Below are positions 1 through 58,419 of a stretch of 58,419 bases of DNA, piece by piece; the first letter of the stretch is position 1; every line of letters starts with the position of its first letter. Source of the DNA: Terriglobia bacterium (GTDB taxonomy: Bacteria > Acidobacteriota > Terriglobia > Bryobacterales > Bryobacteraceae); NCBI GenBank assembly GCA_020073615.1, contig JAIQEX010000025.1, positions 1 through 58,419 on the forward strand, read 5' to 3'. The position numbers and the translations under genes were made by a program. Below the pieces are notes generated by a model. It was not told the DNA's origin, ran no database searches, and saw only the letters and a program-made list of their open reading frames with translations.

Positions 1-49
1 CCAAAAACGCCCGGATCTGTTCCAGGCTCAACTTCTCTGGTGCTTGCAT
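1..49 (-). CDS. Integrase/transposase-like protein, N-terminal 16 codons only
   Basis: Reading leftward from the ATG at 47-49 gives MQAPEKLSLEQIRAFL, then the window ends. The SLEQIRAFL stretch resembles the start of DDE integrase-type transposases that are abundant in Acidobacteriota genomes; this is recognition by memory on a very short piece. A GGGAG Shine-Dalgarno-like stretch lies about 12 nt upstream of the start. The flanking direct repeats support a mobile-element gene. Confidence 0.45.
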   Translation of the reverse strand, partial: MQAPEKLSLEQIRAFL

Positions 50-83
50 GCTGATGATCAACTCCCAGCATGCCGGATCGCTC

Positions 84-141
84 CTCCAGGCTCATCTTGT
101 ATGAGAAACGCACCCCCACTCCAGGCTCATCTTGTATGAGA
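84..141. repeat. Two 23-bp direct repeats with internal inverted repeat
   Basis: Copies at 84-106 and 119-141 are identical over 23 bp, separated by 12 bp. Each contains CTCAT-CTTGT-ATGAG, an imperfect operator-like palindrome. They lie between the partial transposase start and the next gene and are best explained as transposase binding sites at an element end. An operator for the transposase gene is an alternative. Confidence 0.7.
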
Positions 142-191
142 CAAGACTCTCACTATTCTAAGACCTCGGGGCGTGCTATCGTTTTTCCATC

Positions 192-1097
192 ATGAGAAGC
201 TGCTTCCTGTTGTGCCTGGCAACCCTGGCTGCGGCGCAGCCGCCCGCGGCCCAGCCCGCCCCGCCCCTCGCGCGCCTGGAGAGCAACATCCAGCGGATCA
301 CCCGCTCCGTCAACGCCACCTGGGGTATCTACATCAAGTGCCTCGAGACCGGCGAGGAGATCGCCCTCGACGCGGACCGCCAGATGGACACCATGAGCGT
401 CATCAAGATCCCTCTCCTGGCCGAAGCGTTTCACGAAATCGAGGCCGGGACCTTCTCGCTCACCGACCGCGTAGCCGTCCCCGAAACCGCCAAGCGCCCC
501 GGCACCGGCATCATCCGCTCGCTCGACGCCGACGTGCTGCTCAGCGTGAAAGACGTGTTGACCCTCATGATCATCGTCAGCGACAATACCGCCACCGATC
601 TGGCCTACGCCATGGTCGGCGGCCCCGAGCCGGTCAACAAGCTGATGGAGAGCTGGGGCCTGCACTCGATCCGCGCCACGGGCACGGCCGAGGCGTGGTT
701 CAAGGCGCTGCGCGCGGCGCCCAACCCGGAGACCTTTCACCGCCAGGCCAAGACGCCCTTCGGCCTCAGCTCGCCGCGCGACATGGGCAGGCTCCTGGAG
801 AAGATCGAAAAGGGCGAAGCCGTCAACAAGAAGGCCAGCGACACCATGCTCGAAATCCTGCGCGCACAGGTCTACAGCTCGCGCCTGCCGCGCTACGTCA
901 CCGGCTTCCGCATCGCGCACAAGACCGGCGACTTTCTGCCCTACATCGGCAACGACGTCGGCATTCTCGAGAGCCCGTCGCGCCACATCGTGATGAGCGT
1001 CTTCACCGCGCAGCATTTCGGCGCCGGGGCCAGCCTGGAAGATGCCATCGGCCGCATCGCCGAGCTGACCGCCAACTACTTCGCCGCCCGGCAGTAA
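192..1097 (+). CDS. Secreted serine hydrolase, class A beta-lactamase-like
   Basis: A 301-aa protein with an N-terminal signal peptide (hydrophobic residues about 4-15, then AAAQPP). It carries the class A penicillin-recognising motifs at canonical spacing: Ser69-x-x-Lys72 (SVIK), Ser130-Asp-Asn (SDN) and Lys244-Thr-Gly (KTG). A clear ExxLN omega-loop motif, which holds the deacylation glutamate in true class A enzymes, is not visible between SDN and KTG. It is therefore safer to call it a beta-lactamase-family periplasmic hydrolase than a resistance enzyme. The ATG at 192 is preferred because it puts a signal peptide at the N terminus. It lies alone, directly beside the mobile-element end, and precedes ispG on the same strand. 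Confidence 0.8.
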
Positions 1098-1149
1098 GTG
1101 CTGGTTGGCTGCGGCTGGTAAAATTAGAGTTTCCCCGGGAGGAGAATCG

Positions 1150-2367
1150 ATGGCCGTGAAGCCCCGCCGTCAGGCGGTTGTGGTGGACGTGGGAGGTGTC
1201 AAGGTCGGCGGCAATCATCCCATTGTCGTGCAGTCGATGACCAACACCGATACCGCCGACGTGCCCGCCACGGTGAACCAGGCGATGGCCCTGGCGCGCG
1301 CCGGCTCGGAGTTGGTGCGCGTCACCGTGAACACCGAGCAGGCCGCCGCGGCGGTGCCCAAAATCGTGGAGACGCTCGACCACTTCGGTGTGCCCGTGCC
1401 CATCATCGGCGACTTTCACTATAACGGCCATATCCTTCTGAAGAAGTATCCCGCCTGCGCCCGCGCGCTGGCCAAGTACCGCATCAATCCCGGCAATTCC
1501 GATATCGGCAGCAAAACCGGCGGCAATTTCCGCACCATGATCGAGGTGGCCCTGGAGAACGATAGGCCGGTGCGCATCGGCGTCAACTGGGGCTCGCTCG
1601 ATGCCGCGCTGCTCACCCGCATGATGGACGAGAATGCGCGACTCCCCGAGCCCAAAGATGCCCGCGAGGTCACGCTCGACGCCATCGTGGCCAGCGCCAT
1701 CGAATCGGCCGAGGCCGCCGTGCGCCATGGCCTCGGCCGCGACCGCATCATCCTCAGCGCCAAGGTGAGCGGCGTGCAGGACCTCATCGACGTCTACCGC
1801 GCGCTGGCCGCCGCCTGCGGCTACGCGCTGCACCTGGGGCTCACCGAAGCCGGCCTGGGCAGCAAGGGCATCGTGGCCACCACCGCCGCGCTCGCTCCAT
1901 TGTTGCAGGAAGGCATCGGCGACACCATCCGCACTTCGCTGACGCCCGCGCCTAATGGCGACCGCACCGAGGAAGTGCTCGTCTCGCAGCAGATCCTGCA
2001 ATCGCTCGGCATCCGCAGCTTCACGCCCCAGGTGACCGCCTGCCCCGGCTGCGGCCGCACCACCAGCACCTTCTTCCAGGAGATGGCCGACCAGATCCAG
2101 ACCTACCTCCGCGAGCAGATGCCGCGCTGGAAAAGCGGCCATCCCGGCGTCGAAACCATGAAAGTCGCGGTGATGGGCTGCGTGGTGAACGGCCCCGGCG
2201 AATCCAAGCACTCCAACATCGGCATCTCGCTGCCCGGCACCTTCGAGGAGCCGAAAGCGCCGGTGTACGTGGACGGCCGCCTCATGACCACGCTCAAGGG
2301 CGACCGCATCGTGGCCGACTTTATCGCTATCCTGAACGATTACGTGACCTCGCACTACGCGGCGTAA
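1150..2367 (+). CDS. ispG: 4-hydroxy-3-methylbut-2-enyl diphosphate synthase
   Basis: This enzyme reductively converts methylerythritol cyclodiphosphate to HMBPP in the MEP isoprenoid pathway, using a [4Fe-4S] cluster. The cluster ligands are visible as Cys298 and Cys301 (CPGC) and about Cys344 in [10 protein letters not shown], the family's conserved C-terminal motif. The N-terminal TIM-barrel half begins around [12 protein letters not shown]. The ATG at 1150 is chosen over one at 1105 because a strong GGGAGGAG ribosome-binding site lies directly before it; the product is 405 aa, normal for bacterial IspG. It leads a tight three-gene run with a DUF2203 gene 3 bp downstream. The polyprenyl synthase at 9451-10482 uses products of the same pathway. 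Confidence 0.96.
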
Positions 2368-2370
2368 CCC

Positions 2371-2811
2371 ATGTCCAGACGCTTCACCCTCGCCGAAGCT
2401 CAGAGCCTCATCCCCGACGTGGACCGCCTCATGCGCGAGGCGGTGCCGCTCAAAACCGAATACCAGGAGGCCGAGCGGGCCATTCAGTCGCTGCACGAGC
2501 GCGTCATGCTGATGGGCGGCATGCTGGTGGACCGCGAACTGGCCCTCGCCGGCAAAGCGCGCCGCGACGCCGCGGCCGCGCGCCTGCGCGACCTCATCGA
2601 GCGGATCCAGGAGTTTGGCTGCGTGGTGAAAGACCTCGATACCGGGCTGGTCGATTTCCCCACGCTCTTCCGCGGCACGGAAGTCTACCTCTGCTGGAAG
2701 CTCGGCGAGACGGCCATAGCCTTCTGGCACGGAGTGGAGGAGGGCTTCCGCGGGCGCAAGGCGATTGACCAGGATTTCCGCGATCACCACCGCGGCGATC
2801 GCGCGCAGTAA
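2371..2811 (+). CDS. DUF2203 family protein
   Basis: A 146-aa soluble protein opening with FTLAEAQSLIPDV, typical of the DUF2203 family. It has a helical, probably coiled-coil middle (about residues 25-90) and a C-terminal half containing the family-type run GLVDFPTLFRGTEVYLCWKLGE. The function of DUF2203 is not known. It starts 3 bp after the ispG stop and ends 8 bp before the CYTH gene, so the three are almost certainly co-transcribed. Confidence 0.88.
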   Translation: MSRRFTLAEAQSLIPDVDRLMREAVPLKTEYQEAERAIQSLHERVMLMGGMLVDRELALAGKARRDAAAARLRDLIERIQEFGCVVKDLDTGLVDFPTLFRGTEVYLCWKLGETAIAFWHGVEEGFRGRKAIDQDFRDHHRGDRAQ

Positions 2812-2819
2812 CTCCGCCG

Positions 2820-3410
2820 ATGGCTCACGGCGCTTACGAAACGGAAATCAAGCTGGCCGTGCCGGACGCCAAGACCGCGCGCCGCATCCTGCGCGCCGCC
2901 GGCTTCCGGGTGTCCCGGCCGAGAGTTTTCGAAAGCAACATTATCTTCGATACTCCCGGCCTGGCACTGCGCCAGGCCGCAACACTGCTGCGCGTCCGCG
3001 AAGCCGGACCCACTGCGACCGTGACCTACAAAGGGCCGCCGGTCGCCTCGCGGCACAAGAGCAGGGAGGAGTTGGAGGTGGCAATCTCGCGCGCCGCCGC
3101 TATGCGCGGGATCTTCGAGCACCTGGGCTTCGGCCCGGTCTTCCGCTACGAAAAATTCCGCACCGAATTCCGGCGCGCCGGCGCTTCCGGCACCGCCATG
3201 CTCGATGAGACGCCGGTGGGCGTTTACCTGGAGCTGGAAGGCACTTCGCGTTGGATCGACCGCACCGCACGCCAACTGGGCTTCGCCGAAAGCGCCTACA
3301 TCACGAGCAGTTATGCGCGCCTGTACCTGGACTGGTGCGAGCGGCAACACGTGACGCCCTCGCACATGGTCTTCAAGGCCGCTCCCCGCCGCCCCGTTTC
3401 AGCACGGTGA
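2820..3410 (+). CDS. CYTH domain protein (class IV adenylate cyclase-like)
   Basis: A 196-aa protein with the CYTH signature ExExK at its N terminus (ETEIK, about residues 7-11). Basic and acidic residues on successive beta-strands follow (LLRVREAG, VTYKGPP, ELEVAI, YLELEG), as expected for the triphosphate tunnel fold. CYTH enzymes act on triphosphates: thiamine triphosphatase, inorganic triphosphatase or class IV adenylate cyclase; the sequence alone does not tell which. It is the third gene of the ispG run. Its last 38 bp overlap the 3' end of the convergent 3D-domain gene. Confidence 0.85.
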   Translation: MAHGAYETEIKLAVPDAKTARRILRAAGFRVSRPRVFESNIIFDTPGLALRQAATLLRVREAGPTATVTYKGPPVASRHKSREELEVAISRAAAMRGIFEHLGFGPVFRYEKFRTEFRRAGASGTAMLDETPVGVYLELEGTSRWIDRTARQLGFAESAYITSSYARLYLDWCERQHVTPSHMVFKAAPRRPVSAR

Positions 3411-3783
3411 CCCTCACCAGTTTTTTCCCGAACTGCGCGGCCTCCGCCTCGGTGGGCATGAAAATGTCGATGTGGCGACCCACCACCTTCGGGCCCGTAT
3501 CGGTGACCTGGTAGATTCCCGAGTACGGCCCCGCGCCGGTAACGCGAATGCGCGTACCCATCGGCAGAACGTGAGCGTCCGCTGCCACAATGCCCACCTG
3601 GGCGCGAGTTCCCGACTTGGTGATGCCATGCTGTGAGGACGCCGTCGCCTGGAAACGCGGATGCACCACCGGCCGTCTCGCCGCCGCGCTCGACGGCACC
3701 GATAGTGCCAGAAGACCGAATAGGGCGAGCGGATTCTTCAATTCATGCACCTCATGGAGCCCATGACGGGTCTGGCGCGCCAT
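3373..3783 (-). CDS. 3D-domain (RlpA-like double-psi beta-barrel) secreted protein, copy 1
   Basis: A small exported protein. After a hydrophobic leader (LALFGLLALSVPSSAAA) comes one 3D domain with its three aspartate-bearing segments: VAADAHVLPMGTRIRV, VTDTGP and GRHIDIFMPT. Such barrels occur in lytic transglycosylases and cell-wall-binding proteins (MltA, RlpA, YabE). The annotated ATG at 3783 gives a long charged stretch before the leader; a GTG about 12 codons in (VHELKNP) would place the leader at the N terminus and may be the true start. Its 3' end overlaps the CYTH gene by 38 bp. It is a paralog of the neighbour at 3829-4200. Confidence 0.8.
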   Translation of the reverse strand: MARQTRHGLHEVHELKNPLALFGLLALSVPSSAAARRPVVHPRFQATASSQHGITKSGTRAQVGIVAADAHVLPMGTRIRVTGAGPYSGIYQVTDTGPKVVGRHIDIFMPTEAEAAQFGKKLVRVTVLKRGGGERP

Positions 3784-3828
3784 TCGCTTCCTGGCAAAGC
3801 ACTTACTGCGCCACCGTGATGAAACTTA

Positions 3829-4200
3829 CTAAGAGGCCGCCCCACTCCCCCACTTCAGCACGATGACGCTCACTAGCTTCTTCCCGAACTGCTTCGCCTC
3901 GGCCCAGGACGGAATGAAAATGTCGATGTGCCGCCCCAGCACCTTTGCGCCCGTATCGGCCACCAGGTACTCTCCCGAGTAGGGCCCCGCCCCCGTCACG
4001 CGAATGCGCGTGCCCAGCGGCAGAACGCGCGTGTCCGCGGCCACGACGCCCACACGGGCGGGAATCCCGGACTTGGTGAAGCCATGCAGCGAAAACGCAG
4101 TCGCCTGGAAATGGGGATGCCCCACCGGCCGGCCCGGCACGGCGCGCGACGGCACCGCGAGCGCCGCCAACAGAGCGAAGATCGTGCGCAGATTCTTCAC
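3829..4200 (-). CDS. 3D-domain secreted protein, copy 2
   Basis: A 123-aa paralog of the preceding 3D-domain protein, easily alignable along its whole length (HFQATAFSLHGFTKSG versus RFQATASSQHGITKSG). A clear signal peptide (MKNLRTIFALLAALAVPSRAV) supports this start. The conserved aspartates sit in VAADTRVLP, VADTGA and GRHIDIFIP. The two copies are 45 bp apart in the same orientation, indicating tandem duplication. Its start overlaps the stop of the upstream secreted-protein gene by 4 bp, so the three minus-strand genes likely form one transcript. The role is inferred to be in the cell wall. Confidence 0.82.
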   Translation of the reverse strand: MKNLRTIFALLAALAVPSRAVPGRPVGHPHFQATAFSLHGFTKSGIPARVGVVAADTRVLPLGTRIRVTGAGPYSGEYLVADTGAKVLGRHIDIFIPSWAEAKQFGKKLVSVIVLKWGSGAAS

Positions 4201-4685
4201 CGGTAGCGCGCTCCTTGGAACGCGGCGAGAGCGACCAGGGCGGCGTCATGGCCGGAGGCCCGGCCCACTCTTGCGGGCGGCGTCTTTTCCGGCGCCTTAG
4301 GCGCGGTTTTGTCTGGTTTGACTTCCGGCGCCGGCCGGCTCTCTTGTTGTCCGTGATCCCACCACACTACGCTCTGCGCGCAGTACAGGCTGAGGACATC
4401 CAGCAGGTGCTGCAATTCGGCGGCCTCTTCTTCCTCCAACCCGCGCTGCTCATCGGCGGAAGCCATGACCGCATGATCGGGGGAGATCTCGTAGCGCTCT
4501 TCGGAACCGGCCACGAATTTGCCGTCGACCATGGTCCCTTTCTGCACCGTCCATACCAGCTTTTGCGTGTCCAGGTTCCAGGTTACCGAGCCCAGTTTCT
4601 TCACCTCGCCGGCAGCCTGGGGTTTCTGGTCCGCCGCGCCGGCCAGGACGGCAAGCGATAACAATAGGATGAAAGCGGCCTTCAT
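4197..4685 (-). CDS. Hypothetical secreted protein
   Basis: A 162-aa protein beginning MKAAFILLLSLAVLAGA, a good signal peptide, with GGAA about 11 nt upstream of the ATG at 4683-4685. The N-terminal half (VTWNLDTQKLVWTVQKG) looks like beta strands; the middle is acidic (EEEEAAELQHLLDVL) and the tail is proline/lysine-rich. No known family recognised. It overlaps the start of the downstream 3D-domain gene by 4 bp, implying translational coupling with that gene. Confidence 0.7.
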   Translation of the reverse strand: MKAAFILLLSLAVLAGAADQKPQAAGEVKKLGSVTWNLDTQKLVWTVQKGTMVDGKFVAGSEERYEISPDHAVMASADEQRGLEEEEAAELQHLLDVLSLYCAQSVVWWDHGQQESRPAPEVKPDKTAPKAPEKTPPARVGRASGHDAALVALAAFQGARYR

Positions 4686-4994
4686 ATCATCGTTTCCTTC
4701 CCGATTCCAGCGACCGCTGTCGCCGAATCTACCACCGATAGGTGCATTCCCCGTGCCTCGGTGGGAAAAGACCCGGTACGGGTTCGCACGGCCATGCCGC
4801 TTTTTCGTGGAGAATGATCCGTTTGGTGGGGTAGGCCTCCCGGCCTGTTCCCATGGCTCGCAGGGCCACCAAAGGTGATGAAAACCTGGCAGGCGGAAGC
4901 GCCCGCCCCACAAACCCCACCGACCATCATGTCCACAGGTTGCAGTTGGTTTTCAACCGCGCCTTCGGCGCGAGGACAGGCCGGGAGGCCTATC
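4686..4994. repeat. Intergenic region with 17-bp inverted repeat
   Basis: The roughly 309 bp between the secreted-protein gene and the metW stop holds no convincing gene. It contains a perfect 17-bp inverted repeat, TAGGCCTCCCGGCCTGT at 4832-4848 and its complement at 4976-4992, with a 127-bp interior. The interior has a smaller hairpin-prone GGCGG/CCGCC stretch near 4890. This has the look of a REP-like or miniature inverted-repeat unit. Confidence 0.6.
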
Positions 4995-5621
4995 CTACTT
5001 ACGCACCAGAAAAACCGCCACCTCCGCCATCAGGTTGGGCAGCCGGAGCATCTTGCGATGCCCCGAGAGGAAATAGCGCCGTTCCACCACCAGTCCCTCG
5101 GCGGCGGCCAGCGTCTCGAAATCGTGCACCGTCAGGAAATGGATGTTGGGCGATTCATACCATTCATAGGGAAACAGGCTGGTGCGCGGCGCGCGCCCGC
5201 TCAGCAGCATGTTGACGCGCACCCGCCAGTGGCCGAAGTTGGGAAAGGCCACAATCCCGCGCTTTCCCACCCGCAGCATTTCGCGCAGCACGCTCAGGGG
5301 ATGACGGGTCTCCTGCAGCGTCTGGCTCAGGATCACGTAATCGAACGCGGAATCGGGATAATCGGCGAGGCCGTTGTCGATATCGCCCTGGAAGACGGAG
5401 ACGCCGCGCGCGATCGCCCGCTGCACCTTGACGCCCGAGATCTCGACGCCGCGCGCGTCCACGCCCTTGTTCTCCGCCAGCCATTGCAGCAACTCGCCTT
5501 CGCCGCAGCCCAGGTCGAGCACCTTTGCCCCGGGTTCCACGATCTCGCCGATGATGGCGTAATCGCTGCGCCCCAGCAACTCGCGGACGAAGGTCTGCTT
5601 GCCGGCGGCGTGCGCGCTCAT
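4995..5621 (-). CDS. metW: Methionine biosynthesis protein MetW
   Basis: A 208-aa SAM-dependent methyltransferase-fold protein of the MetW family. The glycine-rich SAM-binding motif VLDLGCGEGELL (about residues 34-45) is followed by the MetW signature regions DYVILSQTLQET and VAFPNFGHW. MetW is usually encoded with MetX and is needed for or stimulates homoserine acylation in several bacteria; its exact chemistry is debated. Its ATG overlaps the stop of metX by 4 bp, the classic metX-metW arrangement. Confidence 0.93.
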   Translation of the reverse strand: MSAHAAGKQTFVRELLGRSDYAIIGEIVEPGAKVLDLGCGEGELLQWLAENKGVDARGVEISGVKVQRAIARGVSVFQGDIDNGLADYPDSAFDYVILSQTLQETRHPLSVLREMLRVGKRGIVAFPNFGHWRVRVNMLLSGRAPRTSLFPYEWYESPNIHFLTVHDFETLAAAEGLVVERRYFLSGHRKMLRLPNLMAEVAVFLVRK

Positions 5622-6724
5622 GACAGCTTCTCGAACGTGCTCGCCAGAAAACCGCGCACCAGGCTGGTCTGCTCCGCCACGTCCACCAGGAAGGAATCGT
5701 GCCCGTAATTGGATTCCAGCTCCACGTAGGCCACGTCGCAATTGCGCGATCGCAGGGCGCGCACCATCTCCTGCGACTGGTAGCTGGGATATAGCCAGTC
5801 CGAGCTGAAGCTGATCACCAGAAAGCGCGCGCGCGCCGGAGCGAGCGCCGCCGCCAGCGACCCGTGTCCGTTGGTCAGGTCGAAGTAGTCCATCGCCTTG
5901 GTGATGTACAGATACGAATTTGCGTCGAAGCGGTTCACGAACTGGCTGCCGCGGTAGCGCAGGTAGCTTTCCACTTCGAAATCCACGTCGAAGCCGTAGG
6001 AGAAGTTGTCCTTGCCGCGCAGGCGGCGGCCGAACTTCTCGTGCATCGAGTCGTCGCTCATGTAGGTGATGTGGCCCACCATGCGCGCCACCGCCAGGCC
6101 GCGCGCCGGCGGCTGCCGGCCGTAATAGTCGCCGCCGTTCCAGTCGGGGTCGGCCATGATCGCTTGCCGCCCCACTTCGTTGAAGGCAATCTGCTGCGCG
6201 CTGTGCCGCGTCGTAGACGCGATGGGAATGGCCGAGACGACGCGGTCGGGATACGCCACCGCCCATTCGAGCGCCTGCATGCCGCCCATCGAGCCGCCCG
6301 TCACCGTCAGCAGCCGCTCGATGCCGAGCGAGTCGATCACCATCTTTTGCAGCCGCACCATGTCGCTGATGGTGATCACCGGGAACGCCATGCCATACGG
6401 GCAGCCGGTGCGGGGATCGATGGACGAAGGCCCGGTGGTGCCGCGGCACCCGCCCAGCACGTTCTGGCAGATCACGAAATAGCGATTGGTGTCGAACGCC
6501 TTGCCCGGCCCGATCATGTTGTCCCACCACCCCGGCTTGCCGGTCTCGTGGCTGATGCCGGCCGCATGCGCATCGCCCGAAAAGGCGTGCAGCGCGAGCA
6601 CCGCGTTCGATTTCGCCGCGTTCAGCTCTCCGTAAGTCTCATAGGCTACCTCGACCTGCGCCAGCGCCGCGCCGCTATCGAGGGAGAGGGAATCGAAACG
6701 GACAGAATTGGCCTCAACAATCAT
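5618..6724 (-). CDS. metX: Homoserine O-acyltransferase MetX
   Basis: An alpha/beta-hydrolase-fold acyltransferase that activates homoserine for methionine synthesis. The nucleophile is Ser145 in GGSMGG; the catalytic Asp and His are expected near SSDWLYP and the C-terminal YGHDSFLVD. The oxyanion region around NVLGGCRGTTGPSS is typical of MetX. Length 368 aa is normal. Whether the acyl donor is acetyl- or succinyl-CoA cannot be settled by eye. It is divergent from the SIMPL gene across 52 bp, too short for a SAM riboswitch, and none was seen. Confidence 0.94.
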   Translation of the reverse strand: MIVEANSVRFDSLSLDSGAALAQVEVAYETYGELNAAKSNAVLALHAFSGDAHAAGISHETGKPGWWDNMIGPGKAFDTNRYFVICQNVLGGCRGTTGPSSIDPRTGCPYGMAFPVITISDMVRLQKMVIDSLGIERLLTVTGGSMGGMQALEWAVAYPDRVVSAIPIASTTRHSAQQIAFNEVGRQAIMADPDWNGGDYYGRQPPARGLAVARMVGHITYMSDDSMHEKFGRRLRGKDNFSYGFDVDFEVESYLRYRGSQFVNRFDANSYLYITKAMDYFDLTNGHGSLAAALAPARARFLVISFSSDWLYPSYQSQEMVRALRSRNCDVAYVELESNYGHDSFLVDVAEQTSLVRGFLASTFEKLS

Positions 6725-6776
6725 CGGGGATTCCTATGATATCAGGTGCGCCGCAAATTATGACACAATTGACAAT

Positions 6777-7445
6777 ATGAGATACATCGGTCTGATTCTA
6801 CTTTTTACCTGCGCCGCCTTCGCCCAGGTGGCCGATGGAGTCACCACCAGCGTCAGCCGCGGGGTCAGCCTTGCGCCCGACGAGGCCGACTTCACGGTGT
6901 CGGTCTACACGGCGCTCGATTCCAACCCGCGCCTGGTCGCCAAGTCCTTCCTGGACGCGGGAATTCAGAATCCAGTGGTGACCATCGTAGGCATCGGCCA
7001 GTTCTATTCGTACGCCACCTCGACAAACATTAGTCAGGCCGTTTACCAGGTTACCTTCTCGGTGCCTCCGTCCGCCTTGAGGGATGCGGCGAAGAAACTC
7101 GAGGCGATGCTTGCGAGCTTGCCCGAGGGCATCTTCACCTTGCAGTACAACGCGTACCTGGCAGCCAGCCAGTCCGTGGTCGACGCCGCGCACCAGGCGG
7201 CGCTGCCGCAGCTCTTGTCCGACGCGCGCACCAAAGCTCAGACGCTTGCCGCCGCTGCCGGATTGAACATCGGGGCCATTCAAGGAATCGTAGAATCCGG
7301 TTACGGCGCCCTCGGTGGTATAGTTGGGAACTTTGTCCTAGCGAGTTCTTCTCCGGCCGGGCCCCCCGGCACTTCGTCCGGCGCCAGCATCACCTCGTCG
7401 CCATACACGTTTTACGCCAGTGTGAAGTTCGCCATCGCGCCGTAA
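6777..7445 (+). CDS. Secreted SIMPL-domain (DUF541) protein
   Basis: A 222-aa protein with a signal peptide (MRYIGLILLFTCAAFAQV), which is why the ATG at 6777 is chosen over one at 6708. The body matches the SIMPL/DUF541 pattern: an opening strand pair (VSLAPDEADFTVSVYT), a middle domain (VYQVTFSVPPSALRD), a helix with DARTKAQTLAAAAGLNIG, and a final strand YTFYASVKFAI. SIMPL proteins are periplasmic or outer-membrane proteins of mostly unknown role, some linked to oxidative stress. It is monocistronic and divergent from metX. Confidence 0.83.
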   Translation: MRYIGLILLFTCAAFAQVADGVTTSVSRGVSLAPDEADFTVSVYTALDSNPRLVAKSFLDAGIQNPVVTIVGIGQFYSYATSTNISQAVYQVTFSVPPSALRDAAKKLEAMLASLPEGIFTLQYNAYLAASQSVVDAAHQAALPQLLSDARTKAQTLAAAAGLNIGAIQGIVESGYGALGGIVGNFVLASSSPAGPPGTSSGASITSSPYTFYASVKFAIAP

Positions 7446-7460
7446 GGGGCCGGAGCGTCC

Positions 7461-8636
7461 TCACTGGTCGCCCTTGGCCAGCGCTTTCGCGCGCGCTTCC
7501 ACCTTCGCCGCCTCTACGTTGCGCTTGAGCTTGCGCAGCAGCGTGGCGTAGTTCGCCAGAGTCTTGGCCAGCAGTTCGCTCTCCCCCACCGAGGCCGCGC
7601 CCGCGAGCGAAGGAATCTTCTCCGCCAGGCTGATCGCCTGTCTGTACTGCCGCTCGGCCGCGGCATGATCGCCCTTCCCCTCGAGCACCAGCGCCAGGTT
7701 GTTGGCGCTCAGCACCGCGGACTTCTGCCGCAGCGCCAACGACCGTTGGTAAAGCGGCGCCGCGTCCGCGAACTTTCCCTGCGAGGCGTAGACCACCGCC
7801 AGGTTATCGAGCGCCGTCACCAGTTCCCCGCTATCGGGCCCCATCGCGCTTTCCCAGATGGGCAACGAGCGCTGGTAGAGCGGCGTGGCATCGGCATAGC
7901 GCTTCTCGATGTAGAACAGCATGGCCAGCTTGTCCAGGTGCGGCGCGACATTTACGTGGTTCGGCCCGTAAGCCCGCTCCTCGATGGAAACCGCGCGGCG
8001 CAACGGTGCTTCCGCCGGCCCGTAGTTCTGCTGCTCCATCAAAACCGTGGCCAGATTGTCGAGCACCGGCACCAGCGACGGGTCTTCCGGACCGAGCTTG
8101 CGCTCGATGATGTAAATGGCGCGGCGCAGATTCGGCTCCGCCACGGCGTAGCGCTTGCGGGCGATGTAAAACCCGGCCAGCTCGGTGGAATCGTTCGCCA
8201 AATCCAGGTCTTCGGTCCCTTTCGCCCTCTCGCGGATGGCAATGACGCGCAAATATTGCCGTTCGGCTTCGCTGAAACGTGCCATTGCTGCATACAGCCC
8301 GGCGAGCACTTTCAGGTCGGGGATGAGCTCGGCGCTCCACTCTCCCGCGGCTTTCTGCTGAATGGCGAGCGCGCGCAGGTACAACTTCTCGGCCTCGGGA
8401 TTGCGGCCCTGGGCGCGGTAAACCGCTGCCAATGCGCCAAGCAAAGGGGCCAGCCGCGGATCTTCGGCCCCGAGCTCCTGTTCCTGTAAGTCGAGCGCAT
8501 GGGAAAAAATGGGCTCGGCCTCGGCATACTTCCCCGCCGCCGCCAGTGCCGCGGCCCGTTCCCGCAACGGAGTGGGATCGTCCTGCGCCAGGCCCGCCAA
8601 GCCCACGCAGACAAGCAGTGCCGCCGCTTTCTTCAT
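7461..8636 (-). CDS. Secreted tetratricopeptide-repeat protein
   Basis: A 391-aa protein with a signal peptide (MKKAAALLVCVGLAGLAQ) followed by about eight kinesin-light-chain-type TPRs of roughly 42 residues. The recurring pattern is A-x-x-Y-x-x-A-E-x-x-x-x-R-A-L and E-x-x-x-G-P-x-x-P-x-L-A. TPRs mediate protein-protein contacts; no catalytic domain is present. It is convergent with the SIMPL gene, 15 bp apart. Function unknown beyond a scaffold in the periplasm. Confidence 0.85.
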   Translation of the reverse strand: MKKAAALLVCVGLAGLAQDDPTPLRERAAALAAAGKYAEAEPIFSHALDLQEQELGAEDPRLAPLLGALAAVYRAQGRNPEAEKLYLRALAIQQKAAGEWSAELIPDLKVLAGLYAAMARFSEAERQYLRVIAIRERAKGTEDLDLANDSTELAGFYIARKRYAVAEPNLRRAIYIIERKLGPEDPSLVPVLDNLATVLMEQQNYGPAEAPLRRAVSIEERAYGPNHVNVAPHLDKLAMLFYIEKRYADATPLYQRSLPIWESAMGPDSGELVTALDNLAVVYASQGKFADAAPLYQRSLALRQKSAVLSANNLALVLEGKGDHAAAERQYRQAISLAEKIPSLAGAASVGESELLAKTLANYATLLRKLKRNVEAAKVEARAKALAKGDQ

Positions 8637-8746
8637 AGCGTAATCCGTACTTTACCTCACCTGCCATGCGCGGGCGCGCCCCGCTAACGGCGTCGAACCA
8701 CCAATGGCCTATGGAGTGCTCTGCACTGGCTATGGGAGATTAGCCC

Positions 8747-9010
8747 ATGAAAACCATGTTTTTGACCGGATTGCTAGGCGCCAGCCTGCTGTTGACGCCA
8801 GGATTCGCCGCTACCAAGAAGGCGGCCACCAGCGGCGATATGAAGCAGGCCATCGCCTTTGAGCGAAACAAAGCCGCCGCCGACGCCCGCCAGTCCCGCA
8901 TCGAAGCGAGACACCCGAGCGCGGCTAGAGCCGACCGCAGCGCCAACCGCAGCGTGGACCAGGGACGCAAAGTAAAAGACCCGGGTGAGCCGGCCACCAG
9001 GAAGAAGTGA
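8747..9010 (+). CDS. Small basic secreted protein
   Basis: An 87-aa protein with a good signal peptide (MKTMFLTGLLGASLLLTPGFA) and a very basic, alanine/arginine-rich mature part. No family recognised. The Shine-Dalgarno GGGAG (8734-8738) lies in the loop of a possible hairpin, GGCTA at 8728-8732 with TAGCC at 8741-8745, right before the ATG, so translation could respond to that structure. It is convergent with the hemerythrin gene. Confidence 0.6.
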   Translation: MKTMFLTGLLGASLLLTPGFAATKKAATSGDMKQAIAFERNKAAADARQSRIEARHPSAARADRSANRSVDQGRKVKDPGEPATRKK

Positions 9011-9022
9011 AACAGCAGTCGA

Positions 9023-9454
9023 TCAGGCATTTTCCGATAGCGCGCGCTCCAGTTTCTGCTGCTCCGCGCTGGTGAAGCACCGGTCGGCGAGCGGGAACAC
9101 GTCGCGCTCCTCCTCGATGATATTGTGCTGCGCCAGGGCTTGAAACCGCCGCGCCAGGGAAACCATGTCGGAGGCCTGCCCGGCGCTAATCGCTTCCTCC
9201 GCGCCCGCGGCGATTTCCAGCACCTCCGCGTGCTGTGCCGATATCTTGGTCGCCAGACGTGGATCGTACATGCCGAGTTTTTCCAGGAATATTTCCTCGG
9301 CGCGATAGTGCTTCTGGATGCCGCCCCGCGCCTGCCGGAGGCTCTCAGCCACCGCACCGCCCGACCGGATGGCGGCCAGCAACTCGTCCAGATCGCGCTC
9401 CAGCGCGCGGTGTAGCTTCTTCAATTGAGACGTCGCTGGAGAATCATGCCTCAA
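9023..9454 (-). CDS. Hemerythrin HHE-domain protein
   Basis: A 143-aa four-helix protein with the iron-ligand pattern of the hemerythrin HHE family: His in LKKLHRALE, HYRAEE, SAQHAEV and QHNIIEEERDVFPL. Such domains bind a di-iron centre and sense or carry O2, NO or iron. The first codons overlap the stop of the polyprenyl synthase gene by 4 bp, so it is translationally coupled to an isoprenoid gene. The pairing is unexplained. Confidence 0.87.
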   Translation of the reverse strand: MRHDSPATSQLKKLHRALERDLDELLAAIRSGGAVAESLRQARGGIQKHYRAEEIFLEKLGMYDPRLATKISAQHAEVLEIAAGAEEAISAGQASDMVSLARRFQALAQHNIIEEERDVFPLADRCFTSAEQQKLERALSENA

Positions 9455-10482
9455 TGGTCGCGCTCGGTGACCAGTTCGGTCACCGCCAGCAGCGCCCGCT
9501 GGTACGCCGATTCCGGAAACTCGCTGATGATGGCGCGCGCTTTATCGGTGAAGGCCTGGGCGCGCTCGCGCACGCGCTCGATGCCGCGGTACTTCTCCAG
9601 CAGGGCCAGGATGCGCGCGAAGGGCACCTCGTCGTAATTTCGCTGCCGCAGGATGGTCTCCACCAGCCCGCGCTCGGCCGGTGACGCGCATTCCAGGGCG
9701 TACACCAGGGGCAGCGTGACTTTGCCCTCGCGCAGGTCGCCGCCCACGGGCTTGCCGAGCGTCTTCTCGCGGGCCGTGAAGTCCAGCACGTCGTCCACCA
9801 GTTGGAAGGCCATGCCCAGGTTCCAGGCATACTCGCCCAGCCGCTCCTGCACGGGGGCATCGCCGTGGGACGCCAGCGCGCCCAGGCGCGCGCACACGGA
9901 AAACAGGCACGCCGTCTTGCGGTCCACCAGCTCCATGCAATCGGGCTCGCTCACGTCGATGCGGCCGATGCGCTCGAGCTGGAGCAGCTCCCCCTCGACC
10001 ATCATCTGGGTGAGACCGATCAACAGGTCCAGAATCTGGAAATTGCGCTCGCGCAGCGCGATCTGGAAGGCCTGCATGTAGAGCCAGTCGCCGGCCAGCA
10101 CACAGGTGTGGTTGCCCCACTTGACGTTGGTGGAAGGGCGGCCGCGGCGCGTTTCCGCGGTATCGATGACGTCGTCGTGCAGCAGCGTGGCACCGTGGAT
10201 CAACTCGACCACCGCGCCCAATTGCACGGCCGTGTCGCCCGGGTGGCCGTTAGGCGCGGCGGGCGATTTTGCCTCGGCGGCCAGCTTGGCGGAAAGCAGC
10301 AGCAGCGCGGGGCGCAGCCGTTTCCCGCCGCTCGATTGCAGGTATTGGCCGATGGCCGTCACCGCCTCCACCGACGCCACGGATTCGGCGGTGATCTTCT
10401 TTTCGACCTGGTCCAGGTCGTCCTGAATGAGGTCGAAGATTTCGCGCGCGACGAGGGCCTGCCCCAGCTTCCCTAAATGCAT
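9451..10482 (-). CDS. Polyprenyl diphosphate synthase (octaprenyl/heptaprenyl type)
   Basis: A trans-prenyltransferase that elongates isopentenyl diphosphate units for the quinone side chain or a similar lipid. Both aspartate-rich motifs are present: DDVID (first, in LLHDDVIDTAETRRGRPS) and DDVLD (second, in FQLVDDVLDFT). The GGKRLRPALLLL substrate-binding stretch precedes them. Length of 343 aa fits the long-chain subfamily; chain length cannot be read reliably. It lies downstream of the larC-metG-tatD chain on the same strand and overlaps the hemerythrin gene by 4 bp. Confidence 0.92.
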   Translation of the reverse strand: MHLGKLGQALVAREIFDLIQDDLDQVEKKITAESVASVEAVTAIGQYLQSSGGKRLRPALLLLSAKLAAEAKSPAAPNGHPGDTAVQLGAVVELIHGATLLHDDVIDTAETRRGRPSTNVKWGNHTCVLAGDWLYMQAFQIALRERNFQILDLLIGLTQMMVEGELLQLERIGRIDVSEPDCMELVDRKTACLFSVCARLGALASHGDAPVQERLGEYAWNLGMAFQLVDDVLDFTAREKTLGKPVGGDLREGKVTLPLVYALECASPAERGLVETILRQRNYDEVPFARILALLEKYRGIERVRERAQAFTDKARAIISEFPESAYQRALLAVTELVTERDH

Positions 10483-10525
10483 GAGCTAACCAGTTTACCC
10501 GTTGCCAGCCCCGCACAGCAAACCC

Positions 10526-11299
10526 TTAGCGGGCGACTGCCATGAGGCGCTCGAAATTCTGCGTAGTCAGATCGGCGATCTCCTCCGCCGCGCAGGCGCG
10601 AACCTCCGCCAGCCTGACGACCGTGTCCACCAGGAACGCGGGCTCGTTGCGCTTGCCGCGGTGGGGCACTGGCGCCAGGTACGGGCAATCGGTTTCCACC
10701 AGCAGCCGGTCCGGGGGCGTGATGCGCGCCGCCTGGCGCACGTTTTCGGCTTTGGGAAAGGTGAGCACGCCGCCGAAGCTCAGGTGAAATCCGAGGTCCA
10801 GCGCCTCGCGGGCCTGCGCCTCGTCGCCCGTGAAGCAGTGCATGATGCCCACGCCGCGCCAGTGGCGGCGCAGCAGGTCCATGGTGTCCGGCCAGGCTTC
10901 GCGCGTGTGGATCACGATGGGCTTGCCGGCACCGGCGGCGATCTCCAGTTGCTGCTCGAACACCGATCGCTGGACGTCGCGCGGCGAGAAGTCGTAATGA
11001 TAGTCGAGGCCGATTTCCCCGATGGCGAGCACTTTGGCATGCGCCGCCAGTTCCCGCAGGCGCGCCATGGTTTCGACGGTGGACTTGGCAGCATCGTGGG
11101 GATGCACCCCGATGGTGGCGAATACGAAGTCGTAGCGTTCCGCCAGGCGGATGCCCGCTTCGAGATCGGGCGGGCCGCTGCCCGTGCCGATGGCCAGCAT
11201 GCGGGCGACGCCCGCCGCTAGCGCGCGTTCGATCGCCTGCTCGCGGTCGGCATCGAATTGCGCGTCGTCCAGGTGGCAGTGCGAATCGACCAGCCTCAC
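10526..11299 (-). CDS. tatD: TatD family metal-dependent hydrolase/DNase
   Basis: A 257-aa TIM-barrel amidohydrolase-superfamily protein. Metal ligands are seen as HxH in DSHCHLD near the N terminus, Glu in AIGEIGLDYH, His in VIHTRE and MHCFTG, and Asp in VETDCPYLAP. TatD-family members are 3'-5' exonucleases or related deoxyribonucleases. A GTG at 11297-11299, overlapping the metG stop by 4 bp (GTGA), is the natural start; longer reading of this frame runs into metG. The metG-tatD order is widespread in bacteria. Confidence 0.93.
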   Translation of the reverse strand: MRLVDSHCHLDDAQFDADREQAIERALAAGVARMLAIGTGSGPPDLEAGIRLAERYDFVFATIGVHPHDAAKSTVETMARLRELAAHAKVLAIGEIGLDYHYDFSPRDVQRSVFEQQLEIAAGAGKPIVIHTREAWPDTMDLLRRHWRGVGIMHCFTGDEAQAREALDLGFHLSFGGVLTFPKAENVRQAARITPPDRLLVETDCPYLAPVPHRGKRNEPAFLVDTVVRLAEVRACAAEEIADLTTQNFERLMAVAR

Positions 11300-13227
11300 T
11301 TGAGGCGCGCCCCCACGGGGATGTCTTCGTGGAATCCGGCCAGCACGGGCTTGCCGCCCTCCACCGACGCCGCCACGATCATTCCGTTCGATTCGATGCC
11401 GCGCAGCTTCCGCGGCTGAAGATTGGCCACGATCACGACCTTGCGGTGGAGCAGATCGGCGGGCGCATAGGCCTCGGCGATGCCCGCCACCAGGGTGCGC
11501 GGCTCGGGCTCGCCGATGTCCACCTTCATGTGGATCAGCTTGTCGGAGCCCTTGACGTTCTCCGCGAACACCACGCGGCCGACCCGCAGATCGACCTTGG
11601 CGAAATCGTCGATGGAGATTTTGGGTGCTCCGGCGGGCGCCGCCGGTTCGGCGCCTGCCGCCGGGGCTTTCCCCAGCAGCACGGCCTGTTCGGCGGTGGC
11701 TTGCTCTTCGAGCTCGCGCATCTTCGCCACCGCCTCTTTGAGCTCGATGCGCGGGAAGACGCCGGAGACCTCTCCGATCTTCTGGCCCGGCTGCAAACCG
11801 CCCCATTGGAGCGTGGCGAAGCGCACCGAGTCGATGGGCTCGGCCATGCCGAGCTGCGCCCAGATGCGCGGCGCCGATTGCGGCAGCACGGGAGACAGCA
11901 GCGCCGTGGCCACGCGCAACGCTTCGGCGGCGCTATACAAAGTGGCGTCCAATTGTTTTTGCGCCTGCTCGCCCGCGGCGCGCGCCAGCTTCCACGGCGC
12001 CTGTTCGACGATGAATTTGTCCACGCGCGAAATGAGCGCCCACACCGCCTCCAGGCCCTTGGAGAATTCGAAGCGGTCGAAACATGCCTGGACCAGCGCG
12101 ATGGTGTCGTTGGCCAGCGCCGCGATCTCCGGCTCGGAGCCGTGCGGAATTACGTCGCCGCGGTACTGGTGAATCATGGCGAGCGTGCGGCTGGCCAGGT
12201 TGCCCAGCCCGTTGGCGAGATCGGAATTATAGCGGCTCACGAGCGCGTCGTAGCTGAAGCTGCCGTCCTGCCCGAACACGATTTCGCGCAGCAGGAAGTA
12301 GCGCAGCGCGTCGGCGCCCATCACCTGCCGGATGGGTTCGCTGCGCACGATGTTGCCGCGCGACTTGCTCATCTTGTCGTTTTCAAACAGCAGCCAGCCG
12401 TGCGCGAAGACGTGCCGCGGCGGCTCCACGGCGGCCGCCATGCAAAACGCCGGCCAGAAGACGGCGTGGAAGCGCACGATCTCCTTGCCGATCAGGTGCA
12501 GGTCGGCGGGCCAGAGATCTTCGCCATCCACCGCGCTCATGTAGCCGATCAGCGCGTCGAACCATACGTAGAAGACGTGCTTTCCCTCGACCGGCAGCGG
12601 GATGCCCCAGTTCAGCGTGGTGCGGGAGATGGAGAGATCGTTCAATCCCGCGCGCACGAACGACATCACTTCGTTGCGCCGCGTTTCGGGCTGGATGAAA
12701 TCGGGCTGCTTCTCATAGAGCTCCAGAAGGCGGTCCGCGAAGGCCGACAGTTTGAAGAAATAATTCTCTTCGGTGACCGTTTCGGTGGGCCGCCCGCACT
12801 CGGGACAGGGATCGCCGGGACCGGCCTCGTTGACGTATAGCTCGTCGTAGACGCAGTATTGCCCGGTGTAGCCGCCCTTATAGATGTAGCCGTTGTCGAG
12901 GCAGCGCTGGAAAAGCCACTGCACCTTGCGATGGTGCCGCGGATCGGTGGTGCGGATGGTGCGGTCCACGCGGATGTCGAGCTTCTCCCATTGCTTGCGG
13001 AATTCCGCCGAGACGACGTCGGCGAACTCCTGCGGCGACTTGCCGGTGGCCTGGGCCGCGCGCTCGACCTTCTGGCCGTGCTCGTCGGTGCCGGTGAACA
13101 TCACCGCGCCGTAGCCCTGCATGCGCTTGAAGCGCGCGATGGTTTCGGCGGCCATGGTGGTGTACGTGTGCCCAATGTGGGGCGCGGCATTCACGTAATA
13201 AAGCGGAGTGGTGAGGTAGTATTTCAT
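11296..13227 (-). CDS. metG: Methionyl-tRNA synthetase
   Basis: Class I synthetase that charges tRNA-Met. The HIGH motif appears as PHIGH (about residues 13-17) and KMSKS appears intact in DKMSKSRGN. A zinc-knuckle-like cysteine set (CVYDE...CPECGR) sits in the connective-peptide region. The C terminus (about 540-643) is an OB-fold tRNA-binding domain starting IDDFAKVDLRVGRV. The ATG at 13225-13227 gives MKYYLTTPLYYVN, the family's standard N terminus, so earlier in-frame starts are rejected. It overlaps larC by 4 bp upstream and tatD by 4 bp downstream. Confidence 0.97.
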   Translation of the reverse strand: MKYYLTTPLYYVNAAPHIGHTYTTMAAETIARFKRMQGYGAVMFTGTDEHGQKVERAAQATGKSPQEFADVVSAEFRKQWEKLDIRVDRTIRTTDPRHHRKVQWLFQRCLDNGYIYKGGYTGQYCVYDELYVNEAGPGDPCPECGRPTETVTEENYFFKLSAFADRLLELYEKQPDFIQPETRRNEVMSFVRAGLNDLSISRTTLNWGIPLPVEGKHVFYVWFDALIGYMSAVDGEDLWPADLHLIGKEIVRFHAVFWPAFCMAAAVEPPRHVFAHGWLLFENDKMSKSRGNIVRSEPIRQVMGADALRYFLLREIVFGQDGSFSYDALVSRYNSDLANGLGNLASRTLAMIHQYRGDVIPHGSEPEIAALANDTIALVQACFDRFEFSKGLEAVWALISRVDKFIVEQAPWKLARAAGEQAQKQLDATLYSAAEALRVATALLSPVLPQSAPRIWAQLGMAEPIDSVRFATLQWGGLQPGQKIGEVSGVFPRIELKEAVAKMRELEEQATAEQAVLLGKAPAAGAEPAAPAGAPKISIDDFAKVDLRVGRVVFAENVKGSDKLIHMKVDIGEPEPRTLVAGIAEAYAPADLLHRKVVIVANLQPRKLRGIESNGMIVAASVEGGKPVLAGFHEDIPVGARLK

Positions 13228-14384
13228 CGGGATCTGTTCAGGTAGGCGAGATTCGCTTGGGCGATGATGTGCTTCAACGGCACGCCGGAGGCGAGGGCGA
13301 GGCGGCGGCAATCTTCGTATTCGGGCGCATAGCTGCCGTCGCTCGAAACTTTCACACGTACCTTGCCGTGGGGCGTATCGACTTCGGCGAAGGAGCGCGC
13401 CTGCACGCGCCGTTGGGCGTCGTAGATGCGCAGCCCAAGCGCGGAGGTCTCGGCGAAAGTCATCTGCGCCAGGGCTTCGCGGAGCTCCGGCGGGGCGATG
13501 ACGCGCAGCAGAGTGCCGGGCCGGCCTTTTTTCATGACGATCGGTTGCAGGGACACATCGAGGGCGCCCGCGGCAAGCAGCCGCTCGGCGGCATAGGCCA
13601 GCACTTGCGGGTTGAGATCGTCGATGTTGGCTTCGAGCACGGAGACGGCCGGCGCTTCGGTGGCGCCCGAGGGCTCGCCCAGCATCACGCGCAGCACATT
13701 GGCCTGGCCTGGAAAATCATGATCGCCGGCGCCGTATCCGACACGTTGCAGCTTCATGGGCGGCAGGACGCCGAAAGACTGCGCCAGCGTGCACGCTACC
13801 GCGGCGCCGGTGGGCGTGGTCAGCTCGACCGCCGGACCACGGGCATACACCGGCGCGCCGGCCAGCAGCCGCGCGGTGGCCGGAGCGGGCACGGGCAGGA
13901 CGCCGTGCGCGGTATTCACCGTGCCGCTGCCCAGGTTCAACGGCGAGCAGACGATGGCGTCGACCTCGAGCAGGGCGAACGCCACGCAAGTGCCCACGAT
14001 GTCGGCGATGGAATCGGACGCGCCTACCTCGTGGAAGTGCACCTTCTCGATGGGGACCTGGTGCACTTCGGCTTCGGCTTCCCCAAGGCGGCGGAATACC
14101 GCCACCGCGTCGCGCCGCGCGCGCTCGGGGAGGTTCGCCTGCTCGATCATGGTGACAATGTGGGCAAGGTGGCGCGGGGCGTGAGTTTCCTCGGCGTGCA
14201 CGCGATACTTCGTGGCGCCGATGCCGCCGCGCTTCACCTTCTCGAAGGAGACCACAGCGCCGGCGTCGAGCGAAGCGATGGCGTCGGCGATGGCGTGCTG
14301 GTCCGCGCCGGCATCGGCCAGCGCGCCCACCAGCATGTCGCCGCTGATTCCCGAGAAGGCATCGAGATAGCAGGTAACGGGCAC
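13224..14384 (-). CDS. larC: Nickel-pincer cofactor biosynthesis protein LarC (DUF111)
   Basis: A 386-aa protein of the LarC/DUF111 family, opening with YLDAFSGISGDMLVGAL and containing the family stretches HFHEVGASDSIADIVG and NIDDLNPQVLAYAAERL. LarC is the CTP-dependent nickel insertase for the pincer cofactor first known from lactate racemase. No larA, larB or larE is in this window, so its client enzyme is elsewhere or the protein has another role. It heads the larC-metG-tatD chain. Confidence 0.92.
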   Translation of the reverse strand: MPVTCYLDAFSGISGDMLVGALADAGADQHAIADAIASLDAGAVVSFEKVKRGGIGATKYRVHAEETHAPRHLAHIVTMIEQANLPERARRDAVAVFRRLGEAEAEVHQVPIEKVHFHEVGASDSIADIVGTCVAFALLEVDAIVCSPLNLGSGTVNTAHGVLPVPAPATARLLAGAPVYARGPAVELTTPTGAAVACTLAQSFGVLPPMKLQRVGYGAGDHDFPGQANVLRVMLGEPSGATEAPAVSVLEANIDDLNPQVLAYAAERLLAAGALDVSLQPIVMKKGRPGTLLRVIAPPELREALAQMTFAETSALGLRIYDAQRRVQARSFAEVDTPHGKVRVKVSSDGSYAPEYEDCRRLALASGVPLKHIIAQANLAYLNRSR

Positions 14385-14404
14385 GTTTCTTAATTGTAGA
14401 AAAA

Positions 14405-14465
14405 CCGGGGGCTTGGGGGCTGGGGGCCGGGGACTGGGGGAGGGTGCGGCCCTTCGGGCCGGGCC
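14405..14465. repeat. G-rich intergenic repeat with GGCCC-TTC-GGGCC hairpin
   Basis: About 45 bp of G-runs (GGGGGC-type units repeated four to five times) end in a GGCCC-ttc-GGGCC hairpin. The same combination, in the opposite orientation, appears three times inside the gene at 41486-43228. The G-runs could form a G-quadruplex. It sits between the larC start and the esterase stop. Confidence 0.75.
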
Positions 14466-14517
14466 TTTTGGAGACCCATCGCCCGGCGTATTTTCCGGCC
14501 TCCGCGCGATTCTTCGG

Positions 14518-15324
14518 TCATTTCGGGGTGACGGGGAACAGATACTCCAGGACGCATCCGAAACGGGCGCCCCAGGCCTGCTCGTTGTGGCCCGCGCCGG
14601 GCACCTCGCGGTAGGCGAGATCTACGCCCTCGCGCCACCCTTTTTCGAGCAGCACGCCGCGCAGCAGGCGCAGATCGGCGATGACTTGCGGCGGAGAACT
14701 TCCCTCTTCGGTGCCGGCATCGAGCCACACGATGGGCCGCCGGGGCCACGATGCCGACGCGATCATTTTGAGAATGGCGCCTCCGTCCCACCAGACGGAA
14801 GGGGAGAGGGCGGCCACCTTGCCGAAGACGCGCGGATAGTACAGCCCCGTGGTGAGCGCCAGGAGGCCGCCGAGGGAGGAACCTCCGACAGCCGTCTCGG
14901 CGGCGGCTTTGCGGGTGCGATATTCGGCGTCGATGAACGGCTTCACTTCGCGCGCCAACATCTGCGCGTAGCGCTCCGCCTTGCCGCCCTTGCGCGTGCG
15001 GCGGTCGCGGGTGGGCGTGTACTCGGAGATGCGGCGCACGCCGGTATTGTAAATGCCCACCAGGATTGCGGGCCGGATGGCGCCGCTGGCGACGAGGGAG
15101 TCCGCGGTGATATCGGCGCGCCAGTCGTTGCCGCCAAACGCGGTGGCGGGGTCGAAGAGATTCTGGCCGTCCTGAAGGTAGAGGACGGGATGACGGGCGC
15201 CGGAGTGGTCATAGCCGGGCGGCAGATACACGATCAAATCGCGCGGGGTGGAGAGATAGCGGGAGGGGAAGCGGCGGTGGAGGCGAATCCGGTTTTGGTC
15301 GCGCGCCGCGCGGGGAAGATCCAT
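14518..15324 (-). CDS. Alpha/beta-hydrolase esterase (Esterase D / enterochelin esterase-like)
   Basis: A 268-aa esterase-fold protein. The family features are IVYLPPGYDHSGARHPVLYLQDGQNLFD near residue 30-60, the nucleophile elbow GGSSLGG (about residue 148-154), an acidic residue in VWLDAGTEE, and a terminal His in PGAGHNEQAW, so the triad looks complete. No signal peptide is obvious. The natural substrate is unknown. It is flanked by a G-rich repeat and a decayed DUF4160/DUF2442 pair. Confidence 0.85.
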   Translation of the reverse strand: MDLPRAARDQNRIRLHRRFPSRYLSTPRDLIVYLPPGYDHSGARHPVLYLQDGQNLFDPATAFGGNDWRADITADSLVASGAIRPAILVGIYNTGVRRISEYTPTRDRRTRKGGKAERYAQMLAREVKPFIDAEYRTRKAAAETAVGGSSLGGLLALTTGLYYPRVFGKVAALSPSVWWDGGAILKMIASASWPRRPIVWLDAGTEEGSSPPQVIADLRLLRGVLLEKGWREGVDLAYREVPGAGHNEQAWGARFGCVLEYLFPVTPK

Positions 15325-15344
15325 GCGGGGCTATTATCGCCCTT

Positions 15345-15575
15345 CTAGGAGTCCCGCCGCTGGAGCCAGCGACGTAAAGACTCCTGAGTCTCGCCCGATC
15401 TGCGGCCCGCCAGGAGACTCGCCACGCTGATATCTTCATCCAGATCCGGCCAATGGATCCCCTCGCCACCGGCAATCAGACGCCAGTTGGCCCGCTCCGC
15501 CGCAACCAGAGCATCGTCACTTACACTTACGCTTTGCGCCAGTGCTCCCCCGAGTTCAGTCCCCGAAGTACTCAT
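15345..15575 (-). CDS. DUF2442 family small protein
   Basis: A 76-aa protein whose C-terminal half (WRLIAGGEGIHWPDLDEDISVASLLAGR) matches DUF2442, small proteins usually encoded directly after a DUF4160 gene in what are thought to be toxin-antitoxin-like pairs. The ATG at 15573-15575 lies 7 bp after the stop of the decayed DUF4160 reading frame. This partner looks intact while DUF4160 is broken. Confidence 0.78.
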   Translation of the reverse strand: MSTSGTELGGALAQSVSVSDDALVAAERANWRLIAGGEGIHWPDLDEDISVASLLAGRRSGETQESLRRWLQRRDS

Positions 15576-15582
15576 GCCATGA

Positions 15583-15710
15583 TCACAACAACCAGGCCGC
15601 GTTTTCCGCAACCAACCTTTCGATGCGTCCAATTTCCGACCGGCCGAAGCCGCGGCTGTTCTCCAAGCGCACCGGCTCCAGCCAGGCCCCGCGCGAAGAA
15701 CGGTTGGCAA
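15583..15710 (-). pseudogene. DUF4160 remnant with internal deletion and frameshift
   Basis: The reading frame begins LPTVLRAG, matching the DUF4160 N terminus (usually MPTVLRIG), then jumps frame. It continues as WLEPVRLENSRGFGRSEIG and RIERLVAENAAWLL to a TGA at 15583-15585, matching the DUF4160 C terminus. About 25-30 central residues, including the usual PPHVHV segment, are missing. No single frame joins the parts. The usual ATG is replaced by TTG or lost. Confidence 0.75.
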
Positions 15711-15830
15711 CGTATCCCAGTGTACACGCATGTTCCAGTGATTTCGTGGTTACCGCTCGACCAGCGCGGCCTGGCCAGGGCGACCGCTCCCTTACGGGCG
15801 AGGCTCGGTTGGCAAGGCGGCTCGGGTATG

Positions 15831-16553
15831 ATGAGAGGCTTGCAGCGTGACTACATCAAGTGGTTCAGCCCGTCGCTTGGGCGCGATATGGAAATGCTCT
15901 GTTTTGGCCATCGCGGATTTCCCGTCGTGGTCTTTCCCACCTCCGGAGGGCGGTTCTATGAATATGAAGACCGCGGCATGGTGGGAGCGCTCGCAACGAA
16001 GATCGACCGCGGGGAACTGCAGGTGATCTGCGTCGATTCCGTCGACCAGGAGTCGTGGTACAACCGGTGGGCCGGCCCCGCCGACCGGGTGCGGCGGCAG
16101 GACGCCTTCGATGCTTACCTGGTCGAGGAAGTGACGCCCTTCGTCCGCCGGCGGACCAGTTGGCCGCAGATGGGCGCCACCGGGTGCAGCTTCGGCGGCT
16201 ACCACGCCGTCAATTTCGCCCTGCGCCATCCGGACATCGTCACCTACGCGGTCAGCATGTCGGCGGCCTTCAATATTCCGGAGCGCTTTCTGGACGGCTA
16301 CCACGACCAGACGGTCTATTTCCACGCGCCCCTGGAATATCTGCCGAACCTCGAAGACGGCTGGTTCCTGGAGCGCTTCCGGCGCAATTACTATGTGCTG
16401 GTGGTGGGCAATCACGATCCCCTATTCGATCAGAACGTGAAGCTGGCCCACGTCTTCGGCAGCAAAGCGATCCCGCACCTGCTGGACGTGTGGGAAGGCT
16501 TCGGTCACGACTGGCCGTGGTGGCACGGCATGGCTGCGAAATTTTTCCTGTAG
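15831..16553 (+). CDS. Alpha/beta-hydrolase (esterase-like), first gene of amidoligase cluster
   Basis: A 240-aa hydrolase with nucleophile elbow GCSFGG (about residues 121-126), an acidic residue in VVGNHDPLFD and a terminal His in GFGHDWPWW, so a full Ser-Asp-His triad is visible. Two adjacent ATGs (15828 and 15831) can start it; no strong ribosome-binding site marks either. It opens a six-gene run in which all the rest are amide-bond-forming or -breaking enzymes, 12 bp before the first ATP-grasp gene. It may cleave, cyclise or deprotect the cluster's product; that role is inferred from context only. Confidence 0.8.
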   Translation: MRGLQRDYIKWFSPSLGRDMEMLCFGHRGFPVVVFPTSGGRFYEYEDRGMVGALATKIDRGELQVICVDSVDQESWYNRWAGPADRVRRQDAFDAYLVEEVTPFVRRRTSWPQMGATGCSFGGYHAVNFALRHPDIVTYAVSMSAAFNIPERFLDGYHDQTVYFHAPLEYLPNLEDGWFLERFRRNYYVLVVGNHDPLFDQNVKLAHVFGSKAIPHLLDVWEGFGHDWPWWHGMAAKFFL

Positions 16554-16565
16554 AGTAGATCGAAT

Positions 16566-17543
16566 ATGATCCGGATCGGCGTGTTGTACGGCATGGAAGA
16601 GTCATTCCCCCCCGCCCTGGTGGACCGCATCAACGCCCTGGGCGCGGCCGGCGTCGCGGCGGAACACCTGAAGGTGGGCGGCGTGCAGATGGCGGCGCCC
16701 AGCGGCTATGGCGTCATTATCGACCGCATCTCCCACGACATTCCGTTCTACCGCTCGTACCTGAAAAACGCGGCGCTCACGGGCACGCGCGTGATCAACA
16801 ACCCGTTCTGGTGGAGCGCCGACGACAAGTTCTTCAACTACGCGCTGGCGGCGCGCCTGGGCGTGGCGGTGCCTCCCACCGTACTGCTGCCGCACAAGGA
16901 CCACCCGCCCAGCACCACCGCCCGCTCCATGCGCAACCTGGAGTACCCGCTCGATTGGGACGGCATCATGCGTTACACCGGCTTCCCCGCTTTTTTGAAA
17001 CCGCACGATGGCGGCGGGTGGAAGAACGTATATAAGGTCAATTCACCCGACGAGCTGTTTGCCGCCTACCGCGAGAGCGGCCGGTTGTGCATGACCTTGC
17101 AGCGCGGGGTGAACTTCGAGGAGTATTTCCGCTGCTACGTGGTGAACCAGCGGCACGTACACATCATGCGCTACGACCCGCGCCAGCCGCACCATCTGCG
17201 CTACGTGGCGGGCAACCCTCCGCCGGCTCCCGCGCTCGAAGCCCGCATGGTGCGCGACGCGCTCACGCTGTGCCGCGCCCTGGGGTACGATCTCAACACC
17301 GTGGAATTCGCCGTCGAGGGCGGCATCCCGTATGCCATCGACTTCATGAATCCGGCGCCCGATGCGGGCCTGGAATCGGTGGGGCCGGAGAATTTTGAAT
17401 GGGTGGTGGATCAGGTGGCGGCCATGGCGGTGGAGCGCGCCCTGGAGCCGGAGGGCGCGGCGGCGGCGCCTCATTGGGCGAGGTTTCTGGAGGGCGGCGA
17501 GCGCCCGGAGGAGAGGACATGGAACGGCCCAGCCTCAGCATAG
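16566..17543 (+). CDS. ATP-grasp ligase 1 (RimK/D-Ala-D-Ala ligase-like fold)
   Basis: A 325-aa protein. A pre-ATP-grasp N-terminal domain (MIRIGVLYGMEESFPPALV) is followed by ATP-grasp landmarks: YTGFPAFLKPHDGGGWKNVY (lysine plus glycine-rich loop, about residues 138-157), QRGVNFEEYFRCYVV (hinge and conserved acidic residues), and the metal-binding end EGGIPYAIDFMNPAP (Asp and Asn, about 250-265). Such enzymes couple a carboxylate to an amine through an acyl-phosphate. The substrate is not known. The last 25 bp overlap the next gene, whose own GGAGGAGAGG ribosome-binding site lies inside this coding sequence. Confidence 0.87.
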   Translation: MIRIGVLYGMEESFPPALVDRINALGAAGVAAEHLKVGGVQMAAPSGYGVIIDRISHDIPFYRSYLKNAALTGTRVINNPFWWSADDKFFNYALAARLGVAVPPTVLLPHKDHPPSTTARSMRNLEYPLDWDGIMRYTGFPAFLKPHDGGGWKNVYKVNSPDELFAAYRESGRLCMTLQRGVNFEEYFRCYVVNQRHVHIMRYDPRQPHHLRYVAGNPPPAPALEARMVRDALTLCRALGYDLNTVEFAVEGGIPYAIDFMNPAPDAGLESVGPENFEWVVDQVAAMAVERALEPEGAAAAPHWARFLEGGERPEERTWNGPASA

Positions 17544-18661
17544 GGATCGAGGAGGAATACCAGACCATCGACCCGGTTACCCGCGACCTGCGCTCGCACA
17601 TCCACGCGGAAATCGTGCAGAAGGGCAAGACCCTGCTGGCGGAGCGCGTGAAGCCGGAGATGCACCAGTCGGTGGTCGAGATCGGCACCGGGGTGTGCCG
17701 CAATATCCAGGAGGCCAAGGAAGAGATCCGCGCCATACGGCAGCAGATGATCGTGCTCGCCCGGCAGAACGGCCTGCGCCTGGCCGCCGGCGGCACGCAC
17801 CCCTTCGCCGAGTGGCGCGAGCAGGAAATCTATCCCGACGAGCGCTACCACACCATCGTCGAGGACCTGCGCATGGTGGCGCGCGCCAACCTCATCTTCG
17901 GACTGCACGTGCACGTGGGCGTGGAAGACCGGGAAGTAGCCATCCAGCTGATGAACGGTGCGCGCTACTTCCTGCCGCACCTGCTGGCGCTCTCCGCCAG
18001 TTCCCCGTTCTGGCTGGGCATGGATACCGGACTGCGCTCCTACCGCTGCAAAGTGTTCGACAAGTTCCCGCGCACCAACATACCGGACCTGTACCAAAGC
18101 TGGTCGGAGTTCGAAAATTACGTCAACCTCCTGATCCGCACCAACTGCATCGACAACGCCAAGAAGATCTGGTGGGACATCCGCCCGCACCCGTATTTCC
18201 CGACCCTGGAATTCCGCGTGTGCGACATGACCATGCGCCTCGAGGAGACAATCGCCATTGCCGCGCTGTGCCAGGCCATCATCGCCAAGCTGTACAAGCT
18301 GCATGAGCGCAACCTGTCGTTCCGCTATTACCAGCGCTCCCTCATCATGGAGAACAAGTGGCGCGCGGCGCGCTACGGACTGGAGGGCAAGCTGATCGAT
18401 TTCGGCAAGCAGGCCGAGGTGCCCGAGCGCGTGCTGATCGGCGAGCTGCTGGAATTCGTGAGCGACGTTGTGGACGAACTGGGGAGCGCGGAGGAGATCG
18501 CCTACATCCGTCAAATTCTGGAGCACGGAAACGGCGCCGACCGCCAGTTGCGGGTGTTCGCGGAAACGGGAGACCTGAAGAAGGTAGTCGATTACATGAT
18601 CGGCGAGACCGAACACGGGCTGTTCGACGCCGCCACGGCGGGCGCCGCGGAGGCGCAGTGA
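17519..18661 (+). CDS. Carboxylate-amine ligase, YbdK / glutamate-cysteine ligase type 2 family
   Basis: A 380-aa member of the COG2170 family (glutamine-synthetase-like fold). Landmarks are IGIEEEYQ near the N terminus (metal-binding acids), AAGGTHPFAEW, FGLHVHVGV (His ligands) and TLEFRVCDM, all typical of YbdK/EgtA-like gamma-glutamyl ligases. Family members join the gamma-carboxylate of glutamate or related acids to amines. The ATG at 17519 has the strong GGAGGAGAGG site. The stop overlaps the next gene's GTG by 4 bp. Surrounded by ATP-grasp ligases, it is probably one of several ligation steps on one molecule. Confidence 0.92.
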   Translation: MERPSLSIGIEEEYQTIDPVTRDLRSHIHAEIVQKGKTLLAERVKPEMHQSVVEIGTGVCRNIQEAKEEIRAIRQQMIVLARQNGLRLAAGGTHPFAEWREQEIYPDERYHTIVEDLRMVARANLIFGLHVHVGVEDREVAIQLMNGARYFLPHLLALSASSPFWLGMDTGLRSYRCKVFDKFPRTNIPDLYQSWSEFENYVNLLIRTNCIDNAKKIWWDIRPHPYFPTLEFRVCDMTMRLEETIAIAALCQAIIAKLYKLHERNLSFRYYQRSLIMENKWRAARYGLEGKLIDFGKQAEVPERVLIGELLEFVSDVVDELGSAEEIAYIRQILEHGNGADRQLRVFAETGDLKKVVDYMIGETEHGLFDAATAGAAEAQ

Positions 18662-19686
18662 CGGGCGGGGGAAGCTCGCTTCGAGAAGTAGCGTTCGATC
18701 CGGAATTGACGCCCGGCGCGCGCAACGCGGTGGTGTGCTGCCTGCGCATCCAGCCGGACGAGAAGGTCACACTCATCACCGACCGCGCCTGCCGCGACAT
18801 CGCCGCCAGCCTGGCGCGCGAGCTCGATCGGCTGGCTGTATCCTATAATGCCTGGACGCTGGAGGATCTGGCGCCGCGCCCGCTGGCCGACATGCCGGGC
18901 GCGATCCTGGAGGACATGGAGACCAGCCAGGTGAGCATCTTCGCCGTGAAGGCGCAGCCTAACGAGCTGCGCACGCGCATGCAGATGACCGACGTGGTGA
19001 ACCGCCGTAAAATGCGCCACGCGCACATGGTGAACATCGACCGCCGCATCATGATGGAGGGCATGCGCGCCGATTTCTCCGAGGTGGACCGCATCAGCAC
19101 GGAGGTCTGGCGCATGGCCGGGGCGGCCCGCGAGATCCGCGCCACCAATCCCGCGGGCACCGAACTGATTGGGCGCTTCTCGCCCAACCTGAAATGGGTG
19201 AAGACCAGCGGCATCATCAGCCCGCACAAGTGGGGCAATTTGCCGGGAGGCGAAACCTTCACCTGCCCGGAGCGGGTGGATGGCACGTTCGTGATCGATG
19301 GCGTGGTGGGCGACTACCTGTGCGAAAAGTACGGCGACCTGCAGGCGGCGCCGCTCACCATCCGCATCGCCGACAGCCGGCTGCTCGAAGCGCGCTCCGA
19401 GAACCAGGAGCTGGCCGAGGAGTTCTGGCGGTACTGTCACACCGACGAGAACAGCGACCGCGTGGGCGAGTTCGCCATCGGCACCAACATCGCGGTGCGC
19501 GACGTGATCGGCAACATTCTCCAGGACGAGAAGATCCCCGGCATTCACATCGCGTTCGGCAATCCGTACGGCGCGCACACCGGCGCCGATTGGTACAGCG
19601 CCACGCACATCGATGTGGTGGGGCGCCACTTCGACATCTGGATCGACGGGCGCCAGATCATGCGCGCCGGAGCGTTTCTGTTTTGA
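18658..19686 (+). CDS. M29-family aminopeptidase-like protein
   Basis: A 342-aa protein matching the M29 metallo-aminopeptidase family (thermophilic aminopeptidase, PepS). Key regions are the family-type NLPGGETFTCP and the C-terminal zinc-ligand region HIAFGNPYGAHTGADWYSATHIDVV. The GTG start overlaps the previous stop (GTGA) and the stop overlaps the next TTG start (TTGA). Within a run of ligases it may trim a precursor, act in reverse as a ligase, or protect the host from the product. Those roles are inferred. Confidence 0.87.
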   Translation: MTGGGSSLREVAFDPELTPGARNAVVCCLRIQPDEKVTLITDRACRDIAASLARELDRLAVSYNAWTLEDLAPRPLADMPGAILEDMETSQVSIFAVKAQPNELRTRMQMTDVVNRRKMRHAHMVNIDRRIMMEGMRADFSEVDRISTEVWRMAGAAREIRATNPAGTELIGRFSPNLKWVKTSGIISPHKWGNLPGGETFTCPERVDGTFVIDGVVGDYLCEKYGDLQAAPLTIRIADSRLLEARSENQELAEEFWRYCHTDENSDRVGEFAIGTNIAVRDVIGNILQDEKIPGIHIAFGNPYGAHTGADWYSATHIDVVGRHFDIWIDGRQIMRAGAFLF

Positions 19687-20870
19687 TTGCTGCGCGCCGC
19701 CAGCCGTTTCTGCGTGACTATTCCCCCGCGAAGTATGCGCGCTTTCTGGAATTGCTGGAACGGCGCTGCGGTGAGGCCACGCCCTTCCGGCACAGCGAAA
19801 CGCCGTGCTTCTTCCGTCGCGAATTGATCGACCGCATGGCTCGCTACGGCGCTGAGATGGTGGCGCAACTACTCGCCGACGCGCGCTACCAGGAGGCGTC
19901 GCGCGAGGCGGTTCCCGCTGCCTGCCGCGTACCCGGCGAAGCCCCGGTGCCGCTGTTCGTCCAGGCGGATTTCGGCCTGAACCAGGAGCTCGAGCCCAGG
20001 CTGGTGGAGATCCAGGGCTTCCCTTCCCTGTACGCCTATCAGCCGGTGCTGTCCGCCGCCTACCGCGAGGCGTACGGCATCGACCCCGCGCTCGATACCC
20101 TGCCGGCGGGCCTGACCCTCGCCGAATATCACGCCCTCCTGGGCGAGGCGATTGTGGGCGGCCACGACCCGGAAAACGTAATCCTGATGGAGATCGATCC
20201 CGCGCACCAGAAGACGCGCCACGATTTTCTGATGACCGAGCAACTGTTCGGCGTGCGCGCTGTGGACATACGTTCGCTGCACAAGCAGGGGAACCGGCTG
20301 TTCTACGAGCGCGATGGAAAGCTGACGCCCATCCGCCGGATCTACAACCGCGCCATTGTGGATGAACTGGAGCGGCGCCGTGTCGCCCTGCCGTTCGATT
20401 TTCGCGACGACCTGGACGTGGAATGGGCCGGCCATCCCAACTGGTTTTTCCGTCTCAGCAAGTTTTCGCTGCCCTATTTGAAACACCCCGCGGCGCCGCC
20501 GACCGAATTCCTGAGCGATGTGGAGCGCGTGGAGCATCCGGAGCGGTACGTCTTGAAGCCGCTGTACTCCTTCGCCGGCGCGGGGGTCGTCGTGGGGCCG
20601 ACGGCGGAGCAGATCGGCGCTATCCCCGCGGCACGGCGCCGCGATTACATTCTCCAGGAGCGCGTGGATTTCCGGCCGGTGATCGAAACGCCGTGCGGGC
20701 CGGCCAAAGTGGAAGTGCGCATCATGTACCTGTGGCTGGGCTCGCTGCGCCCGGTCAACACCATTATCCGCATGGGCCGCGGCGCGCAGATGGGCGTGGA
20801 TCACAATAAGGACTTCGCGTGGGTGGGCGCGTCGGCGGCGTTCCTCTCGCCGGGGGGAGACGAAGCATGA
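19683..20870 (+). CDS. ATP-grasp-like ligase 2
   Basis: A 395-aa protein starting at a TTG that overlaps the previous stop codon. The N-terminal half contains VQADFGLNQELEPRLVEIQGFPSLYAYQ, where the acidic Asp/Glu pattern resembles the metal site that comes early in circularly permuted ATP-grasp enzymes such as glutathionylspermidine synthase. The C-terminal half has nucleotide-binding features RYVLKPLYSFAGAGVVVGPT, YILQERV and a late KVEVRIMYLWLG. I infer a permuted arrangement; a structural prediction would be needed. Its stop overlaps the next ATG by 4 bp. Confidence 0.75.
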   Translation: MIAARRQPFLRDYSPAKYARFLELLERRCGEATPFRHSETPCFFRRELIDRMARYGAEMVAQLLADARYQEASREAVPAACRVPGEAPVPLFVQADFGLNQELEPRLVEIQGFPSLYAYQPVLSAAYREAYGIDPALDTLPAGLTLAEYHALLGEAIVGGHDPENVILMEIDPAHQKTRHDFLMTEQLFGVRAVDIRSLHKQGNRLFYERDGKLTPIRRIYNRAIVDELERRRVALPFDFRDDLDVEWAGHPNWFFRLSKFSLPYLKHPAAPPTEFLSDVERVEHPERYVLKPLYSFAGAGVVVGPTAEQIGAIPAARRRDYILQERVDFRPVIETPCGPAKVEVRIMYLWLGSLRPVNTIIRMGRGAQMGVDHNKDFAWVGASAAFLSPGGDEA

Positions 20871-22066
20871 CATTCCTGTGCCTGGCCGGTTACGAGAAGG
20901 GCCACGAGTTCCTGCGGCAGGCCAAGCGGCAGGGGTCTTACGTGGTGCTGGTCACCTCGCTCAGCCTTAAGGACAAGGCGCGGTGGCCGCTCGACAGCAT
21001 CGACGAAATCTTTTGCATGCCGGACGACAACCACCAGTGGGACCGCCGGCAGACGCTGAACGCGGTGACCTACCTGGCGCGGACGCGCGTGTTCGACCGC
21101 ATTGTGGCGCTGGACGATTTCGACGTGGAGACGGCCGCGGCGCTGCGCGAGCACCTGCGCGTTGCGGGCATGGGCGAGACCACGGCGCACTACTTTCGCG
21201 ACAAGCTCGCCATGCGCATGAAGGCGCAGGAAGCCGGCCTGTTCGTGCCCGAGTTCATCCACGTGCTGCATCACGAGCGCCTGCGGCAATTCATGGAGCA
21301 GGTACCCGCGCCGTGGGTGCTGAAGCCGCGCTCGATGGCCGGCGCCATCGGCATCAGGAAGATTGCCAGCGCCGGCGAGTTGTGGCCGGCCATCGAATCG
21401 CTGGGCGACATGCAGTCGCATTACCTGCTGGAGCGGTTCGTCGCGGGCGCCATTTTTCACGTAGACACGATCGTCTACGAGAGCAAGGTGCTGTTCGCCA
21501 TTGCCAGCGGATACGGGCGCCCGCCCATGGAAGTTTCGCACGAGGGCGGCATCTTCACCACGCGCATTCTGGAACGGGAATCCGAGGATGCGCGCGGCCT
21601 GCTGGCGGAAAACGAACGCGTGATGGCGGCGCTGGGCATGCTGCGCGGCGTGTCGCACACGGAGTTCATCAAGGGCGCCGCCGACGGCCGCATTTATTTC
21701 CTGGAGACCTCGGCGCGGGTGGGCGGCGCGCATATCTCCGACCTGGTGGAAGCGGCCAGCGGGCTGAACCTGTGGGCGGAATGGGCCAAGCTGGAATGGG
21801 CCGGCGGCAAGACTCCCTATCACCCGCCCGGGCCCCTGCGCGACTATGCCGGCCTGTTGGTGTCGCTGGCGCGGCAGGAGCGGCCGGACCTGTCGGCGTA
21901 CACCGACCCGGAGATCGTATGGCGGATGGACAAGGAGCACCACGCGGGACTGATCGTAAAATCGGCGGACGCGGGGCGGGTAAAGCAGTTGCTGGAGGAG
22001 TATGCGCGCCGGTTTCGCGAGGATTTTTTCGCGTACGCGCCGCCGCAGGACAAGCCGACGCATTGA
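20867..22066 (+). CDS. ATP-grasp ligase 3 (carbamoyl-phosphate-synthetase-like fold)
   Basis: A 399-aa protein with the full ATP-grasp order. A Rossmann-like N-terminal domain (LCLAGYEKGHEFLRQAKRQG) is followed by a linker to FRDKLAMRMKAQEAGLFVPEF, then PWVLKPRSMAGAIGIRKI (phosphate-binding lysine and loop), YLLERFVAGAIFHVDTIV (hinge and acids) and IYFLETSARVGGAHI (metal-binding Glu, Arg). This resembles BtrJ/biotin-carboxylase-type ligases that use amino-acid or peptide substrates. GGGGGAGACGAAGC before the ATG gives a good ribosome-binding site. It is the last gene of the six-gene cluster. Confidence 0.87.
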   Translation: MTFLCLAGYEKGHEFLRQAKRQGSYVVLVTSLSLKDKARWPLDSIDEIFCMPDDNHQWDRRQTLNAVTYLARTRVFDRIVALDDFDVETAAALREHLRVAGMGETTAHYFRDKLAMRMKAQEAGLFVPEFIHVLHHERLRQFMEQVPAPWVLKPRSMAGAIGIRKIASAGELWPAIESLGDMQSHYLLERFVAGAIFHVDTIVYESKVLFAIASGYGRPPMEVSHEGGIFTTRILERESEDARGLLAENERVMAALGMLRGVSHTEFIKGAADGRIYFLETSARVGGAHISDLVEAASGLNLWAEWAKLEWAGGKTPYHPPGPLRDYAGLLVSLARQERPDLSAYTDPEIVWRMDKEHHAGLIVKSADAGRVKQLLEEYARRFREDFFAYAPPQDKPTH

Positions 22067-22135
22067 GAGGGAGGAGATCCCCGAAAATGCGCAGATCCAT
22101 TGTCTCAGGTCGGCATGATTCTGAGGACACGTTCG

Positions 22136-22768
22136 TTAAACTGACTCGGCATTAGCTCTGGCCTGCAACGTCGACATCCAGTAAATCTCTACCGGCTGAA
22201 TGAGAGTCTTACCGTGGAGCGTCGTAGCGGTCAAGTTGCCACGCAGCGGTTCTTCCGGCAACCCCTCCGCGAGTTTGCCAACGCCTCGGAAGTAGAGACT
22301 ACCCTGAACAATTTCGTTCGGTGGCAACTTCACCATTGGAGAGGGCCACCACGGAACACCGCCGATCAGATGGCGTGGCGCGGATGCCGGCTCTAATTCT
22401 ATGCTCAAAGTCGGGAAACTGAGCCTCCAGGTCACTACTTGATCCGGCTGGTCCGTCGGATTCGAAAGGCTCGCAACGAGGAGAATTGCGTGTTCCTCAG
22501 TTGAGTACGCGCCACTGGATACGGACAGTTGAATGCCTGTCTGCGCAGCCTCGATTTGGGGTGCTGGCGTCGCTTGGTTCCGCAATTTCTCGCCGACCTC
22601 AGCGGACACGCCGAATGCACCTACCTTGTTAACACGGTTTAACAGAAGCCGCAGACCTTCCAGCAGGGAGCGAATCTGCTTTTGGAAAACCAACCCGGCG
22701 ATGATGGCCACGACAGGCCAAGACAAGAGAACCTTCGCAAACTCAAGCGCGATCTTCACGACGTCCAT
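22136..22768 (-). CDS. Single-pass membrane protein of unknown function
   Basis: A 210-aa protein with one membrane segment near the N terminus (LLSWPVVAIIAGLVF, about residues 14-28), a short amphipathic helix and a soluble beta-rich remainder. No family recognised. The DNA here is visibly poorer in G and C and has less skewed third positions than the flanking operons, suggesting recent acquisition. It is followed by a VapBC-like pair on the same strand. Confidence 0.65.
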   Translation of the reverse strand: MDVVKIALEFAKVLLSWPVVAIIAGLVFQKQIRSLLEGLRLLLNRVNKVGAFGVSAEVGEKLRNQATPAPQIEAAQTGIQLSVSSGAYSTEEHAILLVASLSNPTDQPDQVVTWRLSFPTLSIELEPASAPRHLIGGVPWWPSPMVKLPPNEIVQGSLYFRGVGKLAEGLPEEPLRGNLTATTLHGKTLIQPVEIYWMSTLQARANAESV

Positions 22769-22885
22769 CGGTCTTCATCCTACCTCAGCAGAGCACTGCC
22801 GCTTGATGGAATGTACGATTGTCGAACGCAATTTGTTCGAGGGGACGGCAGGCGCCGCCTGCACGATTTCGCCGGCACGGCGCGA

Positions 22886-23266
22886 TCAGTAACCAGGCAC
22901 TTCAAGGTGGAGGCCCTCGATCATCCGATAGTGTTTTCGATTGAGGGTGACTAGGGTGAGCGCCTTCTCCATCGCAGTCGCCGCCACAAGCGAATCGAAC
23001 ACGTGAAGTCCATGCGATTTCGCGTAGGTCTTCAGGAGCCGGTAGGCTCCCGTTCCGATGCTGTCGCTGAGCGGTATGACTGGGTACAGCGACAAGAACC
23101 CGTCAATCGTGGCAAGGTCCCGCTTGTATCGAGGGCCGACGATGAGCTCCATGGCGGTCACTTGTGAGAGTGCCCATGAGTCCGCCAGACCATCAACGTA
23201 TTTGATCGCCGCGCCATTGCCTCGTGAAACGTCGATCAGGACATTGCTATCGATCAGGAACGGCAT
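22886..23266 (-). CDS. vapC: PIN-domain ribonuclease toxin (VapC family)
   Basis: A 126-aa PIN-domain protein. Acidic active-site residues are seen in FLIDSNVLIDVSR (first Asp), TAMELIVGPRY (Glu), and VFDSLVAATA plus LVTLNRKHY (the C-terminal Asp is expected in the first of these). VapC toxins cut tRNA or rRNA. The ATG at 23264-23266 is preferred; a TTG at 23288-23290, directly after the antitoxin stop, would add eight residues and improve coupling. The cognate antitoxin is the gene just upstream. Confidence 0.87.
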   Translation of the reverse strand: MPFLIDSNVLIDVSRGNGAAIKYVDGLADSWALSQVTAMELIVGPRYKRDLATIDGFLSLYPVIPLSDSIGTGAYRLLKTYAKSHGLHVFDSLVAATAMEKALTLVTLNRKHYRMIEGLHLEVPGY

Positions 23267-23290
23267 GCGGTCACTCAGTATGCTGCTCAA

Positions 23291-23512
23291 TCAGCGGTGC
23301 AGCTCGCGGCGCAGGCGGTCGATGTATGCGACGCTGTCGGCCATGTCTTCACGATCCTTCCACATGCCGGCGAAGGGCGAATCGCCAATGGATCGCGGCC
23401 GGCTGGCAGGCGCCTCCACCGGAACATGCACCTCGACGAGCGTGCCCTCTTTGATCGGCACGTCCTGAAGGGGCTTGAAGACGCCATTCTCGTATCTTGC
23501 GGGTATCGTCAT
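23291..23512 (-). CDS. AF2212-like (DUF104) antitoxin, VapB-type partner
   Basis: A 73-aa protein opening MTIPARYENGVFKPLQDVPI, the hallmark of the AF2212/PG0164 (DUF104) antitoxin family. A basic C-terminal helix (IDRLRRELHR) would bind the PIN toxin. It sits directly upstream of vapC on the same strand, the usual order. TA pairs normally autoregulate from the antitoxin promoter; no operator could be assigned with confidence. Confidence 0.85.
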   Translation of the reverse strand: MTIPARYENGVFKPLQDVPIKEGTLVEVHVPVEAPASRPRSIGDSPFAGMWKDREDMADSVAYIDRLRRELHR

Positions 23513-23582
23513 GCCGCTCTCTCCAGTATACGGTAGCCGCCATTGACCAAACGCTTTCCGCGCGCTACTGTCAGTACTGCCA

Positions 23583-23864
23583 ATGAACGACCTGCGCTAT
23601 GCCTTTCGCGGCCTGCGGCGCTTGCCCGCCGTGGCCGCTCTCGCGGTGGTTACGCTCGGGCTCGGGCTCGGCGCCACCACCGCCATCTTCTCGGTGGCTA
23701 ACGCCGTGATGCTGCGCTCGCTCGCAGTCAACAAACCCGAAGAGCTGGTGGTGCTCCGCTACGTGTCGAAGAAGGGCAACATCTTCGACACCTTCGAGTA
23801 CGGGGAATACACCGCAGGAGAAGCCGGCGCATTGAGGGAGCCTGCGAAATTTGGTGTACCTTGA
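23583..23864 (+). pseudogene. Truncated ADOP permease 5' fragment
   Basis: The first 78 codons match the N terminus of the full permease at 24390 almost residue for residue (MNDLRYAFRGLRRLPAVAAL against MNDLRYAFRGLRRSPAVAVL). The similarity ends after EYGEYTA at about 23815. The frame then runs 16 codons through unrelated sequence to a stop. Only the first membrane segment is left, so it cannot be a working permease. It is the left arm of a partial gene duplication. Confidence 0.85.
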
Positions 23865-23868
23865 AATT

Positions 23869-24087
23869 GTGAGCCGTCTCGAAAGCATCGTCGAGGATCT
23901 GAAATCGTTGCCGCCGGACAAGCTGGAAATGGCCGCCGATTTCATCCAACGGCTCAAGCCCATCAGCCTGGAAGAACGGGAGACCATCCTCGCCGGGATC
24001 TTCGGAAGTCTCTCCCACGAAGACGCAGACGCGATGCAGAAAGCCATCGAGGAGGGCTGCGAGAGGATCGATGAACGGGGCTGGTAG
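23869..24087 (+). CDS. Small antitoxin-like protein
   Basis: A 72-aa protein beginning at a GTG with SRLESIVEDLKSLPPDKLEMAADF, a helical, charged N terminus like that of DUF2281-type or similar antitoxin-sized proteins. The end is EEGCERIDERGW. In-frame TTG/GTG codons at 23851 and 23854 could start it slightly earlier. It overlaps the next small ORF by 17 bp. It lies in the segment inserted between the duplicated ADOP 5' ends. Function is a guess from size and pattern. Confidence 0.6.
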   Translation: MSRLESIVEDLKSLPPDKLEMAADFIQRLKPISLEERETILAGIFGSLSHEDADAMQKAIEEGCERIDERGW

Positions 24088-24238
24088 GACGCTCCTGGAC
24101 CTAGCCGGCTACTTCACGCCCGAGGAATGGGCGGCAGCGGCCCGTGACAACATCAGCCTGGATGAAGTCAGACGAGCGCCCTCCACAATCTCCGGGTCCC
24201 TTTCCGAGGCGGTGATCGCTCTCCGGCAAGAGCGCTGA
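24071..24238 (+). CDS. Very small helical protein, possible partner of the preceding ORF
   Basis: A 55-aa reading frame from ATG 24071 to TGA 24236-24238 encoding MNGAGRTLLDLAGYFTPEEW, then ARDNISLDEVRRAPSTISG and SLSEAVIALRQER. It overlaps the preceding small gene by 17 bp in another frame, as paired small genes often do. It looks like an all-helical regulator or a remnant of a toxin-antitoxin partner. No family identified with confidence. Confidence 0.5.
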   Translation: MNGAGRTLLDLAGYFTPEEWAAAARDNISLDEVRRAPSTISGSLSEAVIALRQER

Positions 24239-24320
24239 TACCACATTGTTCTCTCGCCACGAGCACCTTGCGAGGCGCCTGGATCGCGACCTCGAGTTTG
24301 GGAGTTTCGTAGCCTGTCAC

Positions 24321-24346
24321 CGAATTAGGGAATCGAATTAGGGAAT
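24321..24346. repeat. 13-bp perfect tandem repeat
   Basis: CGAATTAGGGAAT occurs twice head to tail (24321-24333, 24334-24346), ending 3 bp before the right copy of the 273-bp duplication. It could be a slippage product or the footprint of a rearrangement. Confidence 0.8.
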
Positions 24347-24389
24347 CGGTTGACCAAACGCTTTCCACGCGCTACCGTCAGTACTGCCA

Positions 24390-26861
24390 ATGAACGACCT
24401 GCGCTATGCCTTTCGCGGCTTGCGGCGCTCGCCCGCTGTGGCCGTGCTCGCGGTGGTTACCCTCGGGCTCGGGATCGGAGCCACCACCGCCATCTTCTCG
24501 GTGGCCAACGCCGTGATGCTGCGCTCGCTTGCGGTGAACAAACCCGAAGAGCTGGTGGTGCTCCGCTATGTGTCCAAGAAGGGCAACATCTTCGACAGCT
24601 TCGAGTACGGCGAATATACCGCGCTGCGCGACGCGCCCGGCGCCCTGGCCGGCCTGGCCGCGCTTGCGCCCATGGAGTTCAACCTGTCGAGCGACGAAGC
24701 CACCGAGCGCGTCGCCGGCCAGTTGGTGACGGGGAATTACTTTCCCCTGCTGGGGGTGCGTCCGCAGATCGGGCGGCTGCTGGTGCCGGACGACGATCTC
24801 CATCCCGGCGGGCACCCCGTGTGCGTGATCGGCCACGGGCTGTGGCAGCGGCGCTTCGGCTCGTCGCCGGGGGTGCTCGGCAGGCAGATCCAGATCAACG
24901 GGCGGCCGTATTCCATACTGGGCGTCACCGCGGCCAGTTTCGGCGGCGTCCAGCAGGGCACGGAGGCACAAGTTTACATTCCGCTCATGATGGCGGCCCA
25001 GGTGTCCATACGCGCGGCCGATCCCAAGGTGCAGCCGCCCTTCCTTTCGTGGACGGATTGGCTGCAGTGCATCGGGCGGCGCGCGCCCGGCGTGACGCGC
25101 GAGCGGGCGGAGGCGGCGCTCGATGCCCGCTTCGCGCAGCTTCCCACGGCGCATCGCACCACCACCTTCGAAATGTCTTCGCGCCACGGCCAGCCGGGCG
25201 GGCGGGCGCGCCTGCTGGCGGTGGACGGGCGGCAGGGGTTCGACGATGTGCGCTTCGGCTACCAGCGTCCGCTCACCATCCTTCTGTTCCTGGTGGCGCT
25301 GCTGCTGCTGATTGTGTGCGCCAACGTGGCCAACCTGCTGCTGGCGCGCGCGGCGGGGCGGCGCAAGGAGATCGCCATCCGCATCGCCCTGGGCGGCGGC
25401 GCTTGGGCGTTGGTGCGGCAACTGCTGGCGGAGAGCCTGCTGCTGGCTTCGGGCGGCGCGCTGTGCGGCCTCACGCTGGCTCTGTGGATGCCCGAGCTGC
25501 TGCTGCGCCTGGCCTCCTCGGGCGCGCCGCAGGATCTGGACGTGCAGCCGGATTGGACGGTGGCCGCGTTCCTGCTGGGGGTCACCTGCCTGACGGCATT
25601 CCTGTTCGGGCTGGCGCCGGCGCTGGCGTCGGTGCGCACCGGGGTGGCCGCGGCTCTCAAGAACGAGGGCGGCGGCGCGGGCCGGGGACGGCGCGCCCTG
25701 GGCGGCATGCTGGTGGTGGCGCAAGTGGCGCTCTCGGTGACCCTGCTGACCGGCGCCGGGCTGCTGCTGCGCACGCTCCACAACCTGCGGTCCATCCAGC
25801 CGGGTTTCCGCCCCGAGAATGTCGTGCTGGCCTCGATGAATCCGGGGGCGAACCGCTATACCGCGGGGCAAAGCCGCGCGCTATTCGAACAACTGATGGA
25901 GCGCGCCGGGACCATACCGGGCGTGCAGGCCGCCAGCGCCGCGCTGATCAGCCCGCTCTCGGGCAACCTGTGGCTGTACTCGGTGGAGGTGCCCGGCTAT
26001 CGCACGGCGCCGGGCGAACGGGCCATGGCGTACTTCGATGCCGTGGGGCCGGGCTACTTCGCCAGCATCGGCACGCAGTTGAAGGAGGGCCGCGAGTTCA
26101 CGCGCCTGGACCGCCAGGGCGCGCCCATAGTGGCCGTGGTGAACGAAGCCATGGCGCGGAAATTCTGGCCGGGGCGCAGCCCGCTGGGACAGCGGTTCCA
26201 GTCCGCCGCGGCCGCGGGCGCCAGCGTGGAAGTGGTGGGTGTGGTGCGCGATTCGGTCTACCGCGATCTGCGCGAGAACCGCGAGGCGGTCCTCTATATG
26301 CCGCTGCTCCAGGGCGAGTATAGCTCGGCCACGCTCGATCTGCGGGTGGCGGGCGATGTGCCGCGCGTATTCGGCGCCTTGCGCGCCCTGGCGCGCCAGA
26401 TCGACCGCACCGTGCCGCTCTACGACACGCGCACGCTCGAAGCGCAGATCGCCGGAACCTTTTCGGTGGAGCGGATGCTGGCCACCATCTCCTCGCTGTT
26501 CGGCGCGCTGGCCATGCTGCTGGCGGCGGTGGGCCTGTATGGCGTGCTGGCGTACTCGGTGGCGCAGCGCTCGCGGGAAATCGGCATCCGCATGGCGCTG
26601 GGGGCCGGTCACACGCAGGTGATCGGGGCAGTGATTCGCGAGACGTTGCTCATGGTGGCGGTGGGGGTGGCGCTCGGGCTGCCGGCTTCCCTCGCCGCTT
26701 CGCGGTGGATCGCGGCGTCGCTCTACGGGCTGAAGCCGGGCGATCCGCTCACCTACGGAGTGGTGATCGCGGTGCTGTGCGCGGCCTCCCTGGCCGCGGC
26801 CATTGTGCCCTCCCGCCGGGCGGCGCGGGTCGATCCCATGGTGGTTCTGCGCTGCGATTGA
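24390..26861 (+). CDS. ADOP-type ABC permease (MacB/FtsX family)
   Basis: An 823-aa membrane protein with the MacB layout twice over: a first membrane segment near residue 20-42 (VAVLAVVTLGLGIGATTAIF), a periplasmic MacB core domain (about 45-260), an FtsX domain with three membrane segments (about 290-420), a second core domain (about 440-660), and a second FtsX domain ending EIGIRMALGAGHTQVIGAVIRETLL and PSRRAARVDPMVVLR. This double arrangement without a fused ATPase is the acidobacterial duplicated orphan permease (ADOP) family. No ATPase gene is adjacent. The substrate is unknown. A broken copy of its 5' end lies upstream. Confidence 0.92.
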   Translation: MNDLRYAFRGLRRSPAVAVLAVVTLGLGIGATTAIFSVANAVMLRSLAVNKPEELVVLRYVSKKGNIFDSFEYGEYTALRDAPGALAGLAALAPMEFNLSSDEATERVAGQLVTGNYFPLLGVRPQIGRLLVPDDDLHPGGHPVCVIGHGLWQRRFGSSPGVLGRQIQINGRPYSILGVTAASFGGVQQGTEAQVYIPLMMAAQVSIRAADPKVQPPFLSWTDWLQCIGRRAPGVTRERAEAALDARFAQLPTAHRTTTFEMSSRHGQPGGRARLLAVDGRQGFDDVRFGYQRPLTILLFLVALLLLIVCANVANLLLARAAGRRKEIAIRIALGGGAWALVRQLLAESLLLASGGALCGLTLALWMPELLLRLASSGAPQDLDVQPDWTVAAFLLGVTCLTAFLFGLAPALASVRTGVAAALKNEGGGAGRGRRALGGMLVVAQVALSVTLLTGAGLLLRTLHNLRSIQPGFRPENVVLASMNPGANRYTAGQSRALFEQLMERAGTIPGVQAASAALISPLSGNLWLYSVEVPGYRTAPGERAMAYFDAVGPGYFASIGTQLKEGREFTRLDRQGAPIVAVVNEAMARKFWPGRSPLGQRFQSAAAAGASVEVVGVVRDSVYRDLRENREAVLYMPLLQGEYSSATLDLRVAGDVPRVFGALRALARQIDRTVPLYDTRTLEAQIAGTFSVERMLATISSLFGALAMLLAAVGLYGVLAYSVAQRSREIGIRMALGAGHTQVIGAVIRETLLMVAVGVALGLPASLAASRWIAASLYGLKPGDPLTYGVVIAVLCAASLAAAIVPSRRAARVDPMVVLRCD

Positions 26862-27015
26862 CGCCCGCAGACTGCGGATAGAGGCAGGCCCGCAGCCTCC
26901 GCACTGGCGGACCGGTACTTTCTAACCGGTACGGCACACACCCGGCGGCCCGATTGTCCTTGCAATCCGCGCTCCGAATATCGGAAAATAGGCCTACGAG
27001 GGGGGCGCTAGAGCC

Positions 27016-28623
27016 ATGGATGCCAAAGATAAGCGGGGGGGCGTGTCCGCCGGCTCCGCCATGCAGAGGGACATGGTGACCGTATTCAATCAGAGCGAGA
27101 AGCTGGTTGTCGCCCTGCTCGAGTCCGCATCCCAGGCCATTATCGGCGCCGACCGCACGGGAAAGATCGTTCTCGCGAACCAACGCACCGAAGAGATGTT
27201 CGGGTATGACCGGGGCGAGCTCATGGGATCGCGGATCGAGCTCCTGCTTCCCGAGTCCAAGCGCGGCGTGCACACCCGGGACCGCGACGACTACTTCGCC
27301 CGCCCGCGTGTGCGCCACATGGGCATCGGCATGGATCTGTCCGGGCGCCGCAAGGACGGCGTCGAGTTCCCCGTCGAAGTAAGCCTCAGCTACGTGGAGT
27401 TGGACGAGGGCCTGTTCGCCATCGCCTTCGTGAGCGACATCAGCCAGCGCAAGCAACTGGAAGAGCAGTTGATGCACGCGCAAAAGATGGAGGCGGTGGG
27501 CCGACTGGCGGGCGGCGTGGCGCACGACTTCAACAACATGTTGACCGTCATCGCCGGTTATAACCGCATGATTCTCGATGAGCTCTCGCCGCTCGACCCG
27601 CTGCGCGGCTATGCCGAGGAGGTCCTCAAGGCGGCCGACCGCGCGGGTGCGCTCACCAACCAGTTGCTGTCCTTCAGCCGCCGCCAGATCATGCAGCCGC
27701 GGGTGATCAACGTGAACACGGTAATCGCCCAGACCGAGAAGATGCTGCGCCGCCTGATTGGCGAGGATATCGAGCTGGCGCTCGGCCTGGACGCTCACGT
27801 GGGGAACATCAAGGCCGACCCGAACCACGTCGAGCAGGCCATTGTGAATCTGGCGGTAAACGCGCGCGACGCCATGCCGCTGGGCGGCCGTCTCACCCTC
27901 GAAACCGGCAATATGCACCTCGATGAGAACTACGCCAGAACGCACATGGGCGTCACGCCGGGCGATTTCGTGATGATCGCCGTCAGCGACAACGGCCACG
28001 GCATGGACGCCGAAACGCGGCGCCGCATTTTCGAACCCTTCTTCACCACCAAGGAAAAAGGAAAGGGCACCGGCCTGGGCCTGGCCACGGTCTACGGCAT
28101 GGTCAAACAGACCGGCGGCGATATCTGGGTCTACAGCGAGCCGGGCCGCGGAACCACCTTCAAGCTCTATTTCCCGCGGGTGGCCGATCCGCTTTCGGAG
28201 AACCAGCAGGGCGATGGCGGGCACACGAAAACCAGCGCCACCGAGACCATCCTGGTGGTGGAGGACGAGAAAGCCGTCCGCGACCTGACCGTCAAGATGC
28301 TCACGCAGATGGGTTACACCATCCTGACCGCGGCCAGCGGCGCCGAGGCCATCGAAATCTGCCATGCCCACCCCGGCGCCATTTCCCTCCTGTTGACCGA
28401 CGTGGTGATGCCCAACATGAGTGGCCGGCAACTGGCCGACGTCCTGCTCGCCAGCCGCCCGGCCATGAGGGTGCTCTATCTTTCCGGATATACCGAAGAC
28501 ACCGTGGTGCATCACGGCGTGCTCGATTCCGGCGTCGACTTCCTGCCCAAGCCGTTCAGCCGCGAGGTGCTATCGCGGAAGCTGCGGGCGGTACTTTCGC
28601 GGCGCCAGGCGTCCGTGGATTAA
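27016..28623 (+). CDS. PAS sensor histidine kinase with C-terminal receiver domain (hybrid)
   Basis: A 535-aa soluble hybrid kinase. Domains: a PAS domain (about 32-145, AIIGADRTGKIVLANQRTEEMFG), a dimerisation helix pair with the phosphoacceptor His170 (GGVAHDFNN), an ATPase domain with N-box NLAVNARDA, DNGHGMD, the F-box and a GTGLGLATVYG G2 box (to about 388), then a receiver domain (410-530) with VVEDE and phosphoacceptor Asp462 (LLTDVVMP) and the conserved Lys in DFLPKPF. No membrane segment, so the signal is cytoplasmic. No response-regulator gene is adjacent; the target is unknown. Confidence 0.94.
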   Translation: MDAKDKRGGVSAGSAMQRDMVTVFNQSEKLVVALLESASQAIIGADRTGKIVLANQRTEEMFGYDRGELMGSRIELLLPESKRGVHTRDRDDYFARPRVRHMGIGMDLSGRRKDGVEFPVEVSLSYVELDEGLFAIAFVSDISQRKQLEEQLMHAQKMEAVGRLAGGVAHDFNNMLTVIAGYNRMILDELSPLDPLRGYAEEVLKAADRAGALTNQLLSFSRRQIMQPRVINVNTVIAQTEKMLRRLIGEDIELALGLDAHVGNIKADPNHVEQAIVNLAVNARDAMPLGGRLTLETGNMHLDENYARTHMGVTPGDFVMIAVSDNGHGMDAETRRRIFEPFFTTKEKGKGTGLGLATVYGMVKQTGGDIWVYSEPGRGTTFKLYFPRVADPLSENQQGDGGHTKTSATETILVVEDEKAVRDLTVKMLTQMGYTILTAASGAEAIEICHAHPGAISLLLTDVVMPNMSGRQLADVLLASRPAMRVLYLSGYTEDTVVHHGVLDSGVDFLPKPFSREVLSRKLRAVLSRRQASVD

Positions 28624-28639
28624 GATTTCCAAAGCCGTG

Positions 28640-28719
28640 TTGGGCCAGCTTGTCCCAAACACTTTGCAGGAACGCTCTGGAATCTGGGGGTTACAAAGCT
28701 GCGCGGGACAAAATGTCCC
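28640..28719. repeat. Two TGGGAC/GTCCCA-type palindromes
   Basis: TTGGGCCAGCTTGTCCCAA at 28640-28658 is an imperfect palindrome, and GGGACA-AAA-TGTCCC at 28705-28719 is a perfect hairpin of the same core. They lie between the convergent hybrid kinase and DUF4159 genes. The core recurs at 36270-36288, so these are copies of a dispersed element rather than a single terminator. Confidence 0.7.
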
Positions 28720-28746
28720 AAGTCCCCTGAGCCCCGATTCCCCCAG

Positions 28747-29580
28747 TCAGTGGGTCATCGCGTAGACCAGGTAATTGATCCCATAGCGGTAGGCCAGCGC
28801 GGTCATCGGCTCCGGGTAGAGCGGCGAATCGGCATACTCCCAGGCGTCGCCCACATCGGTGTTGAAGTTGACGGCCACCACCATGCGGTTCCGGCCGTCG
28901 TACATGGCGCGCCAGGCGGGCGCCGTGCCCGGCGGTTGCTGCACGGTCACCGCGCCGCCCGGACCCCGGCGCAGATGGCGGGTCCCCGGGATGAACGTGC
29001 GGTCCTTTTCCTCGATGTCGTAGAGCAGGTGCATCACCGGGTCGGATGCCGCGATATCCGTGATGGGCCGGCCGGGCAGCACGCGCTCCATGGTCTGGCG
29101 GAACACCTCCCACTGCTCGGGGCCCCAGAAGTCGTCGGTCACCAGGTACCCGCCGCGCAGCAGGTACTCGCGCAGCCGCGCGGTCTCCACGTCGCTCAGG
29201 CCCCACCATCCGGTCTGGGTGGCATAGATCCAGGGATAGTCGAAGAGGCGGTCGTCGGTGAGCCGGAGGTGCCGCGGATCCCCGGTATCGATTCGGGTCA
29301 GGCGCGCGACGCCCAGGCTGAAGTGATCCTCGGCATCGGGCCAGTCCACGATCCACCACCCCTCGCCGGTTCCCCGCCGCGAGGCGTAGGAGAAACGGCG
29401 GTGATACTGCGGCAGGTCGGTGTACTCCAGGCGGATGAAGTGGAACTCGGCGCGCTCCGGAAACACCGGCCGCGGGCCCTCCTCGCCGCCGGCGGGAAAC
29501 CTCTGCGCCAGCGCCGCCAGGGCCGTCAGGAGCAGGCCCCCAAAGGCCAGCCCGACCCGTGCCTGCTTACGGCCCTCCAT
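28747..29580 (-). CDS. DUF4159 domain secreted protein
   Basis: A 277-aa protein with an N-terminal hydrophobic leader (GLAFGGLLLTALAALAQ). The remainder matches DUF4159: FIRLEYTDLPQYHRRFSYA, GWWIVDWPDAEDHF, LREYLLRGGYLVTDDFWGP and a terminal YRYGINYLVYAMTH. The family, common near MoxR/BatA-type genes, is related to the glutamine amidotransferase-like fold and has no known enzyme activity. The ATG at 29578-29580 follows GAGGAAACC, a good ribosome-binding site. Confidence 0.83.
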   Translation of the reverse strand: MEGRKQARVGLAFGGLLLTALAALAQRFPAGGEEGPRPVFPERAEFHFIRLEYTDLPQYHRRFSYASRRGTGEGWWIVDWPDAEDHFSLGVARLTRIDTGDPRHLRLTDDRLFDYPWIYATQTGWWGLSDVETARLREYLLRGGYLVTDDFWGPEQWEVFRQTMERVLPGRPITDIAASDPVMHLLYDIEEKDRTFIPGTRHLRRGPGGAVTVQQPPGTAPAWRAMYDGRNRMVVAVNFNTDVGDAWEYADSPLYPEPMTALAYRYGINYLVYAMTH

Positions 29581-29660
29581 GGTTTCCTCATTGTAGTCCG
29601 CGCAGAACGCGCCAGCCCCCGGCCCCATTACAAAATGCTACGAGGGCAGCGAGTCGCCTT

Positions 29661-29697
29661 CCCCCGGCCCCTGGCCCCTGGCCCCCGGCCCCTGTCC
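29661..29697. repeat. C/G-rich repeat between DUF4159 and S9 genes
   Basis: Runs of CCCCCGGCCCCTGGCCCC type, without the GGCCC hairpin seen in other copies. It abuts the stop codon of the S9-like gene. It is grouped with the G-rich repeats at 14405, 36400 and 42788. Confidence 0.6.
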
Positions 29698-31550
29698 TAC
29701 TTGCCCAGCCAGCCCAGAATCGTTTCCAGCTCCAGGATGCGGCGGCTGGGCTTGCCCGCGCCGGGCAGACGCACGAGCGCCGTCTCCACCTTCCTCTCCC
29801 GCAGTGCGAAGTACAGCTCCTCGCTTTCCGGGTCCGGGTCGCCGGCCAGTACCAGCGTGGGCGTCCGGAAATTCTGCGCAAAGAAGATGGGCGAGTGCGT
29901 GACGTACTGGCCGGGGTCTTCCCATGGCATGGCGCCCATCCAGGACTCGGCGCGCTCGCGGCCGCCGGGGGCCAGCGCCACATCGGCGATCCAGTCGGTG
30001 ATGGCGTGGCGCGCCACCGCGCGGCGGAAGCGATCGGTGTGTCCGATGGTCCATGCCGCCAGGAGGCCGCCCGTCACCAGCAGGCGCCGCGGATCGATGT
30101 AGCCTTGCGCCAGGGCGAAATCCACGCCGCGCATCAGGTCGTCGAAATCGTCGCCGGGGTAGCGCGAGCGCAGCAGGTTCCCGAACTCTTCGCCATACCC
30201 CGGGGTGCCGCGCGGGTTGGCGCACAGCACCACGAAACCGCGCGCGGCGTAGATCTGCGCGCGCGCCTGGAACCCGGCGCCGTACATTTTCCGCGGGCCG
30301 TCCTGGATATCGAGCAGCAGGGGGTATTTTTTCGCCGTGTCGAAGCGCGGCGGCTTCACCAGCCAGGCCTGAATGGAGCGGCCCTCGGAACCGTAATGGA
30401 TCTCTTCCACCGCGCCGGTGTCGCGCTCCGCCAGCAGAGCTTCATTCAGCGCCGCGAGGCGCACGGGCTGGGAGGGAACATCCACCGTGAAGCTGACGAC
30501 CTCGGCGGGCGCGGCGGCGGTAGAGCGCACCGCGGCGGCGCGTCCGTTGGCGGCGAGCGAAAAACCGCGGAGCCGCTCCGCCGCGTTGGTCGCCTGGCGC
30601 ACGGTACCGTCGCGGCGCGCGGCATAGACGTGGGTGGCGCCGCGGTCGTCGGCCACAAAATAGACGGTGCGCGAGTCGGAGCTCCACTGCGGACGATCCG
30701 CGTCGCGGTCGAGCGACCCGCTGAGCGCACGCGCGCGGGTGCCATCCGCGTTCATGACATACAGCTTGCGAACCGAGTAACTCTGCGGGCGGCCGGCGGT
30801 GGCCAGCCAGGCGATCTTGCCGCCATCGGGCGAAGGAATCGGATTTTCGCTCCGCGCTTCAGCGCCGGTCAGTTTTCTGGGCGCGCCTCCGGCCACCGGC
30901 ACGGCATAGATGGCGCCGTCTGTGGCGGCGGTAAGGATCGACTGCCCGTCCGGCATCCAGGCGGGCTCGCCCCGCGCATCGAAGTCCTCCGCCGAGACTT
31001 GCCGCGCTGCGCCCGAGCCCGCGGCGGAGACCACGAAAATTCCGGTCCGTTCCGCGGCGCGGGGCCAGAGCCAGGGCAGAATGGCGGGAGGGGCCCAGGG
31101 AGCCGGCGCCGTGGCGGCCGCGGTGCGCGCCGTGAAGGCGATCGCACTTCCGTCCGGCGACCAGGCCAGCGCCAGCGGAGTGCGGCCGGGCAGCGGCGTC
31201 TCCTGGTAAGGATCGATGCGCGCCACGCGAATTGCGGTGGTGGCGCCGCGCTCGGAGATCCACGCCAGGCGCCGGCCATCGGGCGACCAGCGCGGCGAGC
31301 GGTCGCGCCAGGCGCCTTCGGTGATCCGCCGCCTGCTCCCGCCGCCGGCCGGGACCAGCCACAGGTTGGCGCAGGCGGCATCGCCCGGCCGGTCGTTCCA
31401 GCCTTCGGCATAAACCACCCACTGACCGCCAGGGCTGATGCGCGGGTCGCTCGCCGAGCGCCAGTTCCAAAGATCTTCCGGGGTAAGGGGCTGCCGCGCG
31501 GCCAAGCCGCCAACGGTGTAGACGATGAACGCAAGACCGGCCTTGGTCAA
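29697..31550 (-). CDS. S9 (prolyl oligopeptidase-like) family protein, catalytic residues apparently lost
   Basis: A 617-aa protein with a secretion leader, a seven-bladed beta-propeller (WD-like WSPDGRRLAW, WSPDGSAIAF, PSPDGGKIAW repeats) and a C-terminal alpha/beta-hydrolase domain of S9 type. The normal nucleophile elbow (GxSxGG before a TSWxIGHTDRF-type helix) is replaced by VTGG-LLAAWTIGHTDRF (about residues 492-508), about four residues shorter and without Ser. The usual HGGP oxyanion motif reads QDGP and the usual terminal GxxH reads GAGK (about 597-600). The fold is intact over its full length, so it is more likely a non-catalytic binding protein than a decayed gene. Confidence 0.85.
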   Translation of the reverse strand: MTKAGLAFIVYTVGGLAARQPLTPEDLWNWRSASDPRISPGGQWVVYAEGWNDRPGDAACANLWLVPAGGGSRRRITEGAWRDRSPRWSPDGRRLAWISERGATTAIRVARIDPYQETPLPGRTPLALAWSPDGSAIAFTARTAAATAPAPWAPPAILPWLWPRAAERTGIFVVSAAGSGAARQVSAEDFDARGEPAWMPDGQSILTAATDGAIYAVPVAGGAPRKLTGAEARSENPIPSPDGGKIAWLATAGRPQSYSVRKLYVMNADGTRARALSGSLDRDADRPQWSSDSRTVYFVADDRGATHVYAARRDGTVRQATNAAERLRGFSLAANGRAAAVRSTAAAPAEVVSFTVDVPSQPVRLAALNEALLAERDTGAVEEIHYGSEGRSIQAWLVKPPRFDTAKKYPLLLDIQDGPRKMYGAGFQARAQIYAARGFVVLCANPRGTPGYGEEFGNLLRSRYPGDDFDDLMRGVDFALAQGYIDPRRLLVTGGLLAAWTIGHTDRFRRAVARHAITDWIADVALAPGGRERAESWMGAMPWEDPGQYVTHSPIFFAQNFRTPTLVLAGDPDPESEELYFALRERKVETALVRLPGAGKPSRRILELETILGWLGK

Positions 31551-31707
31551 GGGCTTCTCCGACGGATTCAGTCTCGCACAAAACCCTCCGCTAGCGAGCC
31601 CGGGTGGGCGCGGTTAGCGTGCCGCCGTTAACTTTGGAAAGCCTTTTCGTACTAACAAAATCAATGACGATTCGACCGAAGTAAACTCGCCTTTTCAGGC
31701 TATAATC

Positions 31708-34476
31708 GTGTCGCGGTTAACTGAAAGCCTAACAAGGACGTGTGTGGGCTGTTTATATTGCGGCAGGGATATCGGCACCTTACGTCTCCTTCAGGACAAC
31801 GAATTCTGCAGTTCCGCCCATCGGAAATCCTACAGCGAGCGCCTGGCGAAAGCTCTGAACCAGATGGCCGCGCCGGTTACGGCGCCGGCGCGGATGGCCG
31901 GTTTCTTTATCGATCTGCCGATCCAGCAAGGCGACCGGCACCAGGGCGTGCTGAACCGGGAATTCAGATATACAGGTCTGATTATTCACTATCGTGATGT
32001 TGCCATCCCCGGTGTCCTCGGCGAGAATCTCCCATCGCTCGCCTGGCCGGATTTTGCCGCCGCCTCGCCGGGCCGGCCGCGCACGATGGAAGCGCGCCAG
32101 CCCTTGCCGGATATCGCCCTGCCCCAGGCGGTAGACTCCTGCGATCGAGCGGCCATCGAGGGCCCCGGGCCGGTACGCGGCCGGGAAGCGCGAATCGCGG
32201 ACCCGCCACTGCCGCGCGTGGGGGAACCGTGCGCCTTGCCCCGTGCGCTGCCCGCACTGCTTGTGCCCTCGCTGGCGTCTCTGCAGCCCGTGGCGGAACC
32301 GGGGTCTGCCCGCGAGAGGGCGGCGGCGAAGCCGGCGATTCTCTGCGCCGAGCCGATAGCGGCATGGCCCGCGCGCATCGCCCGACCGCCCATGCCGGCC
32401 GCCACGGAGCCGCGCCCCGTACCGCACAGCGCGCCCGCGCTACGCCTGCCTGCGCCGGTCTCGGCGGCCGATACCCACGCCCCGGCGATGGCTCTCGCGG
32501 GGCTGCGTCCCGCCCGGCAGGCGCAGGTGGCGAAATGGCCGCTGCGGGCCGCGATGGGACAACCGCGAACGCCCTACCCCGCGCCCGCCCTGTGCCTGTC
32601 ATACCCGGCGGAGCGCGGCCACGACCGGCCGCAACCGGTGGCAGCGGAATGGCTGCGCGCTCCGGCACCCGCGCCGGCAGCCGGCAATGCCGGGCCATGG
32701 GCCGCCGCTGACATGTACCCGATGGACGAAACCCAGCGGCTGGATTTCCTCCGGTTGGCAATCGACGATCCTCTGGCGGGCGTGAATGGCGATTGGCGGC
32801 CCGCGCCCGCTGCCGAGCCCGCGCGGCAAGCCGGCACGCCAGTGACGCGCGCTGCGTTTCCCGCGGCCGTGGCAGTCCGTTTCCCCGGCTTGGAGAACGA
32901 CCAGCCGGAGATGGAAGCGCCAGCAGACCGGCGCACCATTCCACCGTCGGAAGCGATCGCCGTACGTGGATTTCCCGCGGACTCCTCGCCGGCGATGCCG
33001 CCCTTCACGCCTGTTCCGGCGGACACACCGCCCGCCGTGGAACTGCCGGAGTTGGCTTTCCCGGGGAGACCGGAACGCGGATCCGCCGGCTTCGAGCATG
33101 CCGGCCCCCCCGCATCGGCGCCCGAGCACCGCGAGCCCGATGCCCGCCCGGCAGTCCTGGAAGCGATTCCCACGATCCTGGTGAAGCCGCCGGAGGCCCA
33201 CGGGGAGCCGCCCGTGGCCGCCGTGCCCCGGCCGGACGTCATCCCCATGGAATTCTACTGCCAGCGCGGGACCGCGCGTCCCACGTGGCGCCGGGAGTGG
33301 CGCACGCAGCCGGTGGAGCTCGCGCTGCCGCGTTTTGCCCTTCGGCTCCTCGTCGAACAGAGGGGCGAACCGGCACCGTTCATCGAGCCTCCCAAGAAGC
33401 CGACCTTCGCCGAGATCTTCACCATGCCGGAGTTCGCCGATTGGCGCCGGCGGAGCAGCGCGATGCCCGCCGCCGTCAAGGCCATTGCGGCGAGCCTGCT
33501 GGTGGGGGTCGCGATGTGGTTCGGCGCCGGCAGCGTGCAGCTTGGCAGGCAGCTCCTGGACGGGGATCGGACGGCGTCCACCATCGATGCCATATCGGGC
33601 GCATCCAAGCATACCGCCTTCGCGGCCCGCTCGCGGAATGCCGCGGCGGCGCGTTTGGCATCCGCCGGCGCCCCCCAGGGAACGATGGCGCGCCTGCGCC
33701 GCGCGATTGCCACGCGGGCCGCCGGCGAATGGAACGATGCTTTCCAGGCGGGAATGAAAGCGTGGGGCAGCGCCCCCGGAGCCATGGCCCCCGGCTGGTC
33801 GCGGAATCCCGAAGGGTACGTCCGCCCGGGCGCGCTGGCCCTCTACCAGCCCAGCCTGGAGTTTGCCGATTACCGCATGGAGTTCTTCGGCCAGATCGAG
33901 AGCAAGAGCGTAGGCTGGGTGGTGCGCGCGCGCGACGGGCAGAACTACCTGGCCATGAAGATGGCGGTGGTGGCGCCCGGTCTGCGGCCGGTGGTCGCCC
34001 TGGTGCAGTACCCCGTGGTGGACGGCCATCGAGGGCGGGCCGTCGAGGTGCCGCTCACCGCCATGATGCACAACAACACGCCGTACCGCATCGCGGTGAG
34101 CGTGAAGGGAAACCGCGTCACCACCTCGATCGAGGGCCAGGAAGTGGAAGGTTCGATCGACGACACGCTGAAGGCCGGCGGCGTGGGCTTCTTCAGCGAG
34201 GCCGGCGCGCGCGCGCGGCTGTACTGGATGAAAGTGTCGCGGAACCAGGACTGGCTGGGCAGAGTCTGCGCTCTTTTTTCCGGCGCCGGAGGAAAGACCG
34301 AGACCGCCGAATGGTGGCAGCCGGACGTTTCCGGCGGCCCGCCGGATAGCGCGCCACGCGCGCCGGCCCCGCATTCGGACAGCGTACTTCTCGCGGCGGA
34401 TTACCCGCGCCCCTATGCCGGCCCGCAGCCGGCCAGAGCTTCCAAGAACCGGAGATTGTATCCATGGGAATCCTGA
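31708..34476 (+). CDS. Large Cys-motif, disordered, membrane-anchored protein with lectin-like C terminus
   Basis: A 922-aa protein in four parts. (1) Residues 1-52 have a zinc-knuckle-like set, Cys15-x2-Cys18 and Cys34-x3-His38 (also Cys12). (2) About 53-585 are Pro/Ala/Glu-rich and probably disordered. (3) A single membrane segment at about 588-608. (4) A C-terminal beta-sandwich (about 690-880) resembles DUF1080/concanavalin-like sugar-binding or hydrolase domains (YRMEFFGQIES, WVVRARDGQNYLAMK, GGVGFFSE). It starts with GTG at 31708; TATAAT at 31701-31706 directly before it hints at a leaderless transcript, or that translation begins farther in. It overlaps the TPR gene by 13 bp. Confidence 0.75.
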   Translation: MSRLTESLTRTCVGCLYCGRDIGTLRLLQDNEFCSSAHRKSYSERLAKALNQMAAPVTAPARMAGFFIDLPIQQGDRHQGVLNREFRYTGLIIHYRDVAIPGVLGENLPSLAWPDFAAASPGRPRTMEARQPLPDIALPQAVDSCDRAAIEGPGPVRGREARIADPPLPRVGEPCALPRALPALLVPSLASLQPVAEPGSARERAAAKPAILCAEPIAAWPARIARPPMPAATEPRPVPHSAPALRLPAPVSAADTHAPAMALAGLRPARQAQVAKWPLRAAMGQPRTPYPAPALCLSYPAERGHDRPQPVAAEWLRAPAPAPAAGNAGPWAAADMYPMDETQRLDFLRLAIDDPLAGVNGDWRPAPAAEPARQAGTPVTRAAFPAAVAVRFPGLENDQPEMEAPADRRTIPPSEAIAVRGFPADSSPAMPPFTPVPADTPPAVELPELAFPGRPERGSAGFEHAGPPASAPEHREPDARPAVLEAIPTILVKPPEAHGEPPVAAVPRPDVIPMEFYCQRGTARPTWRREWRTQPVELALPRFALRLLVEQRGEPAPFIEPPKKPTFAEIFTMPEFADWRRRSSAMPAAVKAIAASLLVGVAMWFGAGSVQLGRQLLDGDRTASTIDAISGASKHTAFAARSRNAAAARLASAGAPQGTMARLRRAIATRAAGEWNDAFQAGMKAWGSAPGAMAPGWSRNPEGYVRPGALALYQPSLEFADYRMEFFGQIESKSVGWVVRARDGQNYLAMKMAVVAPGLRPVVALVQYPVVDGHRGRAVEVPLTAMMHNNTPYRIAVSVKGNRVTTSIEGQEVEGSIDDTLKAGGVGFFSEAGARARLYWMKVSRNQDWLGRVCALFSGAGGKTETAEWWQPDVSGGPPDSAPRAPAPHSDSVLLAADYPRPYAGPQPARASKNRRLYPWES

Positions 34477-36128
34477 CGGCTACACAGCCCGGAGCAGGCC
34501 AGGCGATGCCGCCCGGCGTGACTCCGATCGACGATGGCAAACCGCAAAAGCGCTCCAACCGCACGCTTTCCAAGGCGGTGTCGCTGCACCTGGAGGGCAA
34601 GCTGGAGAGCGCCGCCAAGCTGTTGAGCAGGGCCATCGAAGGGGGCGAGCGCGATGCCGCCCTGTACTCCGCGCTGGGCCATATCCAATACGAGATGCAC
34701 GACTATGCCGCGGCAGCCGCGACCTACGCGCAACTGGTGGAACTGGAGCCGCAGCACCGCACGGCGCACTTCAACCTGGGGGTTTGCCAGGGAAATCTCA
34801 AGGAATGGAAGGCGGCCACGGAATCCTTTGGCCGGGCCTTCGAGGCCGATGGAACGCGCAGCGACGCGCTGCTGGGCCTGGGGATCGGGCTGATCCATTG
34901 CGGAGAGCCGGAGCAGGCGATGGAGCCGATCGAGAAGTATCTGAGCCTCTTTCCCGATCACGAGCAGGCGCTGTTCGGCAAGGCGGTGGCGTTCCAGCAG
35001 GCGGGCCGGCACGCCGAATCGGTGGAGCAGTACCGCAAAGTTCTGGCGAAGAACCCGCGCTGCGAGGAAGCGCTCTCCAACCTGGTGGCGCTGTTCCTCG
35101 ATAAGAAGGACCGCGAATCGGTGCGCCGCTACGCGGAAATGCTGGCCGAGGTGCAGCCGTCGTCCACGGTGGCGGCCGAGGCGCTGGCCACGCTGGCATT
35201 CGCCGATGGCGATTACGCCGCGGCGGTACGCTCCTGCCGCTATCTTACCGAGACGGTGCCCGACCGCTTTGAGAACTGGTTCAACCTGGGCGTGGCCCAC
35301 CACAAGATCGGCCATTATGAGAAGGCGGCGCAGGCCTACCGGCAGGCGACCCTGCTGCAGCCGGACTGCGCGCAAGCGCACCTGAACCTGGGCGTGGCCC
35401 ACCAGGAGCTGAGCGACCTCCCGGCGGCGCGCGCCTGTTATGAGAAAGCGCTGGCGATCGATCCCAACCAGCCGGGGGTGCTGTGGAACCTGGCGCTGGT
35501 GCTGGAGCAGCAGGGCGAGCGGGCCTGGTCCGAGAGACTGTACGAACGGATTCCGCAGGAGGCGGCGGAGTGGTGCGACGCCGCTTTCCGGCTGGGGTAC
35601 CTGAAGCTGGTGCGCAGCGATTACGCCGCCAGTGCGGCCGCCTTTGAAGCCTGCCTGGCGAAACGCCCGGAGTGGACCGAAGCCTGCCTCAACGCGGCCA
35701 TCGCGTATGCGCGCTCGGGCAATCCCGAGGCGGCGCGGCGCTATTTCCAGGAAGCGCTGATGCTGCGGCCCGATTCCGCCGACGCGGTGCGCGGCCTGGC
35801 CGCGCTGGCGCTCGAGCAGCAGGATTACGGCGAAGCCTACGAACTGCACCGCCGCCTGATCGAACTGGGCGAGCACGGACCCGAGTTGTTCTACAACGCC
35901 GGTCTGATCTGCCAGAAACAGGGGCAAACCGAGGATGCCGTGCAGTTCTACCAGCAGGCGCTCCACGAAGACCCGCAATTCGCCGAAGCGCTGTTGAACC
36001 TGGGCCACGCCTTCATGGCGATGGGGCAGGAAGAAGAGGCGCGCTCGTACTGGCGCAAGGCGATCCGCGAGAAGCCCGAGCTGGCTCAGACCTATTTCGA
36101 GCCCAACAGCGGCGGCGCCCCGCAGTAG
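34464..36128 (+). CDS. TPR-repeat protein
   Basis: A 554-aa cytoplasmic protein made almost entirely of tetratricopeptide repeats (about 14, 34 residues each). Examples: AALYSALGHIQYEMHDYAAA, FNLGVAHHKIGHYEKAAQAY, ELFYNAGLICQKQGQTEDAV. No signal peptide and no catalytic domain. The 13-bp overlap with the large membrane protein suggests that the two are made together, with the TPR protein perhaps binding its disordered or Cys-motif cytoplasmic part. Confidence 0.88.
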   Translation: MGILTATQPGAGQAMPPGVTPIDDGKPQKRSNRTLSKAVSLHLEGKLESAAKLLSRAIEGGERDAALYSALGHIQYEMHDYAAAAATYAQLVELEPQHRTAHFNLGVCQGNLKEWKAATESFGRAFEADGTRSDALLGLGIGLIHCGEPEQAMEPIEKYLSLFPDHEQALFGKAVAFQQAGRHAESVEQYRKVLAKNPRCEEALSNLVALFLDKKDRESVRRYAEMLAEVQPSSTVAAEALATLAFADGDYAAAVRSCRYLTETVPDRFENWFNLGVAHHKIGHYEKAAQAYRQATLLQPDCAQAHLNLGVAHQELSDLPAARACYEKALAIDPNQPGVLWNLALVLEQQGERAWSERLYERIPQEAAEWCDAAFRLGYLKLVRSDYAASAAAFEACLAKRPEWTEACLNAAIAYARSGNPEAARRYFQEALMLRPDSADAVRGLAALALEQQDYGEAYELHRRLIELGEHGPELFYNAGLICQKQGQTEDAVQFYQQALHEDPQFAEALLNLGHAFMAMGQEEEARSYWRKAIREKPELAQTYFEPNSGGAPQ

Positions 36129-36469
36129 ACCGCGGCCACCGTGTGAGCGGTGAGCGGCGATCGCCCGTCAGCGGACCGCAACCCATAGCCGCAGCGCCCC
36201 AGACCGGCGGCGCTTCGCGGCGCGGCAAGCGCCAGCCCCGATCCCGCCGCGGGGCCCGCGGACCGGGTCTTGGGACAACGTGTCCCAACCCCATACTGTA
36301 GCTCACAGATTCTAAACGGCTCCCCAAAACGTTTTGGGACCTTTTGGCCCAAAAGGCGGTCGTGCCCGCCGGCCCCGACCCGCAACGGCAGCGGGTGCCC
36401 CGCCCGGTCCCCGACCCCCGGCCCCCGGCCCCCGATCCGCGGTCCTCCAGTGTGAGACGCTGTTGGGGA
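36129..36469. repeat. 341-bp intergenic region with three palindromes and a C-rich repeat
   Basis: No gene with convincing features is seen in these roughly 340 bp. Three palindromes stand in a row: TTGGGACA-ACG-TGTCCCAA at 36270-36288, CCCAAAACGTTTTGGG at 36323-36338 and CCTTTTGG-C-CCAAAAGG at 36340-36356. A C-rich repeat follows (about 36400-36443). The first palindrome shares its core with the elements at 28640-28719. An in-frame reading across the last 125 bp exists upstream of the GT39 start but is compositional. Confidence 0.65.
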
Positions 36470-38179
36470 ATGGGGACCGGCCGGCATTATGCGAGTATCG
36501 GCGCGCTTCTGACAGCGGCCAGCGCGCTGGCCACCATTCCCGTGCTGGAAATGGGCATCAACGACGATTGGTCGTATGCCTACATCGCCCGGGAGTTCGC
36601 CGCCCGCGGGCATTTCGTTTACACCGGCTGGGCCAACACAATGGTGGGCGTGCAGGCCGTCTGGGCGAGCATGTTCATCCGACTCTTCGGCTTCTCCTTC
36701 ACGCTGGTGCGCTTGTCGACGCTGCCGTTTGCCGTGGGCTGCGCAATGCTGCTCTATCGCCTGGCCCGGCACGCGGGATTGAGCCCGCCGTTCGCCCTGT
36801 TCGGCACGCTGTCCATCACCCTGTCGCCGGTGTTCATTCCGATGTCGGCTTCCTTCATGACCGACGTTCCGGGATTCTTTTTCTGGCTGGCCTGCGTTGC
36901 GTGCGGCGTGAAGGCGGCGAATGCCGGCGGCCGGACGGCGGCGTGCGGATGGATGGCCGCGGCGGCGGCGGCGGGCGTGGCCGGCGGCACGGTACGCCAG
37001 GTGGTCTGGGTGGTGCCGTTGCTGGTGCTTCCGATGGCTGCGTGGATCCGGAAGAAGCACGGCCGCGAGGGTGTAGCGGGCGCGGCAGCGGTGCTATGGG
37101 GCGCTTCGGCCCTTGCGAGTGCGCTGTGCTTCCTCTGGTTTCAGGCGCAGCCATACACGGTGCCGGGGGCCGACACGGGCGCCTTCGTTCCTTCGCTCGA
37201 GGTGGCGCAGGAGGAAGTGGAATCGGCGCTGCAATTGGGCGTGGCCTGCCTCCTGTTCCTGTTGCCGGTGCTGTCGCTGTACTTTTCCGGTTGGCGGGAC
37301 TCGCTCCGCAGACCGCTTGCGTTGGGGTTGGGACTGGGGATTTCGGGCGCGATGTTGGGCGCCTTGTGGTTCTTCGGCGACGGCCTGCTGCTGGGCAACA
37401 TCGTCACCGCCCATGGGATGCTGAGTCCGGAAACGGAGCTCCTGGGAAGCAAGCCCGAGATTCTGCCGGCGGCGGTGCGCGCCCTGCTGGGAGTGGCGAT
37501 GCTGGGCGGTGCCGGCGTCACGGCGGTGGCTCTGTTCCAGCGCGTGGGCGGCGGCGGAAAGACGCTGCCATCGCCGCGCCTGTTTGCGTTGCTGTATGCT
37601 CCGGCAGCCCTGATATACACCTTGGCCATTCTCTACCGCGCCGTGAACGACTGGATTCTGCTCGACCGGTATGTCATTCCGCTCCTGCCGATGGCGGCCA
37701 TCCCCCTGCTGTGGCATTACCAGCAACGAATGCGGCGGACACCGCCGGTGTGGAGCTGGATGGTGCTGGGGCTTTTCGGGTTTTACGGGGTAGCCACAAC
37801 GCACGACTACATGGCGGCGGCGCGCGCCCGGCTGGCGGCGGCGTCCGCGGTGACGGCCGCGGGGGTTCCGCGAACGCAAGTCACAGCGGGCCTGGAATAC
37901 GACGCCTGGACCGAGCTCGAACAGTCCGGCCATGTCAACGACGAGGGCATTCGCAACCCGCCCGGCGCCTACCGGCCGCAGGAGGGGCGCCGCTATCCGG
38001 TATCGCCGCCGTACTGGTTCTGGGAAGAGACCCCCGGCGTCGAGCCGCGCTACCTGGTGGTGTATTCGCGGCTGCCCGCCCTCGGCGACGCACCGTTTCC
38101 AACGGCCCGGTACCAGACCTGGCTGCCGCCCTTTCACCGGGAGGTGTTCACGCAGATGGCGCCGGCGGAAAAACGGTGA
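36470..38179 (+). CDS. GT39-like membrane glycosyltransferase
   Basis: A 569-aa polytopic protein. The N-terminal periplasmic loop starts EMGINDDWSYAYIAREFAARG, whose acidic residues match the metal-binding Asp/Glu of GT39/ArnT/PMT-type lipid-linked sugar transferases. At least ten hydrophobic segments follow, then a soluble C-terminal tail of roughly 130 residues. ATG at 36470 is preferred over a farther ATG at 36344, whose extra 42 residues are encoded by a C-rich repeat; a GTG at 36452 is also possible. It is followed 43 bp later by a GT2 gene. Confidence 0.8.
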   Translation: MGTGRHYASIGALLTAASALATIPVLEMGINDDWSYAYIAREFAARGHFVYTGWANTMVGVQAVWASMFIRLFGFSFTLVRLSTLPFAVGCAMLLYRLARHAGLSPPFALFGTLSITLSPVFIPMSASFMTDVPGFFFWLACVACGVKAANAGGRTAACGWMAAAAAAGVAGGTVRQVVWVVPLLVLPMAAWIRKKHGREGVAGAAAVLWGASALASALCFLWFQAQPYTVPGADTGAFVPSLEVAQEEVESALQLGVACLLFLLPVLSLYFSGWRDSLRRPLALGLGLGISGAMLGALWFFGDGLLLGNIVTAHGMLSPETELLGSKPEILPAAVRALLGVAMLGGAGVTAVALFQRVGGGGKTLPSPRLFALLYAPAALIYTLAILYRAVNDWILLDRYVIPLLPMAAIPLLWHYQQRMRRTPPVWSWMVLGLFGFYGVATTHDYMAAARARLAAASAVTAAGVPRTQVTAGLEYDAWTELEQSGHVNDEGIRNPPGAYRPQEGRRYPVSPPYWFWEETPGVEPRYLVVYSRLPALGDAPFPTARYQTWLPPFHREVFTQMAPAEKR

Positions 38180-38222
38180 CCGGGCCGGAACCCGTTCGTT
38201 CTTCTGTTAGAGTGCAGTAAGG

Positions 38223-39164
38223 ATGGACCCAGCGCCGCTCGTCAGTATTGTGACGCCTTGTTTCAATGCGGGACGATTCCTTGCCCGGACCATCGAGAGC
38301 GTGCTGGCCCAGGATTATCCGCGCATCGAATACATCGTGATGGACGGCGGCTCGACCGATGAGACCCCCGGCATCCTGGAGGGGTACGGCGGCCGGCTGC
38401 AATATCTCTCGGCGCGGGACGGGGGAGCGGCGGATGCCATCAACCGCGGCTTTCTGCGCTCGGCCGGCTCGATTTTCGCCTGGTTGAATGCCGACGATAC
38501 TTACTTTCCAGGGGCGATCAGCGCCGCGGTGCACGGGCTGCTCAGTGCACCGGAGGCCGCGGTGGCTTATGGCGAAGGACTGTGGATCGACGAGCGGGGA
38601 GAAGTGTTGGGCCGCTATCCCACGGTGACGCCGTACCATCGGTCGATGTTCGAGCGGGAATGCGGGATCTGCCAGCCGGCATCGTTTCTGCGGCGCGAGG
38701 CCTTCGCGGCGGTGGGCATGCTGCATGCGGACCTGCAACTGGCATTCGATTACGACTTGTGGATACGGTTGTCACTCCAGCACCGGTTTGTGGCGGTGCG
38801 GGAGACTCTGGCAGCCTCGCGCATGCACCGGGCCAATAAGTCACTCGGGCAGAAGCGGCTCATGTTTCAAGAGAACATAGGGGTACTTCGCCGCTATTAC
38901 CGGTATGTGCCGGTGAACTGGGTCTATGGTTACTTGAGCTTTCTGCGCGATGGCAGAGACCAGTATTTCGAGCCGCTGCGCCATTCCGCATTAGTTTATC
39001 TGGCCAGCCTCGCGGCAGGCAGTTACTATAACCGCAGACACCTTCTACGCTACTGGAGTGAGTGGTTTTCGCACATCGGGGCGGCCGCCTGGCGGCGCCT
39101 GCGGGAGAGCGGCGGGAAGGGCGCTGGCGGGGTTGGTGCGGCGGGCGGCCGGCCGCCCCGGTAA
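38223..39164 (+). CDS. Glycosyltransferase family 2
   Basis: A 313-aa inverting GT-A enzyme. It opens VSIVTPCFNAGRFLARTIES and has the nucleotide-binding DGGSTDETP loop, the DGGAADAINRG stretch and the metal-binding NADD (the family's DxD site, about residue 84-87), then an ED-like acceptor region near LQLAFDYDLWIRL. This WcaA/SpsA-like pattern is typical of O-antigen and exopolysaccharide synthesis. Donor and acceptor are unknown. It is 21 bp upstream of gmd, so GDP-sugar supply and transfer are likely linked. Confidence 0.92.
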   Translation: MDPAPLVSIVTPCFNAGRFLARTIESVLAQDYPRIEYIVMDGGSTDETPGILEGYGGRLQYLSARDGGAADAINRGFLRSAGSIFAWLNADDTYFPGAISAAVHGLLSAPEAAVAYGEGLWIDERGEVLGRYPTVTPYHRSMFERECGICQPASFLRREAFAAVGMLHADLQLAFDYDLWIRLSLQHRFVAVRETLAASRMHRANKSLGQKRLMFQENIGVLRRYYRYVPVNWVYGYLSFLRDGRDQYFEPLRHSALVYLASLAAGSYYNRRHLLRYWSEWFSHIGAAAWRRLRESGGKGAGGVGAAGGRPPR

Positions 39165-39185
39165 AGTGCTACTATCGGTTTCTCG

Positions 39186-40181
39186 ATGGCTGAAAAGCGC
39201 GCCTTGATCACCGGAATCACGGGGCAGGACGGGTCCTATCTGTCGGAATTGTTGTTGTCCAAGGGGTACGAGGTTCATGGCATCGTGCGCCGCGTGGCCC
39301 TGGAGGATCCGGCGAACCGGCTCAGCCGGCTGGAAGCGGTACGGTCGAGACTGAAACTGCATGCGGCCTCTTTGGAGAGCTATGCCAGCCTGCACCAGGT
39401 GGTGGAGAAAGTAAGGCCGGACGAGTGTTATCACCTGGCGGCGCAGAGTTTTGTCAGTTACTCGTTCGACGACGAGTTCTCCACGCTGCAAACCAACATC
39501 AACGGCACGCACTATCTGTTGGCCGTGCTCAAGAACCTGGCGCCGGACTGCCGGTTTTATTTTGCCGGTTCGAGCGAGATGTTCGGCAAGGCGGACGAGG
39601 TGCCGCAGACCGAAAGCACGCGTTTCCATCCCCGTTCGACCTACGGCATCAGCAAAGTGGCCGGTTTCGACCTGACGCGCAATTATCGCGAAGCCTACCA
39701 CCTCCACGCCAGCGGCGGCATTCTGTTCAATCACGAATCGCCGCGCCGGGGCTTCGAATTTGTGACCCGCAAGATCACCGCCGGGGTGGCGCGCATCGTG
39801 GCCGGCACAGCCGGCGAGCTGCGGCTGGGAAACCTGGACGCGAAACGCGACTGGGGCCACGCGCGGGAATACGTCGAGGCCATGTGGTCGATGCTGCAAC
39901 AGCCGGCGCCGGACGATTACGTGGTAGCGACCGGCGAGACCCATTCCGTGCGGGAATTCGTGGAGCTGGCGTTCCGCTATGCGGGGCTGGACTACCGGAA
40001 ATACGTGGCCATCGACGAAGACCTGTACCGGCCGTCGGAGGTGACCATTCTGCAAGGAGACGCCTCCAAGGCCCGCAGGGTGCTGGGCTGGACGCACAGC
40101 GTGCGGTTCGCGGAGCTGGTGCGGGAGATGGTGGTGAACGACTGCCGGGCGCAGGGGTTGGGGGATTTTCAGTGCTCTTAG
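39186..40181 (+). CDS. gmd: GDP-mannose 4,6-dehydratase
   Basis: A 331-aa extended short-chain dehydrogenase that makes GDP-4-keto-6-deoxy-mannose, the precursor of GDP-fucose and GDP-rhamnose. The NAD(P)-binding ALITGITGQDGSYLSELLL motif and the catalytic YGISK (Tyr-x-x-x-Lys) are visible; NHESPRRGFEFVTRKIT is a Gmd signature. No fucose-synthase (fcl) or rmd gene is in the window, so the next step is encoded elsewhere. It is convergent with the histidine kinase gene, 6 bp apart. Confidence 0.94.
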   Translation: MAEKRALITGITGQDGSYLSELLLSKGYEVHGIVRRVALEDPANRLSRLEAVRSRLKLHAASLESYASLHQVVEKVRPDECYHLAAQSFVSYSFDDEFSTLQTNINGTHYLLAVLKNLAPDCRFYFAGSSEMFGKADEVPQTESTRFHPRSTYGISKVAGFDLTRNYREAYHLHASGGILFNHESPRRGFEFVTRKITAGVARIVAGTAGELRLGNLDAKRDWGHAREYVEAMWSMLQQPAPDDYVVATGETHSVREFVELAFRYAGLDYRKYVAIDEDLYRPSEVTILQGDASKARRVLGWTHSVRFAELVREMVVNDCRAQGLGDFQCS

Positions 40182-40187
40182 ATTCGT

Positions 40188-41291
40188 TCAGCTAGAGATT
40201 CGTTTGCGGTACCGCGCCCGGAAAATGGTTCCGTTTTCGGCCCCCGAATCGAACGTGACCGTTCCCTTCAGGTAGCGCTCGCTGAGCAGCCGCATGCTGT
40301 AGGTGCCCAGGCCGCGCCCGATGCCCTTGGTGGAAAACGACCGCTGGAAGACCTGCAGCCGGACGGGCTCCGGCATCGCTTCCGGATTGTGCACCCAAAA
40401 CTCCACTTCCTCGCCCGCGTCGCGGCAGCCGGCGGTGATGGTCCCGCCCCTCTGCGACGCCTCCAGGGCATTCTTGAGCATGTTCTGCAAAACCCGGCGC
40501 AGGATCGAATCGTCGGTGTAGATGACGACGTCCTGGCTGTCTTCGGCGATGCGGATGGCGCGATTCCTGGCCAGCGCGTGGGCGCGGAACCGTTCCACCA
40601 GCTCACCGAGGAACGGCGCGGTGGTGAACTCGATGGGGTCCACGGCCAGTTCGTCCTTCTCGGCCGAAAGCAATTGCTGCTGGCTCTGAATTTCCTCCAC
40701 CATCTGATTGGCGCAGGCGGCGATTTGCCGGGCCGATTCCGAGGCGTCGCCTTGCACCGTGTTCTTCAGCAGCCCGGCGAGAAGCTCCACTCCCGTGGCC
40801 GTGTTCAGGATGTCGTGGAAGAAGATCCGCTCCAGCGCCTCGCGCCGCTTTTCGTGGCTGATGTCGCGCATCGAGCACACCACGAACCGCTCATCGCGAA
40901 CGATCGCCGGAGAGACCGTGATCAGCAGGTCGAGCGCTTCCGTTTTGCCGTCGATGTTCCGCGTGAAGCGGCACTCCCGCGTGTCGTGGCGGCTCTGCAA
41001 GCCCTCCCCCACGGCCAGAAATGCGCCGCAGGTCTGGCAGGCTTCGTTGAAGCCGCAGCCTTCGCCCTCCGATGCATGCCTGCACTGCATGGCGTCTCCC
41101 AGCCGCAGTCCGAACAGCCCCCGGTCCTCGTGGGAGTCGGCCAGCGAGAGCAGCGCCCGGTTGAAGAATACGATCTCGCGCTGCTCGTTCAACACGACCG
41201 CCAGGTAGGGACACGAATCGAGAATTTCCCGCAGGTACTCGAGCGAACCAAAGATGTGCGACTGTCTCTGGATTTCCGGATTTTCAGCCAT
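40188..41291 (-). CDS. PAS histidine kinase with cysteine cluster
   Basis: A 367-aa soluble kinase. The N-terminal PAS domain (about 18-145) holds four close cysteines, Cys70-x8-Cys79-x5-Cys85-x2-Cys88, plus Cys107. A dimerisation region with phosphoacceptor His159 (FFHDILNTATG) and an ATPase domain (N-box MLKNALEAS, late GRGLGTYSM) complete it. This cysteine spacing recurs in PAS domains thought to hold a metal or Fe-S centre, so redox or oxygen sensing is likely. No response regulator lies next to it. Confidence 0.88.
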   Translation of the reverse strand: MAENPEIQRQSHIFGSLEYLREILDSCPYLAVVLNEQREIVFFNRALLSLADSHEDRGLFGLRLGDAMQCRHASEGEGCGFNEACQTCGAFLAVGEGLQSRHDTRECRFTRNIDGKTEALDLLITVSPAIVRDERFVVCSMRDISHEKRREALERIFFHDILNTATGVELLAGLLKNTVQGDASESARQIAACANQMVEEIQSQQQLLSAEKDELAVDPIEFTTAPFLGELVERFRAHALARNRAIRIAEDSQDVVIYTDDSILRRVLQNMLKNALEASQRGGTITAGCRDAGEEVEFWVHNPEAMPEPVRLQVFQRSFSTKGIGRGLGTYSMRLLSERYLKGTVTFDSGAENGTIFRARYRKRISS

Positions 41292-41485
41292 GTGGTTCGA
41301 TCAGTAAAGCACGACTAGCCGTGATTGAGCAACCGCACTTCCAATGAACCAGAGGCGCTCGGAGCGGCCCCGAAGTAGCTGATTTATGTGCTGGATAGCA
41401 CCATCTGGCGATGCCCGGAAGAGGCCTCGCCGCCCTGTTCTTGTGAGTAATTTGTAAAGTGTAAATAAAATCGTGGAGGAATTCA

Positions 41486-43228
41486 TCAGCCCGGCGCGCG
41501 GTCCGGGGCCTCGCTTCCTGCCAATTGCTCGACGGCCACGGGAACCAGCGGAGGGCGCATCGAATCCCGCGGCCAGCCGAGCAGGAATTCCAGGGCTGGA
41601 CCGCACACCCGCCCCTGGCACGGCCCCATGCCGCACCGCGTGTAGAGCTTGGCGGCGCGGCGATTTCCACAGGAGACGATGCGCTCCAGCGCCACGTCTT
41701 CGCAACGGCAGACGATGGTTTCGTGTGCGGCCAGCGCGGCGAGCTCCGGGCGCAAGGCAAAGGCGGCGTCCAGGCGCGCGGCGAATCGCGCGGCAGCGCG
41801 CCGGGCGCGGAAAAGGGGCCGCGCGCGATCGCGGGCTCCCGCGGCCGCCAGCCCAGCAATCTCACCCTCCGCCAGCGCCAGGTCCACGCCGCCGATGCCC
41901 GTGGGTTCGCCGGCGCAGTATACGTCTTCGAGCGTAGTCTGCTGCCATTCATCGACGCGCACGCGGTCTTCCTCCAGCGCGCAGCCGAGGAGCAGCGCCA
42001 ACTCGACATTGGGGACCAGGCCGAAACCGCAGGCCAGGTAGTCGCACGGCTGGCGCGATTCGCCGCCGGCCCCGCCCAGCACCACGGCCTCGATGCGCCC
42101 ATCGCCTTCCGCGCGCACCGGCCAGCAGCTTGTGGCGTAGCGGGTGCCCGCTAGACTGAGGCGCAGGCGCGCCGCTTGCGCCAGTTTCTCCAGGTGCGCG
42201 GCCAGGCGGAGGGCAAAGGCGGCCACGCGGCTGAGCGGCGCCTGTTCGGCGATCACCGGCACGCGCGCGCCGTGCTCGCGCAGGTAAGCCGCGACCGCCA
42301 GCAGGAGGGGCCCGGAGCCGGCCACCACCACCGTCTTACCGGCCAGCGGCAATCCCGATTTGGCGAGAGCCTGCAGGCCCCCGGCCCCCATCACGTTGGG
42401 CAGCGTCCAGCCGGGAAACGGCAGGAAGAGCTCGCGCGCGCCGGTGGCGAGCACCAGCTTGCCGTAATGCAGTTCAACCAGAGCGCCGTCGCGCTCGGCC
42501 GCCAGGACGGAAGGGGACGGCGCATCGAAAACGCGCGTCCGGGAAAACAGGGCGACCGGGGCGGCGCGGAAGCGCTCGAACCAGCGCGCGGCCAGTGCGG
42601 AAGGCGCGAGGCCGGAGCCGCCGCGCCAGATCTGGCCGCCGGGCGACGGATTGTCGTCCACCACGGCTGCTTTCGCACCAGCTTCCGCGGCGGCGGCAGC
42701 CGCGGCCATGCCCGCGGGCCCCGCCCCGATCACCAGCACGTCGAACCGATGGGTCTCCGCAGCAGCCGCCATTCCCGGCTCTTCCAAACGCCCGGCCCGA
42801 AGGGCCGCCCCTTTCCCCGGCCCCCAGCCCCCAGCCGCGAGCCCCTGCTCATCCCCACGCCCGGCCCGAAGGGCCGCCCCTTTCCCCGGCCCCCAGCCCC
42901 CAGCCCCCAGCCCCTGCTCATCCCCACGCCCGGCCCGAAGGGCCGCCCCATTCCCCAGCCCCCAGCCCCCAGCCCCCAGCCCCTGCTCTACCCGCACTTC
43001 CATGCCCGGCTCGCAGAGCGTCTGGCAGGCCAGGCGATGGGGAATGCCGTCGATCGTGACGCGGCACTCGAAGCAGATCCCCATGGCGCAGAGCGGCCCG
43101 CGCGGCGCGCCCCCGACCGAGGTGCGGAAGGCGGCCTGCCCCGTCGCCAGCATGGCCGCGGCCACGCTGGAGCCAGCGGGCACGCTCGCCGGCCGGCCGT
43201 CGATGGTCAGCGCCACCGCGTCAGGCAT
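41486..43228 (-). CDS. Fused 2Fe-2S / FAD oxidoreductase subunit, hydroxyproline operon
   Basis: A 580-aa fusion. Residues 1-80 form a 2Fe-2S domain (CAMGICFEC...LACQT). Residues about 80-150 are a low-complexity linker of three in-frame 23-residue repeats. From about 155 (DVLVIGAGPAGMAAAAAAAEAG) comes an FAD/NAD(P)-binding oxidoreductase with a second cofactor motif GKTVVVAGSGPLLLAVA. The C terminus has a BFD-like 2Fe-2S site, CRCEDV and CGMGPCQGRVC. Separate HcnA- and HcnB-like subunits normally pair with a D-amino-acid oxidase subunit, which is the gene directly upstream here (8-bp overlap). Together they likely oxidise cis-4-hydroxy-D-proline. Confidence 0.87.
   Translation of the reverse strand: MPDAVALTIDGRPASVPAGSSVAAAMLATGQAAFRTSVGGAPRGPLCAMGICFECRVTIDGIPHRLACQTLCEPGMEVRVEQGLGAGGWGLGNGAALRAGRGDEQGLGAGGWGPGKGAALRAGRGDEQGLAAGGWGPGKGAALRAGRLEEPGMAAAAETHRFDVLVIGAGPAGMAAAAAAAEAGAKAAVVDDNPSPGGQIWRGGSGLAPSALAARWFERFRAAPVALFSRTRVFDAPSPSVLAAERDGALVELHYGKLVLATGARELFLPFPGWTLPNVMGAGGLQALAKSGLPLAGKTVVVAGSGPLLLAVAAYLREHGARVPVIAEQAPLSRVAAFALRLAAHLEKLAQAARLRLSLAGTRYATSCWPVRAEGDGRIEAVVLGGAGGESRQPCDYLACGFGLVPNVELALLLGCALEEDRVRVDEWQQTTLEDVYCAGEPTGIGGVDLALAEGEIAGLAAAGARDRARPLFRARRAAARFAARLDAAFALRPELAALAAHETIVCRCEDVALERIVSCGNRRAAKLYTRCGMGPCQGRVCGPALEFLLGWPRDSMRPPLVPVAVEQLAGSEAPDRAPG
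42788..42994 (-). repeat. Three tandem 69-bp repeats inside a coding sequence
   Basis: Units start at 42788, 42857 and 42926. Each is 69 bp (23 codons), has a GGCCC-gaa-GGGCC hairpin and CCCCCAG runs, and reads through in frame as a glycine/alanine-rich linker (GLGAGGWGPGKGAALRAGR). The element matches the intergenic G-rich repeat at 14405-14465. The 2Fe-2S and FAD domains on either side look complete. Confidence 0.92.
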
Positions 43229-44345
43229 GGGCCGGCTCCTGCTCCAGGCGCGCGGGCAGGTAGGGCGCCGCGGCGATGGCGGGCTCGCGCCCCAGGATCA
43301 TATCGGCCACCAGCCGCGCCGTGCCCAGCGATGTGGTGATGCCGAGACCTTCGTGTCCGGTGGCGAGGTAAACGTCAGGCGCGCCGGATGCCGGGCCGAT
43401 GAGCGGCAGGCTGTCGGGCGTGGCGGCGCGGAACCCGGCCCAGCAGCGGATCACGCTCAGGCGGGCGAGCGCGGGCATGTAGTCGATGGCGCGCCGCAAC
43501 ATGCGGCCGAGCATGGCGCGATCCACGCCGCCTTCGGTGACGCCGAACTGTCGCGAGGAGCCGATGAGCACCTGTCCGGTCTTGCGCGGCTGCACGTTGA
43601 ACGCCACCGATTCGCTGGCTGCGCCGTGGGCGCTCTTCAAGTACCCCAGCTCCACGATCTGCCGCCGCACAAAGCCGGGATAGCGGTCCGTAATGGCCAG
43701 TTGACCTTTGCGCGGGCGGATGGCGAGCGAGGGAAAAAGCGAGGTGGCCCAGGCGCCCGTGGCGCACACGATGTGGCGCGCTTCGAGCCACGCGCCGCCC
43801 GGCAGGGGCACGCGGCCGCGCTCCAGCGCGCGCGGCTCGGCGGCATAGAAAGCGGCCCCGCGCGCGAGGGCGCGATCCAGCATCCACCTGGCCGCGAAAG
43901 GGGCGTAGATGACCCAGTCGCCGGGAACCAGGAGGGCGCCGGCCAGTCCCGGACGGAGGTTGGGCTCGGCTTCGGCCAGCGCGCGCGCGTCCAGCGTATC
44001 TGTGGCCACGCCGCGCGCGCCGTAGAACGCGGCTTTGCCGGCCACCGCGCCCATCTCCTCCGCGTCCGCGGCCACCCACAGGGTGCCGCAGCGCTCCGGC
44101 TCGGCGGCGGCGGGAAGCTGCGGCATCAGGCCGTCCCACAAATCGCGCGAGTAGCGGGTGAGGGCGAACTCGGCTTCGGAATCGTCCATCACCACGATGT
44201 GGCCCATGCCGGCGGCAGTGGCGCCGCCGCCGGCCACCGCGGGCTCGATCACCGCCACGCTCAGGCCCTCGGCAGTGAGCGCGTCGGCGCAGGCCGCCCC
44301 CACGATGCCGGCGCCGAGGATGGCCACGTCCACCGGGCGGGTCAT
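43221..44345 (-). CDS. FAD-dependent D-amino-acid oxidase family (cis-4-hydroxy-D-proline oxidase candidate)
   Basis: A 374-aa DAO-family flavoprotein. It opens [20 protein letters not shown] (Rossmann GxGxxG), has the FAD ribityl region and ends [18 protein letters not shown]. Homologs act on glycine, sarcosine or D-proline derivatives. Its position between a 4-hydroxyproline epimerase and a 2Fe-2S/FAD subunit argues for cis-4-hydroxy-D-proline oxidation. The ATG overlaps the epimerase stop by 4 bp; an earlier in-frame start at 44726 runs back through the epimerase gene and is rejected. Confidence 0.88.
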
Positions 44346-45295
44346 CTTATCCCCATGGCGAAGGGGTCGCGCGGATCGAGCAGCAGCGTGGCTTCGGCGT
44401 TGACGAAAGCCGTACCTTTGATGGAGGGCAGCACGCGGCCGCCCGCGGCGCGGTACCAGCCCTCGAACACGCTGCCCACGATGCTCTCCTGCCGCCAGAC
44501 TTCGCCCTCCCGCAACTTGCCGTCGGCCGCCAGGCACGCCAGCTTGGCGCTGGTGCCGGTGCCGCAGGGGGAGCGGTCGTAAGCTTTGCCGGGGCACAAC
44601 ACGAAATTGCGGCTGTGGGCGCCGGCCACGGTGGGCGGGCCGTACAGCTCGATGTGATCGATCTCCTGTCCTTCGGCGCCGGTGATGCCCTGCCGCGGCA
44701 GCGCCTGGCGGATCTGCCACGTGCACTCGGTGAGCTGCTCGATGTTGCGCAGGCTCAGCTCGAGCCCGTGGCGCTCGACCAGGAAGAACCAGTTGCCGCC
44801 CCAGGCGACGTCGCCGGTGAACGCGCCGTAAGTTTCGGTCGTGACCGTGGCGCCCGATCGGTGGCGGTAGCTGGGCACGTTGGCCACGGTGACCGCGCCG
44901 CTCTCATCGAGCGTGGCCGCGACGTCTCCCACGGGGGTCTCGATGGTGTGCACGCCGGGCCGTATGCGTCCCAGGTGCGCGAGCGTGACCACCAGGCCGA
45001 TGGCGCCGTGGCCGCACATTCCCAGGTAGCCCACGTTGTTGAAGAAGATGACGCCGGCGGCCGCGGCGGGATTGACGGGTTCGCACACGAGCGCGCCCAC
45101 CATGACGTCGGAGCCGCGCGGCTCATTGACCACCGCCGAGCGGAACGCGTCGTGCTCCGCGCGAAAGCGCTGCAGGCGCTCGGCCATGGTTCCCGCGCCC
45201 AGGCCGGGGCCGCCGGCGATCACCACGCGCGTGGGCTCGCCGCCGGTATGCGAATCGACCACCGTGACGCGGCGCGGCGCTTCACCGGACGGCAT
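44342..45295 (-). CDS. 4-hydroxyproline 2-epimerase (proline racemase family)
   Basis: A 317-aa member of the proline racemase superfamily. The two catalytic cysteines are in the usual places, Cys in GMCGHGAIG and Cys in [11 protein letters not shown], which points to the epimerase/racemase rather than the dehydratase type, where the first is Ser or Thr. In this context it converts trans-4-hydroxy-L-proline to cis-4-hydroxy-D-proline. The ATG at 45293-45295 overlaps the upstream deaminase stop by 14 bp. Confidence 0.92.
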
Positions 45296-46199
45296 AGGCT
45301 TCGAGCGCGGGCCGCGTGGCCATGGCCTGGCGGATGATGGCGAGAATCTCGTCGCGCTCGGCGCCGGCCAGCGGCAACCGCGGCGCGCGCACCGTCTCCG
45401 AGCCCAGCCCGGTCTCCGCCATGGCCAGCTTGATGTACTGCACCAGCTTGATTTTGGTATCGAGATGCAGCAGCGGCGTGTACCAGCGGTAAAGCGCGCG
45501 CGCTTCGGCGAGGCGGCCCGCCGCCAGCAGGTCCCACAGCGCGCGGTTTTCATGCGGGAAGGCGTTGACGAGGCCCGATACCCAGCCCTCGGCGCCGAGC
45601 GTGACGCTCTCCAGCACCAGGTCGTCAACGCCGCACAAGAGCGTGTAGCGATGGCCGACGGTGTTCACCAGGTCGGTGATGCGCCGGACGTTTTCCGAGG
45701 ACTCCTTGATGGCCACCAGCGTGGGCTCATCGGCCAGCTCGGCAAACATCTCCGGGGTGATGTCCACATAGTAGGAGACGGGGTTGTTGTAGACCATGAT
45801 GGGCAGCGCGGTGGCGCGCGCTACGGTGCGGAAGTGGGCGAGCGTTTCGCGGGCATCGGATTTGTACACCATGGCGGGCAGCACCATGAGTCCATCGACG
45901 CCCAGGCGCGCGGCGTCGGCGGCATAGCGGCACGCGAGCGCGGTGGTGTATTCGGCCACCCCGGTGAGCACGGGGACGCGCCCGCGCACGGCGTCCAGGG
46001 CGGCGCGCAGCACGTCCATCTTCTCGGCATATTCGAGCGAGCAGTTCTCGCCGACGGTGCCCAGCATGACCACGCCGTGGATTCCGGCGTCGATCATGAG
46101 GTCGATATGGCGCGCCGTGGCCGCGAGATCGAGCGACTGGTCCTGGTGAAACTGGGTGGTGACGGCGGGAAACACGCCTTTCCAATTCGGGTTGTGCAT
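45282..46199 (-). CDS. DapA-family aldolase (pyrroline-4-hydroxy-2-carboxylate deaminase candidate)
   Basis: A 305-aa dihydrodipicolinate synthase-family protein: the N-terminal [18 protein letters not shown], the [14 protein letters not shown] motif, Tyr in [11 protein letters not shown] and the Schiff-base Lys in [11 protein letters not shown]. In hydroxyproline operons this homolog deaminates pyrroline-4-hydroxy-2-carboxylate to 2-oxoglutarate semialdehyde. A GGGAGGAAAA ribosome-binding site precedes the ATG at 46197-46199. It leads a four-gene overlapping operon. The final enzyme, 2-oxoglutarate semialdehyde dehydrogenase, is not in the window. Confidence 0.9.
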
Positions 46200-46322
46200 T
46201 TTTCCTCCCCACCAGAGTACTTGCAATCCGGAAGCTCGGCAAATGGGGGAGTTCAACCTCGACGCGAAGCCGCGGAGAAACGGAGGCCGCGCGGAGCGGT
46301 CTGAGGCACAGCCTCGCCAGGG

Positions 46323-47093
46323 TTAGAACGGACGACGGGGAAGGGGCAGTGTACTGCTTTTGGCGGGTGCGGCCGCCGGGGCCGCGGCCGGGGCGGGATG
46401 CGGCTGGAAGTTTCCGAAGTTCAGCTCGCTTTCGTTGAAGCTGATCGCGCGATCGAGCACCATCTCGATGGTGCTGCCTTTGGCCACCACGGCATCGGGT
46501 CCGCGCGAGACCAGGATGCCGATGAGGCCGGCCGCCGCCCCGGCTGCTGCGCCAATGCCGACGCCCATACCGGGATGTCCGGCCACGCTGCCCACGATGC
46601 CCCCAACCGAGGCTCCGGCGCCGGCCGTTTCTCCTACCGTGCGGGCGTCTCCGGCCTTGTTGCCCTCGCTTTTGACTTTGCCTTCGGCGCGGTCCAGCTC
46701 ACCGGTGGAGCCGGCGTCCATGCCCCCCATGCGGGCGCGAAATTCGCGCGTCACGCCATTGGGCAGCGTAAGGGAATCGAAGCGGATGTAGAGCTCGCCG
46801 CGGCCCTTGACCCGGCCCGGCTTCTTGATCTCGGTAACCGTACCAGCCACGTAGCTGCCCACCGGGATCACGATCCGCCCGCCGGCCAAAATGGGAAACG
46901 CGGTCTCCAGGTAGACGCGGTCGCCTTCGACGGAATGCTTGGTGCTGATGCTGTTGATCAGGCTGAGCGGGACCTTGGTGCCGGAATCGACGGTGAACTC
47001 GGCGGGCGCAGGGGTAGCGGCCTGGGGCGCGGGCTCCTGGGCGGGGAGCGCCGCCGCCGCGAAAAGGACTGCGAGCAAAGGCCGTAGCAACAT
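46323..47093 (-). CDS. Secreted protein with TrbI-like barrel and glycine-zipper segment
   Basis: A 256-aa protein with a signal peptide (LLRPLLAVLFAAAALPAQ). A beta-rich domain (VDSGTKVPLSLINSIST to VTEIKKPGRVKGRG) resembles the VirB10/TrbI barrel or similar outer-membrane scaffold folds. A glycine-zipper-like hydrophobic stretch (GIVGSVAGHPGMGVGIGAAAG) follows at about 165-190. The C-terminal tail is proline/alanine-rich. The family is not known to me with certainty. Confidence 0.7.
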   Translation of the reverse strand: MLLRPLLAVLFAAAALPAQEPAPQAATPAPAEFTVDSGTKVPLSLINSISTKHSVEGDRVYLETAFPILAGGRIVIPVGSYVAGTVTEIKKPGRVKGRGELYIRFDSLTLPNGVTREFRARMGGMDAGSTGELDRAEGKVKSEGNKAGDARTVGETAGAGASVGGIVGSVAGHPGMGVGIGAAAGAAAGLIGILVSRGPDAVVAKGSTIEMVLDRAISFNESELNFGNFQPHPAPAAAPAAAPAKSSTLPLPRRPF

Positions 47094-47159
47094 CAGGTAC
47101 TCCTTAACCGATTCCGTCTTATATATGTAACGCGATTCATACCGATTTGGTTGCGCCCG

Positions 47160-47975
47160 TCATTGGACCGCCAGCCGAAAGCCGCCGGACGGCGTGGACT
47201 GAGCCCCGATGGCCACGCGGATTTCCGGGTCGGGGGCCAGGTTGCCGGGGAGCTGGATGTTGATCTGATAAAGCCCCGGCCAGCCCGGCGCCGTGCCGGC
47301 GTACTTGATATTTCCGATGTCCAGCAGCGCTCCGTTCAGGTACACCTTCAGATCCTGCCAAGCCTTGATCAGGGCGATCACCGGGGCCTCGCCGGGGATG
47401 GGATCGCCACCGGTCTTACCCAATCCTGTGGCAAAGACCGCGACGACTTCTCCGGCGCGAGCGGGCGCATCGGGCGTCACCACCGTGTAGTCCGGATGCA
47501 GCGCGAGCACGTAACCGGAGTCGGTCTTGAACAGCGCCGGTGCGGTGTCGACAAGGGTGATGGTCGGACGCGGCCCGGGAGCGATATCGCCCTGACGCAC
47601 GACCTGAACCGGAATCGGCGTGCCGTCCACGAACTCGTTGCCGGGAACCAGGAAGTTGATCTGCGTTCGGGATACGTAAAACAGCGGTGCCGGAACATTG
47701 TCCACCAGCACCTGGACCCCGTTCAGCCTGGTGGGAAGCGGGATGGTGACCGAACTGTTGGGGCCGGGGTCCTGCCAGGCCAGATTCGTGCCGAAGATCG
47801 ACAGGACGGAGTTCGGCGCAAACGGGCCGGCCGTATAATCCGAAGCATTGAGTATGCTGGCGGCGGAGTAGGCAGGCGCCTGTCCCCAGGCCGCCCCGCA
47901 CAAAAGGGCAGCCAGGACCAGCCGGTATGGAAGTACTATGGCCGTATTGTAGCGTGAGGCGGGGGAGTTTGCCAC
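47160..47975 (-). CDS. TIGR03437-type secreted protein
   Basis: A 271-aa protein. A leader (LPYRLVLAALLCGAAWG) is followed by ILNASDYTAGPFAPNSVLSIFG, LPTRLNGVQVLVDNVPAPLFYVS and QINFLVPGNE, all hallmarks of the repeat-like domain (TIGR03437) abundant in Solibacter. The C terminus ends LYQINIQLPGNLAPDPEIRV. No ATG suits the N terminus; a GTG at 47975 (or 47978) is chosen, overlapping the stop of the next gene by about 40 bp. The role of the family is unknown; it is secreted. Confidence 0.78.
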   Translation of the reverse strand: MANSPASRYNTAIVLPYRLVLAALLCGAAWGQAPAYSAASILNASDYTAGPFAPNSVLSIFGTNLAWQDPGPNSSVTIPLPTRLNGVQVLVDNVPAPLFYVSRTQINFLVPGNEFVDGTPIPVQVVRQGDIAPGPRPTITLVDTAPALFKTDSGYVLALHPDYTVVTPDAPARAGEVVAVFATGLGKTGGDPIPGEAPVIALIKAWQDLKVYLNGALLDIGNIKYAGTAPGWPGLYQINIQLPGNLAPDPEIRVAIGAQSTPSGGFRLAVQ

Positions 47976-49744
47976 CACACGGGCAGCTCCACGGTCCAAT
48001 ACTTCACCTGGTGGTTGGGCGGATTGGGAATCAGCACGCGCGCCAGCAGGTGCACCACGTGCCCCTGCGGGCAATCCGGACGAATCGAAGGCAGCGAGTA
48101 GCGGGCCGAAGCCCCGGCTTGATCGTAATCGGCCCACGAATCGGAAGCGCGCAGGCTATTATCCACGCAGGCATCGTTGGTGAACACCTCGGCGGCGCGG
48201 AACGCCCCGGCATCGGGCAGCAGCACCGCGAAGGTTTCACCCGGGGCCGCGTGGCCGTCGCCGTTTCCTTCGCCCAGCGTCACGTCGGCGCGCTCAATGG
48301 CGTGGCGGTAGATGTTCACGGTGCTTCCGTCGGCAATGCGAAATTCCGCCGCCGGCGGGGCGGCAGGGAACAGGGGCAAGTCCAACGGCATGCGGTTGAC
48401 GCCCGCCACCGCCAGGATCTTCACCATGGCGCGCTCCGGGTCCTCCACCGTGAACTTCAGCGGCAGGGTGGCCGATTCGCCCGGCCCCAGGGCGTACAGT
48501 CTGGTGGCCGCCGATTCAAACTTCACGCCCGCGTTCGGGCTTTCCCACCGGATCTCCGAGGTGCCCGAGCGCAGGGCGCCCTTGTTCCAGAACTTCACGC
48601 GCAGGCTTACGGGGCGGCCCGCCGTGGCCCAGGCCGCATCGGCAATCTCATAACCCGAGATGGCGATCAGCGGCGCGGGCGACACCCCCACTTCATAGAG
48701 GTCGCCATCCAGCTCGAAACTGAGGCGCCCATGGGCGTCCGCCCTCTGCGACGTGCGGCGCACCTTACCGTCGCGCAGCCGTATGTACATCACGGAATGC
48801 ACACTCCCCGGCGGGTAGAGCGGCGCCGAAGCAAGGGAGAGCTTTACTTCGGGGATGGCCGCGCCATCGGGAATCCATTCCCGCACGGACGATCGAAACC
48901 CCGTGCTCGAAACATTCTCCAGCACGGTAAAGCCCGGCCGCCGCCGGTTCGACGCCACCACCCACCCCCACACCGCGAAGTTGGGATAGACATCGGCATG
49001 AGAGAAAGATGCCGGTTTGGGCAGGGGGTTGGCAAAGGCGTGGAGGTGGAAGTCGAGCGCCCGGGCAATTCCCGGAGTGCCATGTTCGGAATCGAAGCTC
49101 TCCGATTCGTGGCCGGTGCGCGCGTACATCCAGATGCCGTTGAGGCGGCGGTGATAGAACTGCGTGAAATCCCGGGTCCCGCGCACCAGCAGGGTGCGCA
49201 CACCGTCATAGTTGGCAAACAGGCCGTCGTGGCTGTACTCCACCGCGAAGCCTTTCGGGCCGACGAAGGCTTCCGGGGTGCCCATGAAACTGGAAGCGCT
49301 GGCCACCAGGTCGGGGTACTTGCCGGCGATCCAGTAGGCCATGAATCCGCCCGTGGCAAAGCCGGTGACGGCACGGTGCCCGCGGTCGGCAAGGGTGCGC
49401 AGCGTGCGATCCACCTGCTCCACGAGTTCCGGGAAGTAGAGCGGAAACTGTCCCGCCAGCTCGACCGGTCCGACGTCCGCCAGAATGATGTCGTGCGCCG
49501 CCACGTATTGGGCGATGTCGTGCTCGCGCTCGGGGGTGGGCTGCTCGAAGCCGTGGAACCAATAAATCACGGGGTAGCGCTTCTGGGAGGCGGCGTAGGC
49601 GGCCGGCAGAAACACGCGGTAGGTCCGCATTTCGCCCAGAACACGGCTGAAATGGGACACTTCCTTGACTATGGCCGGGGCGGGCGGCGGGGTTTGGAAA
49701 GCCCATGCCGCCGAAAGCCCGGCGAGCACGACGAGAATTCGCAC
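47936..49744 (-). CDS. Esterase-like secreted protein with nucleophile Ser replaced by Ala
   Basis: A 602-aa protein. A signal peptide (MRILVVLAGLSAAWAF) precedes an esterase-fold domain (about 20-270: YRVFLPAAYAASQKRYPVIYWFHGFEQ). The usual elbow G-x-S-x-G-G reads GFATGG, with Ala in place of Ser. The second half is beta-rich, possibly Ig-like or fibronectin-like. With the nucleophile lost it is likely a binding protein or an enzyme of changed mechanism. It and the TIGR03437 gene lie on the same strand and overlap slightly. Confidence 0.8.
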   Translation of the reverse strand: MRILVVLAGLSAAWAFQTPPPAPAIVKEVSHFSRVLGEMRTYRVFLPAAYAASQKRYPVIYWFHGFEQPTPEREHDIAQYVAAHDIILADVGPVELAGQFPLYFPELVEQVDRTLRTLADRGHRAVTGFATGGFMAYWIAGKYPDLVASASSFMGTPEAFVGPKGFAVEYSHDGLFANYDGVRTLLVRGTRDFTQFYHRRLNGIWMYARTGHESESFDSEHGTPGIARALDFHLHAFANPLPKPASFSHADVYPNFAVWGWVVASNRRRPGFTVLENVSSTGFRSSVREWIPDGAAIPEVKLSLASAPLYPPGSVHSVMYIRLRDGKVRRTSQRADAHGRLSFELDGDLYEVGVSPAPLIAISGYEIADAAWATAGRPVSLRVKFWNKGALRSGTSEIRWESPNAGVKFESAATRLYALGPGESATLPLKFTVEDPERAMVKILAVAGVNRMPLDLPLFPAAPPAAEFRIADGSTVNIYRHAIERADVTLGEGNGDGHAAPGETFAVLLPDAGAFRAAEVFTNDACVDNSLRASDSWADYDQAGASARYSLPSIRPDCPQGHVVHLLARVLIPNPPNHQVKYWTVELPVWWQTPPPHATIRP

Positions 49745-49820
49745 TCCTGAGTACGTACCATTTCTCCCCCCGGCGGCGCAACGATGGAGCCGCTGCCGGA
49801 GCCGCTGGTATGATGGATTC

Positions 49821-50273
49821 GTGAACCTGGCGGTGGCGTGCGATCACGGCGGTTTTCCCCTGAAGAGCAGGGTGGTGGAGGAACTGCGCAAGCTGGGCCA
49901 CCAGGTGATCGACCTGGGCACGGATTCCGCGCAGCCGGTGGACTACCCGGATTACGCCCGCGCGGTGGCCGGAGAAATCCTCGCCGGCCGCGTTGAGCGC
50001 GCCGTGCTGATCTGCGGCTCGGGAGCGGGGGCCTGTGTGGCCGCCAACAAGTTCCGCGGCATCCGCGCCGCCACCTGCCACGACAGCTTCTCCGCCCGCC
50101 AGTCGGTGGAAGACGACGACGTGAACGTGCTGTGCCTGGGGGCGCGCGTCATCGGCCCCGAGCTGGCCGTGGAGCTGGTGCGCGACTACGTGAACGCGCG
50201 CTTCAGCGGCGCCGAGCGGCACCGCCGCCGTCTGGGGAAGATCGCCGCCTTCGAAGCCGCCTTCGGCCAGTAG
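49821..50273 (+). CDS. rpiB: Ribose 5-phosphate isomerase B
   Basis: A 150-aa RpiB/LacAB-family isomerase: VACDHGGFPLKSRVVEEL near the N terminus, VDYPDYARAVA (Asp and Tyr), the catalytic Cys in ICGSGAGA, and the His in TCHDSFSARQ. It interconverts ribose 5-phosphate and ribulose 5-phosphate. A GTG at 49821 gives the standard short N terminus; upstream extension has no support. It is divergent from the esterase-like gene and 2 bp from the YjbQ-type gene. Confidence 0.92.
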   Translation: MNLAVACDHGGFPLKSRVVEELRKLGHQVIDLGTDSAQPVDYPDYARAVAGEILAGRVERAVLICGSGAGACVAANKFRGIRAATCHDSFSARQSVEDDDVNVLCLGARVIGPELAVELVRDYVNARFSGAERHRRRLGKIAAFEAAFGQ

Positions 50274-50275
50274 CC

Positions 50276-50695
50276 ATGGCGGTGTTCCAGAGAGACGTCT
50301 CCCTGGCCACGCGCGGCCATGGCGACGTGGTGGATATCACGGCGCACGTTTCCCGCATTGTGGCCGCCAGCAAAATCTCGACCGGTACGGCCAACATTTC
50401 CGGCGTAGGCTCGACGCTCGGCATTACCACCCTGGAGTTTGAGCCGGGCTGCGTGGCCGACCTGCAGCGCGCCCTGGAAATCATCGCCCCGGCCACCACC
50501 GATTACGCCCACAACGCCCGCTGGGGCGACGAAAACGGCTACGCGCACCTGCGCAGCGCCCTGATGGGCACGGCCAAAAGTTTCCCGGTGGCGGAAGGGA
50601 GGATTCTGATTGGCACCTGGCAGCAAATCGTGCTGTGCGACTTCGACGACCGGCCGCGGGAGCGCAAGGTGGTAGTGACGGTGGTGGGGGAGTAG
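50276..50695 (+). CDS. YjbQ/UPF0047 family protein
   Basis: A 139-aa protein of the UPF0047 fold: VSRIVAASKISTGTANISGVGSTLGITTLEFEP, YAHNARWGDENGYAHLRSALMG, and the C-terminal GTWQQIVLCDFDDRPRERKVVVTVVG. Members have been called secondary thiamine-phosphate synthases. Three conserved ligand-like residues (His in YAHN, Asp/Glu in DENGYAH, and the second His) mark the likely metal site. It starts 2 bp after rpiB, so the two are one operon. Confidence 0.9.
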   Translation: MAVFQRDVSLATRGHGDVVDITAHVSRIVAASKISTGTANISGVGSTLGITTLEFEPGCVADLQRALEIIAPATTDYAHNARWGDENGYAHLRSALMGTAKSFPVAEGRILIGTWQQIVLCDFDDRPRERKVVVTVVGE

Positions 50696-50759
50696 GGCCG
50701 GGACCGGGCAGGCAGGCACCAGTCCGGGATATCGCACCAGATGGTATCCTAAACGCTTC

Positions 50760-52160
50760 ATGGTCCCTGTCCAGACCAACCACGCGCTGCGGCCGCCGGT
50801 CCACACCCGCGGCCAGAGGGGGTACACCCCGCCCGCCGCGGTGGCCGGTGGGGAGGCGGGCATTCCCTATCTGGCAAGCGATCTGGCTAACCCCGCCCGC
50901 CGCCTGGCATTTTTCGCGGGTCTGGCCCTGCTGTTCCTGAGGCTCAGTATGTTGCACCAGATCCTGGGCTATGTGACCAGAGTGAATTTCTATCCGCTGT
51001 ATGTTTTTGGCCTGCCGGCCCTGGCAGGAGTCCTGCTGTCGGGAGGGCTTCGGCGCACCTATGAAGGGCGGCCGGCGTACTACTGGACCGGCTTTGCAAT
51101 TTGCATGGTGATAGCGGTACCGTTCAGCACCTGGAGGGGCGGTTCCTTTGGACTGACGCTCAGTTACCTGGAGAAGGATTTCATCATGCTGTTCGTGGTC
51201 GCGGGGTTGGCTCTCACCTGGGCGGAGTGCAAGCTGATGATGTCGTGCGCCGTACTTGGCGGACTGGTGAACGTGTTGTCGGCCCCCTTATTTCAGGGTG
51301 GTGACGACGGGCGCCTGGGCCTCGAATTCGGCTCGATCGCCAACGCCAACGACTACGCCGCGCATCTGCTTTTTATCCTGCCGTTTTTGTTGTGGGCGGT
51401 GCTGAACCGGGGCAGTGCCAAGATCCTCCGCGTGGCTGCGCTTTTCGCAATCGCCGGCGGTGCCTATATGGTTTTGAGAACGGCATCGCGGGGCGGGGAG
51501 ATCGCCTTGGGGGTAGAACTGCTGGCGGTCTTCCTCTGGGCGACGGCGACCACGCGACTGGTGATCGGGGTACTGGCGCCCTTCCTGCTGGCCGCGTCCC
51601 TGGCTCTGATGCCCCCTGCCACGCTGCAGCGTCTCAGGTCATTTTCAACGGACGATCCGCTGGCTTCGCAGGAGGCTCTGGAGTCCAGCAACGCCCGTAG
51701 ATATCTGCTCGGGAAGAGTATCGAATACACGTTCACACACCCGATCGTGGGCGTTGGTCCGGGGCAGTTCTCCGCATACGAAGGAGGCCACAACACGGTC
51801 CTGGGCTCGCATGGCCTCTGGCATGAAACGCACAACAGTTATACGCAAGTGAGCAGCGAGTGCGGGATCCCGGCGCTCCTCTTTTTCGTGGCGGGGATTG
51901 GGTCCACGTTTCTGCTGTTGAGGAGGACATACCGGCAAGCCCGGGCTCGTCCGGATTGCCGCGACATTGCGGTTGCGACGTTCTGCCTCATGGTAGCCCT
52001 GGCAGGATTTTGCACGGCGATCACGTTCCTGACGTTCGGTTACTTCGTCTACCTGCCGGCAATGCTGGGGCTCAGCATTGCAGTTACCCGGGCCGCGCGG
52101 ATTGAGTTTCAAACCAGGCAGCTACAGACAGTACCGGCGGCGCCAGCGTTTGCGCGATAG
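50760..52160 (+). CDS. O-antigen ligase/polymerase-like membrane protein (Wzy_C family)
   Basis: A 466-aa polytopic protein with about eleven hydrophobic segments. The large periplasmic loop has HETHNSYTQVSSECGIPALL, the Wzy_C signature H-x-x-x-x-x-Y-x-Q...E-x-G. Such enzymes join or polymerise lipid-linked glycans in the periplasm. It lies head to tail with nothing upstream but a YjbQ gene 64 bp away, and is convergent with the flippase gene. Confidence 0.86.
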   Translation: MVPVQTNHALRPPVHTRGQRGYTPPAAVAGGEAGIPYLASDLANPARRLAFFAGLALLFLRLSMLHQILGYVTRVNFYPLYVFGLPALAGVLLSGGLRRTYEGRPAYYWTGFAICMVIAVPFSTWRGGSFGLTLSYLEKDFIMLFVVAGLALTWAECKLMMSCAVLGGLVNVLSAPLFQGGDDGRLGLEFGSIANANDYAAHLLFILPFLLWAVLNRGSAKILRVAALFAIAGGAYMVLRTASRGGEIALGVELLAVFLWATATTRLVIGVLAPFLLAASLALMPPATLQRLRSFSTDDPLASQEALESSNARRYLLGKSIEYTFTHPIVGVGPGQFSAYEGGHNTVLGSHGLWHETHNSYTQVSSECGIPALLFFVAGIGSTFLLLRRTYRQARARPDCRDIAVATFCLMVALAGFCTAITFLTFGYFVYLPAMLGLSIAVTRAARIEFQTRQLQTVPAAPAFAR

Positions 52161-52207
52161 GGCGGCCTGGTTTCCCGGCCTGGTGATTCATTGCTGCCGC
52201 CGCACCC

Positions 52208-53698
52208 TCAAATTTTGCGGCGCCTAAGCGAACGAAGCGCGGTGCCCATCATTTCGCGTTCACCGGGAGTGGGAAACCGCAGCAACCACAGAATGAAAGG
52301 GAATGCCGAGAGGAGCAATGCGCTCCAGCCGATCTGCCACGGCAGCGAAGCTACGCGAACCACGCCATGGGGTAAGAGGATAGCTGCCAGGGCAACGGCC
52401 ACCTTGCCGAGACGGCTGGTTTCCAACCGGTATGGGCGCAGGCGGTACGTCCACACGATGGACACAACTGCGATCAGGGCAAAGGCGACGACACTCGCAA
52501 TGGCGGCTCCCCACATTCCGTAGGGAGGAATCAAAGTGAAATATCCCCCGACGCAGACGATGGTTCCCAACCAGGTACAGGCGGCGTCGAGACTGGGGCG
52601 GCCTTCCACCAGGAAAAGACACCGAAAAAAATCCCCGACGGACCGGAGGAAGTAGGCGATGGCAATGACTGGAATCAAGGGCGCGGCGCCCCGGTAGGAG
52701 GGCCTGGTCAATATCCAGAGCGCCGGCCGGGAACAGACGGTGAGTCCCAGCCCAACGAAAGCGAGTCCCAGGACGACGTACGTGAAGAGCCGTGCGAAGA
52801 CGATATCCGCATCGTCGCGGCGCATGATCTGGAACACCTGGGCGTTCCAATAACTTTGAAAGGAGGCGCCGGCAACACTAACGAGCATGCCAATCTTGTA
52901 GGCCAGGGCATAGATTCCAACCTCCGCGAGCGGGCGGTACCTCGCCAGAATGAACTGATCGCCGAAATGAAGGACGAACATCGCCAGGCCACTCAAGCTG
53001 AGGGGCACGGCGAATCGGGCGATCTCCACGAACAGACGGGGGCGGAACGAGGGAGGCATGGCGCCGAGGCAGTACACACCCAGAACCAGGGCGGCAACCA
53101 CGATCGCGATCACCGCGGTCAGGAGGACGCCCCAGACGTGCAGCTTCAGCAGGCCCACCAGCACTACAATGCCGACGATGGTCACACCGATGCGCAGCAG
53201 AGACCCGGCGACAAACGTGCCGCGCCGGTCGGCGACGCGAAGCCAGGAGAGCAGGGCCTCGAGCAGAAAGGCGAGAGGCATGGAGAGGAAGATGACGCGC
53301 AGGTAGTATTTGACCGAGGGATCGCCGGGGACCAGAGCGCTGAGAGCCGCGGTCAAGGGCCAACAGATCAATCCGGCCAGGGAGCCTATCAGCAGCGCCC
53401 CAATGAGGACGGTACCGACAACCGCGTTGCGGTCCGGCGCGGAGGCTTTCTTAAAATAGAAGTAGCCCAGAGCCGACGCGAAGTTGCCGCCGAGAATAAT
53501 GGTCAGCACACTGGAGATTTTCTCCAGGAGGTTGGCGACGCCGTAGTCGGCGGTGGTCAGAACACGGCTGATAATCGGGAGCACGGCGATACTGGCGAGG
53601 TTCTGCCCCAAAAGCGGAATGGCGTAGAGGCCCGTGCCCTGGAAGATTCCTTTGAAGAGAAATCGCGGGGAGGGCGAAGGGTCCTGTGCCGTGGCCAC
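52208..53698 (-). CDS. Wzx-type flippase, polysaccharide biosynthesis membrane protein
   Basis: A 496-aa protein with about twelve to fourteen hydrophobic segments in the MATE/Wzx pattern. It opens LFKGIFQGTGLYAIPLLGQNLASIAVLPIISRVLTTADYGVANLLE, typical of PST-family exporters of lipid-linked oligosaccharides. The GT4 gene is 21 bp upstream on the same strand, consistent with a glycan cluster. The glycan is not identifiable. Confidence 0.9.
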   Translation of the reverse strand: MATAQDPSPSPRFLFKGIFQGTGLYAIPLLGQNLASIAVLPIISRVLTTADYGVANLLEKISSVLTIILGGNFASALGYFYFKKASAPDRNAVVGTVLIGALLIGSLAGLICWPLTAALSALVPGDPSVKYYLRVIFLSMPLAFLLEALLSWLRVADRRGTFVAGSLLRIGVTIVGIVVLVGLLKLHVWGVLLTAVIAIVVAALVLGVYCLGAMPPSFRPRLFVEIARFAVPLSLSGLAMFVLHFGDQFILARYRPLAEVGIYALAYKIGMLVSVAGASFQSYWNAQVFQIMRRDDADIVFARLFTYVVLGLAFVGLGLTVCSRPALWILTRPSYRGAAPLIPVIAIAYFLRSVGDFFRCLFLVEGRPSLDAACTWLGTIVCVGGYFTLIPPYGMWGAAIASVVAFALIAVVSIVWTYRLRPYRLETSRLGKVAVALAAILLPHGVVRVASLPWQIGWSALLLSAFPFILWLLRFPTPGEREMMGTALRSLRRRKI

Positions 53699-53719
53699 GC
53701 TCTCATTCTCGCACTGCGT

Positions 53720-54874
53720 CTAGGACAGAATGCGCCTATAGATTTGCACCAGGCGCCGCGCGCGCGCATCGGGTGTGTGGTGGGTTAAGATCCGCTCGTA
53801 AGCGCGATCCGCGAGGGTTCGCGCCAGCGATTCGTCGGTCAGAATTGACTGAAGGGCGCGAGTCATGGCGGCGCGATCGCCCGGGTGAATCAACAGAGCG
53901 CTTCGGTCATGGGAGACGATCTCGGGAATCCCGCCAACCGAGGTTGCCACCACCGGCACGCGCGCGGCCATGGATTCCAGCAGAGCATTGGGGGAACCTT
54001 CACTCAGAGAAGACAGCACGGAGACGTCGGCAATGCCGTAATAGGGCTCGGCAGTCGGAACCTGCCCGACCAGGGTGACGGCATCGCCGAGGTGGAGCGC
54101 GCGGATGGACGATTCCAGCCTGGGCCGCTCCGGTCCGTCGCCCACCACTACCAGATGCGGCGGCGGGCCGGTTTCGTGGCGGGCGGTTCGCAGGTCGTGG
54201 ACGGCTTCGAGCAGCGTGCGGTGATCCTTCTCGCGGGAGAGGCGGCCCACGATCAGAATGATTTTCTTCTGGGCACCGATCCCGAGCCGGAGGCGCAGCG
54301 CCGCCGCCGCACCGCTGGTCCGGCCCTGAGCGCCCCACTGGGGATCGATCGCGTTATGGACGATTTCGATGCGGTCCCGCGGCACCCCTTTGCGAGCCAA
54401 TTCGTCCCGGAAAGGGCGGCTGACCGTCAGGACCTGCCTGGCCGCGCGCAAAGACCAGCGGTCCACCTGGTTATAGAGACGCGCCCGCAGGTCCGGCCAG
54501 GTGTAGCCATGATGAAACGCAACCCAGGGAGCGAGGCCGTGGAGACCGGACGCGCGGACGAGAAAGTGCGACTTCACGGCGTGGGTCTGCAACAAGTCCG
54601 GCTTCAGTTCTTGAACGAGGGCGCGCAAGCGGGGAACAACCGCCCGGTCAAAGCGGCCGGCTTCGGGTATGGGATACACCGGTATGGAGCATTGCCGCGC
54701 GGCCGCGATGAACAGGTTCTGAGAGGGATCGCCGCGTTGGAAGACGGCGATCGATACCTCGACGGGCGGCTCCACGTGGCGGGACCGTCCCAGTTGGGCG
54801 AACTGCAACAGGTTCTTGGCCGGTCCCGTGATGGAGGCGGCTTCGACGATGGCCAGCAGACGGATGGTCTTCAC
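53720..54874 (-). CDS. Glycosyltransferase family 4 (GT-B)
   Basis: A 384-aa GT-B enzyme. The C-terminal half has IILIVGRLSREKDHRTLLEA and VVGDGPERPRLE, then the EX7E-type motif in SLSEGSPNALLESMAARVPVVATSVGGIPEIV. A GTG start at 54874 overlapping the previous stop (GTGA) gives VKTIRLLAIVEAASITGPAKN, a normal GT4 beginning; the longer frame from 55021 reads back into the other GT4 gene. Donor unknown. Confidence 0.92.
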   Translation of the reverse strand: MKTIRLLAIVEAASITGPAKNLLQFAQLGRSRHVEPPVEVSIAVFQRGDPSQNLFIAAARQCSIPVYPIPEAGRFDRAVVPRLRALVQELKPDLLQTHAVKSHFLVRASGLHGLAPWVAFHHGYTWPDLRARLYNQVDRWSLRAARQVLTVSRPFRDELARKGVPRDRIEIVHNAIDPQWGAQGRTSGAAAALRLRLGIGAQKKIILIVGRLSREKDHRTLLEAVHDLRTARHETGPPPHLVVVGDGPERPRLESSIRALHLGDAVTLVGQVPTAEPYYGIADVSVLSSLSEGSPNALLESMAARVPVVATSVGGIPEIVSHDRSALLIHPGDRAAMTRALQSILTDESLARTLADRAYERILTHHTPDARARRLVQIYRRILS

Positions 54875-56064
54875 CGATTCAGCCACTGGGAATAAGTCTC
54901 GAAGAGTGTGTTGCCGAGGATCTCCCAATCGTAGCGGGTCTGGACGAGGTCCTGGCCGGCGGTCACGAGACCTTTCCAAAGATCGTCTTGCAGGGAAAGG
55001 GCCGACAACAGGCGCAGCCAATCCTCCTGGCGGTCCGCGATGAGGAGATGCCGCCCGGGAGAGACGGCCAGGCCCTCAGCGCCGAGGGCCGTAGAAACAA
55101 CCGGGACTCCGGCGGCCATGGCTTCGAGAATCTTCAAGCGGGTTCCTCCCCCGGTGCGCAAAGGAACGATCGCCGCGAGGGCTTCGCGATAGTACGGGCG
55201 GACATCGCGAACCGTGCCGGTCACTTCTACGTTTGCCTCGCCGCGCAAGGCGAGAACGGCCGGTGCGGGATCGTAGCCAACCAGCGTGAGACGCCAGGCG
55301 GGGAAGCGTTCCCGAATCCTCGGCCATACGGAACGTACGAACCAGACCGCCGCTTCGATGTTTGCATGGAAGCGCATGGAACCGACGAAAACGATCCGGC
55401 AGCGGTTCGAGGAGGCGGGAGGTGCCGCGAAGAAGGCCGTGTCGACGCCGTTTTCGATCACGGCGACGCGGGCATTGGGAACGATGTCGAGCAGTTGGGC
55501 GCGCTCCCGCTCGCTGCAAACGGCGTGGCCGAAAGCCTGCAATAGGATCTGCTTTTCGAGAGCGGCCCAGCGGTGGGCGGTCCAGGCGGCATACAGTTTC
55601 CGGAGGGGCGACCTGACGCCGGCGCAGTAGCGGCGCATCAATTCCGATTCGATGTTGTGCCAATCGTAGACCACCGGCGCGGTGGCCGCCTGGCGCACGC
55701 CGGAAACGTATGCCGCCAGGTGAATGCTATCGAGGTGCACCAGGTCAAACCGGTCCGCCCGGAGGACGGCGGCGAGCGCCGCCTTCATTTCGTCCGAGGT
55801 GTAATTCACGACGGGCAGCGGCCAGCGCCCGAGAAACCCACGAACGATCTTGGGCGGTGTATAGAGCCGGGGAGACGGAACGGACACGATTCTCCGGCAA
55901 AACGGAAGGTCCGCCGGCCGGGGCGAAACCGATCCGGGCTCGGAAAAGAAGACGTAGGTGAGATCGGCACGCCGGCCCAAAGCCTGGGCCAGGTAGTAAT
56001 CCCGCAACTTCGCGCCGCTATTCGCGGGCCAGGATTGTCGCGGCGAGAGGAAGAGAATGCGCAA
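54871..56064 (-). CDS. Glycosyltransferase family 4 (second)
   Basis: A 397-aa GT-B protein related to PelF/WcaC-type enzymes: RILFLSPRQSWPANSGAKLRDYYLAQAL at the N terminus, APVVYDWHNIESELMRRY, and a C-terminal VPLRTGGGTRLKILEAMAAGVPVVSTALGAEGL nucleotide-sugar site. A TTG at 56062-56064, 9 nt after GGAGAGG, is the best start; another TTG at 56082 would add six residues. Its stop overlaps the following GT4 gene by 4 bp. Confidence 0.9.
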   Translation of the reverse strand: MRILFLSPRQSWPANSGAKLRDYYLAQALGRRADLTYVFFSEPGSVSPRPADLPFCRRIVSVPSPRLYTPPKIVRGFLGRWPLPVVNYTSDEMKAALAAVLRADRFDLVHLDSIHLAAYVSGVRQAATAPVVYDWHNIESELMRRYCAGVRSPLRKLYAAWTAHRWAALEKQILLQAFGHAVCSERERAQLLDIVPNARVAVIENGVDTAFFAAPPASSNRCRIVFVGSMRFHANIEAAVWFVRSVWPRIRERFPAWRLTLVGYDPAPAVLALRGEANVEVTGTVRDVRPYYREALAAIVPLRTGGGTRLKILEAMAAGVPVVSTALGAEGLAVSPGRHLLIADRQEDWLRLLSALSLQDDLWKGLVTAGQDLVQTRYDWEILGNTLFETYSQWLNR

Positions 56065-56256
56065 GACGTCACACCTCTCCAAATCGGTCCGCGGGTCCTG
56101 GCCTGGTCTTCATCGCCGCTCCGGACGTCGCCACATCCCCAATTTAACCCACAATGAATCTGGCGGCCCCTCTCCGACTGGTGGTTTGTCCAGGCCGCCA
56201 ACCGCACGGTCCAAACGACGCCGCCTTATCCCGGCGAGAGACGATAAGGTAGCCTT

Positions 56257-58068
56257 GTGCCTTCGCTCGTGGTAAACATAATCACTGTGGGCTGGCCGCG
56301 GGGTTGGAAGCTCGTCGTCTGGGGCGTTATAGCGCTGTTCGGTTGCGCAGCCATGTGCGCCGTGTTCGCTTCCGCCTTGCCATTTACGCGGTTTCGCGCG
56401 ATTGTGCTGGCATCGATCCCTCCCGGTTATGAGCAGCGATTCACCCCGCTTCTACACGCGAAGATGGTTCTCGGGCTTCGTTTGATGGGCGCGTTGCTCG
56501 GCGCTAATGCGGTCTCTCTGATTCTGCTTCGGAACAGGCTGACTGAGTTATTATCCGTTGGCCACTTTTGGCGCGATGTGGCAGCGGTCCCACGAGAGTT
56601 CGCCACGGCAATTACCCTGGAAAGGAACGGGATCGTGCACCTCGGGGCGCTGGCGGTTATCCTGCTGTGGACCGTCTGGCTTCGATTGCAATTCATCAAT
56701 GAGCCCATCCGCAAGGACGAGGCCTACACATTCCTCTACTATGCATCCAGACCAATCCTTCTCGGTATAACTTACTACACCGCCAACAACCACCTGCTCA
56801 GCACGCTGCTCATGCATTTATCCACCTCTGTATTTGGGGAATCTTTGTGGGCGTTGCGCCTGCCGACGCTGATTTCGGGCATTCTGCTGGTTCCTGCCAC
56901 ATACGCCGCGATACGTGTGTACCACGGCAAGGAGGCTGCCCTGTTGGCCGCGGCGCTGGTCAGCGCAAGCTCTCCGCTGATCGAGTACTCGTTCAACGCT
57001 CGAGGATACAGCCTTTCCGCGTTGCTTTTTGCGGCAATGGTCGTCCTGGCGGGTATCGCGACCAGGCGAGGAATGGCAGGCGGTTGGATTTTGCTGCCGG
57101 TCTCCGCGGCACTGGCCATTTACTCCGTTCCGACGACGGTCTACGGCGTCTGCGGAGTATTCCTGTATCTAATCCTGGCGACACGAGCCTGGAGACGGGT
57201 CCTATACGCAGGAGTGCAGACAGGCCTTTTGACGCTGGCCCTGTACACGCCGGTACTGGCAACGGTCGGCTTGTCTGCGATCACCTCCAATCAATGGGTC
57301 GCGCCCGTGCCGGGAGGCCTCTGGTTGCCGACGTTCGCTCACGAAGCTCAGTCTCTCTGGAATTACTGGAACATGGATCTGCCGTCCGCCGTTAGTGTAA
57401 TCCTCGGGGTGGGATGCCTCGGACTGCTGGTGCGAAAGGGCTCTCTCGCGGCGCCGCTGGCCATCGCGTTGTGCGTCATGACGGTTTCGTTCGTCCTTTT
57501 GCGGGCACAACGAGTGGTTCCACCGCGCCGGACCTGGCTGTTTCTTCTGCCAATAGTCCTAGGGTGTTGTGCCTCCGGTCTAAGCATTCTCATCGGCAAA
57601 CTCAGAGCGCCGGGCTGGGTGCCGGCAATCTTCTCGCTGGCGCTTGCCGCTTGGATGGGTTTAACGGTTTTGACCGCCAAGTCACTGCGGCATTCGACGA
57701 GTGAATCCGTGGGGGGGGGCAGCGCTGAAGCGGTGGTGCTGGGGATGAAGGAACACCTGTCCCATGGCGACCAGTTCGTATGCGCAGGCGCGGACTATTT
57801 CGATTCCAGCCTGGATTACTACATGCGGCTCCACAGGATCCCGTACCATCCCTCTCCAAACGGACATCTTCTGATTGTGTCACCGCCGGGTTTGGGGCCG
57901 GAGCGCACACTGGAGCTCGCCGGAATCCCCAGAGCGGAGGCCGGATCGATTCGGCCAGCGGCCCATTACGAGGAGGCGGACGTCTCCTACTGCGACCGGG
58001 GATCGGGTCTGCCGTTTAATCCAAGGGGATCGCCGGGGATGGGGGCCTTTACCTGGGTAGGCCGCTAG
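56257..58068 (+). CDS. GT39-like polytopic glycosyltransferase
   Basis: A 603-aa protein with roughly ten or more hydrophobic segments. It has an Asp/Glu-containing loop after the first segments (FINEPIRKDEAYTFLYYAS) typical of the GT39/PMT (DUF2029-related) class and a YSFNARGYSLSALLFAAMVV stretch. The DNA is visibly poorer in G+C than the neighbours. A GTG at 56257 starts the frame; AAGG is 8 nt upstream. Divergent from the GT4 gene. Substrate unknown. Confidence 0.82.
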   Translation: MPSLVVNIITVGWPRGWKLVVWGVIALFGCAAMCAVFASALPFTRFRAIVLASIPPGYEQRFTPLLHAKMVLGLRLMGALLGANAVSLILLRNRLTELLSVGHFWRDVAAVPREFATAITLERNGIVHLGALAVILLWTVWLRLQFINEPIRKDEAYTFLYYASRPILLGITYYTANNHLLSTLLMHLSTSVFGESLWALRLPTLISGILLVPATYAAIRVYHGKEAALLAAALVSASSPLIEYSFNARGYSLSALLFAAMVVLAGIATRRGMAGGWILLPVSAALAIYSVPTTVYGVCGVFLYLILATRAWRRVLYAGVQTGLLTLALYTPVLATVGLSAITSNQWVAPVPGGLWLPTFAHEAQSLWNYWNMDLPSAVSVILGVGCLGLLVRKGSLAAPLAIALCVMTVSFVLLRAQRVVPPRRTWLFLLPIVLGCCASGLSILIGKLRAPGWVPAIFSLALAAWMGLTVLTAKSLRHSTSESVGGGSAEAVVLGMKEHLSHGDQFVCAGADYFDSSLDYYMRLHRIPYHPSPNGHLLIVSPPGLGPERTLELAGIPRAEAGSIRPAAHYEEADVSYCDRGSGLPFNPRGSPGMGAFTWVGR

Positions 58069-58238
58069 CTAGCGGTGGCTCTCGACTGCGGCCAATCCCT
58101 TTGCGCCGCGCGGCCTCTGTGTCTCCGCGCCGGGTTTTGGAATTTGACTCCCTGGCACGATCTTCGCTGAGGCACGTACTCTAGATCACGGTTCTCTAAA
58201 TACCGATACATTTGACCCGATTTATGTTTTAATGGGTC

Positions 58239-58419
58239 ATGCCCTTCCCGAGGAAGCGCAGTCCGATCCAATTCAGCGAGCAGGAGATGCTCAAGCTGGA
58301 GTCCATCCGCAAGTCTCGAACCGAGGAGAAACGACGCACGCTTCGGGCAGCGTTTCTTTTGGATTCACTAGCTGGCCAGAGTGATGAAGCTATTGCGCAG
58401 CACCACCACGTCAGTCGCA
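58239..58419 (+). CDS. IS630-like transposase, N-terminal part (cut by window end)
   Basis: The ATG at 58239 opens a 60-codon frame running off the window: MPFPRKRSPIQFSEQEMLKL, then a basic ESIRKSRTEEKRRTLRAAFLL and DSLAGQSDEAIAQHHHVSR, a helix-turn-helix DNA-binding start like those of IS630-family transposases. GACCC...GGGTC (58214-58218 and 58234-58238) flanks the start and may be part of the element end or an operator. Confidence 0.7.
   Translation, partial: MPFPRKRSPIQFSEQEMLKLESIRKSRTEEKRRTLRAAFLLDSLAGQSDEAIAQHHHVSR

Follow-up and report, generated by a model that had tools for sequence, protein, structure and literature searches.

Five genes, A to E, form a conserved neighborhood in Acidobacteriota. 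On balance, we favor the view that a small amide-linked molecule is assembled stepwise and recycled in the cytosol by the products of this locus, with neither a nonribosomal peptide synthetase (NRPS) nor the ribosome involved. Its four putative amide-bond-making enzymes and three hydrolases probably build and recycle a glutathione-like small molecule inside the cell.

Organization of the Locus

The window is a stretch of 58,419 nucleotides from a Terriglobia bacterium. The features considered are the following:

A, 15831-16553, plus strand: esterase-fold alpha/beta hydrolase; alternative ATG at 15828
B, 16566-17543, plus strand: predicted RimK/LysX/ArgX-type ATP-grasp ligase without a Pfam match; more widespread than any other gene in the set
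C, 17519-18661, plus strand: putative YbdK/GCS2 carboxylate-amine ligase
D, 18658-19686, plus strand: metalloenzyme of the M29 fold and probable aminopeptidase or amidase; GTG start
E, 19683-20870, plus strand: predicted glutathionylspermidine synthetase/eukaryotic glutathione synthetase fold (circularly permuted ATP-grasp); TTG start
F, 20867-22066, plus strand: L-amino-acid-ligase-like ATP-grasp protein; optional locus member
W, 14518-15324, minus strand: apparently cytosolic serine esterase of PF00756, oriented divergently to A and outside the cluster as first annotated
W-A divergent intergenic region, 15325-15827, no strand: presumed control region, by position only

The first-pass annotation had described six genes with an overlap at each junction after the first, and the sequence agrees: all six open reading frames lie on the plus strand, A and B are separated by 12 bp, B and C overlap by 25 bp, and the C/D, D/E, and E/F junctions are GTGA, TTGA, and ATGA, respectively. 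The accompanying suggestion that the overlaps keep the proteins in a fixed ratio finds little support, since most overlaps are not conserved among relatives; in the best 80 of 578 loci, the called neighbors overlap at 4 of 65 A-B, 6 of 70 B-C, 32 of 66 C-D, and 11 of 48 D-E junctions. No sigma-70-like site was reported in 15325-15827, and a small-ORF comparison with nine near loci revealed no conserved small ORF in this intergenic region. Terminator and promoter scans performed no better than shuffles, and no Rfam family or tRNA was found in the window.

Conservation of the Gene Neighborhood

The loci compared were the best 80 of 578 B relatives by similarity to B, all titled Acidobacteriota; genes of other genomes were called with a purpose-written script. 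Of the 52 loci in this sample with enough flanking sequence, 37 have A-B-C-D-E on a single strand and in this order. Where 1.5 kb or more precedes B (73 loci), A lies upstream in the same orientation in 65; where 5 kb or more follows B (56 loci), C, D, and E are found downstream in 54, 52, and 48, respectively. As a control, the commonest non-cluster family occurs in 13 of the 80 loci. The set is not always complete, as A and B stand without C, D, and E in some loci (L073, L075, and L077).

The proposed gene order thus holds in other genomes for A-B-C-D-E, but the six-gene cluster of the first-pass annotation needs correction at both ends. Its last gene, F, is an occasional member, present in 4 of these best 80 loci and usually unlinked, and W had been left out. 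W flanks the cluster in 20 of the same 80 loci (with the strand taken into account, 13 of the 54 that have 4.5 kb or more upstream), and in L093, L095, and L097 W and F share a strand and overlap by 4 bp. W belongs to the gene unit in the nearest relatives.

Spread by plasmids was considered and rejected: among 72,556 plasmid records, B and E had no match at 1e-15 and 1e-5, C matched 25 records, each at less than 60% identity, and the two inspected lacked partner ligases nearby. Divergent B-like genes (about 30%) were seen in five other genomes, partly near PF00756 esterase or F-like genes; they are too distant to use.

Co-occurrence and the Exchange of E and c7

Co-occurrence was analyzed in 199 genomes of the phylum, counting strong matches only and ignoring kinship; thresholds were set by eye at gaps in the score tables. 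Strong matches were kept in 23 of the 25 genomes with any match for E, 53 of 89 for B, 15 of 50 for D, 34 of 65 for F, 58 of 70 for A, 43 of 62 for C (E-value up to 1e-60), and 28 of 37 for c7 (up to 1e-20). The c7 family is a second ligase family of the GspS/glutathione-synthetase type; of two c7 sequences, one attains the CP_ATPgrasp_1 cut-off, and hhalign relates the family to E with a probability of 94.5 over 194 columns.

B accompanies nearly all occurrences of the other ligases in the 199 genomes: all 43 genomes with C, all 34 with F, all 28 with c7, and 22 of the 23 with E. A occurs in 50 of the 53 B genomes, D in only 14 of them. Strong B is found in none of the weaker-match genomes left out (19 for C, 9 for c7), so that under a looser cut B is present in 43 of 62 genomes with C and in 28 of 37 with c7.

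E or c7 is present in 48 of the 53 B genomes, both in two, and neither in five. At the level of families, assumed to number 67, the highest label seen, B occurs in 20, E in 10, and c7 in 11, with E and c7 together in two and neither in one. As the two are rarely found together and seldom both missing from B genomes, we suggest one slot that is filled by two families.

The ATP-Grasp-Type Ligases

The first-pass annotation had listed three ATP-grasp ligases and a YbdK-type ligase, and the folds or families of B, C, E, and F fit this description; B and E lack Pfam support, and their ligase nature is therefore argued from profiles and folds. It had also proposed structure prediction for all six proteins; this was done for B and E, and both predicted folds are ligase-type.

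The predicted structure of B (pLDDT 88.7) has a RimK/LysX-type ATP-grasp fold, its best match being RimK (VIA Z 23.1; rmsd 2.6-2.8 over 261-264 aligned residues), followed by LysX/ArgX (VIA Z 21.8-22.1; ArgX 22.1, LysX 22.0). Its profile matches the D-Ala ligase 3r23 (E-value 3.4e-6), and K145, E247, D259, and N262 are invariant in 110 sequences. Among NCBIfam models, B does not exceed the rimK_fam or LysX cut-offs; only D_ala_D_ser is listed, at 19.6 versus 520 bits.

E has no match to Pfam or NCBIfam models at 0.001. Its predicted structure (pLDDT 93.3) is by whole-length fold that of a glutathionylspermidine/glutathione-synthetase-type ligase, matching YjfC (VIA Z 25.7), YgiC (25.6), GspS (25.0), and human GSS (24.5) over residues 1-390 of 395, with rmsd of 3.5-3.8 over 345-359 aligned residues. 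D96, E109, Q111, K292, R346, and N375 are conserved at 100% in 72 sequences. E and B share 10-19% identity with solved structures, and a common fold does not assign a function. F contains the ATP-grasp_4 domain PF13535 (29.7 versus 27 bits), and matches the solved L-amino acid ligase 4wd3 (E-value 1.3e-15).

RimK as the top structural match of B raises the question of protein or peptide tagging, with B and the GspS-like E attaching short amide-linked tags and D, A, and W removing them. The title of entry 5zk6 names a RimK complex with RpsF, ATP-grasp protein modification is discussed in a part of PMC4431377, and all gene products appear cytosolic. However, LysX/ArgX, Ddl, and fold kinases score close to RimK for B (Z 19.4-22.1), so its fold does not point specifically to protein substrates, and no conserved target or adaptor gene was found at the best 80 of 578 loci. 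We regard tagging as fairly unlikely.

The YbdK-Type Ligase and Glutathione

By score, C is a member of the YbdK/PRK13515 carboxylate-amine ligases (PF04107, 231.5 versus 21 bits; PRK13515, 560.9 versus 371 bits), and it matches the solved YbdK structures 1tt4 and 1r8g with E-values of about 1e-65. It falls outside the GshA equivalog TIGR02048 (86.6 versus 249.05 bits) and below the cut-offs of other families named "glutamate--cysteine ligase". The canonical bacterial glutathione synthetase domain PF02955 has no match in the genome (98% complete), the control having matched in 9 of 14. The glutathione pathway is therefore rejected, and the ligases were not found to belong to a known primary pathway.

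A glutathione analogue, that is, a low-molecular-weight thiol with C acting as the gamma-Glu-Cys-type ligase and E as the ligase of glutathione-synthetase fold, would agree with the match of these two proteins to the families or folds of both glutathione synthesis steps and with the lack of PF02955 in the genome. We consider it quite improbable, as C lies outside the GshA equivalog, B and F are left without an explanation, and another thiol is probably present: the bacillithiol gene BshC occurs in the genome and in 50 of the 53 strong-B genomes. Every one of the 21 genomes sampled from the class carries BshC, whether strong B is present (13 genomes) or not; a thiol role is thus not needed, and the locus as a bacillithiol substitute was rejected.

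Hydrolases, Precursors, and Transport

A is an esterase-fold protein (PF00756, 40.4 versus 22 bits; putative esterase 5vol, E-value 5e-7) whose S120, D196, and H226 are conserved at 99-100% in 84 sequences. W matches the same family more strongly (114.1 versus 22 bits), with S150, D217, and H246 invariant in 16 sequences. D is an M29-fold metalloenzyme (PF02073, 38.4 versus 27 bits) that probably acts as an aminopeptidase or amidase. It aligns with AmpS 1zjc (E-value 1.6e-6), E199, E271, and H297 falling on Glu, Glu, and His of AmpS; these residues and H317 and D319, which lie outside the AmpS alignment, are conserved at 99-100% in 77 sequences. Since the D profile also touches the 2,5-dihydroxypyridine dioxygenase 7cn3 of the same fold (E-value 7.4e-4), D may be a non-peptidase.

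No NRPS adenylation or condensation domain was found by Pfam in A-F or W, and no tailoring gene within the operon. When the small ORFs in 15250-15900 and 22040-23600 were set against nine near loci, matches appeared only at the starts of A and W; a ribosomally made peptide or graspetide was rejected, as the flanks of these close relatives hold no conserved precursor gene. The view that NRPS, tailoring enzyme, and precursor peptide are all missing is thereby upheld.

The esterases could also serve the release of, or resistance to, a secreted antibiotic or siderophore-like product. A and W share the fold of enterochelin esterase, with weak NCBIfam matches, and NRPS-free ATP-grasp antibiotics exist, according to a section of PMC12568646. 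Against this, Pfam reveals no exporter or uptake receptor within the operon, which also lacks a tailoring enzyme; nothing of this kind recurs widely in the flanks, where, judged by eye, no transporter-like family occurs in more than 7 of the best 80 of 578 loci. Moreover, the locus is kept in 20 of 67 sampled families, unlike a sporadic antibiotic cluster. A secreted product seems to us quite improbable.

Proposed Pathway

The preferred reading, cytosolic assembly and recycling of an amide-linked molecule, builds on several observations: the genes present and their conserved order, the exchange of E for c7, the co-occurrence pattern, the folds predicted for B and E, and the conservation of catalytic-type residues. 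We infer the order of steps, the cytosolic site, the substrates, and the product, as well as its role, which we take to be that of a solute, cofactor, or stress metabolite and not of a secreted antibiotic. The product would be a pseudopeptide, and the logic of its assembly would be that of glutathione and peptidyl-polyamines. C would phosphorylate a carboxylate (of gamma-glutamyl type, by family) and couple it to an amine; B, of RimK/LysX type, and F where present, of L-amino-acid-ligase type, may append further amino-acid-like units; E would complete the chain with a bond between the carboxylate of the peptide and an amine or amino acid, a slot that c7 may fill in other families; trimming, deprotection, or recycling of the product could fall to the metalloenzyme D and to the two serine esterases, A and W. 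An excerpt of PMC4431377 states that distinct peptide ligases, when linked, often catalyze successive ligations.

We tentatively suggest, as a rather doubtful possibility, an intracellular gamma-glutamyl-type peptide with an amine cap (possibly a polyamine), common to many Acidobacteriota, that is built by C, B, and F, closed by E or c7, two GspS-fold ligases that look unrelated, and recycled by A, W, and D. If so, it would correspond in Acidobacteriota to glutathionylspermidine/trypanothione or to a peptide osmolyte. Spermidine synthase was set aside as support for a polyamine substrate: PF01564 matches three times, and these matches carry little weight because they lie inside open frames of 783-886 codons.

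The E family without a Pfam or NCBIfam model, the widespread partner ligase B without a Pfam match, and one slot shared by two families define a conserved pathway in a phylum that is among the most common in soil. Because the set combines four ligase types, enzyme assays offer a chemical route to the product, and species that naturally have or lack the locus, or that swap E and c7, offer ready comparisons for metabolomics. If the product acts as a solute or cofactor, it would add a new trait to the physiology of Acidobacteriota.

Comparison with Known Systems

A 2009 survey of amidoligases reportedly includes a system of a circularly permuted ATP-grasp protein, Alpha-E, and transglutaminase. 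This system, as given in part of PMC3597751, also uses a circularly permuted ATP-grasp ligase, but A-F and W contain no Alpha-E or transglutaminase domain. For YbdK/PRK13515, the two plasmid relatives of C inspected came from Paracoccus and Spirosoma. In pseudouridimycin synthesis, two stand-alone carboxylate-amine ligases, PumK and PumM, act in sequence (PMC6586884, in part); that cluster has dedicated nucleoside tailoring genes and transporters, whereas this operon has none.

The E-64 pathway, with the fungal Cp1B and an amide bond synthetase, is likewise an NRPS-free stepwise pseudopeptide assembly, and a passage of PMC12568646 presents Cp1B as its glutathione-synthetase-fold ATP-grasp enzyme. 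The Cp1B structure 9cjn matches E at Z 22.0. The operon differs in having neither an oxygenase nor an ANL amide bond synthetase, and combines several ATP-grasp types with a GCS2 ligase.

Finally, Escherichia coli YgiC/YjfC and GspS resemble E in fold over residues 1-390 (Z 25.0-25.7), and the peptide-amine ligase logic of YgiC/YjfC, cited as peptide-spermidine ligases in PMC12568646, resembles the proposed pathway. E differs from them in being 11-15% identical, in its lack of a Pfam match and, at 395 residues, of an amidase domain, and in its position in an operon with three other ligase types.

Gene content and family assignments

The six genes delimited in the first-pass annotation retained their coordinates and junctions when the sequence and its ORFs were rechecked. 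They are listed here together with the adjacent divergent gene W.

14518-15324, minus strand: W, PF00756 esterase
15831-16553, plus strand: A, PF00756 esterase (family model)
16566-17543, plus strand: B, no Pfam family matched
17519-18661, plus strand: C, YbdK-type GCS2 ligase (PRK13515, 560.9 bits vs a cut-off of 371)
18658-19686, plus strand: D, M29-family protein (family model)
19683-20870, plus strand: E, no Pfam family matched
20867-22066, plus strand: F, ATP-grasp_4 protein close to L-amino acid ligases

The genome carrying the window, which is one entire contig, comprises 6.96 Mb in 252 contigs. By protein B, its closest named relatives among the best 80 of 578 are Bryobacterales/Solibacteraceae, with 78-79% identity.

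Just downstream of the cluster, 22889-23512 (minus) holds a VapBC-like toxin-antitoxin pair: a PIN-domain protein (PF01850) and, immediately upstream, its AF2212-like partner (PF01954). The short ORF 23583-23864 (plus) repeats the start of the MacB/FtsX-type permease gene at 24390-26861 (plus), 500 bp further on, and is a truncated duplicate of it. Four genes at 41486-46199 (minus), encoding a 2Fe-2S/FAD oxidoreductase, a DAO-type oxidase, and members of the proline-racemase and DHDPS families, resemble a hydroxyproline catabolic operon.

Conservation of the locus

Scanning the genome collection with the B alignment gave 578 relatives, of which the best 80, to which all locus counts in this section refer, are titled Acidobacteriota without exception. 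Locus content was determined by tblastn with A-F and W, order counts being restricted by the available flank. The gene-order search suggested in the first-pass annotation bore out conservation, A-B-C-D-E being complete in 37 of the 52 loci with enough flank. In 65 of 73 loci A precedes B in the same orientation; downstream of B are C (54 of 56), D (52 of 56), and E (48 of 56), with the C-D-E order kept in 47 of 56. W is present in 20 of the 80 loci and F in four; the commonest flank gene family outside the cluster occurs in 13. Three of the four F genes (L093, L095, L097) lie upstream of A with a 4 bp overlap with W; the fourth (L096) comes after E, the arrangement seen in the window. The nearest relatives thus carry W and F as members of the cluster unit, arranged in two ways.

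Cluster loss also occurs: several Acidobacteriaceae keep A-B alone (L073, L075, L077) or have E separate from B and C (L033, L035, L037, L040). Locus L041, in genome G151 with no strong B match, retains D and E but just a C-terminal fragment of C (residues 228-368); it is a decaying cluster copy.

Other neighbors include c13, a family of 320-379 residues with no Pfam or NCBIfam match. It adjoins E in L043 (8062-9021), sits between C and E in L047 (9919-10899, minus), and in L031 is followed, upstream of A, by an ATP-grasp protein that carries a PGM1_C domain (region 14525-17196, minus). Locus L171 (8872-12559, G198:C59) has three tandem F-like ATP-grasp genes beside a glycosyltransferase gene. 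In L172 (5458-8897, G059), a distant B-like gene comes after a PF00756 gene of enterochelin-esterase type and the gene of a 311-residue protein; by eye, similar trios occur in L170 and L175.

Co-occurrence across the phylum

Strong matches, with thresholds set by eye at table gaps, were counted in 199 Acidobacteriota genomes treated without regard to kinship (no tree); family counts assume 67 families. B is found in 53 genomes and 20 families. C (43 genomes) and F (34) always occur with B; A does so in 50 of 58 genomes, E in 22 of 23, and D in 14 of 15. Likewise, B is present in all 11 families with F, 10 of 11 with E, and six of seven with D. Since F is nearly always unlinked from the cluster in the sampled genomes, linkage does not account for its full nesting among the B genomes. 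The set is not always complete in the 53 B genomes: three are without strong A, 10 without C, and 39 without D.

A different protein of 445-453 residues, c7, occurs in other families, directly between B and C in L078, L079, L081, and L087 and elsewhere near B. All 28 genomes with strong c7 have B. The 53 B genomes divide into 20 with E only, 26 with c7 only, two with both, and five with neither (10 of the 20 B families have E, 11 c7, two both, and one neither), and all 34 F genomes carry E or c7. c7 is assigned to the circularly permuted ATP-grasp proteins by weak Pfam scores (above cut-off in one of two sequences) and by the match of its profile to the solved GspS-like protein 3n6x (E 2.4e-11); its profile also matches that of E (probability 94.5, 194 columns). 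We read E and c7 as distant families that share a fold and fill one biochemical slot.

Predicted structures and conserved residues

The AlphaFold2 model of E (38 sequences, pLDDT 93.3) has as best Foldseek matches 3n6x, yeast glutathione synthase, YgiC, and YjfC. Its VIA Z scores are 25.7 for YjfC, 25.6 for YgiC, 25.0 for GspS, 24.5 for human GSS, and 22.0 for Cp1B, followed by 12.0 and then at most 8.3. The B model (34 sequences, pLDDT 88.7) scores 23.1 with RimK, about 22 with LysX/ArgX, and 19-20 with D-Ala ligases.

Catalytic-type residues, which from family knowledge we take to be triads and metal or ATP ligands, are conserved in A (Ser120/Asp196/His226), W (Ser150/Asp217/His246), D (Glu199, Glu271, His297, His317, Asp319), and E (Asp96, Glu109, Gln111, Lys292, Arg346, Asn375). 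Three of the D residues are additionally placed as ligands by alignment with AmpS. A peptidase activity of D is likely but less than sure, because its profile also matches a dioxygenase of the same fold.

Proposed pathway and known systems

C would activate a carboxylate, of the gamma-glutamyl type to judge by the family of C, and join it with an amine. Extension of the chain would fall to B and F, and E or c7 would close the product with an amine or amino acid, like GspS and YgiC/YjfC. A, W, and D would process or recycle the product. By eye, A, W, and D have no evident N-terminal signal peptide, and no transporter-like family, also named by eye, occurs in more than seven of the 80 flanks (best 80 of 578); from these features the product is probably cytosolic. 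A substitute thiol was considered as the product; BshC, which the window's genome shares with each of the 21 genomes sampled from its class irrespective of B, argues against it.

Searches of the open-licence literature gave no paper recognized as a description of this gene set. Successive action of linked, distinct peptide ligases is a pattern stated in PMC4431377, and the E-64 pathway, as outlined in PMC12568646, resembles the proposed one in its demonstrated ligase of the GSH-synthetase fold and NRPS-free pseudopeptide assembly. We assign the gene set to the already known NRPS-free multi-ligase amide assembly rather than to a new kind of system.
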